This document shows positions 1 through 64,000 of a stretch of 64,000 nucleotides of DNA, one piece after another. The notes beneath the pieces were generated by a model, which had not been told where the DNA came from, searched no databases, and saw nothing but the letters and a program-made list of their open reading frames with translations. The position numbers and the translations under genes are program-made. The DNA comes from Verrucomicrobia bacterium S94 (GTDB lineage Bacteria > Verrucomicrobiota > Kiritimatiellia > Kiritimatiellales > Pontiellaceae), in assembly GCA_004299845.1 (NCBI GenBank), contig CP036201.1, forward strand, positions 930,001 through 994,000, read 5' to 3'. Numbering within the stretch: position 1 is the stretch's first letter; each line of letters begins with the position of its first letter.

Positions 1-168
1 GTCGGGGGTATTGATCGAACGGCTTTTTACGGCCTGGTGCATTTTTCCGGTGTCAAGCCGTGAGTGCGGCACCATCTTATCGAGCTTGCGCAGTTGTTCT
101 TGCGTCTCTTCGTCAAAGGTATCGATGCGTTCGAGTGTGGAGTCTAGTTCGGCGCGTGTAAAAGACAT
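1..168 (-). CDS. phage protein, 3' part cut by window edge
   Basis: This is the first 56 codons of a gene that runs off the left edge of the window. It starts with ATG at 168, and the start overlaps the stop of the upstream gene in a TAATG arrangement, so the two are probably translationally coupled. The visible part begins MSFTRAELDSTLERIDTF and is charged and helical, with many Glu, Asp and Lys residues. No family is recognised. Its position downstream of a virion-like gene suggests another structural or accessory phage protein, which is inference from context only. Confidence 0.6.
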   Translation of the reverse strand, partial: MSFTRAELDSTLERIDTFDEETQEQLRKLDKMVPHSRLDTGKMHQAVKSRSINTPD

Positions 169-1829
169 TAGTTTCCGCCCTTCGTGCTGTTAATGGCCTG
201 CATGGCCTTTCCGTATGCCGGTGCATCCCATCCGCCGAGACCGGCCTCATATTCCGATGTGTCGAATGCCTGAACTGGCGCGAGTTCGCCCACGCGCTGG
301 CCGGTTCCGAGCAGGGTGTAGAAATCCTCGGCATAGCCCTTGAGATTGGTCGTGTCCCGCAACTGCTTGAATGCTGGATGATCGTGCATGGCCTCGAACA
401 TCTGCGGTTCCGTAAGGTTGGCATCCTCTGACATCCGGCGCAGGTAGTTTTCGAGGCTGGTATAGAGTCGGAAAACCTCGCCTTCGCCCCGCACTTTTCC
501 GGCCTCGGTCATATCCTCAAAAGAAAGTTTGCCGTCGAGCGGGGATTTTTTACCCCATCCCGGATCTTTGTTGGCCTCCTTTACAATGCCGATCAGTTCG
601 CGCCGTGCCTCGCGGAATGCGAGGGTGGAAATCTTGTTCTTGGACTGAATGCCGCTTACAACCTCCGACAATTCTTTCAGAGCAAAGTCACGATCCGCCC
701 CGAACGTAAGTGACTGTTTAACGAGCGCACGCAACTGTGTTCCGTCCGGATCCATTTTGGGGTCGTAGTCATTGGCTTCAGCAAGAAAATCGTAGTAATC
801 CTCGCTTCGGGATGTCGCTTGGTCCCCCTTTGATGCTGCTGCATTGAATTCGACGGATTCCTGCAAGCTCATACCAAATTTGCTCGCGGTTTCCGGTGTC
901 CATACCGCGCCGGGTTCAGTCGCGTGTTTCAGAATTGAGACTGCGTACTGAAACTGCTGTTCCTGCTGCATCTTTTTGGCGTTGCGGATAAACTGCTCAC
1001 GCCCGCTTTTAATAACGCTTTTGGTTTCGGTCTTTTTCTTATCGTCGTAATCATCCTTTACGACCTGCCCGAGATAGGCCTGCGCTTCGTCGAATTGGCC
1101 GGAAGTGATCAGCGTGCCAATAACGTCGTCATGCACGGCACCGCGTGCGTCCAGCGGGAGAGCATCGACCTCCTTGCCGCCTGGGAGCTTTGTTTTTCCG
1201 GACAGGCCGCGTACGGAATTAAAGACCTTGCGAGCACTCACGACATTGCTGAATTCATCTCCGACAAAATCAAATGTAATCGCGCCGTCGGTACCGCGCC
1301 TGATCCGTGAGCGGATATTTTCCGATGCCGATTTCACCGCCGCATCAACCGCCAATTCAGAGGTTTCGAGTTCGGCGACGTGCTGCTGTCGTTCGTAATG
1401 GGAAAGTATGCGGGTTTCAAGGCGCATGCGCTCTGCTGCATAGAATGTGGCTGCCCGTTGTTTGCCCTCGGGTGAAAGGTGCTTGGTAGACTGCTCGAAG
1501 AACTTATCGAGGTTGTTTTTTATTTTCGTATTCCAGCCATCATCGGAGCCGATGAAATCGGTATCAGATCCGCGCAAACTGAATATGTCGGAATTAGCCC
1601 ATTGCTCACTCGATATCGATGCCTTGGTAAAGCCGTCCACACCTTCGCGCACCACGCGCCGGCGTTTCAGCTCTGTTGCCATGTCGGCAACATCGTGGCC
1701 GGTTTTCTCTACAGCCCGTCCCATGCCTTGCACGGCACGTCCGACCTGCCCGCCGAAATCGTCGGCTGTTGCTGCGGTTGTGCTCAACGGACGTAAGCTT
1801 TCGGCTGGTTGTGAAACTGGTACTCTCAT
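168..1829 (-). CDS. large phage virion-associated protein (ejection/internal protein-like)
   Basis: The protein has 553 residues. ATG at 1829 is chosen over an upstream alternative start because AGGAG lies just before it. The first 60 residues have the look of tail-tip or internal virion proteins of tailed phages: a Pro/Ser-rich start followed by GGQVGRAVQGMGRAVEK and a long amphipathic helix. The rest is mostly alpha-helical and highly charged, with a Gln/Lys-rich stretch near residues 285-300. There is no signal peptide or membrane segment. It follows the terminase small subunit and two small genes in one minus-strand operon. The virion assignment rests on overall composition and position, because no catalytic motif is visible. 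A role in DNA ejection is inference. Confidence 0.5.
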   Translation of the reverse strand: MRVPVSQPAESLRPLSTTAATADDFGGQVGRAVQGMGRAVEKTGHDVADMATELKRRRVVREGVDGFTKASISSEQWANSDIFSLRGSDTDFIGSDDGWNTKIKNNLDKFFEQSTKHLSPEGKQRAATFYAAERMRLETRILSHYERQQHVAELETSELAVDAAVKSASENIRSRIRRGTDGAITFDFVGDEFSNVVSARKVFNSVRGLSGKTKLPGGKEVDALPLDARGAVHDDVIGTLITSGQFDEAQAYLGQVVKDDYDDKKKTETKSVIKSGREQFIRNAKKMQQEQQFQYAVSILKHATEPGAVWTPETASKFGMSLQESVEFNAAASKGDQATSRSEDYYDFLAEANDYDPKMDPDGTQLRALVKQSLTFGADRDFALKELSEVVSGIQSKNKISTLAFREARRELIGIVKEANKDPGWGKKSPLDGKLSFEDMTEAGKVRGEGEVFRLYTSLENYLRRMSEDANLTEPQMFEAMHDHPAFKQLRDTTNLKGYAEDFYTLLGTGQRVGELAPVQAFDTSEYEAGLGGWDAPAYGKAMQAINSTKGGN

Positions 1830-1938
1830 TATCGTTTGCTCCTGTTGGCTGCTACGGTGAAACAAGGGCGAGTTTGGCGGCGCAGGAATGGGAAAGCCTC
1901 AAAAAAAACCAAACCCCACGCCGCCGTGCCCTGATCAG

Positions 1939-2517
1939 TTATGCCGCGATTGCGCGACTCAAGATTTCTGCCGCCATAATGCGGAGCTTATGGCGGGCAC
2001 TATCGACCTGTTTGGGTTGTTTTTTGAACGTTTCAAGTTCTCGCTGTAAGGTGCGGATGCGTTCATCATTTTTGATGGATTCCGCAATGCTGTTTTCGGA
2101 AATCCGAACCCCGTTACCGTTTTCATTCTCTTTGTTGAGATAATACCGGATCTCATCCTTACGCTTGATGATTTGTTGCGAGATCGATGTTTCGTATTCA
2201 TGCGACGCGGCATTGATCATTTTATACACATCGTCGGCAGCGCACATTGATTTGCCGATGAACAGACAAAGCTGAATGCCGTTTTCCCGGTGCTTGGTGA
2301 TAGCGGCCAAATCCAGTTCACCGCTTTTAATAAGGCCGCTGGAACCATCCAAAAAGGACTGAATATTTTTAGCCAACTCGCGGGTTTTATCGGCAAGTTC
2401 GTTATAGCTTTCGATTGCTGCTGTAATTTCCTCCGTGATCGCGTGCTCGGAATTGAACTTAACCAGGCGACCGCCCAGAACACTATGTACTACTCTCGGA
2501 ATAGTTGTTTCACTCAT
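1939..2517 (-). CDS. hypothetical phage protein, helical
   Basis: The protein has 192 residues and is not recognised. It begins MSETTIPRVVHSVLGGRL, has a clear AGGAG site before the ATG, and is almost entirely predicted helix with heptad-like charged stretches near residues 30-60 and 150-185. No membrane segment or cysteine motif is seen. It resembles its upstream neighbour (177 residues) in size and character: both have a short N-terminal segment, then helical repeats of Glu, Lys and Leu. They may be related coiled-coil virion or scaffold proteins, which is inferred only from layout between the terminase small subunit and a large virion-like gene. Confidence 0.55.
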   Translation of the reverse strand: MSETTIPRVVHSVLGGRLVKFNSEHAITEEITAAIESYNELADKTRELAKNIQSFLDGSSGLIKSGELDLAAITKHRENGIQLCLFIGKSMCAADDVYKMINAASHEYETSISQQIIKRKDEIRYYLNKENENGNGVRISENSIAESIKNDERIRTLQRELETFKKQPKQVDSARHKLRIMAAEILSRAIAA

Positions 2518-2555
2518 ATCATTTACTCCTATGGGTTTTTCTGGTTATGGGTTTG

Positions 2556-3089
2556 TTAAATAAGTGCGTTCGACTTGAGCCATTCGTGTGCAGCATCGAA
2601 GGCCTTGTCCTGCCGGTCATTCATCACAGGGGAAAAGGCCACATGCGCATTGCGCTCTTTGATGAGTTCGCGGATCTCGTCGTCCAGCTGGAAAGCCTGC
2701 TCAAAAAGGGAGGGGTGAACGCCGGCACTTTCATACCGCTCAATGATCGGGGCTTTCTTAGTTTCGATAATGCTGTTGAGTTCCTCGATCCGCTCGCCCC
2801 GGATTTTGGCCACGTCACCAAAAACAAGCCTGCGGCCATCGCGTAGCCAGAGCAGGCCCCTGCAAAGGGTTTCGCACTCGCTAAAGTAGTCGGCATTATT
2901 TTCTTCGGTATCAATTTGATGCTGCAGCTTTGTTGCGAGTTCGATCAGTTCCCGGGCTTTGGTATTGTATTCCTTAATTACGGAATCCGCCTGTGGTAGA
3001 TTGTCGAAACAAAATTCCTGAACACCATGCACGTACTTTCCTGGGGCTGTATATTCAATCGCTCGTTTTATTGCATTGGGGTTTTTCAT
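2556..3089 (-). CDS. hypothetical phage protein, coiled-coil
   Basis: The protein has 177 residues and is not recognised. The start ATG is preceded by AGGAGT. The N-terminus (MKNPNAIKRAIEYTAPGKY) is followed by helices rich in Glu, Lys and Leu. Three cysteines lie near residues 27, 72 and 76 without a metal-binding pattern. It sits directly downstream of the terminase small subunit, where many tailed phages carry the large terminase, but it has no Walker motif and is far too short for that role. Confidence 0.55.
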   Translation of the reverse strand: MKNPNAIKRAIEYTAPGKYVHGVQEFCFDNLPQADSVIKEYNTKARELIELATKLQHQIDTEENNADYFSECETLCRGLLWLRDGRRLVFGDVAKIRGERIEELNSIIETKKAPIIERYESAGVHPSLFEQAFQLDDEIRELIKERNAHVAFSPVMNDRQDKAFDAAHEWLKSNALI

Positions 3090-3113
3090 CGTCTGTACTC
3101 CTGTTGGGGGTGG

Positions 3114-3887
3114 TTATCCGAGCGGCTGGTAGTCGCTCACTACGTTGTTTTTGATTGCTGAAGAGGATTGTTTCTGCTGCGCCTGCTCCTGTTTTACGCG
3201 CTCGCGGCCTGACTTGATGCGGTCGTTAAGGCTTGTTGCAGGTTCCGGTTGTTCTTCCGGCTTGGGTTCGGCGACGATCTCTTCAACCTCTTCAACCTCT
3301 TCAACCTCTTCAGCCTTGGAGATATCTTCAATATCAATTGCCGGTGCGGGAAGGGCGGTCTCTTCAGCCTTTCGCATAGCCTTCACACGTTCCCTCGCCA
3401 ACTTCACTCTTTCGGCAAGGCCTTTACCGGAATCGTTTTTGTCCGGGGTAAACAAGGATTTGATTTTCGCCAGCGAATCGAGGCTGCCTTTTTTGTCAAC
3501 GAACCGAACCTCGGTGACGATGGAACCATCCACCTTTTCAGTAACCTTGAATGCACCAATGGCACGGCGGGCGTGTTCGGGGATGTCGGCAAGTGGACGC
3601 ATGGAACCGTCTTCGTTAATCAGCTCTATGGGGTCGAGAAACCCGATAGCCGCATACTCGGCCAAGATCTGGTCGGTTTTGATTTCGGCGCGCTCGGCGG
3701 CTTCTTTGCCAAGTCGCTTGATCTCTTTTTTGATAAGCGGGTCAGCCATGAGGTTGTCGGCCATAGCAGAAGCCGACTTAATGCTGTAACCTGCCTCGAT
3801 AGCGGAATCGCGCCGGGTTATGCCCTGAACAATCAGGGCGCAAAAAGCCCGGTGCCTACCATTCAATTTTTTCAGAGGAGCGTTCAT
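3114..3887 (-). CDS. terS: phage terminase small subunit
   Basis: Terminase small subunits bind the phage DNA at the packaging start and pass it to the large ATPase/nuclease subunit. Residues 5-60 or so carry the family HTH signature: NGRHRAFCALIVQG, then AIEAGYS, then KSASAMADNLMADP and IKKEIKRL. A central oligomerisation segment follows, and the C-terminal third is disordered, with a Glu/Val repeat and Gln-rich tail. ATG at 3887 is preferred over an in-frame ATG (3911) and TTG (3914) because the latter overlap the upstream gene more, but the ribosome site is weak and the start is uncertain. It overlaps the small HTH gene by 32 bases. No large subunit is visible in the window. Confidence 0.8.
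   Translation of the reverse strand: MNAPLKKLNGRHRAFCALIVQGITRRDSAIEAGYSIKSASAMADNLMADPLIKKEIKRLGKEAAERAEIKTDQILAEYAAIGFLDPIELINEDGSMRPLADIPEHARRAIGAFKVTEKVDGSIVTEVRFVDKKGSLDSLAKIKSLFTPDKNDSGKGLAERVKLARERVKAMRKAEETALPAPAIDIEDISKAEEVEEVEEVEEIVAEPKPEEQPEPATSLNDRIKSGRERVKQEQAQQKQSSSAIKNNVVSDYQPLG
3281..3316. repeat. 9-bp tandem repeat inside terS
   Basis: About four tandem copies of CTTCAACCT (last copy degenerate) encode the Glu-Glu-Val run in the C-terminal tail of the terminase small subunit. The unit is a multiple of three, so copy-number change would keep the frame. Confidence 0.8.
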
Positions 3888-4095
3888 CGTATTCTTTTGA
3901 AATTGCTTCATCAACCGTCTTTAAGATCCGATCCAGTTCGCTACGGGGAATTATCCAATTGCCCGCGTTACCAATGCGAGTGGCCTTGATTTCGCCTTTC
4001 CTAATCCAGCGGCGGACGGTGGAATCATCCACGCAGAGACGTATTGCGAATTCGGCCACGCTTACGAATTTCTTCTTTTTCGGTTTTTTCAGCAT
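3856..4095 (-). CDS. small excisionase/MerR-type HTH protein
   Basis: The protein has 79 residues. ATG at 4095 is chosen, with AGG upstream. After a lysine-rich start (MLKKPKKKKFVSVAEFA) it has the typical excisionase or AlpA-like winged HTH: VSVAEFAIRLCVDDSTVRRWIRKGEIKA in two halves, a beta-wing (TRIGNAGNWIIP) and a final helix with RSELDRIL. Such proteins direct excision or regulate satellite and prophage genes, and some mark DNA for packaging. It overlaps terS, so the two are co-transcribed. Whether it acts on excision, transcription or packaging cannot be told from sequence. Confidence 0.75.
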   Translation of the reverse strand: MLKKPKKKKFVSVAEFAIRLCVDDSTVRRWIRKGEIKATRIGNAGNWIIPRSELDRILKTVDEAISKEYDERSSEKIEW

Positions 4096-4260
4096 GAGAT
4101 TTACCTGACCACTACATCTTGTGGTTGTTTTACCTTTCCGTGATCTTTTAGCACTACATATGGTATTGTAAAAGCGAAAATATGCCCGATCTGCACAATA
4201 TCTTGCGGTTTGCCTGCCGACAGAGGCCGGAAAGCACAAGGATTCACACAGGAATGTGGG

Positions 4261-4955
4261 TTAGAGCAGTTGCGCCTGCTTATCGAACATGATGATCTCG
4301 GCCTTGTCCCGGATGCGGTTAATGATCGATTCCACCCGGTCATTCCGCTGCTGATTCTTGCCGTTGCCTGTGAGGATCTTTACCAATTCGCTTCCGACGA
4401 CCTGCGTTGTGAATATCAACGGCCTGTCATTTTGCGCGGCGTGATCAATCAGGCTGAAAAGCTCGGTGACGATGTCCGCATCTACTTTCATCTTATCGAT
4501 GTCGTCGATGATTAGGCCGCAGTCATGGAAGAACTCGCCATCCTCATAGAATCCGGTGAAGTTAAAAGCGTTTCCGTAAACCCCGGACTGCTTGACCTCT
4601 TTGGCAAAATCCACGGCTCGAATGAATCTATATTCGGGCAGGTCATCAAAAGTGACTCCATGAAGTATGCCCGCCATAACCGCGCACCTGGTTTTGCCTG
4701 TTCCGCTCGCTCCGGTCATCAATAGCCACGGGGGGCGTCATCGTCAAGACGGCGCAGCATCCATGCGCCTACCTCCTCGAATGCCTTCCGGTCAACAGGC
4801 TTTGAAAAATCAATCGGTACCGCATATGCCGGCGGCATATTGCCGTAGTCCTCGTTAAACAGCTCATCGGAAAAATTTAGATCGTCGGCATCCCAGCCGC
4901 AAAAGGCCTCCAGCTTGAAGACTGATTCCAGATACTTTTTGTCACGCACGCGCAT
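4261..4955 (-). CDS. DnaC-like helicase loader ATPase, frame broken in a C6 run
   Basis: DnaC/IstB-type AAA+ ATPases load the replicative helicase at phage origins. The 5' part runs from ATG 4955 (MRVRDKKYLESVF, AAGGGG upstream) to a stop at 4719. The 3' part carries Walker A GASGTGKT and Walker B LIIDDID and an arginine-rich sensor region. Frames change at G6 on the plus strand (4730-4735). One extra C on the coding strand gives a continuous 231-residue protein reading DDDAPPWLLMTGASGTGKT, the normal spacing of the family. A -1 slip on the C run could also join the frames. A sequencing error is more likely, because the same defect recurs in other genes here. It follows the winged-helix replication gene by one base. 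Confidence 0.75.
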
Positions 4956-4956
4956 T

Positions 4957-5589
4957 CTACTGCACCCCTTCCCAGAAAGAAACGCCGCCGGATGAAGGCG
5001 GGGCTTCCAAAGCCCCCGCCGATTCATCCGAAGCGGGAGTTTCTTTTTTAATACCCTGTGTCTTCTTCTGAGAAGAAGACAGGTTATTAAGTTGTGCAAC
5101 GGAACCCCCGCCATCCGTTGCACATGGATTTCCATGCGCAATAGGTTGCGCTGTGTGCAATGTGTTGCACACGGATACATCAGGGGAAATCTTGAATTCT
5201 TTAACTTCTCGTTTGCCGGTTTCGGCATTCCATCCGGATTTTGTTTCGATCAGATCCAATGCTCTCAATTCTTTTAACCGGTAATCAATTGTGCGCTTAC
5301 TGCACGCGCATTTTGATGCCAATTGCTGGCTGGTCATTTTGAATTTATGGGAGCGTTTATCGTTGGCTGTCTTTAAAAGGACGCACCAGATCTGACAGAG
5401 TCGCGGCGAGTGGTTGGGATAGGTCTCATTGATCTTTTTGAAATCCAGTTTCCCGACAGGAAAATACCCACCATGCTTTTTGCTCTCTTGACCGCCGGCA
5501 TTTTCCGCCGTACTGTCCTGATCACCGTCTGTAACACCCTGCGCCCCCTCTGCCGCCAAGCTTTCGGGGGCTTCTTTTTTTCCGGACAT
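4957..5589 (-). CDS. phage replication protein with winged-helix domain
   Basis: The protein has 210 residues. Residues 1-45 or so are low-complexity and acidic. Residues 55-115 form a winged helix: PRLCQIWCVLLKTAN, then MTSQQLASKCACSKRTIDY, then RLKELRALDLIETKSG with a beta-wing. The remaining C-terminal half is disordered, rich in Ser, Gly and Glu. This layout, an initiator-like wHTH followed by a flexible tail and then a DnaC-like gene one base downstream, is the usual origin-binding plus helicase-loader pair of tailed phages. Origin binding is inferred. Three cysteines near the recognition helix (KCACSKRT) are unusual but do not form an obvious zinc site. Confidence 0.7.
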   Translation of the reverse strand: MSGKKEAPESLAAEGAQGVTDGDQDSTAENAGGQESKKHGGYFPVGKLDFKKINETYPNHSPRLCQIWCVLLKTANDKRSHKFKMTSQQLASKCACSKRTIDYRLKELRALDLIETKSGWNAETGKREVKEFKISPDVSVCNTLHTAQPIAHGNPCATDGGGSVAQLNNLSSSQKKTQGIKKETPASDESAGALEAPPSSGGVSFWEGVQ

Positions 5590-5591
5590 AA

Positions 5592-5987
5592 CTACTCCTC
5601 GTTGTCGTGCCCGGCCAGATCCAGCGAAAGCCCTGCGGTTTCACTTTCTTCTTTTGGGGTAATTGATAGCGCACCGGGGATGTCATCAAGCGTGTGCTCA
5701 AAATGCGTGCTCATGCGGTCGGCTGATTCCGTGAAGGCCAGTCCGATGCTATGCGTCAGTTTAGCGACATCGTCCTCCATCTGCGCCAGCGTTTCGCCAA
5801 TCACCTTGCAGAACGGTTCCGGATCAAGTCGCATAGCCCGCATCATTCCGGCCTCCATGCCGTTTCTTAGATTGGTGCCGAGAGTCTGCGCCAGGTTGTT
5901 CCCGAATTTGGTTCCGCCGAGTGCCCGAAATACCGCACGCTCGACACCTCGCTCGATGGCCTTGGCCTGTTTTGCTTCATTAAGCAT
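5592..5987 (-). CDS. hypothetical phage protein
   Basis: The protein has 131 residues from ATG 5987, which overlaps the 3' end of the preceding HTH gene by eight bases and has GGCGAGG upstream. It has an Ala/Lys-rich helical start (MLNEAKQAKAIERGVERAV), a Gly-rich middle and an acidic C-terminus ending LAGHDNEE. No domain is recognised. Tight coupling to the HTH gene above and the replication gene below (two bases) places it in the early/replication operon. Confidence 0.6.
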   Translation of the reverse strand: MLNEAKQAKAIERGVERAVFRALGGTKFGNNLAQTLGTNLRNGMEAGMMRAMRLDPEPFCKVIGETLAQMEDDVAKLTHSIGLAFTESADRMSTHFEHTLDDIPGALSITPKEESETAGLSLDLAGHDNEE

Positions 5988-6279
5988 GAGCGGCCTCGCC
6001 TTCAATAATTGCGCGGATGGATGATTCGCGTACGAAGACACGTCCCCGCACTTTTACCCGCGCCAACTCTCCTTCAGAAAGCATGCGGTCAAGCGTCGGT
6101 AGAGAAACGTGCAAAGCACTACACGCATCCTTGCGGCTCACCAGATTGTCGCGCACGCTCTGCTCCGGCTCTTTTGACAGAACTTCTTTGAGTTTATTGG
6201 GGGTGAGTTCAGGACGGTACGGCGCAAGTAACGCGGTCGCCGCCGTCGCAATGTTTTCAGGTATTGCTATTGCTTCCAT
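5980..6279 (-). CDS. HTH (excisionase-type) regulator
   Basis: The protein has 99 residues, with ATG at 6279 and a strong AGGAAAGG site. Residues 1-45 or so are a helical leader. Residues 45-95 hold a helix-turn-helix-17/excisionase-type domain: VSRKDACSALHVSLPTLDRML, then a wing ELARVKVRGRVFV, then RESSIRAIIEGE. It probably regulates the downstream replication operon or takes part in excision. There are two small HTH proteins of this general type in the element, and this one sits at the head of the replication cluster, so it is the better candidate for the transcriptional switch (inference). Confidence 0.7.
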   Translation of the reverse strand: MEAIAIPENIATAATALLAPYRPELTPNKLKEVLSKEPEQSVRDNLVSRKDACSALHVSLPTLDRMLSEGELARVKVRGRVFVRESSIRAIIEGEAAHA

Positions 6280-6395
6280 AATATTTCCTTTCCTGCTTAG
6301 CGGGTCATCCGCTGAGTTCGGGAAACATCAGAGCACAAAAAGAGGGAGCTCATACAAAGCACCCTAAGTCATTTGTTTTACCGAGATTGTACCTA

Positions 6396-7034
6396 TTAAA
6401 TTTCAGAAGCTTTTCTATACATATCTACGGTCTCGCACCATAAGCGGTGAAAATCAATTCCATCAAAACCCAGCGCATTTTCAGCAATCTCAATTAGCAG
6501 TTTCTCAAATGCCCCGTCCTTAGTTTTGCTCGGTTCCTTTACAGTGTTGCCGTGACATAAAAGAATGAATTCCCATGCAAAATTTTGGGCTCGGGCGCGC
6601 TCCGTATTTTTATTAAACGTCGGGATATTCTCACTCGAAAAGTTTCTGGCGGCATGCGCAGTAACCTTGAGAAAATCATCAATGAATTCATGGTGCATAA
6701 GCTTGTCAAACGGGAACTCTTCTTCCAGAAATCCGCGTTCAAGCATTTCGGTCATAACTTCTTCACCCAGCAGCTTGCGGCTGTATTCGGATGCGGAATC
6801 GAGAATGCCAGCAATGCTTTGAATTTCAGTTAACACTTTCTTGCCAATCTGCAAGCGTGATTTCTGTTTCTCGTCACCAATTAACTTTAACATGCCGACC
6901 GTAAATTCATGCTGATGTTCAGGGATAACATAATCTAGCACCCATTGCTGTAGGTATGGAGAGCAACAGGATTCCGTTACTGTAAGGTTTTTATTCCAGT
7001 CCGCGAATTCTCTATATGTTTCACTGATCTTCAT
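6396..7034 (-). CDS. hypothetical protein of the integrated element
   Basis: The protein has 212 residues and is not recognised. It starts at ATG 7034, overlapping the end of the integrase gene by 14 bases, so it is co-transcribed with it. Base composition is more AT-rich than its neighbours, a common sign of cargo genes. The protein is helical with no signal peptide, membrane segment or catalytic motif. A histidine/aspartate-rich stretch (FDKLMHHEFIDDFLKV) and an LCHGN motif are visible. In satellites and prophages, genes directly behind the integrase are often superinfection-exclusion or defence cargo, which is only a positional guess. Confidence 0.55.
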   Translation of the reverse strand: MKISETYREFADWNKNLTVTESCCSPYLQQWVLDYVIPEHQHEFTVGMLKLIGDEKQKSRLQIGKKVLTEIQSIAGILDSASEYSRKLLGEEVMTEMLERGFLEEEFPFDKLMHHEFIDDFLKVTAHAARNFSSENIPTFNKNTERARAQNFAWEFILLCHGNTVKEPSKTKDGAFEKLLIEIAENALGFDGIDFHRLWCETVDMYRKASEI

Positions 7035-8605
7035 TTCTTCCCCCTAAAACTTCAATAGCGTCGTCTCGCAGTTTCTCCCAGTTGCTCGCGTTCTGCTGGC
7101 GCAAAATCTGAATAGCTTTATCATTCGGGCTCATCGCTGCTTTAGAAGCGGATAGCATTTCGGGCAAAGCTTTCTGCATGGCATCCCGCAACTGCTCGCG
7201 CTGTGGCTTGAAATAGTGTTCCATGATAATTTCGGCAGTCGCGTGGCCGGTTACGGTTTGCACCAACTCCAAGGGCATGCCCTGCATGAGGGCGAGCGTA
7301 ATCCACGTTGTGCGCAATGCATGGAAGTCCCGCACCGATGCCCGCCGGATTCCCGTTTTTCTATCCTGCCGAACGTCGCCACGACTGGGAGGGAGGGTAG
7401 AGCCGTCGCGTTGCTTCCCACGTATAAAGGCTATGCCCGTTGCGCTCTCGATCTCGTTTAGATATAGCGATGCCGTCCCTTTGGAAACACCCGCATATTC
7501 AGCCGAAATGCAAAGTTTGTTTCCGGCGACATAGTGGCCGAAAACAGCTTTGGCCTTGTTTCGCTTTTGATCGGTTGGAATGCTGTGGAAATATTTCTCC
7601 GCTTTTTCGGCCAGTTCATCGGCATCATACGGCGCAATGGTGGCCGGTGGTGGTTTGCCGTCGTGAAAGCCGGCGGCGGCGAGGATCTTCTTAAACCGCT
7701 TGGTGAGGTATGTTTCATCGGGCGCGTAGCGTTCAGCCAGATTGGGAAACACAAACTGCGATCCGTTGCCGATTTGCTTTTCTATTTCGGTGCGCAATAG
7801 ATCGGCCAGAGGGATGTCCACGGTGCGTCCGGTCTTGGATGTCTTGACGGAAATAAATCCGCTTTTCAGGTCAACGTCGGCCCATTTGAGGCGGCAGCAG
7901 TCGCCTTTGCGCATGGCGGTGCATGTGGCTGTGACAACGAGCGGGTAGACCAGTTTGTCAGCCTTGGCGGCTTTCAGGACGGCTTTTAGCTCTTCGGGGG
8001 TGAAAGGGATGCGGTGTATTGTGTCGGTTGGTTTTTGTCGAATAGCGTTGAATGCAAAGCACCCTCCGCGCTTGCAGGCTGTTTTCATGGTGACAAGAAT
8101 CGCATTCCATGTTCTGGAGGAAATGCCGCGCTCCTCCTGCGACTTCATAAATTCAAGTGCGCGTTCTTCATTCAGATGATCGAGGCGCATTTCATCAGGG
8201 TAATGAGCCTCCGCCCATTCAACAAAGCCTTTGATCCAGCCAAGACATTTGTTTTCATAGTTTTTTGAGAGCGGTTTGCTACGCGGAATTTCCTTCCAGA
8301 GGCGGGGAGGTCAGCCAGAGAGGGAGCCTTTGCCCTCTGTCCGGTGCTGGCCTTATAGACGGCTTGGGCAAGTTCTTCTTTGGAGCGGTCTGAATTAATG
8401 TTCTCCAGGTGGTTGCGTAGGGCGGCCTCGGCCTCCGACTTCGATTTTTCAAACTGGACGCTTCCGTATTCCTCTCCATCCTGCGGGGGGTTCCTCGGAT
8501 CTCTACCTGAAGGTTTACGGCTCTCCGTTTCCCGTCTTTCTTGTAGCGGCCATACCACCATTTAGAGGTCTTTTGTCGCTCAAGGGTTCCTTTGATTTTA
8601 GCCAT
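7021..8605 (-). CDS. int: tyrosine integrase with an inserted HTH-like segment, two frame breaks
   Basis: Site-specific recombinase that integrates the element. Reading from ATG 8605 gives MAKIKGTLERQKTSKWWYGR, then two frame breaks at plus-strand G6 (8485-8490) and G4 (8304-8307). One added C on the coding strand at each restores a 528-residue protein. The catalytic domain shows Arg in TAMRKGDCCRLKWADV, Lys in VKTSKTGRTVDIPL, HALRTTW, and VTGHATAEIIMEHYF with the nucleophile Tyr. Between the Lys region and HALRTTW lies an extra segment of about 90 residues with KLCISAEYAGVSKGTASLYL, which looks like a helix-turn-helix. It sits next to the tRNA-Asn fragment expected for its att site. Either homopolymer errors or true inactivation could explain the breaks. 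Confidence 0.8.
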
Positions 8606-8657
8606 TTCTTTATCCCTAGTCGTTTGGGTTTGTCTGTAGATGACTTAACTATGGGCA

Positions 8658-8687
8658 ATATGGCTAAATGACGAACAAATGCCATAT
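8658..8687. promoter_or_regulatory. inverted repeat upstream of integrase
   Basis: ATATGGC and GCCATAT form perfect 7-bp arms around a 16-base spacer in the AT-rich region between the integrase start and the att site. It could be an operator for int or an arm-type integrase/excisionase site. No direct evidence separates these. Confidence 0.4.
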
Positions 8688-8731
8688 AAAAATTAAAAAA
8701 CATCAATAAAAAAGCTAAAAATGAATATTAA

Positions 8732-8782
8732 AGGTGACTGTTAATCACTTGGTTGCTTGTTCGAGCCCAGCCGCCGGAGCCA
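8732..8782 (+). other. att site: 3' half of a tRNA-Asn(GUU) gene
   Basis: The stretch reads like the 3' part of tRNA-Asn: an anticodon arm with loop CTGTTAA closed by GGTGA/TCACT, a variable loop, a T-arm with loop TTCGAGC, then GCCGGAGCCA including CCA. No 5' half with the matching acceptor strand lies upstream, where the DNA is AT-rich element sequence. This is the usual footprint of a tyrosine-integrase element at a tRNA 3' end. One T-stem pair is mismatched (T opposite C), consistent with a non-functional copy. The intact tRNA would be at the other end of the element, outside the window. Confidence 0.75.
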
Positions 8783-8786
8783 CTTT

Positions 8787-8822
8787 AAAACCCTGTTATC
8801 TTCAGTGATAGCAGGGTTTTTC
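8787..8822. terminator. rho-independent terminator
   Basis: AAAACCCTG and CAGGGTTTTT form the stem of a hairpin with TATC/GATA continuing inside, followed by T-rich sequence. It lies directly after the tRNA-Asn fragment and was probably that gene's original terminator. Confidence 0.75.
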
Positions 8823-8955
8823 TTTGTCTATACTGTTTTGCCCTCTATCAAATACGTGTCTGTTCAATGGGAGAGCATTTATGCCGTTGAAACCGGATCA
8901 GAATTTTGTTCTGTGAGCGGAAACTTTGTTCTGGTTACAGGGTGGAATTGCGCTG

Positions 8956-9087
8956 ATGAAAGGGTATACTTATCATCTGGAAAACAAAGGGTGTGATGCG
9001 CCGGGGGCGGTTTCGGCAGAGAAGATCTTCCAGCTGATGAAGGCCTTGAAACGGGCACCCTGCCTGTCGATGACCTTTTTCAGCTGA
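8956..9087 (+). CDS. possible small ORF, 43 residues
   Basis: An ATG-initiated frame encodes MKGYTYHLENKGCDAPGAVS and ends 15 bases before the DUF6172-type gene. The translated sequence looks protein-like (balanced composition, amphipathic AEKIFQLMKALKRA), but the ribosome site is weak and no family is recognised. It could be a real leader gene, or a remnant truncated when the tRNA-linked element arrived. The stretch 8823-8955 before it holds nothing recognisable apart from two copies of TTTGTTCTG. Confidence 0.3.
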   Translation: MKGYTYHLENKGCDAPGAVSAEKIFQLMKALKRAPCLSMTFFS

Positions 9088-9102
9088 ACAGGTACAGCTA
9101 TT

Positions 9103-9447
9103 ATGAAAAAGACATTTAATCTGACTCATCCGAAAATCAAATATCCGCGTATGATAGAAGCGGTAAAGCATGAGATCAGGAAATACATCAGACGGGAGCG
9201 CCGCAAGGAACTTCCCGATGGGGTGGATTTCTGGGATTTCGACTGCCGGTTCGGAGATACCGAAGCGGAGGCGAAAGTGATTCATCCGGCGGAAATCGAT
9301 CAGTACATAAACGATGCGGAAAAACGGGGGGTGACTTCGTTCTATGTTGAGATTCTGCGTAAAGAAGGCATTCGGGCCGCATCGAAGAAGGCCCGCGGTG
9401 AAGTTCCGGTGGATATTCCGAAACCGAAAGGTTTTGGCGAGACCTGA
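9103..9447 (+). CDS. DUF6172-type conserved protein
   Basis: The protein has 114 residues. The start MKKTFNLTHPKIKYPRMIEA, the segment GVDFWDFDCRFG and AKVIHPAEI are the conserved parts of a small family of unknown function found in many proteobacteria and other Gram-negatives. It is basic and soluble, with no signal peptide. A Lys/Arg-rich helix near residues 20-37 suggests nucleic-acid contact, which is speculation. It is the first clearly chromosomal gene after the integrated element. Confidence 0.7.
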   Translation: MKKTFNLTHPKIKYPRMIEAVKHEIRKYIRRERRKELPDGVDFWDFDCRFGDTEAEAKVIHPAEIDQYINDAEKRGVTSFYVEILRKEGIRAASKKARGEVPVDIPKPKGFGET

Positions 9448-9598
9448 TCTGAAGCAGCCGGGAATGCGGTTCTGATTCGCATCGGTTTTACAGCGGTTTG
9501 TTGGCCGCTTATGTTTCCGTCTGTGGATTTGCATTGAGCGGTCTTGCATCGGAAAAGATTCCACCGCAGACTCCGGAATAATTAAACTGGAGTGTGTA

Positions 9599-10860
9599 AT
9601 GAGCGAATCTTCCGCGAAACTGTATGAAAGTGTGTGTGACCGGTTTGAGGAGACGGCGGCATACATAAATCTTGATGGGAAAGTCCATGCGATTTTAAGC
9701 CAGCCCAAAGGGGAGCTTATGATCCATTTCCCGGTGAGAATGGATGATGGCGGCTACCGGTTGTTTAAAGGGTATCGGATTCAGCATAATAATCTGCTCG
9801 GCCCCTATAAGGGCGGCATGCGCTTTTCTCCGGAGGTCAGTCTGGACGAGGTGAAAGGATTGGCGATGCTGATGACGCTGAAGTGTGCTCTGGCGAAGTT
9901 GCCGCTGGGCGGGGCTAAGGGCGGTATCAAGTATAATCCGAATGAACACTCTCCGGAAGAGAATCAGCGGATTACCCGTCGTTTTACTGTTGCTCTCGGA
10001 CACAATATCGGCCCCAGCTATGACATTCCGGCTCCGGACATGGGGACCGATGCCCGGTACATGGATTGGATGATGGATACCTATCACAATCTGTATGGTC
10101 GGAAAATCGAGGATAAAGCGGTGGTCACCGGAAAGTCGGTTGCCTGCGGAGGAAGCGCCGGCCGCGCCAGTGCCACCGGTTTCGGAGCGGTCTACTGTGT
10201 GGAAGAGTGGGCAAAAGGAGCAGGACTTCCGCTGAAAGGGGCAACCTTTGCCATTCAGGGTTTCGGCAATGTGGGTTCGCATGCGGCTTTGAAACTGGAG
10301 GAACAGGGTGCGGTACTGGTTGCAGTGAATGATCATACCGGTACGCTAATCAATCCTGATGGAATTTCTGCAAAGGCACTTGCCGAATATGTTCAGGAGC
10401 ATCGTGGGATTAAGGATTTTCAGCCTGAGTATGAAACGAACGATGTTGCGGAATTCTGGGGCAGAAAGTTGAGGTGCTGGTGCTGGCGGCTAAAGAGAAT
10501 GTGGTAACGAAAAGCAATGCCGGTTTAATTCAGGCCCGGCTGATTGTGGAGGGAGCGAACGGGCCGGTGACTCCTCCGGCGGAAGCAGTTCTGCGGCAGA
10601 AGGGTATTCCGATCATTCCCGATATTCTGGCGAATATGGGCGGGGTGATTGTTTCCTATTTTGAGTGGGTGCAGAACCGGAACAGCGAATACTGGAGCGC
10701 CGAAACGGTGGATGCCAAACTGCGGGAAAAACTCATCGCGGCCTATCATGACGTGGTGCGGATTTCGGGTAAACAGAACATCAGCCTGCGTCAGGCCGCC
10801 TACGTTGAAGCTCTGAAGCATCTCGAAGAAGTTTATCTCAAGCGCGGTGTCTGGCCGTGA
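9599..10860 (+). CDS. gdhA: glutamate dehydrogenase, frame broken in a G4 run
   Basis: Catalyses the reversible oxidative deamination of glutamate to 2-oxoglutarate and ammonia with NAD(P). The N-terminal dimerisation domain has FKGYRIQHNNLLGPYKGGMRF with the substrate-binding lysines, and GGAKGGIKYNP with the catalytic lysine region. The Rossmann domain shows GFGNVGSHAA. The C-terminal part carries ENVVTKSNAG and GANGPVTPPA. Two frames meet at G4 (10458-10461). One more G gives a 420-residue protein reading FWGQKVEVLVLAAKEN, normal for the family. GGAG precedes the ATG. All substrate and cofactor motifs are intact once the frame is restored, so a sequence error is likelier than a pseudogene. 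Confidence 0.85.
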
Positions 10861-11348
10861 TTTCACATTCGGGTGGACGGCGGTGATATTCTGACGGTTG
10901 CCGTGTATGTGACTGGTGCACGAAAATACGATTCAGATTGAAGCGGCCGGTGAATAACCCTTTCGGAGGGGATGGTTCCGGTGTTGCTCTGAGTGCGAAT
11001 CCGAAGGTTGCCAGGTGGGGAGAAGCTGTTGTGTTGATCTGTGCGGGCAACCGGTCCCGTTGGAAGTTGCGGAACCGGTTCTCGAAAGCGTTGCACTGAA
11101 ATTGAGCCGGTTGTATACCGAACTTCCTTTCAGGGCGGGGACTGGGGACGGTTTGTCTGTATTCGGAAATGCGGGGTGTACGGTGTGCGGGCTTGAACTC
11201 CGGGGGCGGGAAGGGTAGATTGCGCGCTTCGTTTTTGGCTGGGGATATCCGCGGCCGTTAACCGTTAATAGTTCGGGGATAGATGGTTGATAGATAATCC
11301 CTACTCGATGGTTGACAGATAACAATTAACAGATAACCGGTTTATATT
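10861..11348. other. 488-base intergenic region, no gene seen
   Basis: Short overlapping frames on both strands show no protein-like composition. The only structure noticed is the set of short direct repeats at its right end. No clear terminator follows the glutamate dehydrogenase gene, and no obvious sigma-70 boxes precede proS. Confidence 0.5.
11282..11336. repeat. short direct repeats before proS
   Basis: GATGGTTGATAGATAA, GATGGTTGACAGATAA and a shorter AATTAACAGATAA follow one another just upstream of the proS start, at about 25-base and then 17-base spacing. They end 12 bases before the start codon, so they lie in the 5' leader and could affect translation or bind a regulator. Confidence 0.5.
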
Positions 11349-12869
11349 ATGGCAAAGCAGAAGAAAACGGCGATTACCCCGACGCGGGGCGAGAATTATC
11401 CGGAGTGGTATCAGCAGGTAGTACGCGCGGCGGAGCTGGCGGAAAACAGCGATGTGCGCGGCTGTATGGTCATTCGTCCATGGGGGTATGCGCTCTGGGA
11501 GAATATTCAGCGTTCGCTGGATAAAATGTTCAAGGATACGGGGCATGTGAATGCCTATTTCCCGATTTTCATACCGAAAAGTTATCTGGAAAAAGAAGCC
11601 GAGCACGTCGACGGTTTTGCCAAGGAGTGTGCCGTGGTGACACATCATCGTCTGGAAGAGGGGCCGGACGGCGGACTGATTCCGGCGGGCGAACTGGAGG
11701 AGCCGTTGGTCGTGCGCCCGACATCGGAGACCATTATCGGATCCACATTTGCAAAGTGGGTGGAGAGTTATCGTGATCTGCCGCTGCTGATCAATCAGTG
11801 GGCGAATGTGGTCCGGTGGGAAATGCGCACGCGTCTGTTTCTGCGCACGGCGGAATTCCTGTGGCAGGAAGGGCATACGGCGCACGAAACCGAAGCGGAA
11901 GCGTGGGAGGAGACCCGCAGAATGCTCGAAGTTTATAAAACGTTTGCCGAGGAGTATATGGCGATGCCGGTGCTGACCGGTGAGAAAACTGCCGGAGAGC
12001 GCTTTCCCGGTGCAGTAAGCACACTGTGTATTGAGGCGATGATGCAGGATCGCAAGGCGCTGCAGGCGGGGACCAGTCATTTCCTGGGACAGAATTTTGC
12101 GAAGGCGTCGAAGATTCAGTACACGAGCCGCGAGGGGAATCTGGAATATGCGTGGACGACATCGTGGGGCGTTTCGACGCGTCTGATCGGCGGTATGATT
12201 ATGACCCACGGTGATGACAACGGTATGATCATGCCGCCCCGTCTGGCTCCGAGCCATGTTGTTCTATTGCCGATTATCCGTAAGGAAGAGGATCGCGAGG
12301 CGATTCTGACCTATTGCGAGGAGATTGCCGCCAGCCTCCGGAAACAGCGTTATCATGAACGGGATGTAGAGGTGGTGATCGATTCCCGCGACATCAATGC
12401 CGGCGAAAAGGGCTGGAGCTGGGTCAAAAAAGGTATTCCGATTAAAGCCGAGGTAGGGCCGCGTGATATGGCGAATAATTCGGTCTTTATGGCGCGTCGT
12501 GATACGATGGAAAAGCAGGGGGTCGATAAAGACGAATTTGTGGCGAATATTGTGAAAACGCTGGACGATATTCAGAACTGTCTGCTGCAGCGTGCGCTGG
12601 AGCATCGGACAGAACATACGAAGGAGATCGATTCCTACGATGAGTTCAAAGCCTTCTTTACCCCGGAAAATAAAAACCGTCCGGAAGCACACGGCGGTTT
12701 TGCGATGAGCCACTGGTGCGAAAGCGGGGAGTGTGAGGATAAGATTAACGATGAATTATCGGTGACGATTCGCTGTATTCCATTTGACCGGGCTGAAAGC
12801 GGCGAGGGGGCCTGCATCTGCTGCGGCCGTCCGAGTCCGGGACGCGTGGTTTTTGCGAAGAGTTATTGA
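11349..12869 (+). CDS. proS: prolyl-tRNA synthetase (eukaryote/archaeon-like type)
   Basis: Charges tRNA-Pro. The protein has 506 residues. It lacks the editing insertion of the long bacterial form and instead shows the compact form: class II core with RPTSETIIGSTFAKW and RWEMRTRLFLRTAEFLWQEGHTAH (motif 2), GTSHFLGQNF, motif 3 with GGMIMTHGDDNGMIMPP, an anticodon-binding domain after about residue 300, and a C-terminal zinc-binding tail with CESGEC and CICCGRP. Ends in Tyr, as is typical. No strong ribosome site precedes the ATG, and the leader carries direct repeats. The archaeal-type enzyme is scattered among bacteria by transfer, so its presence is not odd. Confidence 0.92.
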   Translation: MAKQKKTAITPTRGENYPEWYQQVVRAAELAENSDVRGCMVIRPWGYALWENIQRSLDKMFKDTGHVNAYFPIFIPKSYLEKEAEHVDGFAKECAVVTHHRLEEGPDGGLIPAGELEEPLVVRPTSETIIGSTFAKWVESYRDLPLLINQWANVVRWEMRTRLFLRTAEFLWQEGHTAHETEAEAWEETRRMLEVYKTFAEEYMAMPVLTGEKTAGERFPGAVSTLCIEAMMQDRKALQAGTSHFLGQNFAKASKIQYTSREGNLEYAWTTSWGVSTRLIGGMIMTHGDDNGMIMPPRLAPSHVVLLPIIRKEEDREAILTYCEEIAASLRKQRYHERDVEVVIDSRDINAGEKGWSWVKKGIPIKAEVGPRDMANNSVFMARRDTMEKQGVDKDEFVANIVKTLDDIQNCLLQRALEHRTEHTKEIDSYDEFKAFFTPENKNRPEAHGGFAMSHWCESGECEDKINDELSVTIRCIPFDRAESGEGACICCGRPSPGRVVFAKSY

Positions 12870-12987
12870 TGAATCCGCGTGATAATTGAGGTGCGCTCTT
12901 TTTTGATCTTATAAAAATACGTTTCCGTTTCACTCGTTGCGTATTTCCATTGCCCGAAAACGAACCCTGATTTACATTATCCGGATT

Positions 12988-14124
12988 ATGCAATTTTCAC
13001 GAACAACTCTGCTGGCTTCGCTGTTTTTTCTGATTTCCGGTTCGACGGCGGTTTTCGCGCAGTCGGAGGCTAAGCAAATTGAGGCGTCGGGAGTCGGTGC
13101 GGACACCAAGGTGTCTGTACAGGACATGACGGAGCAATCGAAAGACGAAAAGGTCTACTGGGTTGAAGACCAGGGTCAGTTCACCTGGCGTTCGGCGTTC
13201 GATAAGAAAATGGACAATCCTGCCGCTCAGTGGAAGCTGGCATCGGAAACGCGTGAAAAGGGACAGCTGAAAAAAGCGGAACGCCGGATGATGTACCTGT
13301 ACCGTCGGTGGCCGAACAGCAAAGAGGCTCCCTGGGCCGCGCGGGCCCGCGCGGATATGCTGTTTGAACGCAAGGAATGGAAGGCGGCGTTTGAGGCTTA
13401 TCAGTATCTGATCGATAATTATTCAGGACAGATGGAGCACTATGATTCGGCTCTGGAGGCACAGTATGAGATTGCGGTTAAAATTATGAACCGTCGTCGT
13501 CTCCGGTGGATTTTCGGCGGATATCGCGCCCCGGAATACGCGGTGGAATATTTTGAGAAAGTGGTGCGCAACGGGCCGCAGTGGAGTCGGGCCCCGGAAG
13601 CCCAGTTTATGGTAGGCAAGTGCAACCAGGATTCGAAAGAGTATGAACAGGCGATCAGTGCTTATGAAGTGCTGGGCTACCGCTATCCGGACAGTTCGTT
13701 GGCCGAAGAGGCGGCGTGGCAGCAGATTGAGTGCTATCGCAAACTACGCAAGGATTATCCGGCCGCCCCGGAGATTCTGGACCGAATGCTGACGGCGACT
13801 ACTGTTTTTCTTTCAACCTATCCGAAATCGGAATACCGGACGGAAATTATTAAGTTGCGAAATAAGCTTTATGAGGTGAAAGCGCAGCAGGTTTTCAATG
13901 AAGCTGAATTTTATGCTCAGGTACCGAAAGAACCGGAAGCGGCAATTATCTATTATGAGAAGATGATTGCGGAATATCCCAAAAGCAAACTGGTGCCGAA
14001 AGCATATAAACGGATTGAAGAGCTGAAGAAGATTCTGGCAATGCCGGCCAAGGCCCGCACTCCGGAAGCTCCGCGTTCTCGTCCGATTCCATTCACGAAA
14101 GGTGGACAGGATGTCGAAGGGTAG
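12988..14124 (+). CDS. BamD-like TPR protein, exported
   Basis: The protein has 378 residues. ATG 12988 is chosen because it gives a clean signal peptide, MQFSRTTLLASLFFLISGST with cleavage after VFA. The mature part holds tetratricopeptide-like repeats: a block near residues 75-150 with YLYRRWPNSKEAPWAARARAD, then repeated patterns of the kind AISAYEVLGYRYPDSSLAEEA and AIIYYEKMIAEYPKSKL, matching outer-membrane assembly lipoproteins (BamD/YfiO). No lipobox cysteine is present at the cleavage site, so it is periplasmic rather than lipidated. It overlaps lptD by 14 bases, which supports a role in outer-membrane biogenesis. Confidence 0.75.
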   Translation: MQFSRTTLLASLFFLISGSTAVFAQSEAKQIEASGVGADTKVSVQDMTEQSKDEKVYWVEDQGQFTWRSAFDKKMDNPAAQWKLASETREKGQLKKAERRMMYLYRRWPNSKEAPWAARARADMLFERKEWKAAFEAYQYLIDNYSGQMEHYDSALEAQYEIAVKIMNRRRLRWIFGGYRAPEYAVEYFEKVVRNGPQWSRAPEAQFMVGKCNQDSKEYEQAISAYEVLGYRYPDSSLAEEAAWQQIECYRKLRKDYPAAPEILDRMLTATTVFLSTYPKSEYRTEIIKLRNKLYEVKAQQVFNEAEFYAQVPKEPEAAIIYYEKMIAEYPKSKLVPKAYKRIEELKKILAMPAKARTPEAPRSRPIPFTKGGQDVEG

Positions 14125-16168
14125 ACCGGTGCTGTTTCTCTGTTGCTGCGGAATGGCCGCCGCTGCGGTGGCAGCCGATCTTGATCTGCCGAAAGAGATT
14201 CCGGATGAACCTTTCGATCTGACTGCCGCCCGTCTTGAATTCACAAATGATACGCTCATTGCCAGCGGGGGCGTAACCGGCCGTTTCGAGAATGTGGTTA
14301 TCCGGGCTGATCGCGTTGAGGGGAATACGGCCAGCGGTGACCTGAAAATGGAAGGGGATATCTTTTTCAAGCGCGGAGATATTGAATGGCACGGCTCTGA
14401 GCTGGAATACAACTATATCAAGCAGGAAGGTGATTTTGGTCCGTCGACCCTCAATTTTGATCCGGTACTTATGAGTGTGGATCAGGTGCAACGGGTATCC
14501 ACCAATGAATTCCGGTTGCAGGGGGCGGAGTTCACCACCTGTCCGAAAGATCATCCTCACTTCCATGTGAGAGCCGAAGAAGCCTTTCTGATTGATGAAG
14601 AGTATCTGAAGGCGAAAGGGGTTACGGTATATATCGGAAAAGTGCCGGTCTTCTATGTTCCGTACTGGCGTCAGAAGCTGAGCAAACCGATTTTTTCTTT
14701 TCAGGGTGGAGTCGGCTCTGAATGGGGGCTGTATCTGCTGACTACCGCAACGGTTCCTCTGACGGAGCAGGTTGAATCGGAAACCGATCTGAATCTTTAC
14801 ACCAGGCGGGGTGTTGGGCTGGGGCAGGGGTTTAACTGGGATTATCCCAATGTCGAAGGCACTTTCCACGGGTTTTATCTAAAGGATCAGGATAAGTATG
14901 CGCGGTATGATCCAGCGGATGGGGGCTATGACGGAACGGTCGGGGATGAAATCAGAGATGACCGCTACCGGCTGAAGCTGGAGCATCATCAGTATTTTGA
15001 CGATACGTTCTATGTAAATACCAAATGGAATTATCTGAGCGATCCCGCTGTGATCGAGGAGTTTTTTAAAGGGGAGTACCGGTCTTATGCCCAGCCGGAA
15101 AACTATTTTTCGCTCGATTACGGGAACAGCTATCTGGGCACTGAGGCGTTCATTAACAAGCGGCTGAATGATTTTTATAACAATACCGACCGCTATGAAT
15201 ATTCTCTGGATGCCTACCGTACCCGAATCCCGGGTACGCCGCTCTATTTTCAGAGTGAAAATGCGGTGGCCCAGCTGGAACGGGTTTCGGGAACGCTTGA
15301 TCCGATGGCGGAATATGATGCGACCCGGCTGGATTCACTGAACTCGCTCTATCTCCCGCAACGTTTAGGATTTTTGAGCCTGGTTCCTCGTGCGACGTAT
15401 CGCGCAACTTACTACAGTGATTCTGTCGCCGGAGGTGAAGAGATGCGCCAGATTCCGGGGGCCGGGATGCAGGTTTCGTTTGAGGCCGCCAGAGTGCTGT
15501 CGGAGCGCGAGCGCTGGTACGGGAAAGGGCTGCGCCATAAAATTCAGCCTTATGCAGATTATATTTATCAGGACAGCGACGTCGATAGCTCAGATCTTTA
15601 CCGGTTCGATGATGTGGATCTGATGCAGGATGAAAATAAAGTGAAAATTGGTTTGAGGAATGTACTGCAGACGAAACGTGATAACCGGGTTTCGCGGTTT
15701 ATTGATCTTGATCTGTATACTTATTATCTCGTGGAGGATCATGGTTCCGGAAATAACTTTGATTCGTTGTTTATTGATGCACGAATGCCGCTGACTAAAC
15801 GTGTGATGGTGGATATTGAAGGGGTGGTGGACTGGAATTCCGGAGAGGTTCCGTTTTTCAATACCCGATTTTCTTATGATTATGACGATCTGATTCTCAG
15901 CATTGAACACCTGTACCGCACGGAGCGTGAATCGCTCTGGACCCCGCGTTTTGAACTGTTTCCGGAATCCCGCCTGTCGTTGGAAGGATATGCCCGGTAT
16001 AATGACAAAGACAACGATCTGGAAGAGATTGCCGGTATGATTTACGCCAACTGGTGCTGCATGCGTTACGGTCTGGGGTATCATTTCTACGATGAAAATG
16101 AACACCAGATTATGTTCAGCATCGGCCTTTCCGCATTCCCGCAGGCAAGGATCAGCTCCGGATTTTAA
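14111..16168 (+). CDS. lptD: LPS-assembly protein LptD (OstA)
   Basis: Outer-membrane beta-barrel that inserts lipopolysaccharide into the outer leaflet together with LptE. Start ATG 14111 has AGG upstream; a GTG at 14102 is an alternative. Residues 1-23 or so are a signal peptide. Residues 35-130 form the LptA/OstA-like beta-jellyroll: LTAARLEFTNDTLIASGGV, RADRVEGNTASGDL, ELEYNYIKQEGDF. A conserved YVPYWRQKLSKPIFSFQGG leads to the C-terminal barrel, with alternating aromatic strands through the end. The protein ends in Phe as expected for barrel insertion. Cysteines are few, so the disulphide switch of E. coli LptD is probably absent. With lpxC later in the window this supports an LPS-bearing cell. 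Confidence 0.85.
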   Translation: MSKGRPVLFLCCCGMAAAAVAADLDLPKEIPDEPFDLTAARLEFTNDTLIASGGVTGRFENVVIRADRVEGNTASGDLKMEGDIFFKRGDIEWHGSELEYNYIKQEGDFGPSTLNFDPVLMSVDQVQRVSTNEFRLQGAEFTTCPKDHPHFHVRAEEAFLIDEEYLKAKGVTVYIGKVPVFYVPYWRQKLSKPIFSFQGGVGSEWGLYLLTTATVPLTEQVESETDLNLYTRRGVGLGQGFNWDYPNVEGTFHGFYLKDQDKYARYDPADGGYDGTVGDEIRDDRYRLKLEHHQYFDDTFYVNTKWNYLSDPAVIEEFFKGEYRSYAQPENYFSLDYGNSYLGTEAFINKRLNDFYNNTDRYEYSLDAYRTRIPGTPLYFQSENAVAQLERVSGTLDPMAEYDATRLDSLNSLYLPQRLGFLSLVPRATYRATYYSDSVAGGEEMRQIPGAGMQVSFEAARVLSERERWYGKGLRHKIQPYADYIYQDSDVDSSDLYRFDDVDLMQDENKVKIGLRNVLQTKRDNRVSRFIDLDLYTYYLVEDHGSGNNFDSLFIDARMPLTKRVMVDIEGVVDWNSGEVPFFNTRFSYDYDDLILSIEHLYRTERESLWTPRFELFPESRLSLEGYARYNDKDNDLEEIAGMIYANWCCMRYGLGYHFYDENEHQIMFSIGLSAFPQARISSGF

Positions 16169-16307
16169 TCCAGGCCTTTCGCTAATTCCATTTACTAAAA
16201 CATTCCGGTCTTAACGACAGCGTTATTCCGCGCAGCGACGCAGAGCGCGCGGAGCCGTTTGTGACTGAATTTCTCTGCGTCCTTGTAGGTTTCTCCCGAC
16301 ATCATGT

Positions 16308-16371
16308 GAGCTTTTTCCCCTTTCGAGAATGGGAACCATTACTCGTCGGAGAAAGGGGAGGAAAAAAGCTC
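16308..16371 (+). other. long hairpin in the IS110 left end
   Basis: GAGCTTTTTCCCCTTTC (16308-16324) pairs with GAAAGGGGAGGAAAAAAGCTC (16351-16371) with one bulge, and a smaller hairpin AATGG/CCATT sits in its loop. It lies upstream of the candidate bridge RNA. It may insulate the RNA promoter or act as an end-recognition structure. Function unknown. Confidence 0.6.
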
Positions 16372-16400
16372 CTCAGTTAAGTAAGCTCAGGAGCACCAGG

Positions 16401-16570
16401 GAACCGCCGGGCTTTTGACGAAAAGCTCGGCGGGGTTTCGGAAGAGATCATTCAGCGCCCAGAACCTGCCGGAGGCAGCGTTCATCGCAGAGCAGGGATC
16501 CTCCGAAGCTGCTCCGGTTTTATCTCAAACAGTTGACAGAGCCTTTTGAGCTCACCTCTACAAGACGGAG
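16401..16570 (+). ncRNA. candidate IS110 bridge RNA
   Basis: About 170 nt with three folded parts in order. First, a strong 5' hairpin (16401-16439, CCGCCGGGCTTTT against AAAAGCTCGGCGG). Second, an internal-loop stem (16439-16506) closed by GATC pairs, with inner hairpin CTGCC/GGCAG: the putative target loop. Third, an internal-loop stem (16512-16570) closed by CTCCG/CGGAG, with inner stem GAGC/GCTC: the putative donor loop. In the donor loop ACAGTTG (16529-16535) equals the seven bases before the right core, and CTACAAG (16558-16564) is the exact complement of CTTGTAG at the left core. In the target loop CAGCGCC and CGCAGAG match the flanks at 5/7 and 6/7 positions. Size and order agree with the bridge RNA known from IS621. 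Expression is not shown. Confidence 0.75.
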
Positions 16571-16577
16571 AAAAACC

Positions 16578-17507
16578 ATGAAACATGAATTAACCCTGAT
16601 TGCGGTTGACGTTAGCAAAGAATCGCTGGAAATCCAGACGGATGAACGATCTTTTGATGTCCCGAACACTGAAAAAGGCATTGCCCGTTTAATTAAAGCA
16701 GCCAGAGCTGCTCAGCTGCCTTTTGTTGTTTGTGAGGCAACGGGCGGATACGAACGCCTGTTGCCGGAGAGCATGCATGCAGTAGATATACCGATCTGCA
16801 GGGCCAATCCAGCCCGGATAAGGGCATTTGCGGCCAGTGAAGGCATACAGGCCAAGACCGATCCGATCGATGCGGATGTAATCCTCAAGTTCGCAAAAAG
16901 TAAGGAATTACGTCCTGCAGCTCCGGTATCGAGTCGGCGCAGGGAATTGATCGCCCTGCTCGACAGGCGCGATCACCTTAAAGAACAGGGTGCACGGGAA
17001 AAGAACCGGATCCGGAACTCCCCGGACTTCATCCATGCCTCTATCAAACGCATGCTCAATGTCCTGAAAAAAGAAATCACAGCCATTGAGAAGCGCATCC
17101 GGGAACTGATCAAATCCGATGAGAGTCTGTCGGCCTGTTTATCCTGTCTCACTGCCATCAAAGGCGTTGGCGAAGTTAGCGCATGGATGATCATGGCCTT
17201 CCTCGGTGAAATCACGATGCTCAGCAGAAATGAACTCGTTGCTCTCGCCGGCGTTGCCCCCTACAACAGAGACAGCGGCAGATTTAAAGGAAAACGAAAA
17301 ATCAAAGGCGGGCGTGCGAAGGTCAGAAAAGCTCTGTATATGGCGACCAGAACTGCAGCGATGTATAATCCTGTAATCAAAGCCTATACCGATGGACTCC
17401 AATCGCGCGGGAAACCCTATAAATGTGCAATGGTCGCAGGGATGAGGAAAATGCTCATCCACATGCAGTCCGAACTTAGAAAAGCAGAAATAAAGGTTGA
17501 GTTATGA
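16578..17507 (+). CDS. IS110-family transposase (DEDD recombinase)
   Basis: Recombinase that, guided by a bridge RNA, joins element ends to a target. The protein has 309 residues from ATG 16578 with GGAG upstream. The N-terminal RuvC-like domain has the four acidic positions: D in IAVDVSKE, E in VCEATGGYE, and two D in KTDPIDAD. A helical linker follows with AREKNRIRN. The C-terminal domain starts with LTAIKGVGEVSAWMIMAFLGEI and has LAGVAPYNRDSGRFKGKRKIKGG, the conserved stretch with the catalytic serine, then RKALYMAT and a final helix. All key residues are present, so the element may be active. It sits between lptD and the polysaccharide region. Confidence 0.92.
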   Translation: MKHELTLIAVDVSKESLEIQTDERSFDVPNTEKGIARLIKAARAAQLPFVVCEATGGYERLLPESMHAVDIPICRANPARIRAFAASEGIQAKTDPIDADVILKFAKSKELRPAAPVSSRRRELIALLDRRDHLKEQGAREKNRIRNSPDFIHASIKRMLNVLKKEITAIEKRIRELIKSDESLSACLSCLTAIKGVGEVSAWMIMAFLGEITMLSRNELVALAGVAPYNRDSGRFKGKRKIKGGRAKVRKALYMATRTAAMYNPVIKAYTDGLQSRGKPYKCAMVAGMRKMLIHMQSELRKAEIKVEL

Positions 17508-17684
17508 CACAGTTGCTCAGCGCCTTTGCGCGGGATCGGATAGTTTTAATGTTTGGTATAAGAAGCACAGAATTCGCACAGGTGCAGTTCTCTGAAAATC
17601 TTTAGGCAGCTCAATCATCGGAGGTCCCGGTCCCCGTTTTAGTTCTGAGACTGCCCCGGCTCTCTGGGTCACATAAATTTCCGG

Positions 17685-17879
17685 TTACTGGAAATTATAG
17701 GGGGCGGTGCGGATTCCGCCGGTACGGATTTCGAGATATTCCTTTTTCATCTTTTCAACCCGTTTTTTGTATGCCGGATTTATAACGAGATCATCAGCCA
17801 TGATAAGGACAATGTTCGGTTTCGGAGCGGCGAAGAGGGAGGAGGCTGCGAGAAGGATGGAAAGCAGAATTTTGTTCAT
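17685..17879 (-). pseudogene. sulfatase remnant with large internal in-frame deletion
   Basis: The 64-residue frame joins the N-terminus of a secreted sulfatase (signal peptide MNKILLSILLAASSLFA, then PKPNIVLIMADDL with the first metal-binding aspartates) directly to what looks like its C-terminal end (AYKKRVEKMKKEYLEIRTGG and APYNFQ). The formylglycine motif and most of the active site are gone, so it cannot be a working sulfatase. Its ATG overlaps the GH28 stop (TGATG), showing it was the last gene of the sulfatase-GH28 operon. The in-frame deletion keeps the signal peptide, so a short secreted peptide could still be made. No ordinary product is expected. Confidence 0.75.
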
Positions 17880-19216
17880 CAGGGATTTTCCGTGAGGTTT
17901 TTAACATCAACAAATTTAGTGGCCGGCCGAGCATCCGGTTTGGCGGTTTTCATATGCATATTGTTGAGCACCAGACCGTCTACGTGACGGGCATAAATGC
18001 CGAAAGCCGGAACGGTGGCACCGAGGCGGCTGTATTCCGGCCACCAGCCTTCGAGTACGTCAGGGGTCAGTTCTTTCAGCTTGTTAGCGGCATCTGCGGC
18101 AGTTCCGCCTCCGCCGGTAGTCATCTGAACATCACTGAAAACAATGTCTTTAATCGGATGTCCAGGCATTCCGGTAATGACGATGGCTGAATCTTTTCCG
18201 CATGCGGATGAGTCAATCTGTATTCCGTCGAATACAAATCCTTTCATCTCTTTCATCGGTTGCAGTTCACCTTTCGGTGTATCCACGCAGCAACGCTGTT
18301 GCCCGAAGGTCATAAACACTGGACGGGGCACATTGCTCATGACCAGGTTGGAAAAGGTCATGTTTTTCATGGTTCCGCCTTCGCACATCTGGATTTTAAG
18401 GCCGGCATCCTCAATATCCCTGAAGATGCAGTTGTTGACCGTGACGTTTTCAAAATCGCCCAGCGAGAGCAGACCGATACGAATGCCTGCCCATTTACTG
18501 ACAAAGATGCAGTTGCTGATGACGACATCCCGGCAGGCTTTATCTTTGCGGGAGGCCTGCAGGCAGATGGAATCGTCTGATGTGTCAAATGTGCAGTTGC
18601 TGACCCGGACCCTTTCACAACCGTCGAAGTCCAGTCCGTCGCCGTTATTATTCACCCGGCTGATAACCGTAATTCCTTCTACCACAATATCGCGGCAGTA
18701 GAGCCATGCGGAGGTCCAGGCTGCCGGATTTTTCAGGGTGAGGTCATGCATCCGGATATTGGTGCAGTTCATCAGTCGGATCATCATCGGGCGCCCGGTT
18801 TCCTGATTAAAGTTATTCCAGGCCCCGTTGCCGTCGATGGCTCCGCTTCCTTTGAAGGCGATGTTATGCACACCGCGTGCAAAGATCAGACAGCGATCCA
18901 TGTGGGGTTCATTTTTATACATGTTTTTGTGCGTGTTGGTTGCAAAGTGCCTGATATTCGGGCTGGCAATCAGCTTGGAACCGCCGGTGATGTGAAGGGT
19001 TACGTTATCCTTCATATAGATGGTGCCAATCATGTAACTGCCGGCGGTTACCAACACTTCGCCGCCCCCATTGGCCGAGGCTTTGTCGATTGCCTTCTGT
19101 ACAGCGGCGGTACACAGTGTTTTACCATCACCAATTGCGCCATAGTCACGGATATCATGAATATAGGCGGAGGCGGTCATTGCAGTTCCCAGCAGAAGGG
19201 CGATTAAATTTCTCAT
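17879..19216 (-). CDS. GH28 family glycoside hydrolase, secreted
   Basis: Parallel beta-helix enzyme of the polygalacturonase family, acting on alpha-linked galacturonic acid or rhamnose residues. The protein has 445 residues from ATG 19216, with a signal peptide MRNLIALLLGTAMTASA. The start IHDIRDYGAIGDGKTLCTAA is typical. Catalytic-region motifs near the helix cleft are VNNNGDGLDFDGCERV and TSDDSICLQASRK, with three acidic residues. The polygalacturonase GHG motif is not seen; instead SKWAGIRIG follows, suggesting a different specificity. It begins two bases after the upstream sulfatase stop and ends in a truncated sulfatase start, so it sits in one operon with them. Confidence 0.85.
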   Translation of the reverse strand: MRNLIALLLGTAMTASAYIHDIRDYGAIGDGKTLCTAAVQKAIDKASANGGGEVLVTAGSYMIGTIYMKDNVTLHITGGSKLIASPNIRHFATNTHKNMYKNEPHMDRCLIFARGVHNIAFKGSGAIDGNGAWNNFNQETGRPMMIRLMNCTNIRMHDLTLKNPAAWTSAWLYCRDIVVEGITVISRVNNNGDGLDFDGCERVRVSNCTFDTSDDSICLQASRKDKACRDVVISNCIFVSKWAGIRIGLLSLGDFENVTVNNCIFRDIEDAGLKIQMCEGGTMKNMTFSNLVMSNVPRPVFMTFGQQRCCVDTPKGELQPMKEMKGFVFDGIQIDSSACGKDSAIVITGMPGHPIKDIVFSDVQMTTGGGGTAADAANKLKELTPDVLEGWWPEYSRLGATVPAFGIYARHVDGLVLNNMHMKTAKPDARPATKFVDVKNLTENP

Positions 19217-19218
19217 GG

Positions 19219-20880
19219 TTATTCCCACTTGCGGTAGTGTGTTTTCAGATCTTCGTGGGTGACCCGGACGGTGGAGGGAGGAGTGTTGATGTCGCCTTTG
19301 GCTTCGGCTACCAGCTGTTTACATTTGGTGCGCAGTTCCTGCAGAACATCTGCATAGGCCGGGTCGTCGATCAGGTTGTTGGCTTCGTAAGGGTCTTCCG
19401 AGGTTTTATAGAGTTCTTCATAAACCACCTCTTCGCCTTTAATCGAGGCGGTGAGCCATTTTGCGTAGAGATCGGCTGATTCCTCGGATACTCTATACCA
19501 GTCTTTCTGAGGGGTTTTTTCGCGGCGTGCACGGTTGTCGTTTTTAAAATAGCGGATGTAACGGAATTCCTTTGTCCGCACGGTTTCGCAGCGGGGATTA
19601 CCGAAAATGGTTGACCAGAGGTTTTCGCCGAAGGCGGCATCGCGCCAGTCGGTTTTTTCTCCGGCCACCAGCGGGGTCATATCCATTCCCTGCATGGTGT
19701 CCGGAACGGGAACACCGGCAATGGAGAGAATCGTCGGGGCAACATCGATGGACTGCACCAGCTCTTCGGAGCGGAAACCGCCTTTTTTGCGTGGGTCGTA
19801 AATCACCATGGGAACTTTCATGCAGGTTTCATAGCAGAGCGATTTTCCACCGAGGCCGAATTCTCCGTTGAAAAGGCCGTGGTCGGAGGCGTAGATAATA
19901 ACGGTGTTGTCGGCGATCCCGAGTTCATCGAGTTTGTCGCGCATATTGCCGACGAGACGGTCGATGCCGGTGACGGCCTGCATGACGCGGATCATGCGTT
20001 CGCGGGTCTGGGCTTCGTCTTCGACCCAGTTGTAGCCGGTCTGCCGCAGATCCTGAAGGAGCAGATCATTTGGTAGCTTGTTCTTTTTCAGATCGCGTTT
20101 CGGCACATAGTAGGGGGGAAGGGGAAGGGTATCCTGATATTCGCGATAGGCGGTGCGGTAAAGCGCATCATCAGTCGGTTTCATTTTCATGCTCTGCGTA
20201 CTGAAGCCGTGAGGCAGATTCATGCAGATGGAGAGCATGAACGGTTTTGATGCGTCGCGCTTCTGGAGAAACTGAATCGCGTTTTTCATGAAGGCTTCGT
20301 TGGAGTCCGGATCCAGAAATGCGTCGATACTTTCCGTAATAATTTCAGGCTGTGTTTCCGATTTCGCATTATCAAAGATTTTGTGGTAATCCTTGGGATA
20401 GAATCCGATGTGGTGGTGGCCGGCGTACCAGTAGTCGAAACTTCGGTCCATCAGCCCGGTGCGGTAGCCTTTATCGCCGATCGGGATGTGATTTTTTCCG
20501 ACATAACCGGTGAAGTATCCTGCTTCGCGCAGCAATACCGGATAGGATTTGGCCCATGCTTCGGCAGACATAGCTGTGCCGGAATTGAAGTTGATTCCGT
20601 GTTTTCTTTCAAACTGGCCGAGCATGTAGCATGCGCGGCTCGGGGTGCAGATGGCCGAGGTGACAAAGGCGTTATCAAACACTACGCCGTCGGATGCCAG
20701 CTGGTCGAGGTTCGGGGTTTTCCCGATTTTCTGTCCCATGAAGCCGACAGAATCCCAGCGTTGGTCGTCGGTCAGTAAGAAAATAATGTTCGGTTTTTGT
20801 TCCGGGGGTCTGGAAGCGCCGGAAATGGCCTGGATGCCGGAGGCGAACAGGAAGGACAGGATAATCAGTTTTATATTCAT
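19219..20880 (-). CDS. secreted sulfatase (S1 family)
   Basis: Removes sulfate esters from polysaccharide or oligosaccharide. The protein has 553 residues with a signal peptide MNIKLIILSFLFASGIQA. Metal-binding aspartates are in PNIIFLLTDDQRW (38-39). The formylglycine motif is C78-T-P-S-R82, the substrate for the maturation enzyme. Later motifs include YVGKNHIP, IIYASDHGLFNGEFGLGGKS (Asp/His of the active site) and a C-terminal subdomain with ELYKTSEDPYEANNLIDDP, where sulfatases close. First gene of the minus-strand run sulfatase, GH28, sulfatase remnant. The substrate cannot be read from sequence; the neighbourhood suggests a sulfated algal galactan. Confidence 0.9.
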   Translation of the reverse strand: MNIKLIILSFLFASGIQAISGASRPPEQKPNIIFLLTDDQRWDSVGFMGQKIGKTPNLDQLASDGVVFDNAFVTSAICTPSRACYMLGQFERKHGINFNSGTAMSAEAWAKSYPVLLREAGYFTGYVGKNHIPIGDKGYRTGLMDRSFDYWYAGHHHIGFYPKDYHKIFDNAKSETQPEIITESIDAFLDPDSNEAFMKNAIQFLQKRDASKPFMLSICMNLPHGFSTQSMKMKPTDDALYRTAYREYQDTLPLPPYYVPKRDLKKNKLPNDLLLQDLRQTGYNWVEDEAQTRERMIRVMQAVTGIDRLVGNMRDKLDELGIADNTVIIYASDHGLFNGEFGLGGKSLCYETCMKVPMVIYDPRKKGGFRSEELVQSIDVAPTILSIAGVPVPDTMQGMDMTPLVAGEKTDWRDAAFGENLWSTIFGNPRCETVRTKEFRYIRYFKNDNRARREKTPQKDWYRVSEESADLYAKWLTASIKGEEVVYEELYKTSEDPYEANNLIDDPAYADVLQELRTKCKQLVAEAKGDINTPPSTVRVTHEDLKTHYRKWE

Positions 20881-20961
20881 GGTATCTCCGTTTTCAAAGC
20901 ATCAATTCTAACAGAAGATCTTCGGGAGGAAACTATCCGGAAGATCTGTCCAATATACAGA

Positions 20962-23007
20962 TTAATCGTCGTGTACCACGGTGCCGTCATCGGATTCATC
21001 CACTTCAAGGGTGGCCAGTTTTTTAAAGAGAAAGACAGTATCGCCTGCACCGCCGATGGTGAACCAGATGGCACTTCCGATCGACACTACGCCCTGAATA
21101 CCGAGCATGACCGTCCACCAGAACATCCAACGTTCGGAGGTGATCGGCGTAGCCAGGTTGTAGATGGTGCCGAGAATAAAGGTCAGGCACCAGCCGGTGG
21201 TCCAGAGGATCATCGTGATATAGATGACAATATCGGATTTGGAAAATTCGCGCGTGACACCGATGACCTTGAGGATCCAGGGCATTTCGCCCTGTTCAGC
21301 CTGCTTGGCTTCTTTTTCCTTCTGAGCTTCTTCCACCGCATATTCACCGCGGTGCAGCAGTTTATCCATATTGTGCGGTTTTTTGCAGGTCAACAGGGAG
21401 ACGATAAAATAGAGCGTGAAGGAAACCACTACGGCCACGATGGCCCAGTGCATTCCGTTGACGATGATATCGGTTCCGGGGAACATCATTTCCGGCCATT
21501 TCTGTTTGATGAAAATGCCGGCCAGAGAAATCACACTGCCCGAGATCAGTCCGGTCCATGCCCCCTGTGTTGTGCCGCGCTTCCAGTACAGACCGCCGAT
21601 AATTGCACATGATGCGCCGCCGACGTAAATGGCTCCGGTGATTTCAAACCACATGTTGATGAATTCCTTCATGGTCCAGAAGGAGCTGAAGATAAAGGAG
21701 ATGGCTCCGATCAGGACAATAGACCAGCGCAGGTATTTCAGATGTTCTTCGGTGGTGAACGGCTTTTTGCGGAAGGGCATGATGACATCCTGCAGGAAGA
21801 TGGATCCCCAGGAGTGGTAGGCCGAATCGTCGGTAGAAACTGCTGCGCCGATCATGAAAATGGCGAAAAGGCCGAGCAGCCCCGGCGGAAGCATATTGCG
21901 AATTACAATCGGAACAAACATCTGCGACTGCAGGTTCGGGTCATTGATTTCGCCGACAGTCGTCTGAATCTGCGCCTGGATTTCGCTGTAGGCCGGATTC
22001 CATATTAAAACGTATGCCGCGATGGAGAAAGCGACCGTACCGACGGTAATCATGAGCCAGCGCCAGCTGGAAAGGATATTGCCCATTTTCGCTTCGTGCG
22101 GCGTTTTTGCAGCGGTCATGAATCCGGCGCCGCCCTGCCATACGCCGGTCTTAACAACCATGAGAATGGTGAGCATGACGAAATAAGAGATACCGAAGTC
22201 CGGCAGTCCACCCTGTTTGAAAGGGTTCATCATGGAAACGCCTTCTCTACGGCGGGCGCTTTCAATCATATCCGGATAGGTGCCTGCATCGGGAATAACA
22301 CGGGCTACGGCATCGTGGAACCAGTCCGGTCCGATGGTGCCGCCGGCCGTGATGTTTTCTGAATTGAAGAGGGTGGTCATAATATTGTCCCAGCCGAAGT
22401 GGGCCACAAGAAACCAGACAATGGCGACGCAGGCTGCACTGGTGATGATGCCCTGGAAGAAACTTGTTACCATAATGGTGTTCTGTCCGCCGGAGATCGC
22501 GAGAATGACGGCGGAGGCCACCATGATGAACATGATGAGGTGATAATACTGAGGAGGAATTCCTAGGAAATAAACCATGAAATTGGCGGTTACCATCGGG
22601 AAGACGGCACAATTAAGCACTCCGGAAAAGAAGGCGGTGATGCCGGCGAAAATACGGAATTTGCGGCTGTAACGCTGTTCCAGAAACTGGGCCATGGTCA
22701 TGGCTCTCGTCTGGCGGTAGCGGTAGACCACCCAGCCGGAAAGGGCCACGATGATGCCCACCGGCATCATCAGCATGCCCCACCATTGACCGCCGATGCC
22801 GTTGCGGTAAAAACTTTCAAACTGGCCGACCATGCCGATGGCGGAAAGAAAGGCCATACTCTGAGCCACCGTCAGCAGGTAACGGCCGGCAAGGCGTTCC
22901 GAAGACAGGAATCCGGCAACGGATTTAGTCATTCTGTTCGTAACAATGGATATGGCAATCAGTAGAACCACAAATCCAAATACAATAATCCAGTCTATTC
23001 CTGTCAT
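20962..23007 (-). CDS. sodium:solute symporter (SSS family)
   Basis: Inner-membrane sugar or carboxylate uptake driven by sodium. The protein has 681 residues with about 14 hydrophobic segments, starting MTGIDWIIVFGFVVLLIAIS. SSS signatures include FLSSERLAGRYLLTVAQSMAFLSAIGM and NMWFEITGAIYVGGASCAII. Compared with classical members (about 500 residues) it has an enlarged external loop near residues 220-260, and a charged cytosolic segment (EEAQKEKEAKQAEQGE) before two last helices. It is divergent from a sulfatase gene, with a shared promoter region carrying the operator-like sequence, and next to other sulfatase genes, which suggests import of an algal sugar (inference). Confidence 0.88.
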   Translation of the reverse strand: MTGIDWIIVFGFVVLLIAISIVTNRMTKSVAGFLSSERLAGRYLLTVAQSMAFLSAIGMVGQFESFYRNGIGGQWWGMLMMPVGIIVALSGWVVYRYRQTRAMTMAQFLEQRYSRKFRIFAGITAFFSGVLNCAVFPMVTANFMVYFLGIPPQYYHLIMFIMVASAVILAISGGQNTIMVTSFFQGIITSAACVAIVWFLVAHFGWDNIMTTLFNSENITAGGTIGPDWFHDAVARVIPDAGTYPDMIESARRREGVSMMNPFKQGGLPDFGISYFVMLTILMVVKTGVWQGGAGFMTAAKTPHEAKMGNILSSWRWLMITVGTVAFSIAAYVLIWNPAYSEIQAQIQTTVGEINDPNLQSQMFVPIVIRNMLPPGLLGLFAIFMIGAAVSTDDSAYHSWGSIFLQDVIMPFRKKPFTTEEHLKYLRWSIVLIGAISFIFSSFWTMKEFINMWFEITGAIYVGGASCAIIGGLYWKRGTTQGAWTGLISGSVISLAGIFIKQKWPEMMFPGTDIIVNGMHWAIVAVVVSFTLYFIVSLLTCKKPHNMDKLLHRGEYAVEEAQKEKEAKQAEQGEMPWILKVIGVTREFSKSDIVIYITMILWTTGWCLTFILGTIYNLATPITSERWMFWWTVMLGIQGVVSIGSAIWFTIGGAGDTVFLFKKLATLEVDESDDGTVVHDD

Positions 23008-23092
23008 TTATACATCCCCTGATCCTTGGTACAGTTTACATGAACGATTCAAAACGCATTAATGTCTTGTTTCGACCTGTGAAAGTCAAATA

Positions 23093-23110
23093 TATGTTTA
23101 CAGTAACATA
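23093..23110. promoter_or_regulatory. operator-like inverted repeat TATGTT-N6-AACATA
   Basis: TATGTTTACAGTAACATA has perfect 6-base arms and lies 27 bases before the sulfatase start and 85 bases before the divergent symporter start. The same sequence with one difference occurs at 34545-34562, again between divergent carbohydrate genes. Arm length and spacing fit a dimeric repressor or activator of GntR, LacI or similar type; which one is unknown. Confidence 0.6.
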
Positions 23111-23136
23111 CGAACCTTAACCTGAGGATTGGACAC

Positions 23137-24747
23137 ATGATGAACAGAAGGATTTTTACAAAATCGGCGGTAATTAGCGGCCTGTTGGCATCGAAAGCAA
23201 CGGCGGTCAGTGCAACGAAGAAAAAGCCCAATATTCTGTTTATTATGTCAGACGATCACACGACTCAGGGGGTCGGCTGTTACGGGTCGCGGCTGGCCAG
23301 ATTCAACCCGACGCCGAATATTGATCAGCTGGCCAAAGAGGGGGCGCGGTTCGATTCGGTATTCTGCACCAATGCCATTTGTACGCCAAGCCGTGCCTGC
23401 ATTATGACCGGCCAGTATTCGCAGACCAACGGGGTGCTGGATCTGGCTGGAGCGCTTCCGCCGGAGCGGCAGTATCTGGCAATCGAAATGAAAAAGGCCG
23501 GTTATCATACCGCCATGATCGGGAAGTGGCACCTGAAGGAAGAGCCGGCGGCGTTTGATTATTACAAAGTGCTGGTGGCGGCAGGTCAGCAGGGAACCTA
23601 TTTTGATCCGGAGTTTATTGAGACCGGAATGAAGTTCGGAAAGCATAAGGCTCCGGGAATTAAGACTGTGAAACATAAAGGACACAGCTCCGACGTGATC
23701 ACGGATATTTCGCTCGACTGGCTGTCTAATGGCTGGAACAAAGAGCAACCGTTTTTCCTGATGCACCACTATAAAGCACCGCATGATCTGTTTGAAAATG
23801 CGCCGCGTTATGATTCCTGGCTGGAGGATGAAACCATTCCTGAGCCGGAGAGTCTGTATGATCCGGGGAATCATGGATCCGTGGCTACGCGGGGGAAGGA
23901 TGATTCGCTGATTCATGATATCGGCTCTTCGGTTTCCAAGCGGAATACGATCCGTAATATGGGGATGCACATGGAAATTGATCCGGATCTGCCGGATCAG
24001 GAATATACACATCAGGCGTATCAGGCCTATCTCAAACGCTATCTTCGCTGTGTGAAAGGGGTGGATGACAACCTCAAGCGGCTGTTTGATTATCTGAAGA
24101 AAAACGATCTGTGGGATAATACGGTGATTTTCTATACCGGCGACCAGGGATTTTTCCTGGGTGAGCACGACTATATTGATAAGCGCTGGATGTATGAAGA
24201 GGGCATGCGTATGCCGTTTATTATGCGTTATCCTGAAACCATTAAGCCGGGCACGGTAGTTGATTCGCTGATCAACAATACCGACTTTGCTCCGACGATG
24301 CTGGAGTATGCCGGAGTTAAAACGCCGGATTATATGCAGGGGCGTTCTTTTAGATCTATCGTTGAAACCGGGGTTGAGCCGGACGACTGGCGCGATGCGA
24401 CGTATTACCGCTATTGGATGCATATGGCGCATAAACATGCGAATCCGGCCCATTTCGGCGTGCGTACCAGGCGCTATAAGCTGATCTTTTTCTACGGAGC
24501 CGATGTGTATCCCAATGGTCGGAAAGACTGGGGAACACGTTCTGAATGGCGTACGCCGGCAGCGTGGGAGCTTTATGATCTCAAGAAGGATCCGAAAGAG
24601 ATGAACAATGTCTACGATAATCCTGAGTATGCTGAAATCAGGAAAAAGCTGAAAGAAAAGCTGAAGACACTCCGTTCGGAGCTGAATGAAACCGATGCCG
24701 ACTACCCCCATATTCAGGAGATCATTGATCAGCACTGGGATGATTGA
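23137..24747 (+). CDS. exported sulfatase (S1 family)
   Basis: The protein has 536 residues. The N-terminus MMNRRIFTKSAVISGLLAS has an RR followed by a hydrophobic stretch, which could be read as a Tat-like or Sec signal. Metal-binding aspartates are in PNILFIMSDDHTT (39-40). The formylglycine motif is C82-T-P-S-R86. Further active-site parts are IGKWHLKEE, FLMHHYKAPHDLF and IFYTGDQGFFLGEHDYIDKRW. The C-terminal region has ELYDLKKDPKEMNNVYDNP, the usual end of this family. GAGG precedes the first ATG. It is transcribed away from the symporter and shares its regulatory region. Similar in plan to many sulfatases of marine Kiritimatiellota and Planctomycetes. Confidence 0.9.
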   Translation: MMNRRIFTKSAVISGLLASKATAVSATKKKPNILFIMSDDHTTQGVGCYGSRLARFNPTPNIDQLAKEGARFDSVFCTNAICTPSRACIMTGQYSQTNGVLDLAGALPPERQYLAIEMKKAGYHTAMIGKWHLKEEPAAFDYYKVLVAAGQQGTYFDPEFIETGMKFGKHKAPGIKTVKHKGHSSDVITDISLDWLSNGWNKEQPFFLMHHYKAPHDLFENAPRYDSWLEDETIPEPESLYDPGNHGSVATRGKDDSLIHDIGSSVSKRNTIRNMGMHMEIDPDLPDQEYTHQAYQAYLKRYLRCVKGVDDNLKRLFDYLKKNDLWDNTVIFYTGDQGFFLGEHDYIDKRWMYEEGMRMPFIMRYPETIKPGTVVDSLINNTDFAPTMLEYAGVKTPDYMQGRSFRSIVETGVEPDDWRDATYYRYWMHMAHKHANPAHFGVRTRRYKLIFFYGADVYPNGRKDWGTRSEWRTPAAWELYDLKKDPKEMNNVYDNPEYAEIRKKLKEKLKTLRSELNETDADYPHIQEIIDQHWDD

Positions 24748-24851
24748 TAGTTCGTTTTAACCACGAACGCACGGAGATCACAAAGGAAAGTATAGTAACT
24801 TTTTCGCGCTCTTCTTTTCTTCGTGGTGATGAATTCTGATCTGTTTTTATT
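24748..24851. other. intergenic stretch with inverted repeat
   Basis: AACCACGAA near the start and TTCGTGGT near the end form an inverted pair about 50 bases apart, typical of short intergenic repeats. The same AAACCACGAA start occurs at about 33172. No gene is seen. It could act as a transcription stop for the sulfatase upstream. Confidence 0.45.
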
Positions 24852-25690
24852 TTAAGATTCCTGTTGACGGTAGGTGGCGGGAGGTACGCCTATCCATTGT
24901 TTAAAGACCTTGGAAAAGTGGAAGCGGTCGGTGAAGCCGGTCTGGGCAGCGATGTTGTTCCGGAGCAGCCGGGGCTTAAGTATGACTTCCTGACCGAACT
25001 GGATGTTGAGCGTCGATACCACGCCGCATCAATTCTCCGGAGGCGTAGTGCAGTTTGACATCTGGTCGATGCAGGTCCATGGCAAAACCGCCTATCCCAA
25101 CTATCAGGGAATCAATAACCGCTTGTTCATGCATGACTGGTGGAACCGGAAGACTATCTGACCGGCGAGTTTATCCTGAATAAACCCGGTAAATATAAAG
25201 TTCAACTGGTCTATGCATCACAGGCCGCCAAAGACGGGAGCACACTTTCTGAACACACCGGCGCGGTATTTGATCCGAAAGCAAACACCACCGTTGGCGG
25301 CCGGTTTGCACTGACGCTGGGTGACAACACCATGCAACTGACCATTGAAGACGTAAAAAACAAAGAGCGGCCCAGCATATTCATGCAGGCCATGTTGAAT
25401 TTTCAACTGCCGGAAAAAAAACAGTTTGCCCTCTAGCCCGACGCTTCCAAACCCTGGAAAGGGTTTAAGTTCCAGGGCGTTCGACTTGTACCGGTTAAAT
25501 AACGGTCTCGTTCAGTTAGCTATCCATGATAGCGATCCACAAATTCGGTACGGTGGGTAATTATATCGACCTATAGGCCGCTGTTTTTCAGGAGTTCGCA
25601 GGCCCAGGTGATGCGGAGCGTAAACTATCTTCCGGCGCATCCTTTCCATCATGGCCACGAAAACCTGCGCGACGAAGAACGCGTTTCAGG
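24852..25690 (-). pseudogene. AraC-family regulator, split and decayed
   Basis: Two pieces of one AraC-type HTH domain are read on the minus strand. The first, at about 25570-25690, gives a degenerate helix and LRITWACELLKNSGL before a stop. The second, from about 24960 down to the stop at 24852, gives NNIAAQTGFTDRFHFSKVF and KQWIGVPPATYRQQES, the second HTH and the C-terminus. Between them lies about 600 bases containing part of another gene on the opposite strand. The N-terminal sensor domain is not found. It probably once regulated the polysaccharide genes around it. Confidence 0.65.
25003..25436 (+). pseudogene. 3' remnant of an unidentified gene
   Basis: A plus-strand remnant inside the broken AraC gene. 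The first frame gives [19 protein letters not shown] and continues to a break at a GG pair (25139-25140). With one extra G it continues as [20 protein letters not shown] and ends LPEKKQFAL. The last 100 residues look like a beta-sandwich domain ([29 protein letters not shown]) as found at the ends of some fucosidases and other carbohydrate enzymes. No catalytic part is present. It was probably carried in by recombination. Identity is uncertain. Confidence 0.45.
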
Positions 25691-26202
25691 CGTTTGGAAA
25701 AAAACGGGATGAAGGAATCATCTGAAATGAGCTTGGGCGCGAATGGAGGCTTTGCTTATGGAGCAGATGAAGCAACATCGAGATCCCTGCCGTTTATGGG
25801 ATCAGCCTGTGAAATAAGCTCGCTCTGATCATCCCTGCATGCAGGGGGATACTCCTGTTTTTCGCTTCAAGATGGCGCAGAAGTGATTCTGATTAGTGCA
25901 ACCGGATTTTCGAAACACTCGATCCGGTAGAAGGGAAAATCTCAGAGGCATTAAAGCCATACTGGGAAGATTCTTCACATGCACTAGGCCTCGTAGGCGA
26001 TGGCAGGAGGCATTCTTAAGCAAACGTTTCGTAGACGGAGTTTATAACGGAATGTTTTAGTAAATGGTATGAGTCGGAACTTCCTGAAACGCTGTTTACG
26101 CGGGTGACAATGTCTTTCGCATAGATGCTGCGTGTTATGTTATGCGGCTGAAAATGTTCACTACAAAAATCCACGCGGAACCGATAAAAATGAAGGGGAT
26201 CG
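25691..26202. other. about 510 bases without a recognisable gene
   Basis: Short frames on both strands have no protein-like features. The stretch follows the AraC remnant and may include further decayed parts of it (its N-terminal domain would lie here), but nothing could be aligned by eye. Confidence 0.4.
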
Positions 26203-27827
26203 TTATGGGACCAGCTCTTCCCATTTCTCCTTGTTCCATACAACGGGCCGGGGGAAATGGGCTGCGCGCTTTATATATTCCGCCTTTAGGGTTTCGGCCA
26301 GTTCGGGGTTCTGATCGATCAGGTTACGGGTTTCGGCCGGGTCCTTCCGGACGTTGAACAGCTCGAGGCTGGCCGGACCGCCGTCGGGTTGATCTTTATA
26401 CACGCCGGCCTCGATTGTGCCGGTGAAGCGCAGTACATGATCGCCCTGCAGTATGGCCCATCCGCCGGGGGCTTTGTTCCGCTCTTCATTTTTTCCGACC
26501 ATGGAACGATGGCGGTTAAAGCCCCAGGCGTGGGCGTGAATACCGGCCCAGATCAGCCGGTCATGAACTTCTGTGTCATCTTTTCCTGAAAGAATATTCA
26601 GGAGGCTTTTGGCATCGATATTTTCCGGAGGATTCAGGCCGGCGGCGGAAATAAAGGTCGGAATAATATCCATGCTGGAAGCGAGCTGGTCCAGTCGGCC
26701 TTGCGGCGGAATACCTTTCGGCCAGTAGAAGAGCAGGGGCACCCGTATACCGCCCTGACAGAACATTCCTTTGTGGCCGGAGTAGGGGGCGTTGCCCGGC
26801 AGTACGCTGGCTTCGCCGGACATGGCTCCGTTATCGGAGGTAAAGGCTATCAGGGTGTTTTCCAGCCGTCCGGTTGATGCCAGATAATCAAGGATGCGCT
26901 TTATATTCTGGTCTACTGCATAGAGGTGGGCATAAAAATTGGAAAGGTTATAGGAGGGGGAGTTGAACCCCTTCCAGTATTTTTTCGGGGCATTGGGTTC
27001 AAGGTAGTCATGCACTGCATGATAATGCAGCTGGACATAAAAGGGTTTGTTTTTCCGCTCTTTGATGAAGGCGAGTGCTTTGTCGGTAAAGACTTCCGTG
27101 TTGTAGCCACTTTGTCGTCCGGCATGTTCAAAATTTTCCCAGACCAGCGGTGAATCATAGAACTGACTGGCCCAATTGTTATAGCCGTAATAGTAGTCAA
27201 ATCCGTTATTCAACGGATTCTGGGCGGGAACTACGGAGCCGTAATAGCCGGCCTCCCAGGCTTCGTTCCAGATTTCGGGATATTTTTGATTCAGTTGTCC
27301 CCACCAGATGGTTTCAGTGATTCCATGTTCCGCTAAAACATCCTGAATGACCTGCTGATCCCGTTTGCCTACATGCCACTTTCCGATATGTGCAGTGGCA
27401 TAACCGGCTTCGTGCAGTATATGGGCAAGGTGTTCACCCGGTTTAATTCCGCCGCTTTCGACATCCATATTGGTATACACACCGGCATCCGGTGGGATTT
27501 TTCCGGTGGCAATGGCCAGACGGGACGGGCGCAAAGGCTGCTGGCGGCATAGGCGTGGGAGAAAAAGGCTCCGCTTCGGGCCAGTTTCGTCAGTGTGGGC
27601 ATTGCTTTTTTTGAAAATTCAAGTGCCTGTTCGGGGGTGTATTCCTGGGTCCGGGCAACGCGTTCTTTAAAGTAGAGATCAAACTGATCGACCGTCAAAT
27701 CATCGTTGTAGAACTGACAGTGGCCCACGCCGAGATCGTCGAGCATGATAAACAGCAGATTAGGGCGCTCCGCCGGGAAGGCCGGGAGCGAAATGGTCAG
27801 CAGTGCAAAAAGGAGAATTGATTTCAT
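26203..27827 (-). CDS. secreted sulfatase (S1 family), frame broken at the active-site motif
   Basis: The gene starts at ATG 27827 with AGGAG upstream and a signal peptide MKSILLFALLTISLPAFP. It has PNLLFIMLDDLGVGHCQF with the metal-binding aspartates. The frame breaks at plus-strand GGG (27527-27529). One added C on the coding strand gives SSLCAPSRLAIATGKIP, so the formylglycine motif C99-A-P-S-R103 is restored and the total is 541 residues. Later motifs are IGKWHVGKRD, FYVQLHYHAVHDYL and IAFTSDNGAMSGEASVLPG. The C-terminus has ELFNVRKDPAETRNLIDQNP. An insertion of about 50 residues between the metal motif and the active-site cysteine sets it apart from the other two sulfatases. Confidence 0.85.
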
Positions 27828-27836
27828 GATGCATCA

Positions 27837-27848
27837 GCATACGTATGC
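27837..27848. promoter_or_regulatory. 12-bp perfect palindrome upstream of sulfatase
   Basis: GCATACGTATGC lies 9 bases before the sulfatase start at 27827 and directly next to the terminator of the GH29 gene region. It could be an operator, or a chance palindrome. Confidence 0.3.
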
Positions 27849-27853
27849 ATAAA

Positions 27854-27884
27854 AAAAGGTCAACCGGTGTTCGGCTGACCTTTT
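27854..27884. terminator. rho-independent terminator after GH29 gene
   Basis: AAAAGGTCA and TGACCTTTT with CCG/CGG inside the loop form a stem flanked by A and T runs. It lies 25 bases downstream of the GH29 stop and just upstream of the sulfatase start. Confidence 0.75.
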
Positions 27885-27908
27885 GACTCATTCAGCATCC
27901 GAAAGAAT

Positions 27909-28934
27909 TTAATCCAGTCCGACGAGATCGATGTTTTTGCGCAGGCGCATCAGGGCATCGATCCAGCGCTGCGGCATACGGCCGCGTTTGTCGGGCGGGC
28001 AGTTGAGCAGGAAGTTGACGCCCCGGCCGGTGGTACTCATGTACATACCGAGCAGGTCTTTGTCGGAACGGACGGCGTCGTCTTCCGCGTAGAACCATTC
28101 GCGACCGATGGTGTCGTTGGTTTCTCCCGGAATATAATAGTTTTTGCCGAGAATTTCCTTCCACTGGAAATAATCCTTTTTAGCATGGCCGTTGTAGGCA
28201 TTAGGGAAGTTGCGTTCCAGGGTCATGATGTCTGAAGGCCAGGCAAAGGTGGGGTCGAAGGTTGTTCCGTTCTGGCAGGAGTGATTGTAGGCAAAGAACA
28301 TTTCCGGCTTACGCTCGGTAACGTGTTCGTAAAATTCAATGCGTTTATCGAGCGGCAGTACCTTCGGCATATCCACCCAGAAATAATCGGGGTTATAGGT
28401 GTCGATCAGTTCATCGCACTGGTTCCACATGAATTCGCGGAAGGCATCATTGGTGGTGGTCATGCCCAGGGCATATTCGTTCCAGTCTTTGGTAACCGGC
28501 ATGCCGAACAGGTTGGTGTTATCCCATGCACAATAGTAGAAGCCGACTTTGAGGCCTTTTTCGCGGCAGGCGGTGACGTATTCGCCAACGACATCGGTGG
28601 TGTTTCTGCTGTTTTTGACCGAATAGTCGCCATAGGCGCTGGGCCAGAGTGCGTGTCCGGCTACATGTTTGGTGGTCAGTACGGCATACTGCATGCCTGC
28701 ATCGCGTGCTACGGAAATCCATTCATCCACGTTCAGATCGGTAGGGTTATAGGTTTCAATCGGTTCGCAGGCGCTGAGTTCGAGTCCGTCGAAGGTCGAC
28801 ATGCCCCAGTGGATAAACATGCCGTATTTCCACTGCATGAACTCCTGCAGTTTTTCAATGCTCAGGCGCTGCTCGCCTCGGCCCTCGTCGGTCACCAGTT
28901 TGATGTTGTTCTGATCAGGTATCGGGTCAGCCAT
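27909..28934 (-). CDS. GH29 alpha-L-fucosidase/alpha-L-galactosidase, cytoplasmic
   Basis: Removes terminal alpha-L-fucose or, in some members, alpha-L-galactose. The protein has 341 residues with GGAG before the ATG. The TIM-barrel has [15 protein letters not shown] near the N-terminus, [17 protein letters not shown] with the conserved histidines, and the nucleophile D188 in DYFWVDMP. The C-terminal beta-sandwich of long family members is missing: the protein ends after [12 protein letters not shown]. No signal peptide, so it acts in the cytoplasm on imported oligosaccharides. Porphyran-degrading clusters of other bacteria carry GH29 enzymes for L-galactose, so the neighbouring GH16, GH2 and sulfatases make that a plausible substrate (inference). 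Confidence 0.88.
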
Positions 28935-29041
28935 AATTTATATCTCCAATGTTCAAAAGTGAGCATGGATGATCAGTGAACGGGTGGAGGAAATCCACCT
29001 GAAAACGTTGACGGTTTTCAGGAATTTATACGATTCACCGG

Positions 29042-30105
29042 TTAATTTGAGGCCATGACTTTTTCGAGCAGTTCACGATCCTCTTTACAGAGCAGTTTGA
29101 TCGGAACCCGGATTTCTTTCCCGCCTTTTTTTTCCAGATAGGCATAGCCGTGTTTTGCTTTGACCAATCTGGCTATGGTGGCGCTTTTTCCGTTGGCGGA
29201 TTTCCATTCGCGCGGATGTTCCCGAAGTTTTTTCAGCTGCCAGTCGGCCAGTGAGCCGTCGGTTGGAACGAGAACATAGGCGCGCACCCAGTCGATATAG
29301 GTGGTGTTGCGTTCGGGATCATTAACTTCCTCGGGGGTCGGCGGGGTTTCCCAGTCATAGGTTTCCGTTACCATATTGATATGCATTGGGTGACGGAACG
29401 GTTCGTCGACCAGCGAGGTGTCGAATTCCACAGTGCCGACGTGTTCGTTGTTCAGATAGAAATGGCACTTGCTCGCATTTTCCCACCAGCATCCGTAGAT
29501 ATAAAAATCCTCATCGGATTTGGTAGGCAGTCTGGCCTTGTTCCCGACGTTCCGGCTTTCACCGCCATGCCAGACGTGGGTGTTGGAATTCATATAATGC
29601 GCAAACTTATCGTTGCGCTTGGATCCGCCGACGGTTTCAAGAATATCCAGTTCCTGGGCGATTCTTCCGACGCCCGGATAATGCTGTCCCGAATTACTCA
29701 TCCAGAATGTGGACGACATGGAGATGCTCGAAGCACGCAGTCGGCATTCATAATAACCGAAATAGGCTTCTGTTTTTCTGGAAACAACCGCTGCGCCACC
29801 CAGCGTGAACGTCTGTCTGCGCTCCGTAATCGGTTCATCCAGTGTTCCATTGGTCAGCTGAAGCATGCCGTCTTTAACCGATACGTTTTCCGGCATAAAC
29901 CGGGCCGGCGGACGTCCCCGCCAGCGCGGATGATGATCATACCATTTTTCGCGATCGAGGCTGTCTCCGTTGAATTCATCGGTGAAATCCTCATTCACGA
30001 CCCACATGAAGCCTTTAGGGCCGGCGGCGGTTCCGCAAAGGCCGCGCCGGTAAGAAAAACGCCGAGGGTCGGAAGCTTCCATAGATTGGAGAAAAAATTA
30101 GTCAT
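29042..30105 (-). CDS. GH16 endo-beta-galactanase-like enzyme, secreted, frame broken near N-terminus
   Basis: Family 16 jelly-roll endo-hydrolase, closest in plan to beta-agarases and beta-porphyranases. ATG 30105 opens a signal peptide MTNFFSNLWKLPTLGVFLTG with cleavage after AFA. The frame breaks at plus-strand GGG (30018-30020); one added C gives EPPPAPKGFMWVVNEDF and a 354-residue protein. Substrate-cleft parts include KWYDHHPRWRGRPPARF, typical of agarase-type members. The catalytic motif ELDILE places the nucleophile, assisting Asp and acid/base at about E152, D154 and E157. A C-terminal tail of about 80 residues follows the catalytic domain. Its start overlaps the methyltransferase-like gene by eight bases. 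Confidence 0.85.
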
Positions 30106-30631
30106 TGTGAGCGATCTCAAAGTTGTTTGCTTTGAAACGTTTCTGCGACTGCTTTGTTGGACACGAAAGGATTCCAATATTTTTCGGTCCCTTGAAATCA
30201 AAGGTGATTCGCTCGAAAGAAACCTGATGGCGGACATAATAATTCTCGATGGCCTCCACCAGTTCATCGCGCCCCAGTTTTTCTTTCGACCAGAAATTAC
30301 AGCAGGGAATAACCAGAACCGGTCGGATCAGTGCGGATTCGGCCACCGGTCGGGTGGCCTCATCGCAGTGGAGGCCGATAATGAGGTCATAATAATCCGC
30401 CATTGATGAAAGATATTCCGCCTCCCGGTTCGGGACGCCTTTCATGGTCCAGCCGCGCGGGTCGATCACTTCAGCATTGTAGTTATACTGCTTGCGCAGC
30501 ACGCGGCTCAGCATACCCTGACCGCCCGCCACGTCGGCAATATATTGAATACTGCTTCCGAACCGGTCATAGACAAATTCGGCGAGGACATCAAATCGCG
30601 CCGGATCACCATGGAATTTTTTTCTGCCCAA
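30098..30631 (-). CDS. putative SAM-dependent methyltransferase-like protein
   Basis: The protein has 177 residues. It starts at a TTG (30631) with AAGGA upstream; no in-frame ATG is near. A glycine-rich motif YIADVAGGQGMLSRVL followed by AEVIDPRGW resembles motifs I and II of class I methyltransferases. LIIGLHCDEATRP and VLVIPCCNFWSKE fit the later strands. The substrate is unknown. It is the upstream partner of the GH16 gene, overlapping it, which is an unusual pairing, since algal galactans do carry O-methyl groups, but enzymes that remove these are P450s, not methyltransferases. The pairing may be chance. Confidence 0.6.
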   Translation of the reverse strand: MGRKKFHGDPARFDVLAEFVYDRFGSSIQYIADVAGGQGMLSRVLRKQYNYNAEVIDPRGWTMKGVPNREAEYLSSMADYYDLIIGLHCDEATRPVAESALIRPVLVIPCCNFWSKEKLGRDELVEAIENYYVRHQVSFERITFDFKGPKNIGILSCPTKQSQKRFKANNFEIAHND

Positions 30632-30678
30632 TTTAACCGTTCCTTTTGCGTTTGGCAGGCGGTCTGCCTGTGTTGGTA

Positions 30679-33138
30679 CTAAAGGATGCCGTCTACCGGA
30701 TTCCAGGCAATTTCAATGGGGTCGACTTTCCCGAGGATACCGGGGACATGCGGCGGTTTTTTCCAATGGTTTGAAATCAGTTCAATTTCTGCGGTTTTGA
30801 GTCCGTCGGCTTCCGCCCGAAGCACCGCTTTTTTGCCGGTCATCTGCACGATGGCCTGACTGAGTCCGTAGAAAGCGGAGCTTTCGGTGCTCTTCGGCGG
30901 TTCGTGGCTGGTGGGGTTGCCGTTGCCGGTTCCCAGAATCTTTGCGTCGCCTTCAACCGAGTACCGGATTTTATGGTCGGCGGTTGGAACAAAACGACCG
31001 TCGGTATCGATAATTTCGGCTTTTACCACGAAAGTGCCGTCGGACTCGGCTGTCAGGCGGATGGCTGCCGGGACGCCGACGGTTTCATTAGCGGTTCGAA
31101 GAATCTCCCGGCCCTCCGCACTGTATCCGATTGCTTCAAGTTTTCCGGGACGGTATTCCACGAACGTTTCGAAATAGCCGTTGGTTTCCACGCTTTTGCG
31201 TTCCAGTGTTTTTCCGTTGAGGATCAGTTCCACTTCCGCGCAGTTGGTATAGGCGCGGACTTTAATAGGCTGTCCCTCTTTACCCGCCCAGTTCCAGTGC
31301 GGGAAGAGGTGGAGCAGCGGTTCCGAATTCCACCAGGCTTTATAGTAGAAATAGGCGTCTTTCGGGAAGCCGCACAGATCCATCAGGCCGAACCGGGTGA
31401 CGGTTGCCGGCCAGTCGAAGGGGTAGGTTTCACCACGATAGTCGAAGCCGGTCCAGAGGAAGGTTGCGGCCAGGAAATCACGGCTGGCACACGCTTTCCA
31501 GGTTTTATCGATGGGGGATCCCCACGGAGTGAGGCCGTTGTTATACGCACTGGCTACACCTTTTAGGTGTTCGTTTTCCCAGCAGATTCCACCGTGGCCG
31601 AAGTCATTCAACTCAATCGGTTTTCCGTCATAGTATTCAATGTCGTAGAGTCCGCGGGTTGCAAATGAACCGCCGGTTTCGCTGCCGATGAGGGGCCAGT
31701 TCGGGTAGCGCTCGTGAAACTGGTCATAGCGCGTATCGTCTACTCCATGATCGGTAATGTTGTAGTTGGCGCCGAAGACATCGAGGTGGAAATTCTGGCT
31801 GTCATGGAATTTGGCAATGCTGAGCCAGTCGCAGTTCATGGAATAGACCGCCGGACGGGACGGATCGAGTTTATGGACCAGGTTCTGCATTTTCCGCAGC
31901 TGTTTCACGCCGATGTTGGTAGACTGTACCTTCATCTCTTCATTACCGAGCGACCACATGATGACGCAGGCATGGTTGCGGTCGCGCTTCATCAGATCCT
32001 CCAGCTGCTGGAGGAATTCAGGCGAAGAGCCGGTGAGGCGCGTTTCATCCATTACCATAATGCCGAGGCGGTCGCAGATGTCGAGCAGGGCCGGAGTGGG
32101 CGGGTTATGCGCACAACGCAACGCGTTGGCCCCCATTTTTTTCATCTGCAGCATGCGCCATTCCTGCAGTGCGTCGGGGATAGCTGTTCCGACGCCGGCG
32201 TGGTCCTGATGATTGCAGACTCCGCGGATTTTCAACGGTTCGCCATTGAGGAAAAAGCCTTTTTCCCCGTCAAAACGGATATCTTTCACGCCGAACGGGG
32301 TACGTATTTCATCAACGATTTCGCCATTGATGCTGATGCTGCTGATCAGGGTGTAAAGAACCGGGTTGTCGGGGCTCCATTTTTGGGGGTCGGAAAGTTC
32401 AAGTGTCTGGAATGCCGTTCGGGATTCCTCTGTTTCAACCGTGAGGGCGGTTTGATCGACCTGTTCTGCATGGTCCGAGGCGTTGATGATGGTGGACTGA
32501 ACGAAAACTTCTGCATCGGTTTCCAGATCGTTACGGACCGTGGTTTCAATGTTAACGCGGTTGTCTTTGGTATGCACAAAGATGCCGGAGTAGGGTACGT
32601 GCACCGGGTGGGTTTTAACCATGCGTACATCGCGGTAGATTCCGCCGCCTTCGTAGGACCAGAGTTCGGGCAGAGTGGCGTCGCAGCGAACCGCAATTAC
32701 ATTGTTTCTGCCGTAATTGAGCACTTCGGAGGCATCGAGTGAAAAGCTGGTGTAGCCGCTGAGGTGGCGCAGCATAAAGTGGCCGTTGATCCAGACGCTG
32801 GAATCGCGGAAAATACCGTCGAATTCAAAATGGATGCGGCAGCCTTCGTCTTCTTTCGGCACAAAGAAGGTTTTGCGGTACCAGGCGATACCTTTCTGAA
32901 TGGATCCGTGGCCGACTTCGGCATCGGGTGTGAAAGGATTTTCCTGCAGAAAATCGTGGGGCAGGTCGACGGTCTGCCAGTCGAGATCGTCATAGCCGAC
33001 TTCGGAAAGGCCGTGGTTGCCGGATTTGATCCAGGAAGGGTTTTCATAGAACCGTTCATGGATGGCCTGAAAGCCCTGCTTTTTTACATCCTGCTGGATA
33101 AAGCGCCAGCCGGGATTCATGGATAAAATTTCTCTCAT
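30679..33138 (-). CDS. GH2 beta-galactosidase-like enzyme, cytoplasmic
   Basis: The protein has 819 residues with GGAG before ATG 33138. It carries the family layout: an N-terminal sugar-binding jelly roll (residues 45-180) with LPHDFLQENPF and GIAWYRKTF, an immunoglobulin-like domain, the TIM barrel from about 290 (NGEPLKIRGVCNHQDHAGVG), then C-terminal beta-domains. The acid/base is E400 in MWSLGNEE and the nucleophile E487 in LIGSETGG. The barrel also has GANALRCAHNPPTP. No signal peptide is seen, so it acts inside the cell. With GH29 it would remove alternate residues of a galactan oligosaccharide. It may also be a beta-glucuronidase or mannosidase; specificity is not fixed by sequence. 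Confidence 0.88.
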   Translation of the reverse strand: MREILSMNPGWRFIQQDVKKQGFQAIHERFYENPSWIKSGNHGLSEVGYDDLDWQTVDLPHDFLQENPFTPDAEVGHGSIQKGIAWYRKTFFVPKEDEGCRIHFEFDGIFRDSSVWINGHFMLRHLSGYTSFSLDASEVLNYGRNNVIAVRCDATLPELWSYEGGGIYRDVRMVKTHPVHVPYSGIFVHTKDNRVNIETTVRNDLETDAEVFVQSTIINASDHAEQVDQTALTVETEESRTAFQTLELSDPQKWSPDNPVLYTLISSISINGEIVDEIRTPFGVKDIRFDGEKGFFLNGEPLKIRGVCNHQDHAGVGTAIPDALQEWRMLQMKKMGANALRCAHNPPTPALLDICDRLGIMVMDETRLTGSSPEFLQQLEDLMKRDRNHACVIMWSLGNEEMKVQSTNIGVKQLRKMQNLVHKLDPSRPAVYSMNCDWLSIAKFHDSQNFHLDVFGANYNITDHGVDDTRYDQFHERYPNWPLIGSETGGSFATRGLYDIEYYDGKPIELNDFGHGGICWENEHLKGVASAYNNGLTPWGSPIDKTWKACASRDFLAATFLWTGFDYRGETYPFDWPATVTRFGLMDLCGFPKDAYFYYKAWWNSEPLLHLFPHWNWAGKEGQPIKVRAYTNCAEVELILNGKTLERKSVETNGYFETFVEYRPGKLEAIGYSAEGREILRTANETVGVPAAIRLTAESDGTFVVKAEIIDTDGRFVPTADHKIRYSVEGDAKILGTGNGNPTSHEPPKSTESSAFYGLSQAIVQMTGKKAVLRAEADGLKTAEIELISNHWKKPPHVPGILGKVDPIEIAWNPVDGIL

Positions 33139-33321
33139 AGCTCTGCTCCAGTAAAAATCAGCGCGTTGTTAAACCACGAAGGGTCAATGGAACGCGAAAC
33201 TAAAAACATGTACGAATCTCAGATTTTGATCTGTATTTTCTGCCTTGGAGGCGCGGGGGACATATCGGTTTCTGTCATCCGTATACCGCGCTCTCCGGGG
33301 AATTAACAATCTTCAGTGTGC

Positions 33322-33358
33322 AAAAAGACCGGATAGGGTTTCCCCGTCCGGTCTTTTT
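33322..33358. terminator. rho-independent terminator
   Basis: AAAAAGACCGGA and TCCGGTCTTTTT form a strong stem with loop TAGGGTTTCCCCG. It lies 27 bases downstream of the stop of the propeller hydrolase gene at 33385 and ends that transcript. Confidence 0.85.
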
Positions 33359-33384
33359 GGTTTCCGGTATATTCCGAACTGCGG

Positions 33385-34410
33385 TCAGTCGACTTTCAGT
33401 ACGGCACCGGAGGAGGTGTTGTATTTTCCGCCGACCATAGCGAAGAAGACATAATCCGGTTTGCCGTCCTTCAGCAGTACCTGTGTGCGTTCAAAGCGGC
33501 CTTCGCGTTCGAGGCCGTTCGGCGGTTCCGGCAGATATTTCCGTCCTTCGTAGAACGCGACAGTCGGTTCGCCCCAGTTGATTCCGTCTTCAGATTCAAA
33601 CATCAGACCGTATTCGTGGTTCCAGTAGCCCATATCACGCATGATCATTTTAAATTTGCCGTCTTCGATCCAGATATAGGCATCTTCCGACTGTGCATTT
33701 TCACCGAGGTGGCTGAGGTCGATGATGGGGCCGTCGCCGACTTTTTCCCAGGGGCCTTCCAGTTTTGTGGCTTTGGCGAGGCCGTACTGTCGGTTGGTGT
33801 GGCGGCCGACATCCGCCGTCGCCACGCGGAGTCCGCCTTCAAGGTCTTTTTCCCAGTCAGTGGCGCGCCAGGATTTGTAATAGAGCCAGAGTTCGCCGTT
33901 CGGATGCTGGACGAAAGCCGGGTTGGTGGTGCAGACCGAGTTCCAGGCATTGGGGTCGGGATCGGGTTCGATCAGCGGTTTGTCTACGCGTTCCCACGGG
34001 CCGTAGAGGGAATCAGAGGTGGCCATGCCCACCCGTTTAGTGTAAACGGTGCCGTCCTGCGTACCCATGTAAAACAGGACATATTTGTCGCCGACTTTAT
34101 GGATGGTCGGATTGTGACAGGTCATAGCGTCCCACCAGTCGCCGCCGCGGCCCGTAACGGCCACATCGACGGTTTCAAATTCACTTTCCGGCGAATCGGC
34201 CACGGCATGGGCGATTTCGCAGCAGGTGATCCAGCCCTGATGAGCGGCTTCGTTTTTCCAGCGGCTGTAGAATACGTGTACTTTTCCGTCGTCGCCCCAG
34301 ATCGGGGAGCATCCCCAGACATTGTAATCCGGGTCTTCAAGAATGCGGCCGACAGGTTTCAGGCGCTTTTCAAAATCCGATGAAATCGGTTCGGTCTTAT
34401 TCAGTTTCAT
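33385..34410 (-). CDS. five-bladed propeller glycosidase-like protein (GH43/GH117-like), paralogue 1
   Basis: The protein has 341 residues, with GGAG before the ATG and no signal peptide. It starts with a conserved block, VGRILEDPDYNVWGCSPIWG, then HVFYSRWKNE, CEIAHAVADSPE, CHNPTIHKVGDKYVLFYMG, SEDAYIWIEDGKFKMIMRD and GKYNTSSGAVLKVD. These repeated strand patterns (xxYVLFYMG, LWLYYKSW) are those of beta-propeller hydrolases such as GH43 and GH117, and the conserved acidic residues in the blades could be catalytic. It shares about the same sequence with the two plus-strand genes at 37060 and 38203. The family could not be assigned exactly, and the substrate is unknown. Confidence 0.75.
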   Translation of the reverse strand: MKLNKTEPISSDFEKRLKPVGRILEDPDYNVWGCSPIWGDDGKVHVFYSRWKNEAAHQGWITCCEIAHAVADSPESEFETVDVAVTGRGGDWWDAMTCHNPTIHKVGDKYVLFYMGTQDGTVYTKRVGMATSDSLYGPWERVDKPLIEPDPDPNAWNSVCTTNPAFVQHPNGELWLYYKSWRATDWEKDLEGGLRVATADVGRHTNRQYGLAKATKLEGPWEKVGDGPIIDLSHLGENAQSEDAYIWIEDGKFKMIMRDMGYWNHEYGLMFESEDGINWGEPTVAFYEGRKYLPEPPNGLEREGRFERTQVLLKDGKPDYVFFAMVGGKYNTSSGAVLKVD

Positions 34411-34480
34411 TATTTTCTCTCCATATGCTTAAAATGGCTTCCCGGAGGCCGCTGTGCCGGTTCCGTTGATCAGCAGTCTG

Positions 34481-34495
34481 TTATGCTTAACATAA
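34481..34495. promoter_or_regulatory. inverted repeat TTATG-N5-CATAA
   Basis: TTATGCTTAACATAA has 5-base arms and lies 71 bases before the start of the minus-strand propeller gene. It resembles a shortened version of the 18-base operator nearby and may be a second site for the same regulator. Confidence 0.35.
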
Positions 34496-34544
34496 TGCTA
34501 AAAAAACTATCGACAAGTTGCGGCTCATCCTGCATAACCTCTAA

Positions 34545-34562
34545 TATGTTTACATTAACATA
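34545..34562. promoter_or_regulatory. operator-like inverted repeat TATGTT-N6-AACATA, second copy
   Basis: TATGTTTACATTAACATA differs at one position from the sequence at 23093-23110 and both are preceded by A. It lies in the divergent region between a propeller hydrolase (minus) and the GH94 gene (plus), 69 bases before the latter. Sharing between two carbohydrate promoters suggests a common regulator. Confidence 0.6.
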
Positions 34563-34630
34563 AGTGGTCAATATGGACAGGGGTTTGTTGTATTGTCCAG
34601 CGAATTTATAACGAATAATTGGGAACTTAG

Positions 34631-37057
34631 ATGAACGATAACAACGTGTATTCTTTCAATGACGAGGAAAAGTCAATCCGCATCAATCGCAGCGATCTTC
34701 CGACGCCATGGATCAACTACCTTTCAAACGGCCGACTGCATGCTTTTGTCTCACAGGCCGGGGGTGGTCTGGCGTGGTGGAAAAGTCCGATTACCTACCG
34801 GATGACGCATTACCGCTATCAGAATGTGCCGATGGACGGTCCTGGATTCTACACCTATGTGCGTGAAAAGGACGGCACCACCTGGTCGCCGACGTTCCGC
34901 CCGTGCGAAACTCCGCTCGATAACTGGTATGCCGAACATCACGCCGGCTGGTCGAAATTTGTCGGGACTAAAAACGGAGTGACGGCCACGCTGAAGCTGT
35001 TCTGTGCCATGGACACGGATGCGCTCTGTTATGATCTGGAAATTAAAAACGATTCCGGCGAAGAAAAGGAACTCGATCTCTTTGCTTATGCCGACCTCGC
35101 ACAGCTGGAGTGGACCACTGATCTGTTCTACGGCTATTACATTCAGAGTCAGGTGACGACATTCTATGATGAAGACATGGATACCATCATTTACCGGTAT
35201 CAGCATACGCCTCAGCCGTTTGTGGAGGACGTGCCGCTGATCTGGATGGCGGCTGACCGCAAAATGGCTTCCTGGTCCGGTGACCGCGAAAAATTCCTGG
35301 GCCCGTACCGCTGGGAGCAGAATCCGATCGGCGTTGAAAAAGGGCATTGCGGCAATGATACTATTGAGTGCGGGCATCCCTGCACAGCCGGCCATGTAAA
35401 GGTTACGGTTAAGCCGGGCGAAACCGAACGGGTGGTGTTCACGCTTGGTGTTGCTCCGGGCGGACTGATTAAGCACAAAGAAACGATGGCCAATATCAAA
35501 CGGGATCTGGAAACCTTCCGGTCTCTGGAGAAAATCGATGGCCAGTTCCGGGCGCTGGAAAACTGGTGGGAAAACCATCTGGGCAAATTTGAGTGTGAAA
35601 TTCCGAACAAGGATATTCAGCGTCAGATCAATATCTGGAGCCCGATCCAGACCGTGCATAACGGTCGCTATTCCCGTTCCACTTCCTGGCATGCTCCGGG
35701 ATACCGGGGATTCGGTTACCGCGATACAGCCACCGACATGATCGGAGTGGCGTACCGTGATCCGAAGTGGGCTACGGATATGTGCCTCTATCTGCTTTCT
35801 CAGCAGTTTGAAGATGGACACGCGCTGCATACCTGCTATCCGGAAGACGGGCCGGCGATGTCGCGCGGAAACTCTAAACATGCGGACGACCACTTGTGGA
35901 TGCCGATGGTGGTGTATGCGATTCTTTCGGAAACGGGCGATTACAGTCTGCTTGAAAAAGAAGTGCCGTGGCTTTCCGAGGAAGACAACTGGACCACATA
36001 CGGTTCTGCCACGGTCTGGGAACATCTGATGCGCGGAGTGGATTTCACGGAAAACAACCTTGGTGAAAAAGGATTTCCGCTGACGTTTGACGGAGACTGG
36101 AACGACATCATTCTGCGTTTCTCACGTGCCGGTAAAGGAGAATCGATTTTCTGCGGACAGCAGTATGTCATCATTCTGCGCCAGATGATCGAGATCGGAA
36201 AAGCGGCAGGGAAACCGCAGGAGGATCTTGACCGGCTGCAGGGCTGTCTTGACCGGATGGTGAAGAACCTTGAGGATCATGCGTGGGACGGTGAATACTG
36301 GCGGCGCGGCTATACCGATGAAGGTGATATTGTCGGCACCAAAAAGGCGGAATACGGTAAAATCTTTATCAATCCGCAGTCCTGGTCGGTCTGGGCCGGT
36401 GTGGGTTCCGAAGAACAGAACAACAGCGCCATGGACAATGCGATTAAGTATACCGCCACGGATTTCGGTCTGCGTCTGGTTTATCCGGGCTTCAAGACCT
36501 ATCCGCACGATCCTGATCCGTTCACCGGATACAATCCGGGCTGTGCGGAGAACGGCGCGGTTTTCTGTCAGGCCAACGGGTGGGTGATTATTGCGCTTTC
36601 CAAGCTGGGCCGTGCGGATGACGCCTGGAAAATTTTCGGCGATATGATTCCGCATACGGCGCTGAATAATATCGGTCTCGAACGCTACGAAGCCGAACCG
36701 TATGCTTACGTTTCCAACATTATTGGTCCGGAAAACAAGCGTCATGGCTGGGCGAATGTTACACAGGTCACCGGAACCGCGGCCTGGATGGATCTGGTTG
36801 GGACACAGTATCTGCTCGGTGTGCGCCCGGGGCTCCGGGGGCTGGAAATTGATCCGTGCATTCCTGCTGACTGGAAGTCTTATACCGTTACCCGCGAGTA
36901 TCGCGGAAGCACCTATAAGATTTCAGTAACCAATCCGGACGGTGTTGTGAAGGGTGTGAAGTCCGTGAAAGTAAACGGGGTGGAGATTGAAGGAAACATC
37001 ATTGACCCGAATACCGTGAGTGGGGACGTTGTCGTTGATGTTGTAATGGGGGGATAA
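34631..37057 (+). CDS. GH94 family glycoside phosphorylase
   Basis: Inverting phosphorylase that splits beta-linked disaccharides with phosphate to give a sugar 1-phosphate. The protein has 808 residues without signal peptide. The N-terminal beta-domain begins LPTPWINYLSNGRLHAFVSQ, a helical linker follows, and the barrel has SWHAPGYRGFGYRDTATD, DDHLWMPMVVY and the signature DGDWND with the likely catalytic acid at D492. The C-terminal part ends in a small beta-domain (YRGSTYKISVTNPDG). The usual members act on cellobiose, chitobiose or laminaribiose; this sequence is a distant relative and its sugar is unknown. The gene runs three bases ahead of a propeller hydrolase, so the two proteins probably act on the same oligosaccharide. 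Confidence 0.85.
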   Translation: MNDNNVYSFNDEEKSIRINRSDLPTPWINYLSNGRLHAFVSQAGGGLAWWKSPITYRMTHYRYQNVPMDGPGFYTYVREKDGTTWSPTFRPCETPLDNWYAEHHAGWSKFVGTKNGVTATLKLFCAMDTDALCYDLEIKNDSGEEKELDLFAYADLAQLEWTTDLFYGYYIQSQVTTFYDEDMDTIIYRYQHTPQPFVEDVPLIWMAADRKMASWSGDREKFLGPYRWEQNPIGVEKGHCGNDTIECGHPCTAGHVKVTVKPGETERVVFTLGVAPGGLIKHKETMANIKRDLETFRSLEKIDGQFRALENWWENHLGKFECEIPNKDIQRQINIWSPIQTVHNGRYSRSTSWHAPGYRGFGYRDTATDMIGVAYRDPKWATDMCLYLLSQQFEDGHALHTCYPEDGPAMSRGNSKHADDHLWMPMVVYAILSETGDYSLLEKEVPWLSEEDNWTTYGSATVWEHLMRGVDFTENNLGEKGFPLTFDGDWNDIILRFSRAGKGESIFCGQQYVIILRQMIEIGKAAGKPQEDLDRLQGCLDRMVKNLEDHAWDGEYWRRGYTDEGDIVGTKKAEYGKIFINPQSWSVWAGVGSEEQNNSAMDNAIKYTATDFGLRLVYPGFKTYPHDPDPFTGYNPGCAENGAVFCQANGWVIIALSKLGRADDAWKIFGDMIPHTALNNIGLERYEAEPYAYVSNIIGPENKRHGWANVTQVTGTAAWMDLVGTQYLLGVRPGLRGLEIDPCIPADWKSYTVTREYRGSTYKISVTNPDGVVKGVKSVKVNGVEIEGNIIDPNTVSGDVVVDVVMGG

Positions 37058-37059
37058 AC

Positions 37060-38103
37060 ATGACAAGCGCTACGGCGAACAAAATCAATACAAAACCGGA
37101 AGTTGAATCGGAATTCTGCAGGAATCTGACCGGCGTCGGACGGATTCTTGAAGATCCGGACTATAATGTCTGGGGCTGTTCTCCGATCTACGGTCCGGAA
37201 GGGAAGGTTCATGTCTTCTATTCCCGCTGGAAAAACGAGGCGGATCATGAAGGCTGGTTGACGTGTTGCGAAATTGCGCATGCCATCGCAGATGATCCTG
37301 CCGGTCCATATACAACGGTCGATGTCGCTCTGGCACCGCGTGGCGGCGACTGGTGGGATGCAGGAAGCTGCCATAACCCGACGATTCATAAAGTCGGCGA
37401 TAAATATGTACTGTTCTATCTCGGTGTTTCGGACGGAACAGTCTACACCAAACGGGTGGGCATGGCTACGGCGGATTCGCTGGATGGACCGTGGGAGCGC
37501 TCGCCGGAGCCGATTATTCAACCGGACCCGGATCCCAAAGCCTGGAATTCGATGTGCACGACGAATCCGGCTTTTCTGCAGGTATCCGATGATGAGCTGC
37601 GTCTTTACTATAAAACCTGGTGCATTGCGGACTGGGAGCGGGATATCGAACTGGCGAATGAACTGGGCTCATGGACCGGAGAGAACACGAACCGTCAGTA
37701 TGGTCTGACGATCGCGAAGTCGCTCGACGGTCCCTGGGTCAAACAGGGTGACGGTCCGATGATCAATCTGAAATATGTCGGTGAAAATGCGCAGTCGGAA
37801 GATGCCTATATCTGGATGGAGGACGGGCTGATCAAAATGATCATGCGTGACATGGGGTACTGGAACCATGAATACGGACTCTATTTTGAATCTGAGGATG
37901 GCGTGAACTGGTCGGACCCGCAGATTGCATACCGTAATTCTCATGAATATTTTGATGAAGAGGCCAACGGGCTTGATCGTGAAGGGCGCTTTGAGCGGCC
38001 ACAGCTGCTGATGGGTGAAGATGGTCATCCGGAATATCTGTTCTGTGCTTTTCGCGGCGGGAAGTACAACACCTCTTCCGGTGTTGTGCTGAAAATCGGA
38101 TAA
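37060..38103 (+). CDS. five-bladed propeller glycosidase-like protein, paralogue 2
   Basis: The protein has 347 residues, starting two bases after the GH94 stop codon with GGGGGG upstream. Conserved blocks match paralogue 1: VGRILEDPDYNVWGCSPIYG, HVFYSRWKNEADHEGWLTCC, CHNPTIHKVGDKYVLFYLG, TKRVGMATADSLDGPWER, NAQSEDAYIWMEDGLIKMIM and GKYNTSSGVVLKIG. An extra Ser/Glu-rich stretch near residues 195-215 is not in paralogue 3. No signal peptide, so it acts in the cytoplasm. Tight coupling to a phosphorylase gene suggests that it trims the other residue of the oligosaccharide before or after phosphorolysis (inference). Confidence 0.78.
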   Translation: MTSATANKINTKPEVESEFCRNLTGVGRILEDPDYNVWGCSPIYGPEGKVHVFYSRWKNEADHEGWLTCCEIAHAIADDPAGPYTTVDVALAPRGGDWWDAGSCHNPTIHKVGDKYVLFYLGVSDGTVYTKRVGMATADSLDGPWERSPEPIIQPDPDPKAWNSMCTTNPAFLQVSDDELRLYYKTWCIADWERDIELANELGSWTGENTNRQYGLTIAKSLDGPWVKQGDGPMINLKYVGENAQSEDAYIWMEDGLIKMIMRDMGYWNHEYGLYFESEDGVNWSDPQIAYRNSHEYFDEEANGLDREGRFERPQLLMGEDGHPEYLFCAFRGGKYNTSSGVVLKIG

Positions 38104-38149
38104 GCGTTACGGGGGTCAGTAGGTTATCTTTTTTAAAAGATACGTTTTG

Positions 38150-38181
38150 CCGGTCCCGCTGTTTGGCGGGGCTGTTTTTTT
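38150..38181 (+). terminator. rho-independent terminator or attenuator
   Basis: CCCGC and GCGGG pair around loop TGTTTG and are followed by a run of T (38174-38181). Together with a weaker ATCTTTTTTAAAAGAT hairpin just before, it ends the GH94 operon. The third propeller gene starts 22 bases later, so this may reduce rather than abolish read-through. Confidence 0.7.
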
Positions 38182-38202
38182 AAGGTACAGGAGAGAGCTG
38201 AT

Positions 38203-39261
38203 ATGTCTGATGGAGTGTTGTTTAACCGGGAGGAGAAGTATTCGGAATTTTCGAAAAAGCTGAAGCCGGTTGGGCGGATTCTTGAAGATCCGGATTACAA
38301 TGTCTGGTGCTGTTCGCCGATCTATGACGAAGAGGGGCGTGTTCACGTTTTCTATTCGAAATGGCTCAATGCCTACGATCACCTCGGCTGGGTTGCGGCC
38401 TGCGAAGTAGGCCATGCGGTGGCTGATTCTCCGGAAGGACCATATACCGATTTGGGAACGGTGCTGAAGGGAAAGCGGGATGATTCCTGGGATTCGTGGT
38501 CGATTCATAATCCGACAGTCTACAAAGTGGATGGTCGGTATGTCATGTTTTACATGGGATCCAGCGGAGCCGGTCTCGGTGTGACGCTGGAAGAGATTAT
38601 GGAAATGGACGGCGATGAATATGCTCCGTATTTTCAGGCGCTGGTTGAGACCAAACGTGTGGGTATGGCAGTGGCGGACAGTCTTGACGGCCCGTGGGAA
38701 CGGGTCGGTGACCGGCCGATGGTTGATGTCGGTGCGCCCGGTTCCTGGGATGATATGGTGACAAGCAACCCGGCTTTTGTGCAGCATGAAGACGGGCGCT
38801 ACTGGCTTTATTATAAAGGCTGGGACTATGCGACACTGCCAACCGGAGGTAACCGGCGTTATGGCGTGGCAATGGCCGAGCATCTGACCGGGCCGTATAT
38901 CAAATATGAAGGAAATCCTGTTGTTGATTATTCATCGATTGATATTCGGGTGCAGTGCGAGGACGGCTTTGTCTGGCGGGAGGACGGCCGGTATCACATG
39001 ATCCTGCGTGATATGGGATTCTATAATCACGAATACGGGCTGATTATTCATTCCGACGATGGAATCAACTGGAGTGAGCCGGAGATTGCCTACAGAGAGG
39101 CTGCGCACTATTTTGATGAAGCGCCCAACGGGCTTGATCGTGAGGGGCGCTTTGAACGCCCGCAGCTGCTGATGAAAGACGGTAAACCCGAATATCTTTT
39201 CTGTGCTTTCCGTGGCGGGAAATATAACACTTCTTCAGCGGTAGTGCTGAAAGTCAACTGA
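38203..39261 (+). CDS. five-bladed propeller glycosidase-like protein, paralogue 3
   Basis: The protein has 352 residues with AGGAG before ATG 38203. Again the blocks VGRILEDPDYNVWCCSPIYD, HVFYSKWLNAYDHLGWVAAC, IHNPTVYKVDGRYVMFYMG, TKRVGMAVADSLDGPWER, CEDGFVWREDGRYHMILRD and GKYNTSSAVVLKVN. It has its own insertion of about 25 residues in blade two (SSGAGLGVTLEEIMEMDGDE) that the other two lack, so its substrate cleft differs. No signal peptide. Sequence divergence among the three copies suggests old duplications with different linkages or sulfation states as substrates (inference). Confidence 0.78.
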   Translation: MSDGVLFNREEKYSEFSKKLKPVGRILEDPDYNVWCCSPIYDEEGRVHVFYSKWLNAYDHLGWVAACEVGHAVADSPEGPYTDLGTVLKGKRDDSWDSWSIHNPTVYKVDGRYVMFYMGSSGAGLGVTLEEIMEMDGDEYAPYFQALVETKRVGMAVADSLDGPWERVGDRPMVDVGAPGSWDDMVTSNPAFVQHEDGRYWLYYKGWDYATLPTGGNRRYGVAMAEHLTGPYIKYEGNPVVDYSSIDIRVQCEDGFVWREDGRYHMILRDMGFYNHEYGLIIHSDDGINWSEPEIAYREAAHYFDEAPNGLDREGRFERPQLLMKDGKPEYLFCAFRGGKYNTSSAVVLKVN

Positions 39262-39323
39262 TGGTCTGCGTGCGGCGTTCTGAACTGATATTTTAATGTC
39301 CGGGAAACCGCGCGGGTGTGTTT

Positions 39324-42116
39324 TTAAATCCGGGTGGTAAGTGTCTGAAGCTTCTGTTTAATGCGCTGTTGTTCATTGCTGCCGATGGTGGATAACCGGA
39401 GCAGAGGCAGACCGCTTTTTTTCAGTATGGAGTTCTTCAGCGTGTCCCGGTACGACTGTCGGGTTTCTTTTCGGTGATAGGCATATCCATCCACTTCAAT
39501 AACAAGTATCGGACGCTTATCAATTTCGCTGTAAATCAGGAAATCACATCGTGTCCAGGGATGCCGGGCATAAGCGGCTTCTTCTTCGGTCAGGAAGTCG
39601 GTGTTTTTCAACAGGGTTGATAACGGGACCTGAAAGGCCACCCGATGCCCCCGGAATGAATTTTGGAGGAGTTCCTGAAGTTCGTGATAAATGAGGTTTT
39701 CTGAATCATACGTGGATATTCGTCTTCTGCTGCGCAGCCGGGCCATTCTGGCTTCAGCGTAATCCCGGTAGAGAAGGTCGAAGACAGAACGGACTCTGCC
39801 GGGGATTACTTCGCCGTTATTGTACCGGATGTAGCGAATGAAATCGGCGATATTTCCTTCGTCTTCGGCGATCTTTTTCGAGGTGACCAGCCGGAGTTTC
39901 TGCTGTGCGCGTGAAATAGCCACATTCAGCAGGTTGGGATCATCAATGAATGCATTAGTCTGGTTTGCAACCGTTGTAAGGATCATGGCCGGTTTTTCCC
40001 GTCCCTGATATTTGTGGACGGTATCAATTTCGATGCCGGATGAGCTGATTGCCGTACGGGTCAGTTCTGTCTGTGCCCGGTAAGGTGAAACGATGCCGAT
40101 ATCTTCCGGTGGAATTCCTTTGAGCTCAGGAAGAACATGGGTGGCGATTTCATCGATCTGTCGCTGGTTCACTGTGCCGCGTGCGTGATTGCCTTCAACG
40201 GTTACATAGACTTTTAAAACATCCTCTTCGCCCCGATCCTCCGTCATGATGATTAATTCGTTGTTATAGAATTTCTGGTTGCAGAACTGGATGATTCTGG
40301 GGTGGCAGCGGTAGTGTTCCCTCAGGAGGGTTGCAGGAATGCCCGGAAAAGCTTTCAGAACAGAAGATAACAGGCTGTGTCTCTCAAAGCGGGCGTAGTC
40401 GGGGACTGCATAGGATCTTCCGATTTCCTCCGCACGTTTTCTGTTTTCATTACTCAGAACATGGGGAAGCTGCATGAGATCTCCGACCACTACGAGCCGC
40501 TCGGCGCAGCTCATCGTCAGTGCACCGTTGAGCAGATCCACCTGACTTGCTTCATCCACAATAACGCAGTTAAACCGGTAGCCGTTTCTGACGGATGTGA
40601 TCACAGAGAAGGTTGTGCTCATAACGACCGGATATTCTTTTAGAAATTTTTCGGGTGCTTTCCATAGATCGTCCGCCTTGAAAATTTTACGGTCGCGGTT
40701 TTGGTATTTTCGGGAAAGGTGGTGTTTCAGCAATTGCATTGAAATGGTGGAGAGTCGATTCAGTTTTTCCTCGAAATGAAAGTCGGCAAGATCCTGCTGA
40801 AGCGAATTTATCCGGTGTTCCAGTTCAGCTGTTTTTCTCAGATAATATGCTTTCTGCAACAATGTAATGCGGTCTTTCGGCGCTACATCGAAAAATGCGC
40901 GGGCGGCTCTGCCCAGTTGGAAATAAAGACTTATTTTCTCAAAAAAGCGTATGGGTGTGCGATTGCGTTTGTATTTTTCTGATAGTGGGTTGGTCTGTTT
41001 AATGTTCTGTTCGCAGGCGATCCAGTGTTTCATCAACCGGTCTGACGAGGTTTTCATCAGTACGGATACTTTTTCCTGCATGGCGGTTTGATGGGACCAC
41101 TCGTTTTCATACTGTTCAAAGTGCTTTAATTCCAATACAAGGGCATCACGCTGACGGATCGCATCGGCCAGTTTATTCTTTTTATCGAAGGCTTCATCCA
41201 AAGTACTGTTTAAGGTGCGGATTTCTTTCCGGATGGTGGAGATTTCATCCTGTTTCAGGTTCGGAAGTGATATGGGTGTGTGGCGCTGGTTGTTTATAAA
41301 TTCCTGCTTATTACAGGAACTGCCGAGAAAGGCGCCGATAAAATCGAGGCCTGCATGCTGCAGTTTTTCCAGCACATTTGCTGTTGCGGCATTGTTGTTG
41401 GAAACAATGGCCACGCTTTTTTCCTGCATCAGCAGATTGGCAATCAGGTTCAGAATGGTCTGCGTTTTTCCTGTTCCCGGAGGACCCTGGATTACGGACA
41501 CCGGATTTTTAAAGGCGTTTTGTACCGCCAGTTTCTGGCTCCGGTTACATCCGAACGGGAAAATAAGTCCGGCGGCATCCTCTTCAGAAAATATTTCATT
41601 CTGAGGAGATTTCCCTTTAAGAAAACGGGCCAGAATAGTGGTTTTATTCACGACGTTGAGGTGCTGAAATTTCCGGGCCAGTAATGCCTCTCCCTCTTCG
41701 GTTTTTAATGTGCTTTCAGCGGCAAGTTCCCGATAATAGCAGAGCAGGTCTGTATTTAAGCCGGCACTATCGGTTATCGGGCTGAGTGAGATGTCGCTAA
41801 AACGGAAGATCCTGTTTCGGTTATCGCCTCGAAACACTCTGGCCCAGTCTCCAAAACGCAGGATTTCGCTGACATCGTAGATTAGATGGCCTTTGATGGA
41901 GACGCGTTTGTTTTTGATCGGAATTATTTGGGCTGCAGTGAAATATTCGACATTCTGCGCCGCATACCGGTACGATTTACCGCTACGGTAGGTTACCTGA
42001 ATTCGGTCGTCCATACGGGAAATCCGAATAACCTGCTCGGTCTGGTCTTCCCCTTTAATAAGAATGAGATGTTTTTTCAGATGAAACGGGCTTTGTGTGC
42101 GGTCTGTGTGATTCAT
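39324..42116 (-). CDS. SF1 (UPF1-like) helicase with C-terminal DUF2726-type nuclease domain
   Basis: The protein has 930 residues. The helicase core has Walker A GPPGTGKT at 211-218, Walker B CVIVDEASQVDLL, VVGDLMQLPHVLS, LREHYRCHPRIIQFC, a motif V-like region IDTVHKYQGREKP and NVAISRAQQKLRLV. Residues 280-480 are a helical insertion. The last 120 residues (CDFLIYSEIDKRPILVIEVD, then GYAYHRKETRQSYRDTLK) have the REase-like pattern D, then E-x-D, of DUF2726. Single proteins joining an SF1 helicase to a nuclease domain (Mokosh type II, Hhe) are known antiphage defences, so a defence role is plausible, but a repair role is equally open. It is alone, with no methylase or partner gene. Confidence 0.8.
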   Translation of the reverse strand: MNHTDRTQSPFHLKKHLILIKGEDQTEQVIRISRMDDRIQVTYRSGKSYRYAAQNVEYFTAAQIIPIKNKRVSIKGHLIYDVSEILRFGDWARVFRGDNRNRIFRFSDISLSPITDSAGLNTDLLCYYRELAAESTLKTEEGEALLARKFQHLNVVNKTTILARFLKGKSPQNEIFSEEDAAGLIFPFGCNRSQKLAVQNAFKNPVSVIQGPPGTGKTQTILNLIANLLMQEKSVAIVSNNNAATANVLEKLQHAGLDFIGAFLGSSCNKQEFINNQRHTPISLPNLKQDEISTIRKEIRTLNSTLDEAFDKKNKLADAIRQRDALVLELKHFEQYENEWSHQTAMQEKVSVLMKTSSDRLMKHWIACEQNIKQTNPLSEKYKRNRTPIRFFEKISLYFQLGRAARAFFDVAPKDRITLLQKAYYLRKTAELEHRINSLQQDLADFHFEEKLNRLSTISMQLLKHHLSRKYQNRDRKIFKADDLWKAPEKFLKEYPVVMSTTFSVITSVRNGYRFNCVIVDEASQVDLLNGALTMSCAERLVVVGDLMQLPHVLSNENRKRAEEIGRSYAVPDYARFERHSLLSSVLKAFPGIPATLLREHYRCHPRIIQFCNQKFYNNELIIMTEDRGEEDVLKVYVTVEGNHARGTVNQRQIDEIATHVLPELKGIPPEDIGIVSPYRAQTELTRTAISSSGIEIDTVHKYQGREKPAMILTTVANQTNAFIDDPNLLNVAISRAQQKLRLVTSKKIAEDEGNIADFIRYIRYNNGEVIPGRVRSVFDLLYRDYAEARMARLRSRRRISTYDSENLIYHELQELLQNSFRGHRVAFQVPLSTLLKNTDFLTEEEAAYARHPWTRCDFLIYSEIDKRPILVIEVDGYAYHRKETRQSYRDTLKNSILKKSGLPLLRLSTIGSNEQQRIKQKLQTLTTRI

Positions 42117-42267
42117 TATTTATGTTGGCTGATGGTCAGGATAATGCCGGGGTTTGGATATGATTTATATTTCGGATAAAAATATGGGCCTTTCCCGCTT
42201 ATTGGAAGTTTTGTGCAATGAATTTTTCCGTATAGTCACAACTGAATAAAATAAGGAATCGGGGTTT

Positions 42268-45200
42268 ATGAGGGCGCAGCATGGTTTGGGGTTGGTTGTT
42301 TTTCTGATTACTGCTGCGGTTGCGGGAGCCGTTGATATTGCCGAACTTCAGCGCAGGGCGGAGGCCGGTGATATTCAGGCGCAGGGGGAGCTGGCGCATT
42401 GTTATCGTTCGGGCGACGGTGTTGAAACCAACTTTAGTCTCGCGTTTGACTGGGCGGCGCAGTCCGCCGAAGGCGGAAACCGGGACGGTCAGTATGAGCT
42501 GGGATACTGTTATCGCAACGGGTACGGCACGGAGACCAATTTTACGGAATGTCTGAAGTGGTATCATCTGGCCGCGGAGCAGGGGCATTCGAATGCCATG
42601 TACGGCATTGGATTGCGGTACCGTCATGGACAGGGCACAGAAACGAATCATTCCGAAGCTATAAAATGGTTTGAAAAAGCGGCGGCGTATGAGCATCCGA
42701 AAGCCATTTACCGGCTGGCGCTTTATTATGAAGAGGGCAGGTGGGTTGAGACCAATACGGTGCTTTGCATGGAGATGCTGCATCGGTCGGCGGAGCTGGG
42801 ATATGAAGCTGCTTATGCGGCACTGGCCTATCGGTATGGAGTTGGCCAAAGTGTTGAAAGGAATTTGAAAAAAGCGTTCGAGTGGTATCTGAAAGCGGCC
42901 GAAGCCGGGCGGAAAATTTCGCAGTATAATCTGGCGGGTTATTACCGGCAGGGCAAAGGCACGGAAACCAATTTGACCGAAGCTGTACGCTGGTATCGGG
43001 CGTCGGCGGAACAGGGGTATGCGAAAGCGCAGTATGCCCTGGGTTTGCGCTATGCAAAGGGAGAAGGGGTGGAGCGCAATGAGGAGGAGGCGTTTGCATG
43101 GTATCTGAAGGCGGCCTCGAACGGTTATGATCGTGCCCAGAATGTGGTAGGGTATCGTTATTTTCATGGGGAAGGAACCACCTCGAATTGTACAGAGGGC
43201 GTTCGCTGGTACCGTCAGGCGGCAGAACAGGGCTATGCCCCGGCACAGCACAATCTGGGATTGAAATATCTTTATGGCGAAGGGGTGCCGACCAACCATA
43301 CCGAAGCGGTCTTCTGGTTCCGCAAAGCGGCGGAGCAGGGAAATAGCAAGGCGCAATACAGTCTCGCACGGCGGTATCAGCTGGGCGAGGGGGTTGAGGT
43401 TGATGACGTGCTTGCTTCCGAATGGTTTCTGAAATCGGCTGAACAGGGGGATGCGAAAGCGCAGTTTTCCATAGGATGGTGTTATGAAGAGGGGGTGGGT
43501 GTGGAGAGCAACCGCCTGCAGGCGGCGGTGTGGTATGAAAAAGCGGCGGAACAGCAGCATACTTCGGCGCAGTACAACCTGGCGCGGATGTACGAATTCG
43601 GTCTTGGCGTTGAAGCGGATGCCGAGCGGGCATATGCGCTCTATCTGAAGGCGGCAGAAAACGGAGATGCATGGGCTCAGCGTAAGATGGGTTGGTTTAA
43701 ACAGTCCGGAGAGATGGGCGAAAAGAATGAGGAGGAGGCTTTCCGCTGGTATTCGCTTGCGGCAGAGCAGGGATATACTCCGGCATTCAATGATTTGGGC
43801 TGGTGTTATGAATCCGGTATGGGAACCGAAGCCAATCCGGCGCTGGCGTTTGAATGGTATACCCGTTCGGCTGAAGCCGGGCATGCATTAGGTATGCGCA
43901 ATCTGGCGGTTTGTTATGAGGGGGGAACCGGTACTGAAACCAATCCGGAACAGGCGGTGAAATGGTATCTGAAGTCGGCTGAGCTCGGTGAGCCGCAGGC
44001 GCAGTTTGAAATGGGCTGGCGTTATGATATTGGTGCCGGCGTGCCTCTGGATAAGGAAAAAGCGGCCGCATTCTATCGGGCAGCGGCGGCTCAGGGGCAT
44101 ATGATGGCTCACCATAATCTGGGGGTTTGTTATGAGCTCGGCGAGGGGGTGGAAATTGATTATGCGGAATCGCTCAAACACTATCTTTATGCCGCCGGCG
44201 AGGGATACGTGAATTCGCAGTACAATGCGGCGCGCTTCTATAAACTGGGGCATGGAACAGTACAGAATCCGGATCAGTCTTTCCGTTGGTATGCGGCGGC
44301 GGCATCGAATGGACTTGCGGAAGCGCAGTATCATCTTGCGGAGTGTTATGAGGATGGATTCGGTACGGAAACCAATACTGCGCTGGCACTGGAATGGTAC
44401 CGGATTTCGGCGGAGAACGGCTATTCCGCAGCGCATCATGCTATGGGCTATCGCTATGCCAACGGGATTCATGTGGCGACCGATTATGCGAAAGCCATGC
44501 AGTGGTATTTGCAGGCGGTGGAGCTGGGGAATCCGTATTCGATGAATAATATCGGCAATCTTTATGCAGACGGACAGGGTGTGGAACAGAGTTATGAACG
44601 ATCGGTGGAATGGTATCTGAAAGCTGCTCGGGGCGGGAATTCGGTTGCGGCGTATAATCTGGGCATTCGTTATGAAAACGGTCAGGGTGTTGAGAGTAAC
44701 GATGCGGTCGCGGTGCAGTGGTATGCTGTGTCGGCTTCGAATGGATACCTGTGGGCGCAGAATGAACTGGGCGACCGCTATTACTACGGGAAGGGATTTC
44801 CGGAAAACAATGAGCTGGCGTTCCTGTGGTATTCACGTGCCGCGGAACAGGGGTCGGCTGACGCATTGTATCAGCTTGGGCTGCTGTATTCCCGGGGGCA
44901 TGGGGTTGAGGAGAATGATCATAAAGCGTTTGATTGCTTTGCACAGGCTTCTGAAATGGGGCTGCTTAAAGCGCGTTATCAGATGGGCGTGAGTTATTAC
45001 TGGGGTTACGGTGTGCCACGGAACCGGAGCGTTTCAGCCACAATTTTCCGAGAGTGTGCCGAAGCAGGTCTGGCGGATGGGCAGAACGATCTGGGGTGGG
45101 CTTATGCCCATGGGTATGGTGTTGAGCAGGATGTTGAAGAAGCGGTGAGGTGGTATCAGCTAGCTGTTAAACAGGGCCATGTCACGGCTGGGAATAATCT

Positions 45201-45828
45201 GGGGGTGGCGTATTATCGCGGCGCGGGCGTTTCCGCCGATCGGGGAAAAGCGTTTGAGTTGTTTCAGTTTTCTGCCGGGCAGGGCGATGCGGATGCGATG
45301 GGAAATCTTGCGGTCTGTTATGAGGAGGGCTGCGGGATTGAAAAGGATATGGAGCTGGCGCTGGAATGGCATCGGAAAGCGGCGGATGCCGGGAATGAAA
45401 GATCACAGCGGAAGCTGGCTCTTTTTTATGAAGCCGGTGGACTGCTGCCGAATGATCAGGAACGTGCGGCTTTTTGGATGGAGCGTGCGGCGGAAAACGG
45501 GAATGCAGACGCGATGTACCGCACCGGACTGAATTATGAGTTGGGGCGCGGGGTGGAAGTGTCGGGACGGATTGCGGTACGTTGGTATCGCAGGGCGGCG
45601 AAGCAGGGTGATCACGACGGCCAGTACCGGCTTGCTTTGGCGTTTAGAAATGGTCTGGGTGATCTGCGTCCGAATGACCGGCAGGCGGCGGTTTATTTTC
45701 ATAAGTCGGCCGTACAGGGCAACAGAAAGGCGCAGGCGGCACTTGCGGAATGTTATTTTGCAGGACGCGGGGTTTCCAGAAGCTGGAAAACGGCGTGGGG
45801 CTGGTACCGGTTGTCTAAACGGGATTGA
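42268..45828 (+). CDS. giant exported Sel1-repeat protein
   Basis: The protein has 1186 residues, starting with a signal peptide MRAQHGLGLVVFLITAAVAG. The whole mature part consists of about 32 Sel1-like repeats of 36 residues. Typical units read A-x-x-W-Y-x-x-A-A-E-x-G-x-x-x-A-Q-x-x-L-G followed by Y-x-x-G-x-G-V-E-x-N. Such solenoids bind proteins or peptides; they have no catalytic residues. Repeat units are not identical, so the array is old. There is no anchor or lipobox, so it is periplasmic or secreted. It is followed five bases later by a second Sel1 protein that is a lipoprotein, and the two probably work as a pair. Confidence 0.88.
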   Translation: MRAQHGLGLVVFLITAAVAGAVDIAELQRRAEAGDIQAQGELAHCYRSGDGVETNFSLAFDWAAQSAEGGNRDGQYELGYCYRNGYGTETNFTECLKWYHLAAEQGHSNAMYGIGLRYRHGQGTETNHSEAIKWFEKAAAYEHPKAIYRLALYYEEGRWVETNTVLCMEMLHRSAELGYEAAYAALAYRYGVGQSVERNLKKAFEWYLKAAEAGRKISQYNLAGYYRQGKGTETNLTEAVRWYRASAEQGYAKAQYALGLRYAKGEGVERNEEEAFAWYLKAASNGYDRAQNVVGYRYFHGEGTTSNCTEGVRWYRQAAEQGYAPAQHNLGLKYLYGEGVPTNHTEAVFWFRKAAEQGNSKAQYSLARRYQLGEGVEVDDVLASEWFLKSAEQGDAKAQFSIGWCYEEGVGVESNRLQAAVWYEKAAEQQHTSAQYNLARMYEFGLGVEADAERAYALYLKAAENGDAWAQRKMGWFKQSGEMGEKNEEEAFRWYSLAAEQGYTPAFNDLGWCYESGMGTEANPALAFEWYTRSAEAGHALGMRNLAVCYEGGTGTETNPEQAVKWYLKSAELGEPQAQFEMGWRYDIGAGVPLDKEKAAAFYRAAAAQGHMMAHHNLGVCYELGEGVEIDYAESLKHYLYAAGEGYVNSQYNAARFYKLGHGTVQNPDQSFRWYAAAASNGLAEAQYHLAECYEDGFGTETNTALALEWYRISAENGYSAAHHAMGYRYANGIHVATDYAKAMQWYLQAVELGNPYSMNNIGNLYADGQGVEQSYERSVEWYLKAARGGNSVAAYNLGIRYENGQGVESNDAVAVQWYAVSASNGYLWAQNELGDRYYYGKGFPENNELAFLWYSRAAEQGSADALYQLGLLYSRGHGVEENDHKAFDCFAQASEMGLLKARYQMGVSYYWGYGVPRNRSVSATIFRECAEAGLADGQNDLGWAYAHGYGVEQDVEEAVRWYQLAVKQGHVTAGNNLGVAYYRGAGVSADRGKAFELFQFSAGQGDADAMGNLAVCYEEGCGIEKDMELALEWHRKAADAGNERSQRKLALFYEAGGLLPNDQERAAFWMERAAENGNADAMYRTGLNYELGRGVEVSGRIAVRWYRRAAKQGDHDGQYRLALAFRNGLGDLRPNDRQAAVYFHKSAVQGNRKAQAALAECYFAGRGVSRSWKTAWGWYRLSKRD

Positions 45829-45833
45829 AATGG

Positions 45834-48581
45834 ATGAGACGGGTTTGCCTATTGCTGATACTGGCCGCGGTTCTTTCCGGCTGTGTAACGTCGGAACGTC
45901 CCGAGGTGAAGGCGTTGCGTGAAAGGGCGGCGGAGGGCGACGGCGAAGCTCTCTGTACGTTGGGTTACCGGCATGCGTATGGTCTGGATGTTGATCAGGA
46001 CTATGAAAAAGCACTGGAGTATTTCCTGATGTCGGCGGAAGAGGGATATGAAGGAGCGTGGTTTTATCTGGGGGTCCTGTATGAATATGGCTGGGGTGTT
46101 GAACAGGATCCTGCCGCGGCTCTTTCGTATTACCGGTATGGAGCTCTGCTGGAAGAGGGGTGGGCTGAGGGTAAACTGGGATGGTTTTACTTCAATGGAC
46201 TGGTGGTGAATGAAGATGTAGAGCGCGGTGCCGGTCTCTATCTGCGTTCTGCCCGCCAGGGTGTTCCGTTTGCCCAGTTCAATATCGGAATCTGCTATGA
46301 ATCCGGAATTGGAATTGAGCAGGATGATTTTGAAGCGGTTGAATGGTTCCGTCGTTCCGCGGAGAACGGAGTGGTGGATGCGCAGTATAAAATGGGCTAT
46401 TACCTCAGCCACGGCATCGGCACGGTTCAATATGGAGCGCGTGCGGCCGAATGGTATCACCTGGCGGCGTCGCAGGGACATGCGAATGCCCAGAATAATC
46501 TTGGAGCGATGTACTACAATGGCGATCTGATTAACTGCGATCTGGATGCGGCATTTTTCTGGTACTCAATGTCCGCTTCGAATGGAAATCCGGTTGCCTG
46601 TTTTAATCTGGGAGTAATGTATGAAAATGGGGAGCTGGGAGAGACCAATCTCCAGAAGTCGGCGGACTTTTTTCTGCAGTCGGCGGAAGCGGGCTATGCC
46701 AATGCACAGTATCATGTGGCAGAAAACTTTTTCTACGGACGAGGAGGCTTTCCTGAAGATGAGGCTCTTGCGGTGGAGTGGTATGCCCGGGGAGAGGAAC
46801 AGGGCGATCTGAATGCAATATACAGTCTGGCCTGGTGCTGTTCCCGGGGACGAGGGATCGAAATGGATGAAGCGCGGGCGTATACGTTGTTTAAACAGGC
46901 GGCCGAAATGGGCAGTCCGCAGGGAATGTATGAGCTGGCTGAATGTTATAACCGGGGCTATGGCATTGAGCCGGACAGACAGAAAGCCGTGGAGTATTTT
47001 CGGGCGGCAGCGAGTAATGGGGTGGCCGAAGCGCAGAACGACCTGGGGTTTGCGCTGAAAATGGGGCTTGGGACCGAAGTGGATTTTGAGGAGGCGGTTC
47101 TCTGGTACCGGCGCGCGGCGGAACAGGGGTATGCGCTGGCTCAGAACAATCTGGGGGTCTGTTATTTCGAGGGACTCGGCGTTGAGCAGGATAAAGAAAA
47201 AGCCGTAGAACTTTTCCGCCGGTCTGCGGAGGGGGGCTGCGAAGATGGTTTCAACAATATGGGCCTGAGTTTCCGGAATGGGTATGGCGTTGAGACCAAT
47301 GAACAGGCGGCCGTTGAGTGGTATGTTCGAGGGGTTAATGCCGGCTATGCCGGTTCTGCCTATAATCTGGCAGAGTTTTTTTCGGAAGAAGACCGTGGTG
47401 TCTACAGTCCGGAACAGGCGTTTGAATATTATCTCATGGCGGCGAAACGCGGGCATGTTGAAGCCATGAATAAGGTGGGGTATCGCTACCAGTATGGAAT
47501 CGGTGTCGGAAAAAATCCGGAAGCTGCTTTCCGGTGGTACCTCAAAGCGGCGGAAAACGGATTTGTGGTGGCTCAGCGCAATCTGGCAATCTGCTACCGC
47601 AACGGAACGGGAACGGAAATCGATCTGAAGAAAGCGGCGGAGTGGTATGAGAAAGCCGCACTCAACGGCAGTGTAAAGGCACAGCATACGGTTGCGCTGA
47701 ACTACCGCTATGGTCGTGGAGTTGAAACCAATCAGACCGAAGCGGTGCGCTGGTACCGGATGGCGGCGGAGAACGGGCATGCGCCATCGCAGTTCAGTCT
47801 TGGACTTCGGTATTATAATGGCGAAGGGGTTGAAAAAGATGAGGTTCAGGCGGCCGCCTGGATTCTGAAAGCGGCGGAACAGGGACATGCCGCATCGCAG
47901 AATGCCATGGGCTATCGGTACTATTACGGTCGAGGCGTGGAAAAGAATTATGCGCAGGCGTTTCGTTGGTATCTGGCGGCGGCAGAACAGGGAAATGATT
48001 CGGCGCAGTATTATGTCGGGCGCTGCTATCGCTTCGGACGGGGTGTTGAAACGAATCTGGTTAAGGCGGTGGAATGGTATCGAAAGTCAGCGGAACAGGG
48101 GTATCACCGGGCACAGAATACATTGGGCTATCGGTATAAAAACGGTGAAGGGGTGGAGGCCGATCCGGTGGAGGCGGTGCGCTGGTTCCGGCTGGCGGCA
48201 GAAGACGGGTATCATCATGCGCAGGACAGTCTGGGTGAATGCTATTACAATGGCGAGGGGGTGGAACGGGATTTTACGCAAGCCTTTGAGTGGTTTTTCC
48301 GTGCGGCGGAGCAGGGCAATGCCTATTCAATGAACTGGATCGGAAAAATGTATCTCAACGGGGAGGGTGTGCCGGCCGATGACGCCGAAGCGGTCCGCTG
48401 GTTTTGGAAATCGGCCGAGGAGGGGAACTGCGAGGGGCAGTTTAATCTGGCGCGATGCTACTTCGACGGCTGTGGAGTTGAGAGTGACTCCGTTATTGCG
48501 CTGGAGTGGATGCGGAAGTCGGCAGAACAGGACTATGAACCGGCACAGCAGTATCTGCGGATATTGAAAAATACGGAGTAA
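45834..48581 (+). CDS. giant Sel1-repeat lipoprotein
   Basis: The protein has 915 residues from ATG 45834; an in-frame TTG at 45825 overlaps the upstream stop. The N-terminus MRRVCLLLILAAVLSGC has a lipobox (LSGC), so the mature protein is lipid-anchored. The rest is about 25 Sel1 repeats of 36 residues, with the same consensus as its neighbour. Some repeats have short insertions, for example SEEDRGVYSPEQAFEYYL. It is close to the first gene, five bases away, and certainly co-transcribed. Membrane-anchored plus soluble repeat proteins in one operon suggest a periplasmic or surface protein scaffold (inference). Confidence 0.88.
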   Translation: MRRVCLLLILAAVLSGCVTSERPEVKALRERAAEGDGEALCTLGYRHAYGLDVDQDYEKALEYFLMSAEEGYEGAWFYLGVLYEYGWGVEQDPAAALSYYRYGALLEEGWAEGKLGWFYFNGLVVNEDVERGAGLYLRSARQGVPFAQFNIGICYESGIGIEQDDFEAVEWFRRSAENGVVDAQYKMGYYLSHGIGTVQYGARAAEWYHLAASQGHANAQNNLGAMYYNGDLINCDLDAAFFWYSMSASNGNPVACFNLGVMYENGELGETNLQKSADFFLQSAEAGYANAQYHVAENFFYGRGGFPEDEALAVEWYARGEEQGDLNAIYSLAWCCSRGRGIEMDEARAYTLFKQAAEMGSPQGMYELAECYNRGYGIEPDRQKAVEYFRAAASNGVAEAQNDLGFALKMGLGTEVDFEEAVLWYRRAAEQGYALAQNNLGVCYFEGLGVEQDKEKAVELFRRSAEGGCEDGFNNMGLSFRNGYGVETNEQAAVEWYVRGVNAGYAGSAYNLAEFFSEEDRGVYSPEQAFEYYLMAAKRGHVEAMNKVGYRYQYGIGVGKNPEAAFRWYLKAAENGFVVAQRNLAICYRNGTGTEIDLKKAAEWYEKAALNGSVKAQHTVALNYRYGRGVETNQTEAVRWYRMAAENGHAPSQFSLGLRYYNGEGVEKDEVQAAAWILKAAEQGHAASQNAMGYRYYYGRGVEKNYAQAFRWYLAAAEQGNDSAQYYVGRCYRFGRGVETNLVKAVEWYRKSAEQGYHRAQNTLGYRYKNGEGVEADPVEAVRWFRLAAEDGYHHAQDSLGECYYNGEGVERDFTQAFEWFFRAAEQGNAYSMNWIGKMYLNGEGVPADDAEAVRWFWKSAEEGNCEGQFNLARCYFDGCGVESDSVIALEWMRKSAEQDYEPAQQYLRILKNTE

Positions 48582-48646
48582 ACCCCCGTGTTTTCGAACG
48601 TTTCAAACCTTGGAAAGAGCTCGACATTCCTGCCGCTTTCCCCTAG

Positions 48647-50884
<2,238 letters not shown>

Positions 50885-50922
50885 CGAAGCTCTGCGCTGC
50901 TCCGTGCCGCGTGCCGTGCTGT

Positions 50923-50959
50923 AAAACAAGCCGATCCGATTCCCGGGGCGGCTTGTTTT
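50923..50959 (+). terminator. rho-independent terminator after icd
   Basis: AAAACAAGCCG and CGGCTTGTTTT form the stem around ATCCGATTCCCGGGG, flanked by T. It lies 38 bases after the icd stop. Confidence 0.85.
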
Positions 50960-51186
50960 GTTTAATTCATCGAAATATTTGCAAAGGCGAGAGGTATTTC
51001 CCGTCTAAATTGTCATTTTGCTCAGGAAGGGAAAGAGGCCGGTTCCAGATGATGTTGAGTTATGGCCATTTTCGGTGAAGTGCGATTCATACCCAACGTT
51101 TCCCTTCGGGTAAACGTTCGCTACACCAAATTCTGTTTCGAGGTGTAGCGTTCTGCATATCACGATAAAAGTAGCATGGAGATCAG
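50960..51186. other. intergenic, left part of the icd-leuC gap
   Basis: No gene is seen. It contains CCCTTCGGGTAAACG (51102-51116), which reappears in inverted form as TTACCCGAAGGG at 51366-51377 beside the tandem repeat. Confidence 0.45.
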
Positions 51187-51396
51187 CTCGGTTCGGAGTT
51201 TCTTTTCCGGGAGGCGTTTTCTCTGTACTGGATTCTGTTGTTTTAAGGTGTAGTGATCGGGTTCTCCTGAAGGAAGCGGTGTGATAATCCGCTCCGTTCG
51301 GTGTTTCCCTTCCGGGAGGTGTTTTCTCTGTACTGGATTCTGTTGTTTTAAGGTGTAGTGATCGCTTACCCGAAGGGAAGCGATGGGGGAGATAGA
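51187..51396. repeat. tandem repeat, two copies of 105 bases
   Basis: Copy 1 (51187-51291) and copy 2 (51292-51396) share long identical parts, including CTCTGTACTGGATTCTGTTG and the 20 bases after it. A third, degenerate start may precede them. The period is 105 bases, so a minus-strand frame crosses it as a 35-residue repeat, but its composition (Thr, Pro, Lys) is not convincing as a gene. Confidence 0.75.
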
Positions 51397-51611
51397 CGTC
51401 GGGGTGAGGGGCGTGGGAACGCTTTCTGAACGTTTTGTTTGTTCTGTTCTTTCGGGGCAATTAAAGTCCTGACGGGTTGCAGGGGAATAAGCGTGGGTTC
51501 TGTTCGACGGGCTTCCTGTTGAAAATGTGGCCAAATAACGGCCAAAGAATGGCTTGAACGACTTTTCGGCATCTCTATAATCCCCGGTTCGCTTAAACCA
51601 AGGTAATAATT
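51397..51611. other. leuC upstream region
   Basis: No gene is seen. It leads to the leuC start at 51612 with AAGG eight to eleven bases before it. No clear leader peptide or T-box structure for leucine control was found by eye. Confidence 0.4.
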
Positions 51612-53012
51612 ATGGGAAAAACACTGTTTGAAAAAATCTGGGACAAGCATGTCGTCAAGGAACTTCCGGGCGGCGAGGTGCTTCTCTATATCGATCGCCA
51701 TCTTGTTCATGAAGTAACGAGTCCGCAGGCGTTCGAAGGGCTGCGTCTGCTGAATCGTAAGGTGCGCCATCCGGAACTGACCTTTGCCACCACTGACCAC
51801 AATGTGCCGACGGATAACCGGGATGAGATTACGGACCCGATTGCTAAAGCACAGGTTGAAGCTCTGGAAAAAAACTGTGCGGATTACGGCATTACTTTTT
51901 ACGGCATGGAATCCGATAAGCAGGGTGTCGTGCACATTATCGGCCCGGAACAGGGCATTACGCTGCCGGGTACAACGATTGTCTGCGGCGATTCGCATAC
52001 GGCTACGCATGGAGCTTTCGGGGCTATTGCATTCGGGATCGGTACTTCGGAAGTGGAACATGTACTGGCCACGCAGACGCTTCGCCAGAAAAAGCCGCTT
52101 CAGTATAAGGTCGAGTTTAAAGGTGAAATTCCGGTCGGTGTAACCGCCAAGGATCTGGTGCTTGAACTCTGCGGAGAAATCGGTACGGCCGGTGGAACAG
52201 GCTGTGCTTTTGAATTCTGCGGCGAGGCGATTGAGTCGCTTTCGATGGAAGGCCGCCTGACGGTCTGCAATATGGCGATTGAAGCGGGTGCACGGTCCGG
52301 ACTGATTGCTCCGGATCAGACGACCATTGATTATATTACGGCGGAAGACCGTCCGTTTGCACCGAAAGATGAAGCGCTTGAAAAATCGATTGAATACTGG
52401 AAGACGCTTTTCTCCGACGATGATGCAAAGTTTGATAAGGAACTCGTGATCGACGTCACGAAGATTGAACCGCAGGTGACGTGGGGTACGAGCCCGGGCA
52501 TGGTAACGGGTGTGAACCAGGAGGTTCCTCAGCTGGATGGTGTTGCTGAATACAGTCCGGAAGATGTGCGTGCTGCGCTGGATTATATGGGGCTGGAGCC
52601 GGGACAGAAGATCACCGACATCAAAATTGATGCTGTATTCATCGGCAGCTGCACCAATGGTCGTATTGAAGACCTGCGTGAGGCGGCAAAAGTGATGAAA
52701 GGTAAAAAGGTGGCCGACGGTGTCCGGGTACTGGTGGTTCCGGGTTCCGAAAAGGTTCGTTATCAGGCCGAAGCCGAAAAGCTCGACCGCATTTTCCAGG
52801 AAGCGGGTGCGGAGTGGCGTTATGCCGGATGTTCGATGTGTCTGGCTATGAATTCGGATAAACTGGCGGAGAAGGAGCGTTGTGCTTCGACCTCCAACCG
52901 GAACTTTGAGGGACGTCAGGGTCGCGGCGGACGTACGCATCTGGTCAGCCCGGCCATGGCTGCGGCTGCGGCGATTAACGGTCACTTTGTTGATATCAGG
53001 GAGATTGACTAA
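51612..53012 (+). CDS. leuC: 3-isopropylmalate dehydratase, large subunit
   Basis: Leucine biosynthesis: isomerises 2-isopropylmalate to 3-isopropylmalate with an iron-sulfur cluster. The protein has 466 residues. The aconitase-type domain has TDHNVPT near the N-terminus, [25 protein letters not shown] and cluster-binding cysteines in FIGSCTNGR and [30 protein letters not shown] is the conserved end. The stop overlaps the ATG of leuD by one base (TAATG), so the subunits are coupled. No other leu genes are nearby. Confidence 0.95.
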
Positions 53013-53632
53013 TGGAAAAATTTGAAACATTCACCGGAGTGGTCTGTGCGGTTGACCGTGCGAATATCGATACGGATGCGCTGATTCCCAAGGAGCATCT
53101 CAAGTCCATTAAACGTACGGGTTTCGGTCCGGCGCTGTTTTCGGACTGGCGGTATAATGCCGATGGTTCGGATAATCCGGATTTTATTCTGAACAAGCCG
53201 AAGACAAAGGGGGCCTCTATTCTGGTTGGCCGTAACAACTTCGGCTGCGGTTCCAGCCGGGAGCATGCGGTGTGGGCTGTGGCTCAGCAGGGTTTTAAGG
53301 TGGTGATCGCACCGATTGAAGGCGACATTCCGGGCTTTGCGGATATTTTCCGCAATAACTGTGCGAAAAACGGCGTGTTGACGGTTCAGCTGTCCAGTGA
53401 AGAGGTGGATAAGATTTTCGAGCAGGCAGAGGCGGATGAACCGCTCGAAGCAACGGTGAATCTTGAAGAACAGACGGTTACGTTCGGCGAGAACGTATTC
53501 TCCTTTGATGTGGATCCGGCGGTGAAAAACAAACTGTTGCTCGGCCTGGATGACATCGGGGAATCATTGATGTTTATCGATGATATTGAAGCTTTCGAAA
53601 AGGAGCATAATACGCAGTTGTGCTGTGCATAG
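53012..53632 (+). CDS. leuD: 3-isopropylmalate dehydratase, small subunit
   Basis: The small subunit forms the swivelling domain of the leucine-pathway isomerase. The protein has 206 residues with ANIDTDALIPKEHLK near the start and the substrate-contacting loop GRNNFGCGSSREHAVWA. FADIFRNNCAKNGVL is also typical. Start ATG overlaps the leuC stop. The gene is followed by a clear terminator, so leuCD forms a two-gene unit. Confidence 0.95.
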   Translation: MEKFETFTGVVCAVDRANIDTDALIPKEHLKSIKRTGFGPALFSDWRYNADGSDNPDFILNKPKTKGASILVGRNNFGCGSSREHAVWAVAQQGFKVVIAPIEGDIPGFADIFRNNCAKNGVLTVQLSSEEVDKIFEQAEADEPLEATVNLEEQTVTFGENVFSFDVDPAVKNKLLLGLDDIGESLMFIDDIEAFEKEHNTQLCCA

Positions 53633-53663
53633 TCTTTTCTTCCGCAGGAAAAAGGACTACAAC

Positions 53664-53694
53664 AAAAAGCTCCCGGAATCCGGGAGCTTTTTTT
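53664..53694 (+). terminator. rho-independent terminator after leuCD
   Basis: AAAAAGCTCCCGG and CCGGGAGCTTTTTTT form a near-perfect hairpin with a T run. It lies 32 bases after the leuD stop. Confidence 0.9.
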
Positions 53695-53743
53695 GTTTAA
53701 GCACCGTGGAGGTGCAACTGTTTTAAACCTGTATTTTAAAATC

Positions 53744-54850
53744 ATGAAAAATTATCTGACAGCCTTAATTTCTGAATCGGCCCTTCGGCACAATATTTCC
53801 GTTCTGCGCAGTTTGATCGGTGAAAATGTAAAACTTTGTCCGGTCGTCAAGGACGATTGTTTCGGACATGGAATGGACGTACTGTTTCCGGTACTGGCCG
53901 AGTGTGCCGATGGTTTTGCTGTGGCTGCTCCGCTCGAAGCGCTGGAACTGCGCAGAAAGGGGTATCATGGGTTTGTTCTGTGTTTCCTTTCCGCCTATTT
54001 TGATGATTTTGCTGTGCAGGATGAGCTGGTGTGGCAGGAAATCACCCAGACGGTTATGTCGACGTCTGCGCTGGATTCAATTCAGGCTGCGGCGCGGCGG
54101 GTGGGCAAAACGGCGCGGGTGCATTTGAAGGTGGATACCGGTATGGGGCGTCTTGGTGTTCCGGTCCGGCAGGCACCGAAGCTGATTGAGCGTATCCATG
54201 CAACACCGGAAGTGGAACTGACGGGGATTTATACCCATTTTGCGACGGCTGATGAGGCGGACCGCACGGCGACGTTCCGGCAGCTGGAAACATTCAGATC
54301 CATTCTCCCCGGTCTTGGAAACATTGTGGTTCATGCGGCAAATTCGGCGGCTACGCTGGATTTGCCGGAAACCCATTTTGATATGGTCCGGCCCGGTATT
54401 GCCGTTTACGGCTGCAGGCCTTCGGATGATATTCTGAATCCGATAACGCTGAAGCCCTGTATGTCGGTGAAGGCAAAGCTGATTGCGGTGAAGCATATTC
54501 CTGCCGGGGGCTGCAGCGGATATGGTCTGACGCATACCTATGACCGTGACAGCCGGGTCGGCGTTGTTCCGATCGGGTATGGCGACGGCTATTTCCGGAA
54601 TCTTTCAAATAAAGCGGTGGTACGGATTAACGGCATGGATGCTCCCGTGCGGGGGCGGGTTTCGATGGATCAGATGACGGTTGATGTGACTGATATTCCG
54701 GATGTGAAGGTCGGAGATGAAGTTGAGGTGATCTCTTCTGACCCTTCGGCTCCGAACTGTGTGGAAAATCTGGCGCGGCTGGCCGGAACGATTCCTTATG
54801 AGATCACGTGCCATATCGGACACAGCATGCGTCACGAGCTCGTGGACTGA
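53744..54850 (+). CDS. alr: alanine racemase
   Basis: PLP enzyme that makes D-alanine for peptidoglycan. The protein has 368 residues from ATG 53744; an upstream in-frame start lies in the leuD terminator region and is rejected. The PLP lysine K36 is in CPVVKDDCFGHG, where most members have VKANAYGHG, so three of the flanking residues are unusual. Other motifs are normal: HLKVDTGMGRLG, IYTHFATADEAD, HAANSAAT, RPGIAVYG, the catalytic-tyrosine region SGYGLTHTYD, GYGDGYFRNLSN and RGRVSMDQMTVD. The 3' end overlaps the convergent membrane-protein gene by 19 bases. Confidence 0.9.
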   Translation: MKNYLTALISESALRHNISVLRSLIGENVKLCPVVKDDCFGHGMDVLFPVLAECADGFAVAAPLEALELRRKGYHGFVLCFLSAYFDDFAVQDELVWQEITQTVMSTSALDSIQAAARRVGKTARVHLKVDTGMGRLGVPVRQAPKLIERIHATPEVELTGIYTHFATADEADRTATFRQLETFRSILPGLGNIVVHAANSAATLDLPETHFDMVRPGIAVYGCRPSDDILNPITLKPCMSVKAKLIAVKHIPAGGCSGYGLTHTYDRDSRVGVVPIGYGDGYFRNLSNKAVVRINGMDAPVRGRVSMDQMTVDVTDIPDVKVGDEVEVISSDPSAPNCVENLARLAGTIPYEITCHIGHSMRHELVD

Positions 54851-55389
54851 GCGGTATCGCGGAATTTTTCGGCACAGTCCGGGCAGAGGCAGTGACTGAA
54901 TTCCATCTTTGTTTTAGCTTTCAGAAAGTCGTCGATGGATTGCCAGACTCCGGCATCGTCCTGAATTTTCTTGCATCCGCTGCAGAGGTTATGAAGGCCG
55001 CCGGGTTCCTGGACGTTGGCAAGGACGTTCTGCAGTCGGCCGTTGGTTTCGGTCAGCTCCTCTTCTTTTTGGCGCAGCCGTTTGTTTTTCCGGCGCATAC
55101 GGCCGATACCCAGTGCAAGAACAATCTGGAGTCCAAGATAAGCGGGGGAGCTGATGAAATAGAGGTAACTGGCCGAGATGCTGAACTGCTGATAGATGAA
55201 GTGGGTCAGAGGCGTTAAAATCACCAGTGTAATCAGTCCTGCAACCGCTCCCAGCAACCCGGAGATCAGGGCCACCATACCGATACCCAGAATAAAATAG
55301 GGCTGATCCGGCGGGGCAGCAAACCGAAGAGCTGCCGAATAGACTGCCAATGCGGCCGCTGCAATCACCAGTCTGATGGTCCGATTCAT
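54832..55389 (-). CDS. membrane protein with coiled coil and cysteine-pair (zinc-ribbon-like) tail
   Basis: The protein has 185 residues. Three or four hydrophobic segments lie within residues 5-95. A charged coiled coil (RRKNKRLRQKEEELTETNG) follows, then a C-terminal domain with CSGCKKIQDDAGVWQSIDDF and HCLCPDCAEKF. This cysteine domain is a known tail of response regulators, PAS and kinase proteins (the usual form begins with CSSCKKIRDD), but here it is joined to a membrane anchor with no kinase. The pairs CxxC and CxxC probably bind zinc. Function unknown: possibly a sensor or adaptor. It converges on alr. Confidence 0.7.
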   Translation of the reverse strand: MNRTIRLVIAAAALAVYSAALRFAAPPDQPYFILGIGMVALISGLLGAVAGLITLVILTPLTHFIYQQFSISASYLYFISSPAYLGLQIVLALGIGRMRRKNKRLRQKEEELTETNGRLQNVLANVQEPGGLHNLCSGCKKIQDDAGVWQSIDDFLKAKTKMEFSHCLCPDCAEKFRDTAQSTSS

Positions 55390-55414
55390 TCCATAATCCG
55401 GTTAGCGGTTCCTG

Positions 55415-56464
55415 TCAGGGATATTGTCCGGGAAACGCAAGTGCTGTGCCAGAATCGAGCCCAAACATAAGATTCATATTCTGTAAGGCATTGCCGGCCT
55501 GACCTTTCATCAGGTTGTCGATATGCGAGATGACACGCAGGCGGTTGCTGCGCTCGTCCACATCGACCGTCAGATTGCAGTAGTTGGTGCCGCGGACATC
55601 GGCAATACTCGCCGGGGTCTGAGCGTCCTGGACCCGTACGAACAGATTATTTTTGTGATATTCCTGATAAATTTCCAGTACTTCTGCCGCTTTTCGGCCG
55701 TCCAGTGTTGCATAAAGACTCGACATGATGCCGCGGCAGAGCGGAACCACCTGGGCGGTAAAGGTCATCTGAACGGGATCGGTGCTCAGCAGACTGAGTT
55801 CCTGTTCCACTTCGACGGTATGTTGGTGTCCTGCCAGTTTGTAGGCGTTCATGTTGTCGTAGCGGTTGGGATAATGAAATGCGGCATTGGGCTTTTTCCC
55901 TGCACCGGAAACGCCGGTTTTACAGTCGGCAATGATGCTTTTCGGATCAATGATTCCGGCGGCAACCGCCGGCGCCAGACCCAGAATACAGCTTACCGCA
56001 AAACAGCCTGGATTGCCGACCAGTCTGTTGGATTCGTTAATATCATGCAGTTCGGCCAGTCCATATACCGTCTGGCTGAGAAGCTCCGGCGATTTGTGGA
56101 TGGGGTCGCGGCCGATAAAGTTGGCATATTCGGCATAGCGTTCTTTGTTTCCGAACCGGAAATCACCGCTGTAGTCGATCACTTTGGCCCCGCGTTCCAG
56201 CTCTTCCGCAGCGGTCTGCATACCGACGCCGTCGGGGGTGGAATAGAAAACCACATCATAATGTTCCCGGTTTTTCGGATCATCCGGAGAGACAATGACA
56301 TCGTCGCAGAAGCTGCGAAGGTGCGGAAAAACATCGCTCATTTTCCGTCCGGTATCCGACAGACTCACCAGACATCCGATTTCCACTTCCGGGTGTTTCA
56401 GCAGCAGCTCGGTAATACCGACTCCGCCATACCCTCCGGCGCCAACGACTTTTGCTTTTATCAT
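55415..56464 (-). CDS. argC: N-acetyl-gamma-glutamyl-phosphate reductase
   Basis: Third step of arginine synthesis: NADPH reduction of N-acetylglutamyl phosphate. The protein has 349 residues from ATG 56464 with AGGAG upstream; a longer frame upstream lacks a site. The Rossmann motif is VVGAGGYGGVGITELL. The catalytic cysteine lies in LVGNPGCFAVSCILGLAP. GHQHTVEVEQEL has the conserved histidine. SGAGKKPNAAFHY is typical of the long (type 1) form. No other arg genes are adjacent. Downstream lies the membrane protein on the same strand. Confidence 0.93.
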   Translation of the reverse strand: MIKAKVVGAGGYGGVGITELLLKHPEVEIGCLVSLSDTGRKMSDVFPHLRSFCDDVIVSPDDPKNREHYDVVFYSTPDGVGMQTAAEELERGAKVIDYSGDFRFGNKERYAEYANFIGRDPIHKSPELLSQTVYGLAELHDINESNRLVGNPGCFAVSCILGLAPAVAAGIIDPKSIIADCKTGVSGAGKKPNAAFHYPNRYDNMNAYKLAGHQHTVEVEQELSLLSTDPVQMTFTAQVVPLCRGIMSSLYATLDGRKAAEVLEIYQEYHKNNLFVRVQDAQTPASIADVRGTNYCNLTVDVDERSNRLRVISHIDNLMKGQAGNALQNMNLMFGLDSGTALAFPGQYP

Positions 56465-56609
56465 GACAGTTCTCCTGAAAAATAAGCCGTAGAATTTAAA
56501 CCACCACGCGTGTTGAATCGACATAAAAGTACTGTAACCCTGTGCTGCGCCGCCATTGTCCGTTTTCAGGGGGCAGAAATACGATGGATCCGAAGTCTGT
56601 CATAAACAG

Positions 56610-58097
56610 TCAGTTCTCCCAGTTTTTACAGCGTTCGACGGCCTGCTTCCATCGGGCGAAGCGCGATTCTGCTTCGTCTTTGCTGATGGACGGTTCAAAG
56701 ATACGGTCGATTTTCCGGATACTGGAAATTTCGCCGGTTGATTGCCAGAAACCGACGGCCAGTCCGGCGAGTGCCGCAGCGCCGAATGCCGTGGTTTCGA
56801 CCATGGCGGGGCGCTCGATGGGCACTTGCAGGAGGTCGGCCTGAATCTGCAGCAGCAGATCGTCGACACAGGCTCCGCCATCCACACGCAGAGAGGGAAT
56901 CGGCCTTCCGCAGTCTTTTTCCATGGCACGCAGCACTTCCAATGACTGGAAGCAGATGGCTTCCTGTGCTGCCCGGGCAATATGGGCTTTTCCGGTCCCG
57001 CGGGTCAGGCCGATGAGGGTCCCGCGTGCGGCGGGATCCCAGTGTGGCGCACCCAGACCGGCAAAGGCCGGGACAAAATAGACGTCGCCGGTGTCGGGAA
57101 CTTCCGCCGCCAGTGCGGAAATGTCGGATGCATTCTGGATGAGGCCCATTTCGTCGCGGAGCCATTGAACGACAGCACCTCCGATAAAGACGCTGCCTTC
57201 GAGGGCATAGTTGATTGATTTGCCGCGTTTCCAGGCCACGGTGGTCAGTAGCTGGTTGTTCGAAGCGACGGATTCAGTGCCGGTATTCATGAGCAGGAAA
57301 CATCCGGTACCGTAGGTGTTTTTGGAAGAGCCGGGGTTGAAGCAGGCCTGACCAAAGAGTGCGGCGTGCTGGTCGCCGGCCATGCCGGCCACGCGGACGC
57401 CGCATTCGCAGAGGAATTTATTGACCGATCCGTAAACTTCGCTGGAGGAACGGACGTCCGGCATCATCGAGACGGGAATATCCAGCAGTTCCAGCAGCTC
57501 GGTATCCCATTCGAGGGTGTGGATATTGAAAAGCAGTGTGCGGGATGCGTTGGTGACATCGGTTATATGCGTGCCGCCCCGGGTCAGTTTCCAGATGAGC
57601 CAGGAATCGATGGTCCCGAATGCCAGTTCTCCGCGTTCCGCCTGTTTGCGGGCACCGTCCACATGGTCGAGAATCCACCGTATTTTGGTTCCGGAAAAGT
57701 AGGGGTCGAGAAACAGTCCTGTTTTTTTATGGAACGTGCCGGCCAGTCCGTCTGCCTTCAGTTTTGCACAGAAGTCTGCTGTGCGGCGGTCCTGCCAGAC
57801 GATGGCGTTATAGATCGGGTTTCCTGTTTTCCGGTTCCATACCACCGTGGTTTCCCGCTGATTGGTAATGCCGATTGCTACGGTATCTTCGCAGTGTACG
57901 CCCGCGTGATGCATCGCTTTCTTTGCGGTGTACTGCTGGGCCGTCCAGATCTGTTCGGGATCGTGTTCAACCCATCCGGGCCGGGGATAGATCTGTTTGA
58001 GCGCTTTACGGGCGGCCGCACGTATATTCCCGGCATGATCGAAAAGAATCGAGCGGGATGAGGTGGTACCTTGATCCAGTGCAAGAACGCATTTCAT
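56610..58097 (-). CDS. glpK: glycerol kinase
   Basis: Phosphorylates glycerol to glycerol 3-phosphate with ATP. The protein has 495 residues, the family norm. It opens with [19 protein letters not shown] (phosphate-binding loop), then INQ-like region [62 protein letters not shown] split by the glycerol site, and [20 protein letters not shown]. The gene has no glpF or glpD next to it. Polysaccharide-degrading relatives use this for lipid glycerol. Confidence 0.95.
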
Positions 58098-58135
58098 AAC
58101 GCGCAGTATAAGAGACGGATCGGCAAACTGAAGGA

Positions 58136-58888
58136 TTAAGTGAGGTTAAGATAATCCCGGTCGAGCAGATGCCCGGGCCGTATATCCTTCATGGAACGAA
58201 GCATACTTTTGCCGAGGTTCGGGAAATCGGATTCCAGGGTTTTCAACAGACGTTCCAGTCTGGCGCGGTCACCCGTCCGGTCAAGCTGTTCGGAATAGTC
58301 GCATTGTCCGAGGTCTGGAAAGTCGAAGGATTCGGCAGCGGTTTCAATCAGGCTTTTCGGGGCATAGCACATCGGACGGATCACCCGCAGTTTTCCGGCA
58401 TTACCGGGAACATTCGGACCCATTGTTTTCAGGCCGGTTCCTCGGAACAGTCCCATCAGGAGACTGGTGCAGAGATCATCGCGGTGGTGGCCCAGAACCA
58501 GTTTTCCAGCCCCGATTTCTTCGGCATAGCCATGAATAAAACCCCGCCGCAGCCGGGAGCAGAGTGCACAGGGGCGTTCTTCGGCTTTTTTTTCGAGGAT
58601 CAGTTCGGCAATGGGGGTTTCAATGACGTTCAGTTTCCAGCGGTGCTTTTCGGCATAGTGGACGAGCGGTTTATGATCCAGTCCCTTGAATCCTTCGCTA
58701 ATGTGGATGGCAAACACCTCAAACTTTACGGGTGCCCGTTTCTGCAGACGGGTGAGAAGGTGCATGAGCATCATGGAATCAACCCCTCCGCTGATGCCGA
58801 CGAGCAGGCGGTCGCCCTCCTGGATCATGCGGTAATCCATCACGGCCTGTCCGGTGAGGCGGCAAAGCTGGGCAAAATAATCGGTCAT
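58136..58888 (-). CDS. ttcA: TtcA-family tRNA 2-thiocytidine synthetase
   Basis: Thiolates C32 of some tRNAs, using ATP and an iron-sulfur cluster. The protein has 250 residues. The PP-loop is [14 protein letters not shown]. The CxxC motif [15 protein letters not shown] and a further cysteine in the region RPMCYAP fit the cluster ligands. [19 protein letters not shown] is the conserved core. It follows murJ by four bases, so the two form an operon. Confidence 0.88.
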
Positions 58889-58892
58889 AGGG

Positions 58893-60467
58893 TTATCTGC
58901 GGAGTATTGCTGATTTCAGTTCCCGCAATTCCGGGACCCGCAGAAGCACGGATAGCAGAAAATAGGTCAGGGCTCCGAGGGCCATGGCGAAGATCAGGGC
59001 GGTCATGTTTGCAAGTTTCTGCGGAAGCATTTCCCCAAAGAATGGAAGCAGGAGACGGGCTGTAAACCAGGCGGAGACGGCCATCAGGAGTGCACTGCAC
59101 AGATGGCGGACCGAGCTGTGCGCGATGGATTGCCATTCGATATCTTTGATGCGGCGGGTCAGCAGTATGCCGAGCACGGTCATGCCGGCGGCTTCGGCGA
59201 GTACGGTCGAAAAGGCCATTCCGGCATGTTTCCAGTATTCGGGCAGGGTCAGGATGAATATAATGTTGAGTGCAAGGTTGATGAGCACAATGTAGATGCC
59301 GATGCGCACGGGGGTGCGGGTGTCCTGCATGGCGTAAAACGCGGGAACAAACACCTTGGCGGCACTGAAAACGATCAGGCCGGGGGCATAGAACATGAGG
59401 GCGCGGGCGCTCAGCAGGGTGGAATCTTCGGAGAAGCGGCCGCCCCATTCAAAGATGCAGGAAAGGATGTCGGGCGCGAGCACGAGGAGTCCGAGTGCGG
59501 CGGGCAGCATGATAAAGGAGAGGTGTCGCAGCGAATGGCTGATGGTTGAGCTCATGGCGGAATGGTTGTCTTCAGCGCGCTGTTCGGAAAACGTGGGGAG
59601 CAGTACTGTGCCCATGGCTGTGGCGATGATACCGAGAGGGAAATAGATCATGCGTTCACTGTAGAACAGGGCCGCCGGCGCCCAGTCGCCGATCCAGAGA
59701 GCAAGAAGCCGGTCGATCAGAACATTGAACTGCGTGACGGCCATTCCCAGGGCCGCCGGTGCCATAAGCAGGAGCATTTTTCGGATTTTCGGATCATTCC
59801 AACGACTGGAGAATTTAAAGGGGCAGCCGAACCGTTTCAGAGCAGGAAGCTGAATGGCCACCTGGGAAATGCCGGCCAGCAGGACCCCCCAGGCCAGTAC
59901 GGTTGCGCGGGCGGAGGGCTCTTTCCCTGCAATTGGAAATACCGCCAGCATAACCGTGATCAGGATCAGGTTCAGTAGACAGGGGGCAAAGGCGGAGGTG
60001 GCAAAATGTCTATAGGAATTGAGGGCCGCCATTGAGAGGGCGGCCAGGCAGATGAAGACCACATAGGGAAACATGATGCGCGAAAGTTCGAAGGTGATGA
60101 TCCATTTGTCGGAAAAACAGGGGAGTCTGGTGCAGACGGAAAAGAGAAAAACGCCGATGAGGGCAATGGAGGAGAGAAATGCAGCGGTCATGGTGACGAC
60201 TTTTGCGGCCATATTCCATGCGGCCTGATCGCCTTCCTGAGTACGTGTTTCGATAAAAACGGGGACAAAGGCGGCGGAAAGGGCCCCCTCGCCGAACAGG
60301 CGGCGGAACAGATTGGGCAGAGTGAAGGCCACGAAAAAAGCGGAGGCCCAGATGGATGTGCCGAAGTGATAGGCAATAATGATGTCGCGCAGCATGCCCA
60401 GTCCGCGGCTGAGCAGCGTGAAACTTCCGACCACCCCGGCGGAACGTATGACTTTCCCGTCTTTCAA
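58893..60467 (-). CDS. murJ: lipid II flippase MurJ
   Basis: Moves lipid II across the inner membrane for cell-wall synthesis. The protein has 524 residues and about 14 membrane helices. It starts at a TTG (60467) with AGGG upstream; no in-frame ATG is present. Conserved parts are SFTLLSRGLGMLRDIIIAYHFGTS, FTLPNLFRRLFGEGALSAAFVPVF and the helix-7 region with arginines. The long form with VRIGIYIVLINLALNIIF is typical. It is the first gene of the murJ-ttcA operon and divergent from lpxC, so cell-envelope genes cluster here. Confidence 0.92.
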   Translation of the reverse strand: MKDGKVIRSAGVVGSFTLLSRGLGMLRDIIIAYHFGTSIWASAFFVAFTLPNLFRRLFGEGALSAAFVPVFIETRTQEGDQAAWNMAAKVVTMTAAFLSSIALIGVFLFSVCTRLPCFSDKWIITFELSRIMFPYVVFICLAALSMAALNSYRHFATSAFAPCLLNLILITVMLAVFPIAGKEPSARATVLAWGVLLAGISQVAIQLPALKRFGCPFKFSSRWNDPKIRKMLLLMAPAALGMAVTQFNVLIDRLLALWIGDWAPAALFYSERMIYFPLGIIATAMGTVLLPTFSEQRAEDNHSAMSSTISHSLRHLSFIMLPAALGLLVLAPDILSCIFEWGGRFSEDSTLLSARALMFYAPGLIVFSAAKVFVPAFYAMQDTRTPVRIGIYIVLINLALNIIFILTLPEYWKHAGMAFSTVLAEAAGMTVLGILLTRRIKDIEWQSIAHSSVRHLCSALLMAVSAWFTARLLLPFFGEMLPQKLANMTALIFAMALGALTYFLLSVLLRVPELRELKSAILRR

Positions 60468-60702
60468 AATGTTTCCCTGGTTTGCTTATGCGTTTTGAGC
60501 AATAAACCATTAAATGTATCATAAGGCAGGATGCAATGGCAATCAATCGGAGCGGCTCTTGCATCGACCGGTCGGGAATTTTCTGTGGCATCCGGGGTCG
60601 GGAATACGGTACCTGTTTGGTTTTGATTGCCTAGTTTCACTGAAAAATCTAAAGATAGGTTATTCATTCAATCAATTTACCAACTATGGACGGAACCGTT
60701 TT
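60468..60702. promoter_or_regulatory. divergent murJ/lpxC promoter region
   Basis: About 235 bases without a gene between murJ (minus) and lpxC (plus). An upstream in-frame extension of lpxC crosses it but has no ribosome site. The AT-rich stretch near 60640-60690 is a likely place for the lpxC promoter. No clear inverted repeat is seen. Confidence 0.4.
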
Positions 60703-61749
60703 ATGACAGAACCAGGCACCATTCTGATGGGCGATGAAGAGGCGATTAAGGCTTCGTATGCAGAGATGAACGAAATTCCGGTTGACTGGGATTTAAGTGA
60801 AAAGCCGGTTGAGCCGCTTCGCAAAATGCAGACGACCCTCGCCGGTGAGGCGACGTTGACTGGACCGGGAACCTTTATGGGTAAAGCAATGCGCACCATT
60901 ACGCTGTCGCCGTCCAATCAGGAGGGGTGGTGGCTGGACCGCACCGATCTGCCGGGGTCGCTGCCGATCCGTGTAGGCATTGCCAATGTCTGGACGACCG
61001 GACAGATCGTAAGCAATATTGTACTGCGTTCCGGCAATCCGCATAACTATGTGCGTATGGTGGAGCATCTGATTTCGCTGCGTATGGGTATGGGAATCGA
61101 TAATATGACCATTAAGCTCGATTCCGGTGATCCGCCGCTTTTTGAGCAGGGCAGTCTGGATGTGGTGGAAGCCATTCAATCGTGCGGTGTGGAGGAACTG
61201 GACCGGCCGGTGAAATATTTTACGGTCAAGGAGCCGGTTACCGTGGGCGGAACCTATGGCGATTTCGTAACGCTGTCTCCGCCGAAGAATCTGGAAAACC
61301 CGCAGCTGACCATTGACGCGGCGATTAATTTCAACACGGCCCTGGGGAAACAGCGCATCCTTTTTCCGGTCTGCAGAGAACTGACGGAAATGGCGTCGGT
61401 TGCGCGGACGAATACATCGAATGCCAAAGTCTGGTACTGCCGGACGATCGGCAAGCTGTTTGCCGATGTGCGGAATCTGGGTTACAATAAGAAAAACGTA
61501 TCGATTGCCGGGAAAAAACGTTATATCAATGAGCCTCGCCTGGTTCATGAAGGCAAGGCGCTTGAGGCGGTCTGGCATCGTGCTGTACTGGATCTGCTGG
61601 CGGCTATTGCACTGATTCCCAATGGGCAGTTTGTCGGCCACATTAAATCCTACAAAGCCGGACACCGCCTAGACTGTGAACTGATGAAGCAGCTGTACCT
61701 CAATGAAATGCTGGTACCGCTCGATGATTATCTCAAGGGGGTTGAATGA
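60703..61749 (+). CDS. lpxC: UDP-3-O-acyl-N-acetylglucosamine deacetylase LpxC, divergent
   Basis: Zinc deacetylase that commits lipid A synthesis. The protein has 348 residues from ATG 60703. The zinc ligand and base region is [17 protein letters not shown], matching the VEHL motif. The other half has [15 protein letters not shown], where most LpxC have H-K-x-L-D: here the histidine and aspartate are five rather than four residues apart. [16 protein letters not shown] holds the general-acid histidine. The sequence is distant from proteobacterial LpxC and has a longer N-terminus (about 60 residues before the first barrel strand). It overlaps yjbQ by four bases (ATGA). Confidence 0.88.
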
Positions 61750-62162
61750 AATCGTATCGGAAAGAACTTTGGTTTAATGCGCCGAAACGTCGGCAGATCA
61801 TTCATATCACGCCGGAAGTTGAAGAATGCCTGCGTGAATCGGGAATCCGGGAAGGGCTGTGCCTGGTGAATGCCATGCACATTACGGCATCGGTTTTTAT
61901 TAATGATAATGAAAGCGGACTGCATTCCGATTTCGAGCGCTGGCTTGAAAAACTTGCTCCGGAAAAACCGTATGGACAGTATGCGCACAATGGTTATGAG
62001 GATAATGCGGACGCTCATCTGAAGCGCACCGTTATGGGCCGCGAAGTGGTGGTGGCCGTCACGGACGGAAAACTGGATTTCGGTCCGTGGGAATCGATTT
62101 TCTATTATGAACTCGACGGGATGCGCGATAAACGCGTCCTCGTCAAGATCATCGGGGAATAG
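61746..62162 (+). CDS. yjbQ: YjbQ/UPF0047 family protein
   Basis: Small trimeric enzyme-like protein; the E. coli member has secondary thiamine-phosphate synthase activity. The protein has 138 residues. Conserved parts: [21 protein letters not shown], the segment [20 protein letters not shown] with the histidine and aspartate pair, and [18 protein letters not shown]. Its ATG lies within the lpxC stop (ATGA), so it is translated from the same message. The pairing with lpxC has no obvious biochemical reason. Confidence 0.9.
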
Positions 62163-62166
62163 GCGG

Positions 62167-63120
62167 TTACTGTTTCAGCAGACCGTCAAAATATTCAATG
62201 GTTTTCGCCAGGCCTTCTCGCAGTGGAACTTTCGGTTCCCAGCCGAGTTTTTCTTTGGCCAGCGTGATATCGGGTTTGCGCTGTTTCGGGTCGTCGGCTG
62301 GCAGCGGCTCATAGACCAGTTTCGAGGATGAGTTGGTCAGTTCAATCACATTTTCCGCCAGTTCGATCATGGTGAATTCTCCGGGATTGCCGATGTTGAT
62401 AGGACCGGTGATTTCATCGGGGGAATTCATCAGGCGGATCCATCCTTCAATCAGGTCGGAAACATAGCAGAAAGAACGGGTCTGTGTTCCGTCGCCGTAA
62501 ATCGTGATGTCTTCGCCGCGCAGGGCCTGCATGATGAAGTTGGAAACAACCCGGCCATCGTGCGGATGCATGCGGGGACCGTAGGTGTTGAAAATGCGGA
62601 CCACTTTAATGCGCAGGTTGTGCTGACGCCAGTAATCGAAAAAGAGGGTTTCGGCGCAGCGTTTTCCTTCGTCGTAACAGGAGCGGATGCCGATGGGGTT
62701 GACGTGGCCCCAGTAGGATTCCGGCTGCGGGTGGACATCCGGATCGCCGTAGACTTCTGACGTCGATGCCTGGAAAACCTTGGCTTTCACGCGTTTGGCC
62801 AGTCCAAGCACATTGATGGCGCCGTGAACGCTGGTTTTCGTGGTCTGCACGGGATCAAACTGGTAGTGAACCGGAGAAGCCGGACAGGCGAGATTGTAGA
62901 TTTCGTCGACCTCGACATAGAACGGGAACGTGACGTCGTGACGCATCAGCTCAAAGTAAGGATTGCTCATCAGGTGTGCAATATTGGCCTTCCGCCCGGT
63001 GAAGAAGTTATCCATGCAGATGACATCGCATCCTTCGTCCAGCAGCCGTTCACAGAGAAAGGATCCCAGGAAACCGGCACCTCCGGTTACGAGCACCCGC
63101 TTTTTGATAACATTCTTCAT
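62167..63120 (-). CDS. UDP-glucuronate decarboxylase-like epimerase/dehydratase
   Basis: Makes UDP-xylose from UDP-glucuronate, or a related nucleotide sugar. The protein has 317 residues; ATG 63120 is chosen because GGGGAA lies upstream, and an ATG at 63135 has none. NAD-binding is [14 protein letters not shown]. The segments [38 protein letters not shown] and [13 protein letters not shown] are hallmarks of UDP-glucuronate decarboxylase (UXS). The catalytic Tyr/Lys pair is [26 protein letters not shown] also belongs. Likely role: surface polysaccharide synthesis. Confidence 0.9.
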
Positions 63121-63237
63121 AACGAAATTCCCCATTTATTTTTGTTTAGCACAATGGTCCCATCGGCGTAGGTTGAAATTAATTCCAATTCGCAGAGATT
63201 TAAGCAATGATCATCTGATTTAAATTTAAGGAGTATT

Positions 63238-64000
63238 ATGTCTGAATCGTTTGCCAAGCCCGTTGTCAGCCGCGATGAATGGATCGCTCGTCTTCCGGAC
63301 CGGGATAAGAAGCTCTATGCCATGTATTCATCGGTCACTGATTGTATTGTGACAGATCAGGCTGTGATGAACGTGCCGGTGGATGATCATATGGTTCATC
63401 GTGGCGACGGGGTCTTTGAATCGTTCAAATGTGTGAACGGCAGTCTGTACAATCTGGAGGATCATCTGGAGCGTCTGGAAAAATCGTGCCGTGCAGTGGG
63501 TATTGCGCTTCCGGTATCGCGGGAGGAGATGGGGCGGATTATTATTCAGACCGTGCGTGCCGGCGGACGGCCGAATGCGCTCATACGTCTGCTGCTTTCA
63601 CGCGGGCAGGGGACGATGGGGGTGAACCCCTATGCCTGTTATTATCCGGAAATCTATGTGGTGGTTTATGAGATGAAGGACGCGAAAATCGGACAGCTGC
63701 CGGAGGGGGCCAGTGTGGGGCTCAGCAAGATCCCGATCAAACCGGGTCTTTTTGCCCAGGTGAAAACCTGTAACTATCTACCGAATGTGCTCATGAAAAA
63801 AGAGGCGGTGGATATGGGGGTCGATTTTACCGTTTCGCTCGATGAAAACCGGTGTATTGCCGAAGGGGCGACAGAAAATATCGGTATAGTCACCCGCGGT
63901 AAGGAGCTGTTCATGCCGCCGCCGGACCGGGTGCTGGCCGGAACGACCGCCCGGCGGGCCATGGAGTTTGCGCAGCAGCTTAAAGCGAAGCGCATTCTGA
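63238..64000 (+). CDS. class IV aminotransferase, cut by window end
   Basis: The first 254 codons of a PLP aminotransferase of fold type IV (branched-chain aminotransferase, D-amino-acid aminotransferase or 4-amino-4-deoxychorismate lyase). AAGGAG lies four bases before ATG 63238, an excellent site. Motifs: HRGDGVFESFKCVNG, LEDHLERLEKSCRAVGI, the PLP lysine in QVKTCNYLPNVLMKKEAVD, and EGATENIGIVTRG for the phosphate-binding turn. The N-terminal 25 residues are an extra extension. Which substrate it takes cannot be told from the part seen. The reading frame is open to the window edge. Confidence 0.88.
   Translation, partial: MSESFAKPVVSRDEWIARLPDRDKKLYAMYSSVTDCIVTDQAVMNVPVDDHMVHRGDGVFESFKCVNGSLYNLEDHLERLEKSCRAVGIALPVSREEMGRIIIQTVRAGGRPNALIRLLLSRGQGTMGVNPYACYYPEIYVVVYEMKDAKIGQLPEGASVGLSKIPIKPGLFAQVKTCNYLPNVLMKKEAVDMGVDFTVSLDENRCIAEGATENIGIVTRGKELFMPPPDRVLAGTTARRAMEFAQQLKAKRIL

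Follow-up and report, generated by a model that had tools for sequence, protein, structure and literature searches.

In a 64,000-nucleotide stretch of the Verrucomicrobia bacterium S94 genome (hereinafter, the window), two genes, sel1A and sel1B, form a tight pair encoding two paralogous, intact giant Sel1 solenoids with export signals, one soluble and the other carrying a lipobox. On the evidence of gene order in the genus, the pair is encoded at an ancestral locus beside the isocitrate dehydrogenase gene. The products are tentatively regarded as a periplasmic adaptor pair, that is, an accessory envelope scaffold that would act through a concave groove formed by helix 1 of the repeats.

Gene pair, repeat arrays and predicted fold

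The S94 genome is a single contig of 4.1 Mb, in which Sel1 matches were confined to this pair and one more open frame of 331 residues. The sel1A gene (42268..45828, plus strand), starting with ATG, encodes an exported Sel1-repeat protein of 1186 aa with 32 repeats (PF08238, E-value = 1.8e-250), and sel1B (45834..48581, plus strand) encodes a Sel1-repeat lipoprotein of 915 aa with 24 repeats (PF08238, E-value = 5.9e-197). Both ORFs are intact, and neither frameshifts nor stops were found over the 6.3 kb of the two genes. The preferred start of sel1B is the ATG at 45834, which yields the 915 aa product and leaves exactly five bases (45829-45833) between the genes, the spacing that had been proposed; the alternative start, TTG at 45825, would overlap the sel1A stop. 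A possible ribosome-binding site, AAGGAA (42253..42258, plus strand), suggested by its consensus only, is located 9 bases before the sel1A ATG, and no Rfam match to an RNA element was found near the genes.

Export was judged by eye from the translated sequences. The N-terminus of Sel1A, MRAQHGLGLVVFLITAAVAGA-VD, corresponds to an ordinary signal peptide without a lipobox (residues 1-21; 42268..42330, plus strand), with likely cleavage between AGA and VD. The N-terminus of Sel1B, MRRVCLLLILAAVLSG-C17 (45834..45884, plus strand), has the features of a bacterial lipoprotein, namely, a signal peptide closing in a lipobox (LSGC, residues 14-17) with the invariant cysteine, C17. The original prediction of an exported pair in an operon-like layout, with a lipobox in the second protein only, agrees with these readings.

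The Pfam family Sel1 (PF08238) was the only strong match, with 801 bits for Sel1A and 632 bits for Sel1B at a cut-off of 30.7, and the 56 tandem units of about 36 residues, scoring above the curated cut-off, place both proteins in the Sel1-like family. Splitting by the profile gave 32 and 24 full units, respectively, plus capping half-repeats, so that the earlier figure of nearly 60 repeats of 36 residues is fair. The Sel1A array (42376..45825, plus strand) consists of 32 units of 36 residues and a terminal cap, GRGVSRSWKTAWGWYRLSKRD, common to orthologues of two other species; its periodicity, interrupted by a lone one-residue insertion, extends across more than 1100 residues. The Sel1B array (45945..48578, plus strand) consists of 24 units of 36 residues, including an irregular 37-residue repeat, which is the ninth unit (the N-terminal cap being the first) and is kept in the orthologue. 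The identity between repeats within a protein averaged 34%, with maxima of 56-61%. Cysteine was found at position 9 of helix 1 in 9 of the 32 Sel1A repeats and 8 of the 24 Sel1B repeats, mostly without a second cysteine in the repeat, forming a single-cysteine ladder that is odd for exported proteins.

Both proteins were modelled by AlphaFold2 as uniformly helical, continuous alpha-solenoids (mean pLDDT 87 for Sel1A and 91 for Sel1B), and the predicted regular helix pairs correspond to the two-helix solenoid of solved Sel1 structures. The pTM values were low (0.41 and 0.48, respectively), so the overall path of the superhelix is unreliable, and one unit of Sel1A (approximately residues 646-664) was modelled poorly. 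The best Foldseek matches of the Sel1B model were Sel1 proteins; LceB was superimposed with an rmsd of 1.8 Å over 337 columns (TM-score 0.90 by target length).

Relatives in the genus and history of the repeats

In the genus sample (28 genomes, many of them fragmentary), an A-type protein was found in three genomes, namely, S94, G005 and G003 (in the latter as a fragment cut by the contig end), and a B-type protein likewise in three, S94, G005 and G017. The neighbouring monomeric NADP-dependent isocitrate dehydrogenase gene (48689..50884, plus strand; TIGR00178, 1280 bits), present in 22 of the 28 genomes, served as the synteny anchor. An A/B-type pair lies upstream of the same gene in G005 in an order swapped relative to S94: the gene of the lipoprotein L5 (12 repeats, LLTGC) precedes that of the soluble protein A5 (33 repeats), and the two overlap by a 4-base ATGA. 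Thus, close coupling outlasted the rearrangement, and the pairing of a lipoprotein and a soluble protein, kept at the same locus, is probably functional. The lone B-type protein of G017, B17 (917 aa, 24 repeats), is encoded at another locus, has an ordinary signal peptide without a lipobox and has no A-type neighbour; consequently, neither the anchor nor the pairing is universal. No conserved third gene was found alongside the pair. A functional tie to isocitrate dehydrogenase was not supported, since in another species an opposite-strand polymerase gene lies in between, and in most of the genus the dehydrogenase stays without the pair.

In the closest relative, G027 (isocitrate dehydrogenase 90% identical to that of S94), synteny extends from the sulfatases via the GH130-like genes to isocitrate dehydrogenase, with the helicase, Sel1A and Sel1B missing. 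A remnant of 56 bp (L066 14113-14168) corresponding to the 3' end of sel1B (48526..48581, plus strand) was retained in the intergenic stretch there, followed by the shared isocitrate dehydrogenase leader; its local score was 60, whereas none of about 1000 other window pieces of 141 bp scored above 32. It follows that the common ancestor had at least Sel1B, which G027 lost by deletion, and an insertion of Sel1B in S94 as the cause of the difference was rejected on account of the same 56 bp. With such a clean deletion in the nearest relative, a view of the pair as indispensable fails.

The helicase of the missing block (SF1, AAA_11/AAA_12, with a C-terminal DUF2726; 39324..42116, minus strand) is divergent to sel1A and probably not part of the system. 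A joint defence or mobile module would be consistent with the absence of the helicase, Sel1A and Sel1B as one block and with the resemblance of the helicase to the MkoA/MkoC helicases of candidate defence systems. This explanation is weakened by synteny, no such helicase having been found beside the orthologous Sel1 genes of two other species, and is considered highly improbable given that the Sel1 proteins bear export signals, that the helicase is on the opposite strand and that the Sel1 match to PtuA is a short repeat match only.

For the repeat-by-repeat comparison, inter-repeat scores were double-centred to cancel the influence of repeats close to the consensus, and the diagonals were assessed against permutations. 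The diagonal score was 200.8 for Sel1B vs. B17 (null 38.6 ± 9.6) and 126.4 for Sel1A vs. A5 (null 35.3 ± 8.1). In the former alignment, 24 of 25 units (the cap counted) were paired in order, a single gain and a single loss being required, and every Sel1B repeat except one corresponds, in order, to a repeat of another species at an identity of about 52%; in the latter, 31 of 33 units were paired in order, with two losses and three gains. L5 pairs with Sel1B at both ends, about nine internal units being absent. The question raised earlier, whether the two genes arose by duplication, was addressed by comparing Sel1A with Sel1B, which revealed one significant register, A16-32 with B1-17 (0 of 1000 permutations). 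The same register recurred for A5 vs. Sel1B (p = 0.008) and, with the A-type protein A3, vs. Sel1B (p = 0.004) and vs. B17 (p = 0.002); for Sel1A vs. B17 and A5 vs. B17 it was present but not significant. A second register, the offset-14 match of A1-10 with B15-24, was only suggestive. The register-specific match and the ordered repeats of the orthologues indicate, as far as sequence comparison goes, that sel1A and sel1B are old paralogues and that the order of repeats in each lineage has been maintained since the species diverged (protein divergence of about 50%).

The same data bear on the possibility that the arrays are neutral, that is, long Sel1 frames growing and shrinking without a specific function. 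The original prediction had named great copy-number differences or frameshifts among close strains as signs of such turnover. These signs are present in part: the pair is deleted in the closest relative, one orthologous lipoprotein has 12 repeats vs. 24, and occurrence across the genus is patchy. However, no frameshifts interrupt the two S94 genes, and the indels are few, in frame and of whole repeats, which indicates slow turnover plus gene loss. The uninterrupted 6.3 kb, the conservation of the irregular unit and the tendency of repeats to pair with orthologues over neighbours (the nearest neighbour was found in A5 for 15 of the 32 Sel1A repeats and in B orthologues for 13 of the 24 Sel1B repeats) make neutrality distinctly unlikely. 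Fresh neutral expansion was rejected as the main account in view of the ordered pairing with orthologues, and the proposed long retention of the repeats is supported by the Sel1B counterparts described above.

Known Sel1 systems and genomic setting

Strong Sel1 matches were found in 99 of 288 genomes of the phylum sample, about 17 of which had open frames measuring 1000-1724 aa; the long frames are partly non-Sel1, those of 1515 aa and 1641 aa having long other parts (a 1641-aa protein of G265, from the same class, has 21 Sel1 repeats). L099 (2523-9364) contains a run of three genes for exported Sel1 proteins (17, 13 and 23 repeats), of which two have a lipobox-like FSAC, and L098 contains another run of three (24, 14 and 24 repeats). 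The L099 tandem is similar to the S94 pair in combining co-directional long Sel1 genes with a mixture of lipoprotein-like and ordinary signal peptides, but it belongs to a different class, the likeness being that of gene arrangement. The presumed rarity of such giant Sel1 proteins is therefore not sustained, as the phylum repeatedly shows frames of 1000-1700 aa as well as tandem genes for exported Sel1 proteins. The characterised relatives named in the literature have 7-21 repeats (PMC10868440); an array of 32 repeats is long relative to the literature but not relative to the phylum. A literature search for Sel1 proteins in Kiritimatiellota or Akkermansia found no paper. It was also observed that in L041 (8315-13240) and L080 (7060-10350), a serine/threonine kinase-like N-terminus (LGGGGFGTVYLA and LLGAGGMGAVYLA, respectively) is fused to 14-21 Sel1 repeats.

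The solved Sel1 proteins, namely, that of Oxalobacter (6ok3), EsiB/c5321 (4bwr) and LceB (8sxq), share with the S94 proteins the 36-residue two-helix unit, the 7-residue loop and the solenoid, and signal peptides are common in this group as well; the S94 pair differs in the number of repeats (32 + 24 vs. 7-21), in the pairing of the genes and in the lipobox of one product. Another known system is EnhC of Legionella pneumophila, which is exported to the periplasm, has many Sel1 repeats and impairs the soluble lytic transglycosylase Slt (PMC7154730, PMC4766238), and the S94 pair might, following this precedent, regulate peptidoglycan cutting. The SLT catalytic domain (PF01464) had no match in the single-contig S94 genome, whereas the same search was positive in 8 of 14 control genomes, so a strict EnhC-Slt mechanism, judged by the SLT domain only, would have no target; we consider such a role improbable.

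Partial matches to the NCBIfam models AlgK, MotX, ExoR and MerG, all of which have Sel1/TPR-like repeats, were rejected as repeat cross-matches, since neither protein length nor gene neighbourhood is compatible with them. For MerG (NF033786), Sel1A scored 378 at a cut-off of 350, as a sum over 14 separate stretches of repeats matched to a model of 217 positions, and Sel1B scored 321, below the cut-off; the Sel1A score is interpreted as an artefact of summing over repeats. This model (phenylmercury resistance) may cause automatic mislabelling of such Sel1 proteins. The proteins also lack the regular cysteine pair per repeat of the cysteine-rich Hcp Sel1 proteins, at least two cysteines being present in only 2 of the 32 Sel1A repeats and 3 of the 24 Sel1B repeats. 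N-glycosylation of the recurring E-T-N-x-T/S repeat motif was also rejected: no STT3/PglB-type transferase was found (among the controls, only archaea were positive), and the orthologues do not retain the motif.

Upstream in the window, a cluster (20962-39261) containing a sodium:solute symporter, two sulfatases, an alpha-L-fucosidase and GH2, GH43/GH130-like and GH94 phosphorylase-like genes suggests use of a sulfated, fucose-rich glycan. Its polysaccharide-degradation genes remain in G027 without the Sel1 pair, so no link of the pair to them is shown. This setting of polysaccharide-degrading rather than virulence genes speaks against surface exposure or release of the pair for contact with other cells or a host, as proposed for EsiB, LpnE and Msf, and so does the conserved repeat order, which lacks antigen-like rapid variation. 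Although signal-peptide-bearing Sel1 proteins have a part in the host contact of several pathogens (PMC4792463, PMC10868440), and the best PDB-sequence matches of Sel1B were the Oxalobacter Sel1 protein and EsiB (c5321), this alternative appears rather unlikely.

Conservation of helix 1 and the putative role

Conservation was measured as the excess of agreement between orthologous over non-orthologous repeats at positions varying between repeats, with one orthologue pair per gene. The excess in helix 1 was 0.43 for Sel1B (bootstrap 95% range 0.33-0.52) and 0.30 for Sel1A (0.21-0.40), in helix 2 it was 0.19 and 0.18, and in the loops 0.23 and 0.16, respectively; the bootstrap ranges of helix 1 and the rest are separate for Sel1B and overlapping for Sel1A. 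In the structure of LceB, a solved Sel1 protein, the concave side is made up of helix 1 (PMC10868440), and, taken together, these data point to a groove with a fixed partner. It should be noted that some helix-1 positions also pack against neighbours and that buried helix-2 positions likewise show an excess; the helix-1 excess could partly reflect packing rather than binding.

From the export signals read in the sequence, the predicted fold, the pairing, the orthology and the conservation of helix 1, we infer the location, partner binding and joint action of the tentatively favoured adaptor pair as follows. Sel1B would be lipid-anchored on a periplasmic membrane leaflet, most likely that of the outer membrane, and Sel1A would be its free periplasmic partner. 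The concave groove, to which each repeat contributes helix 1, may grip one or more fixed envelope partners, either proteins or cell-wall or glycan material, and the convex face and loops would drift freely. The pair would thereby be a useful yet dispensable envelope scaffold, subject to slow whole-repeat indels and occasional loss of both genes. A bolder version, in which the two proteins constitute a mega-solenoid, lipid-anchored in one of its halves, that spans or organises the Kiritimatiellia periplasm as a dedicated envelope scaffold unlike any characterised Sel1 protein, seems improbable.

The pair alone leaves the general view of Sel1 proteins unchanged. Long exported Sel1 proteins are nevertheless abundant in a phylum for which the literature search returned no paper on them, and the S94 genes offer a clean case: they are paralogues whose repeat homology is defined, a sister species has an empty site that still carries a remnant, and the pairing is retained in swapped order. 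The pair thus represents a natural test of binding by a giant Sel1 solenoid and of the long-term register of repeat arrays.
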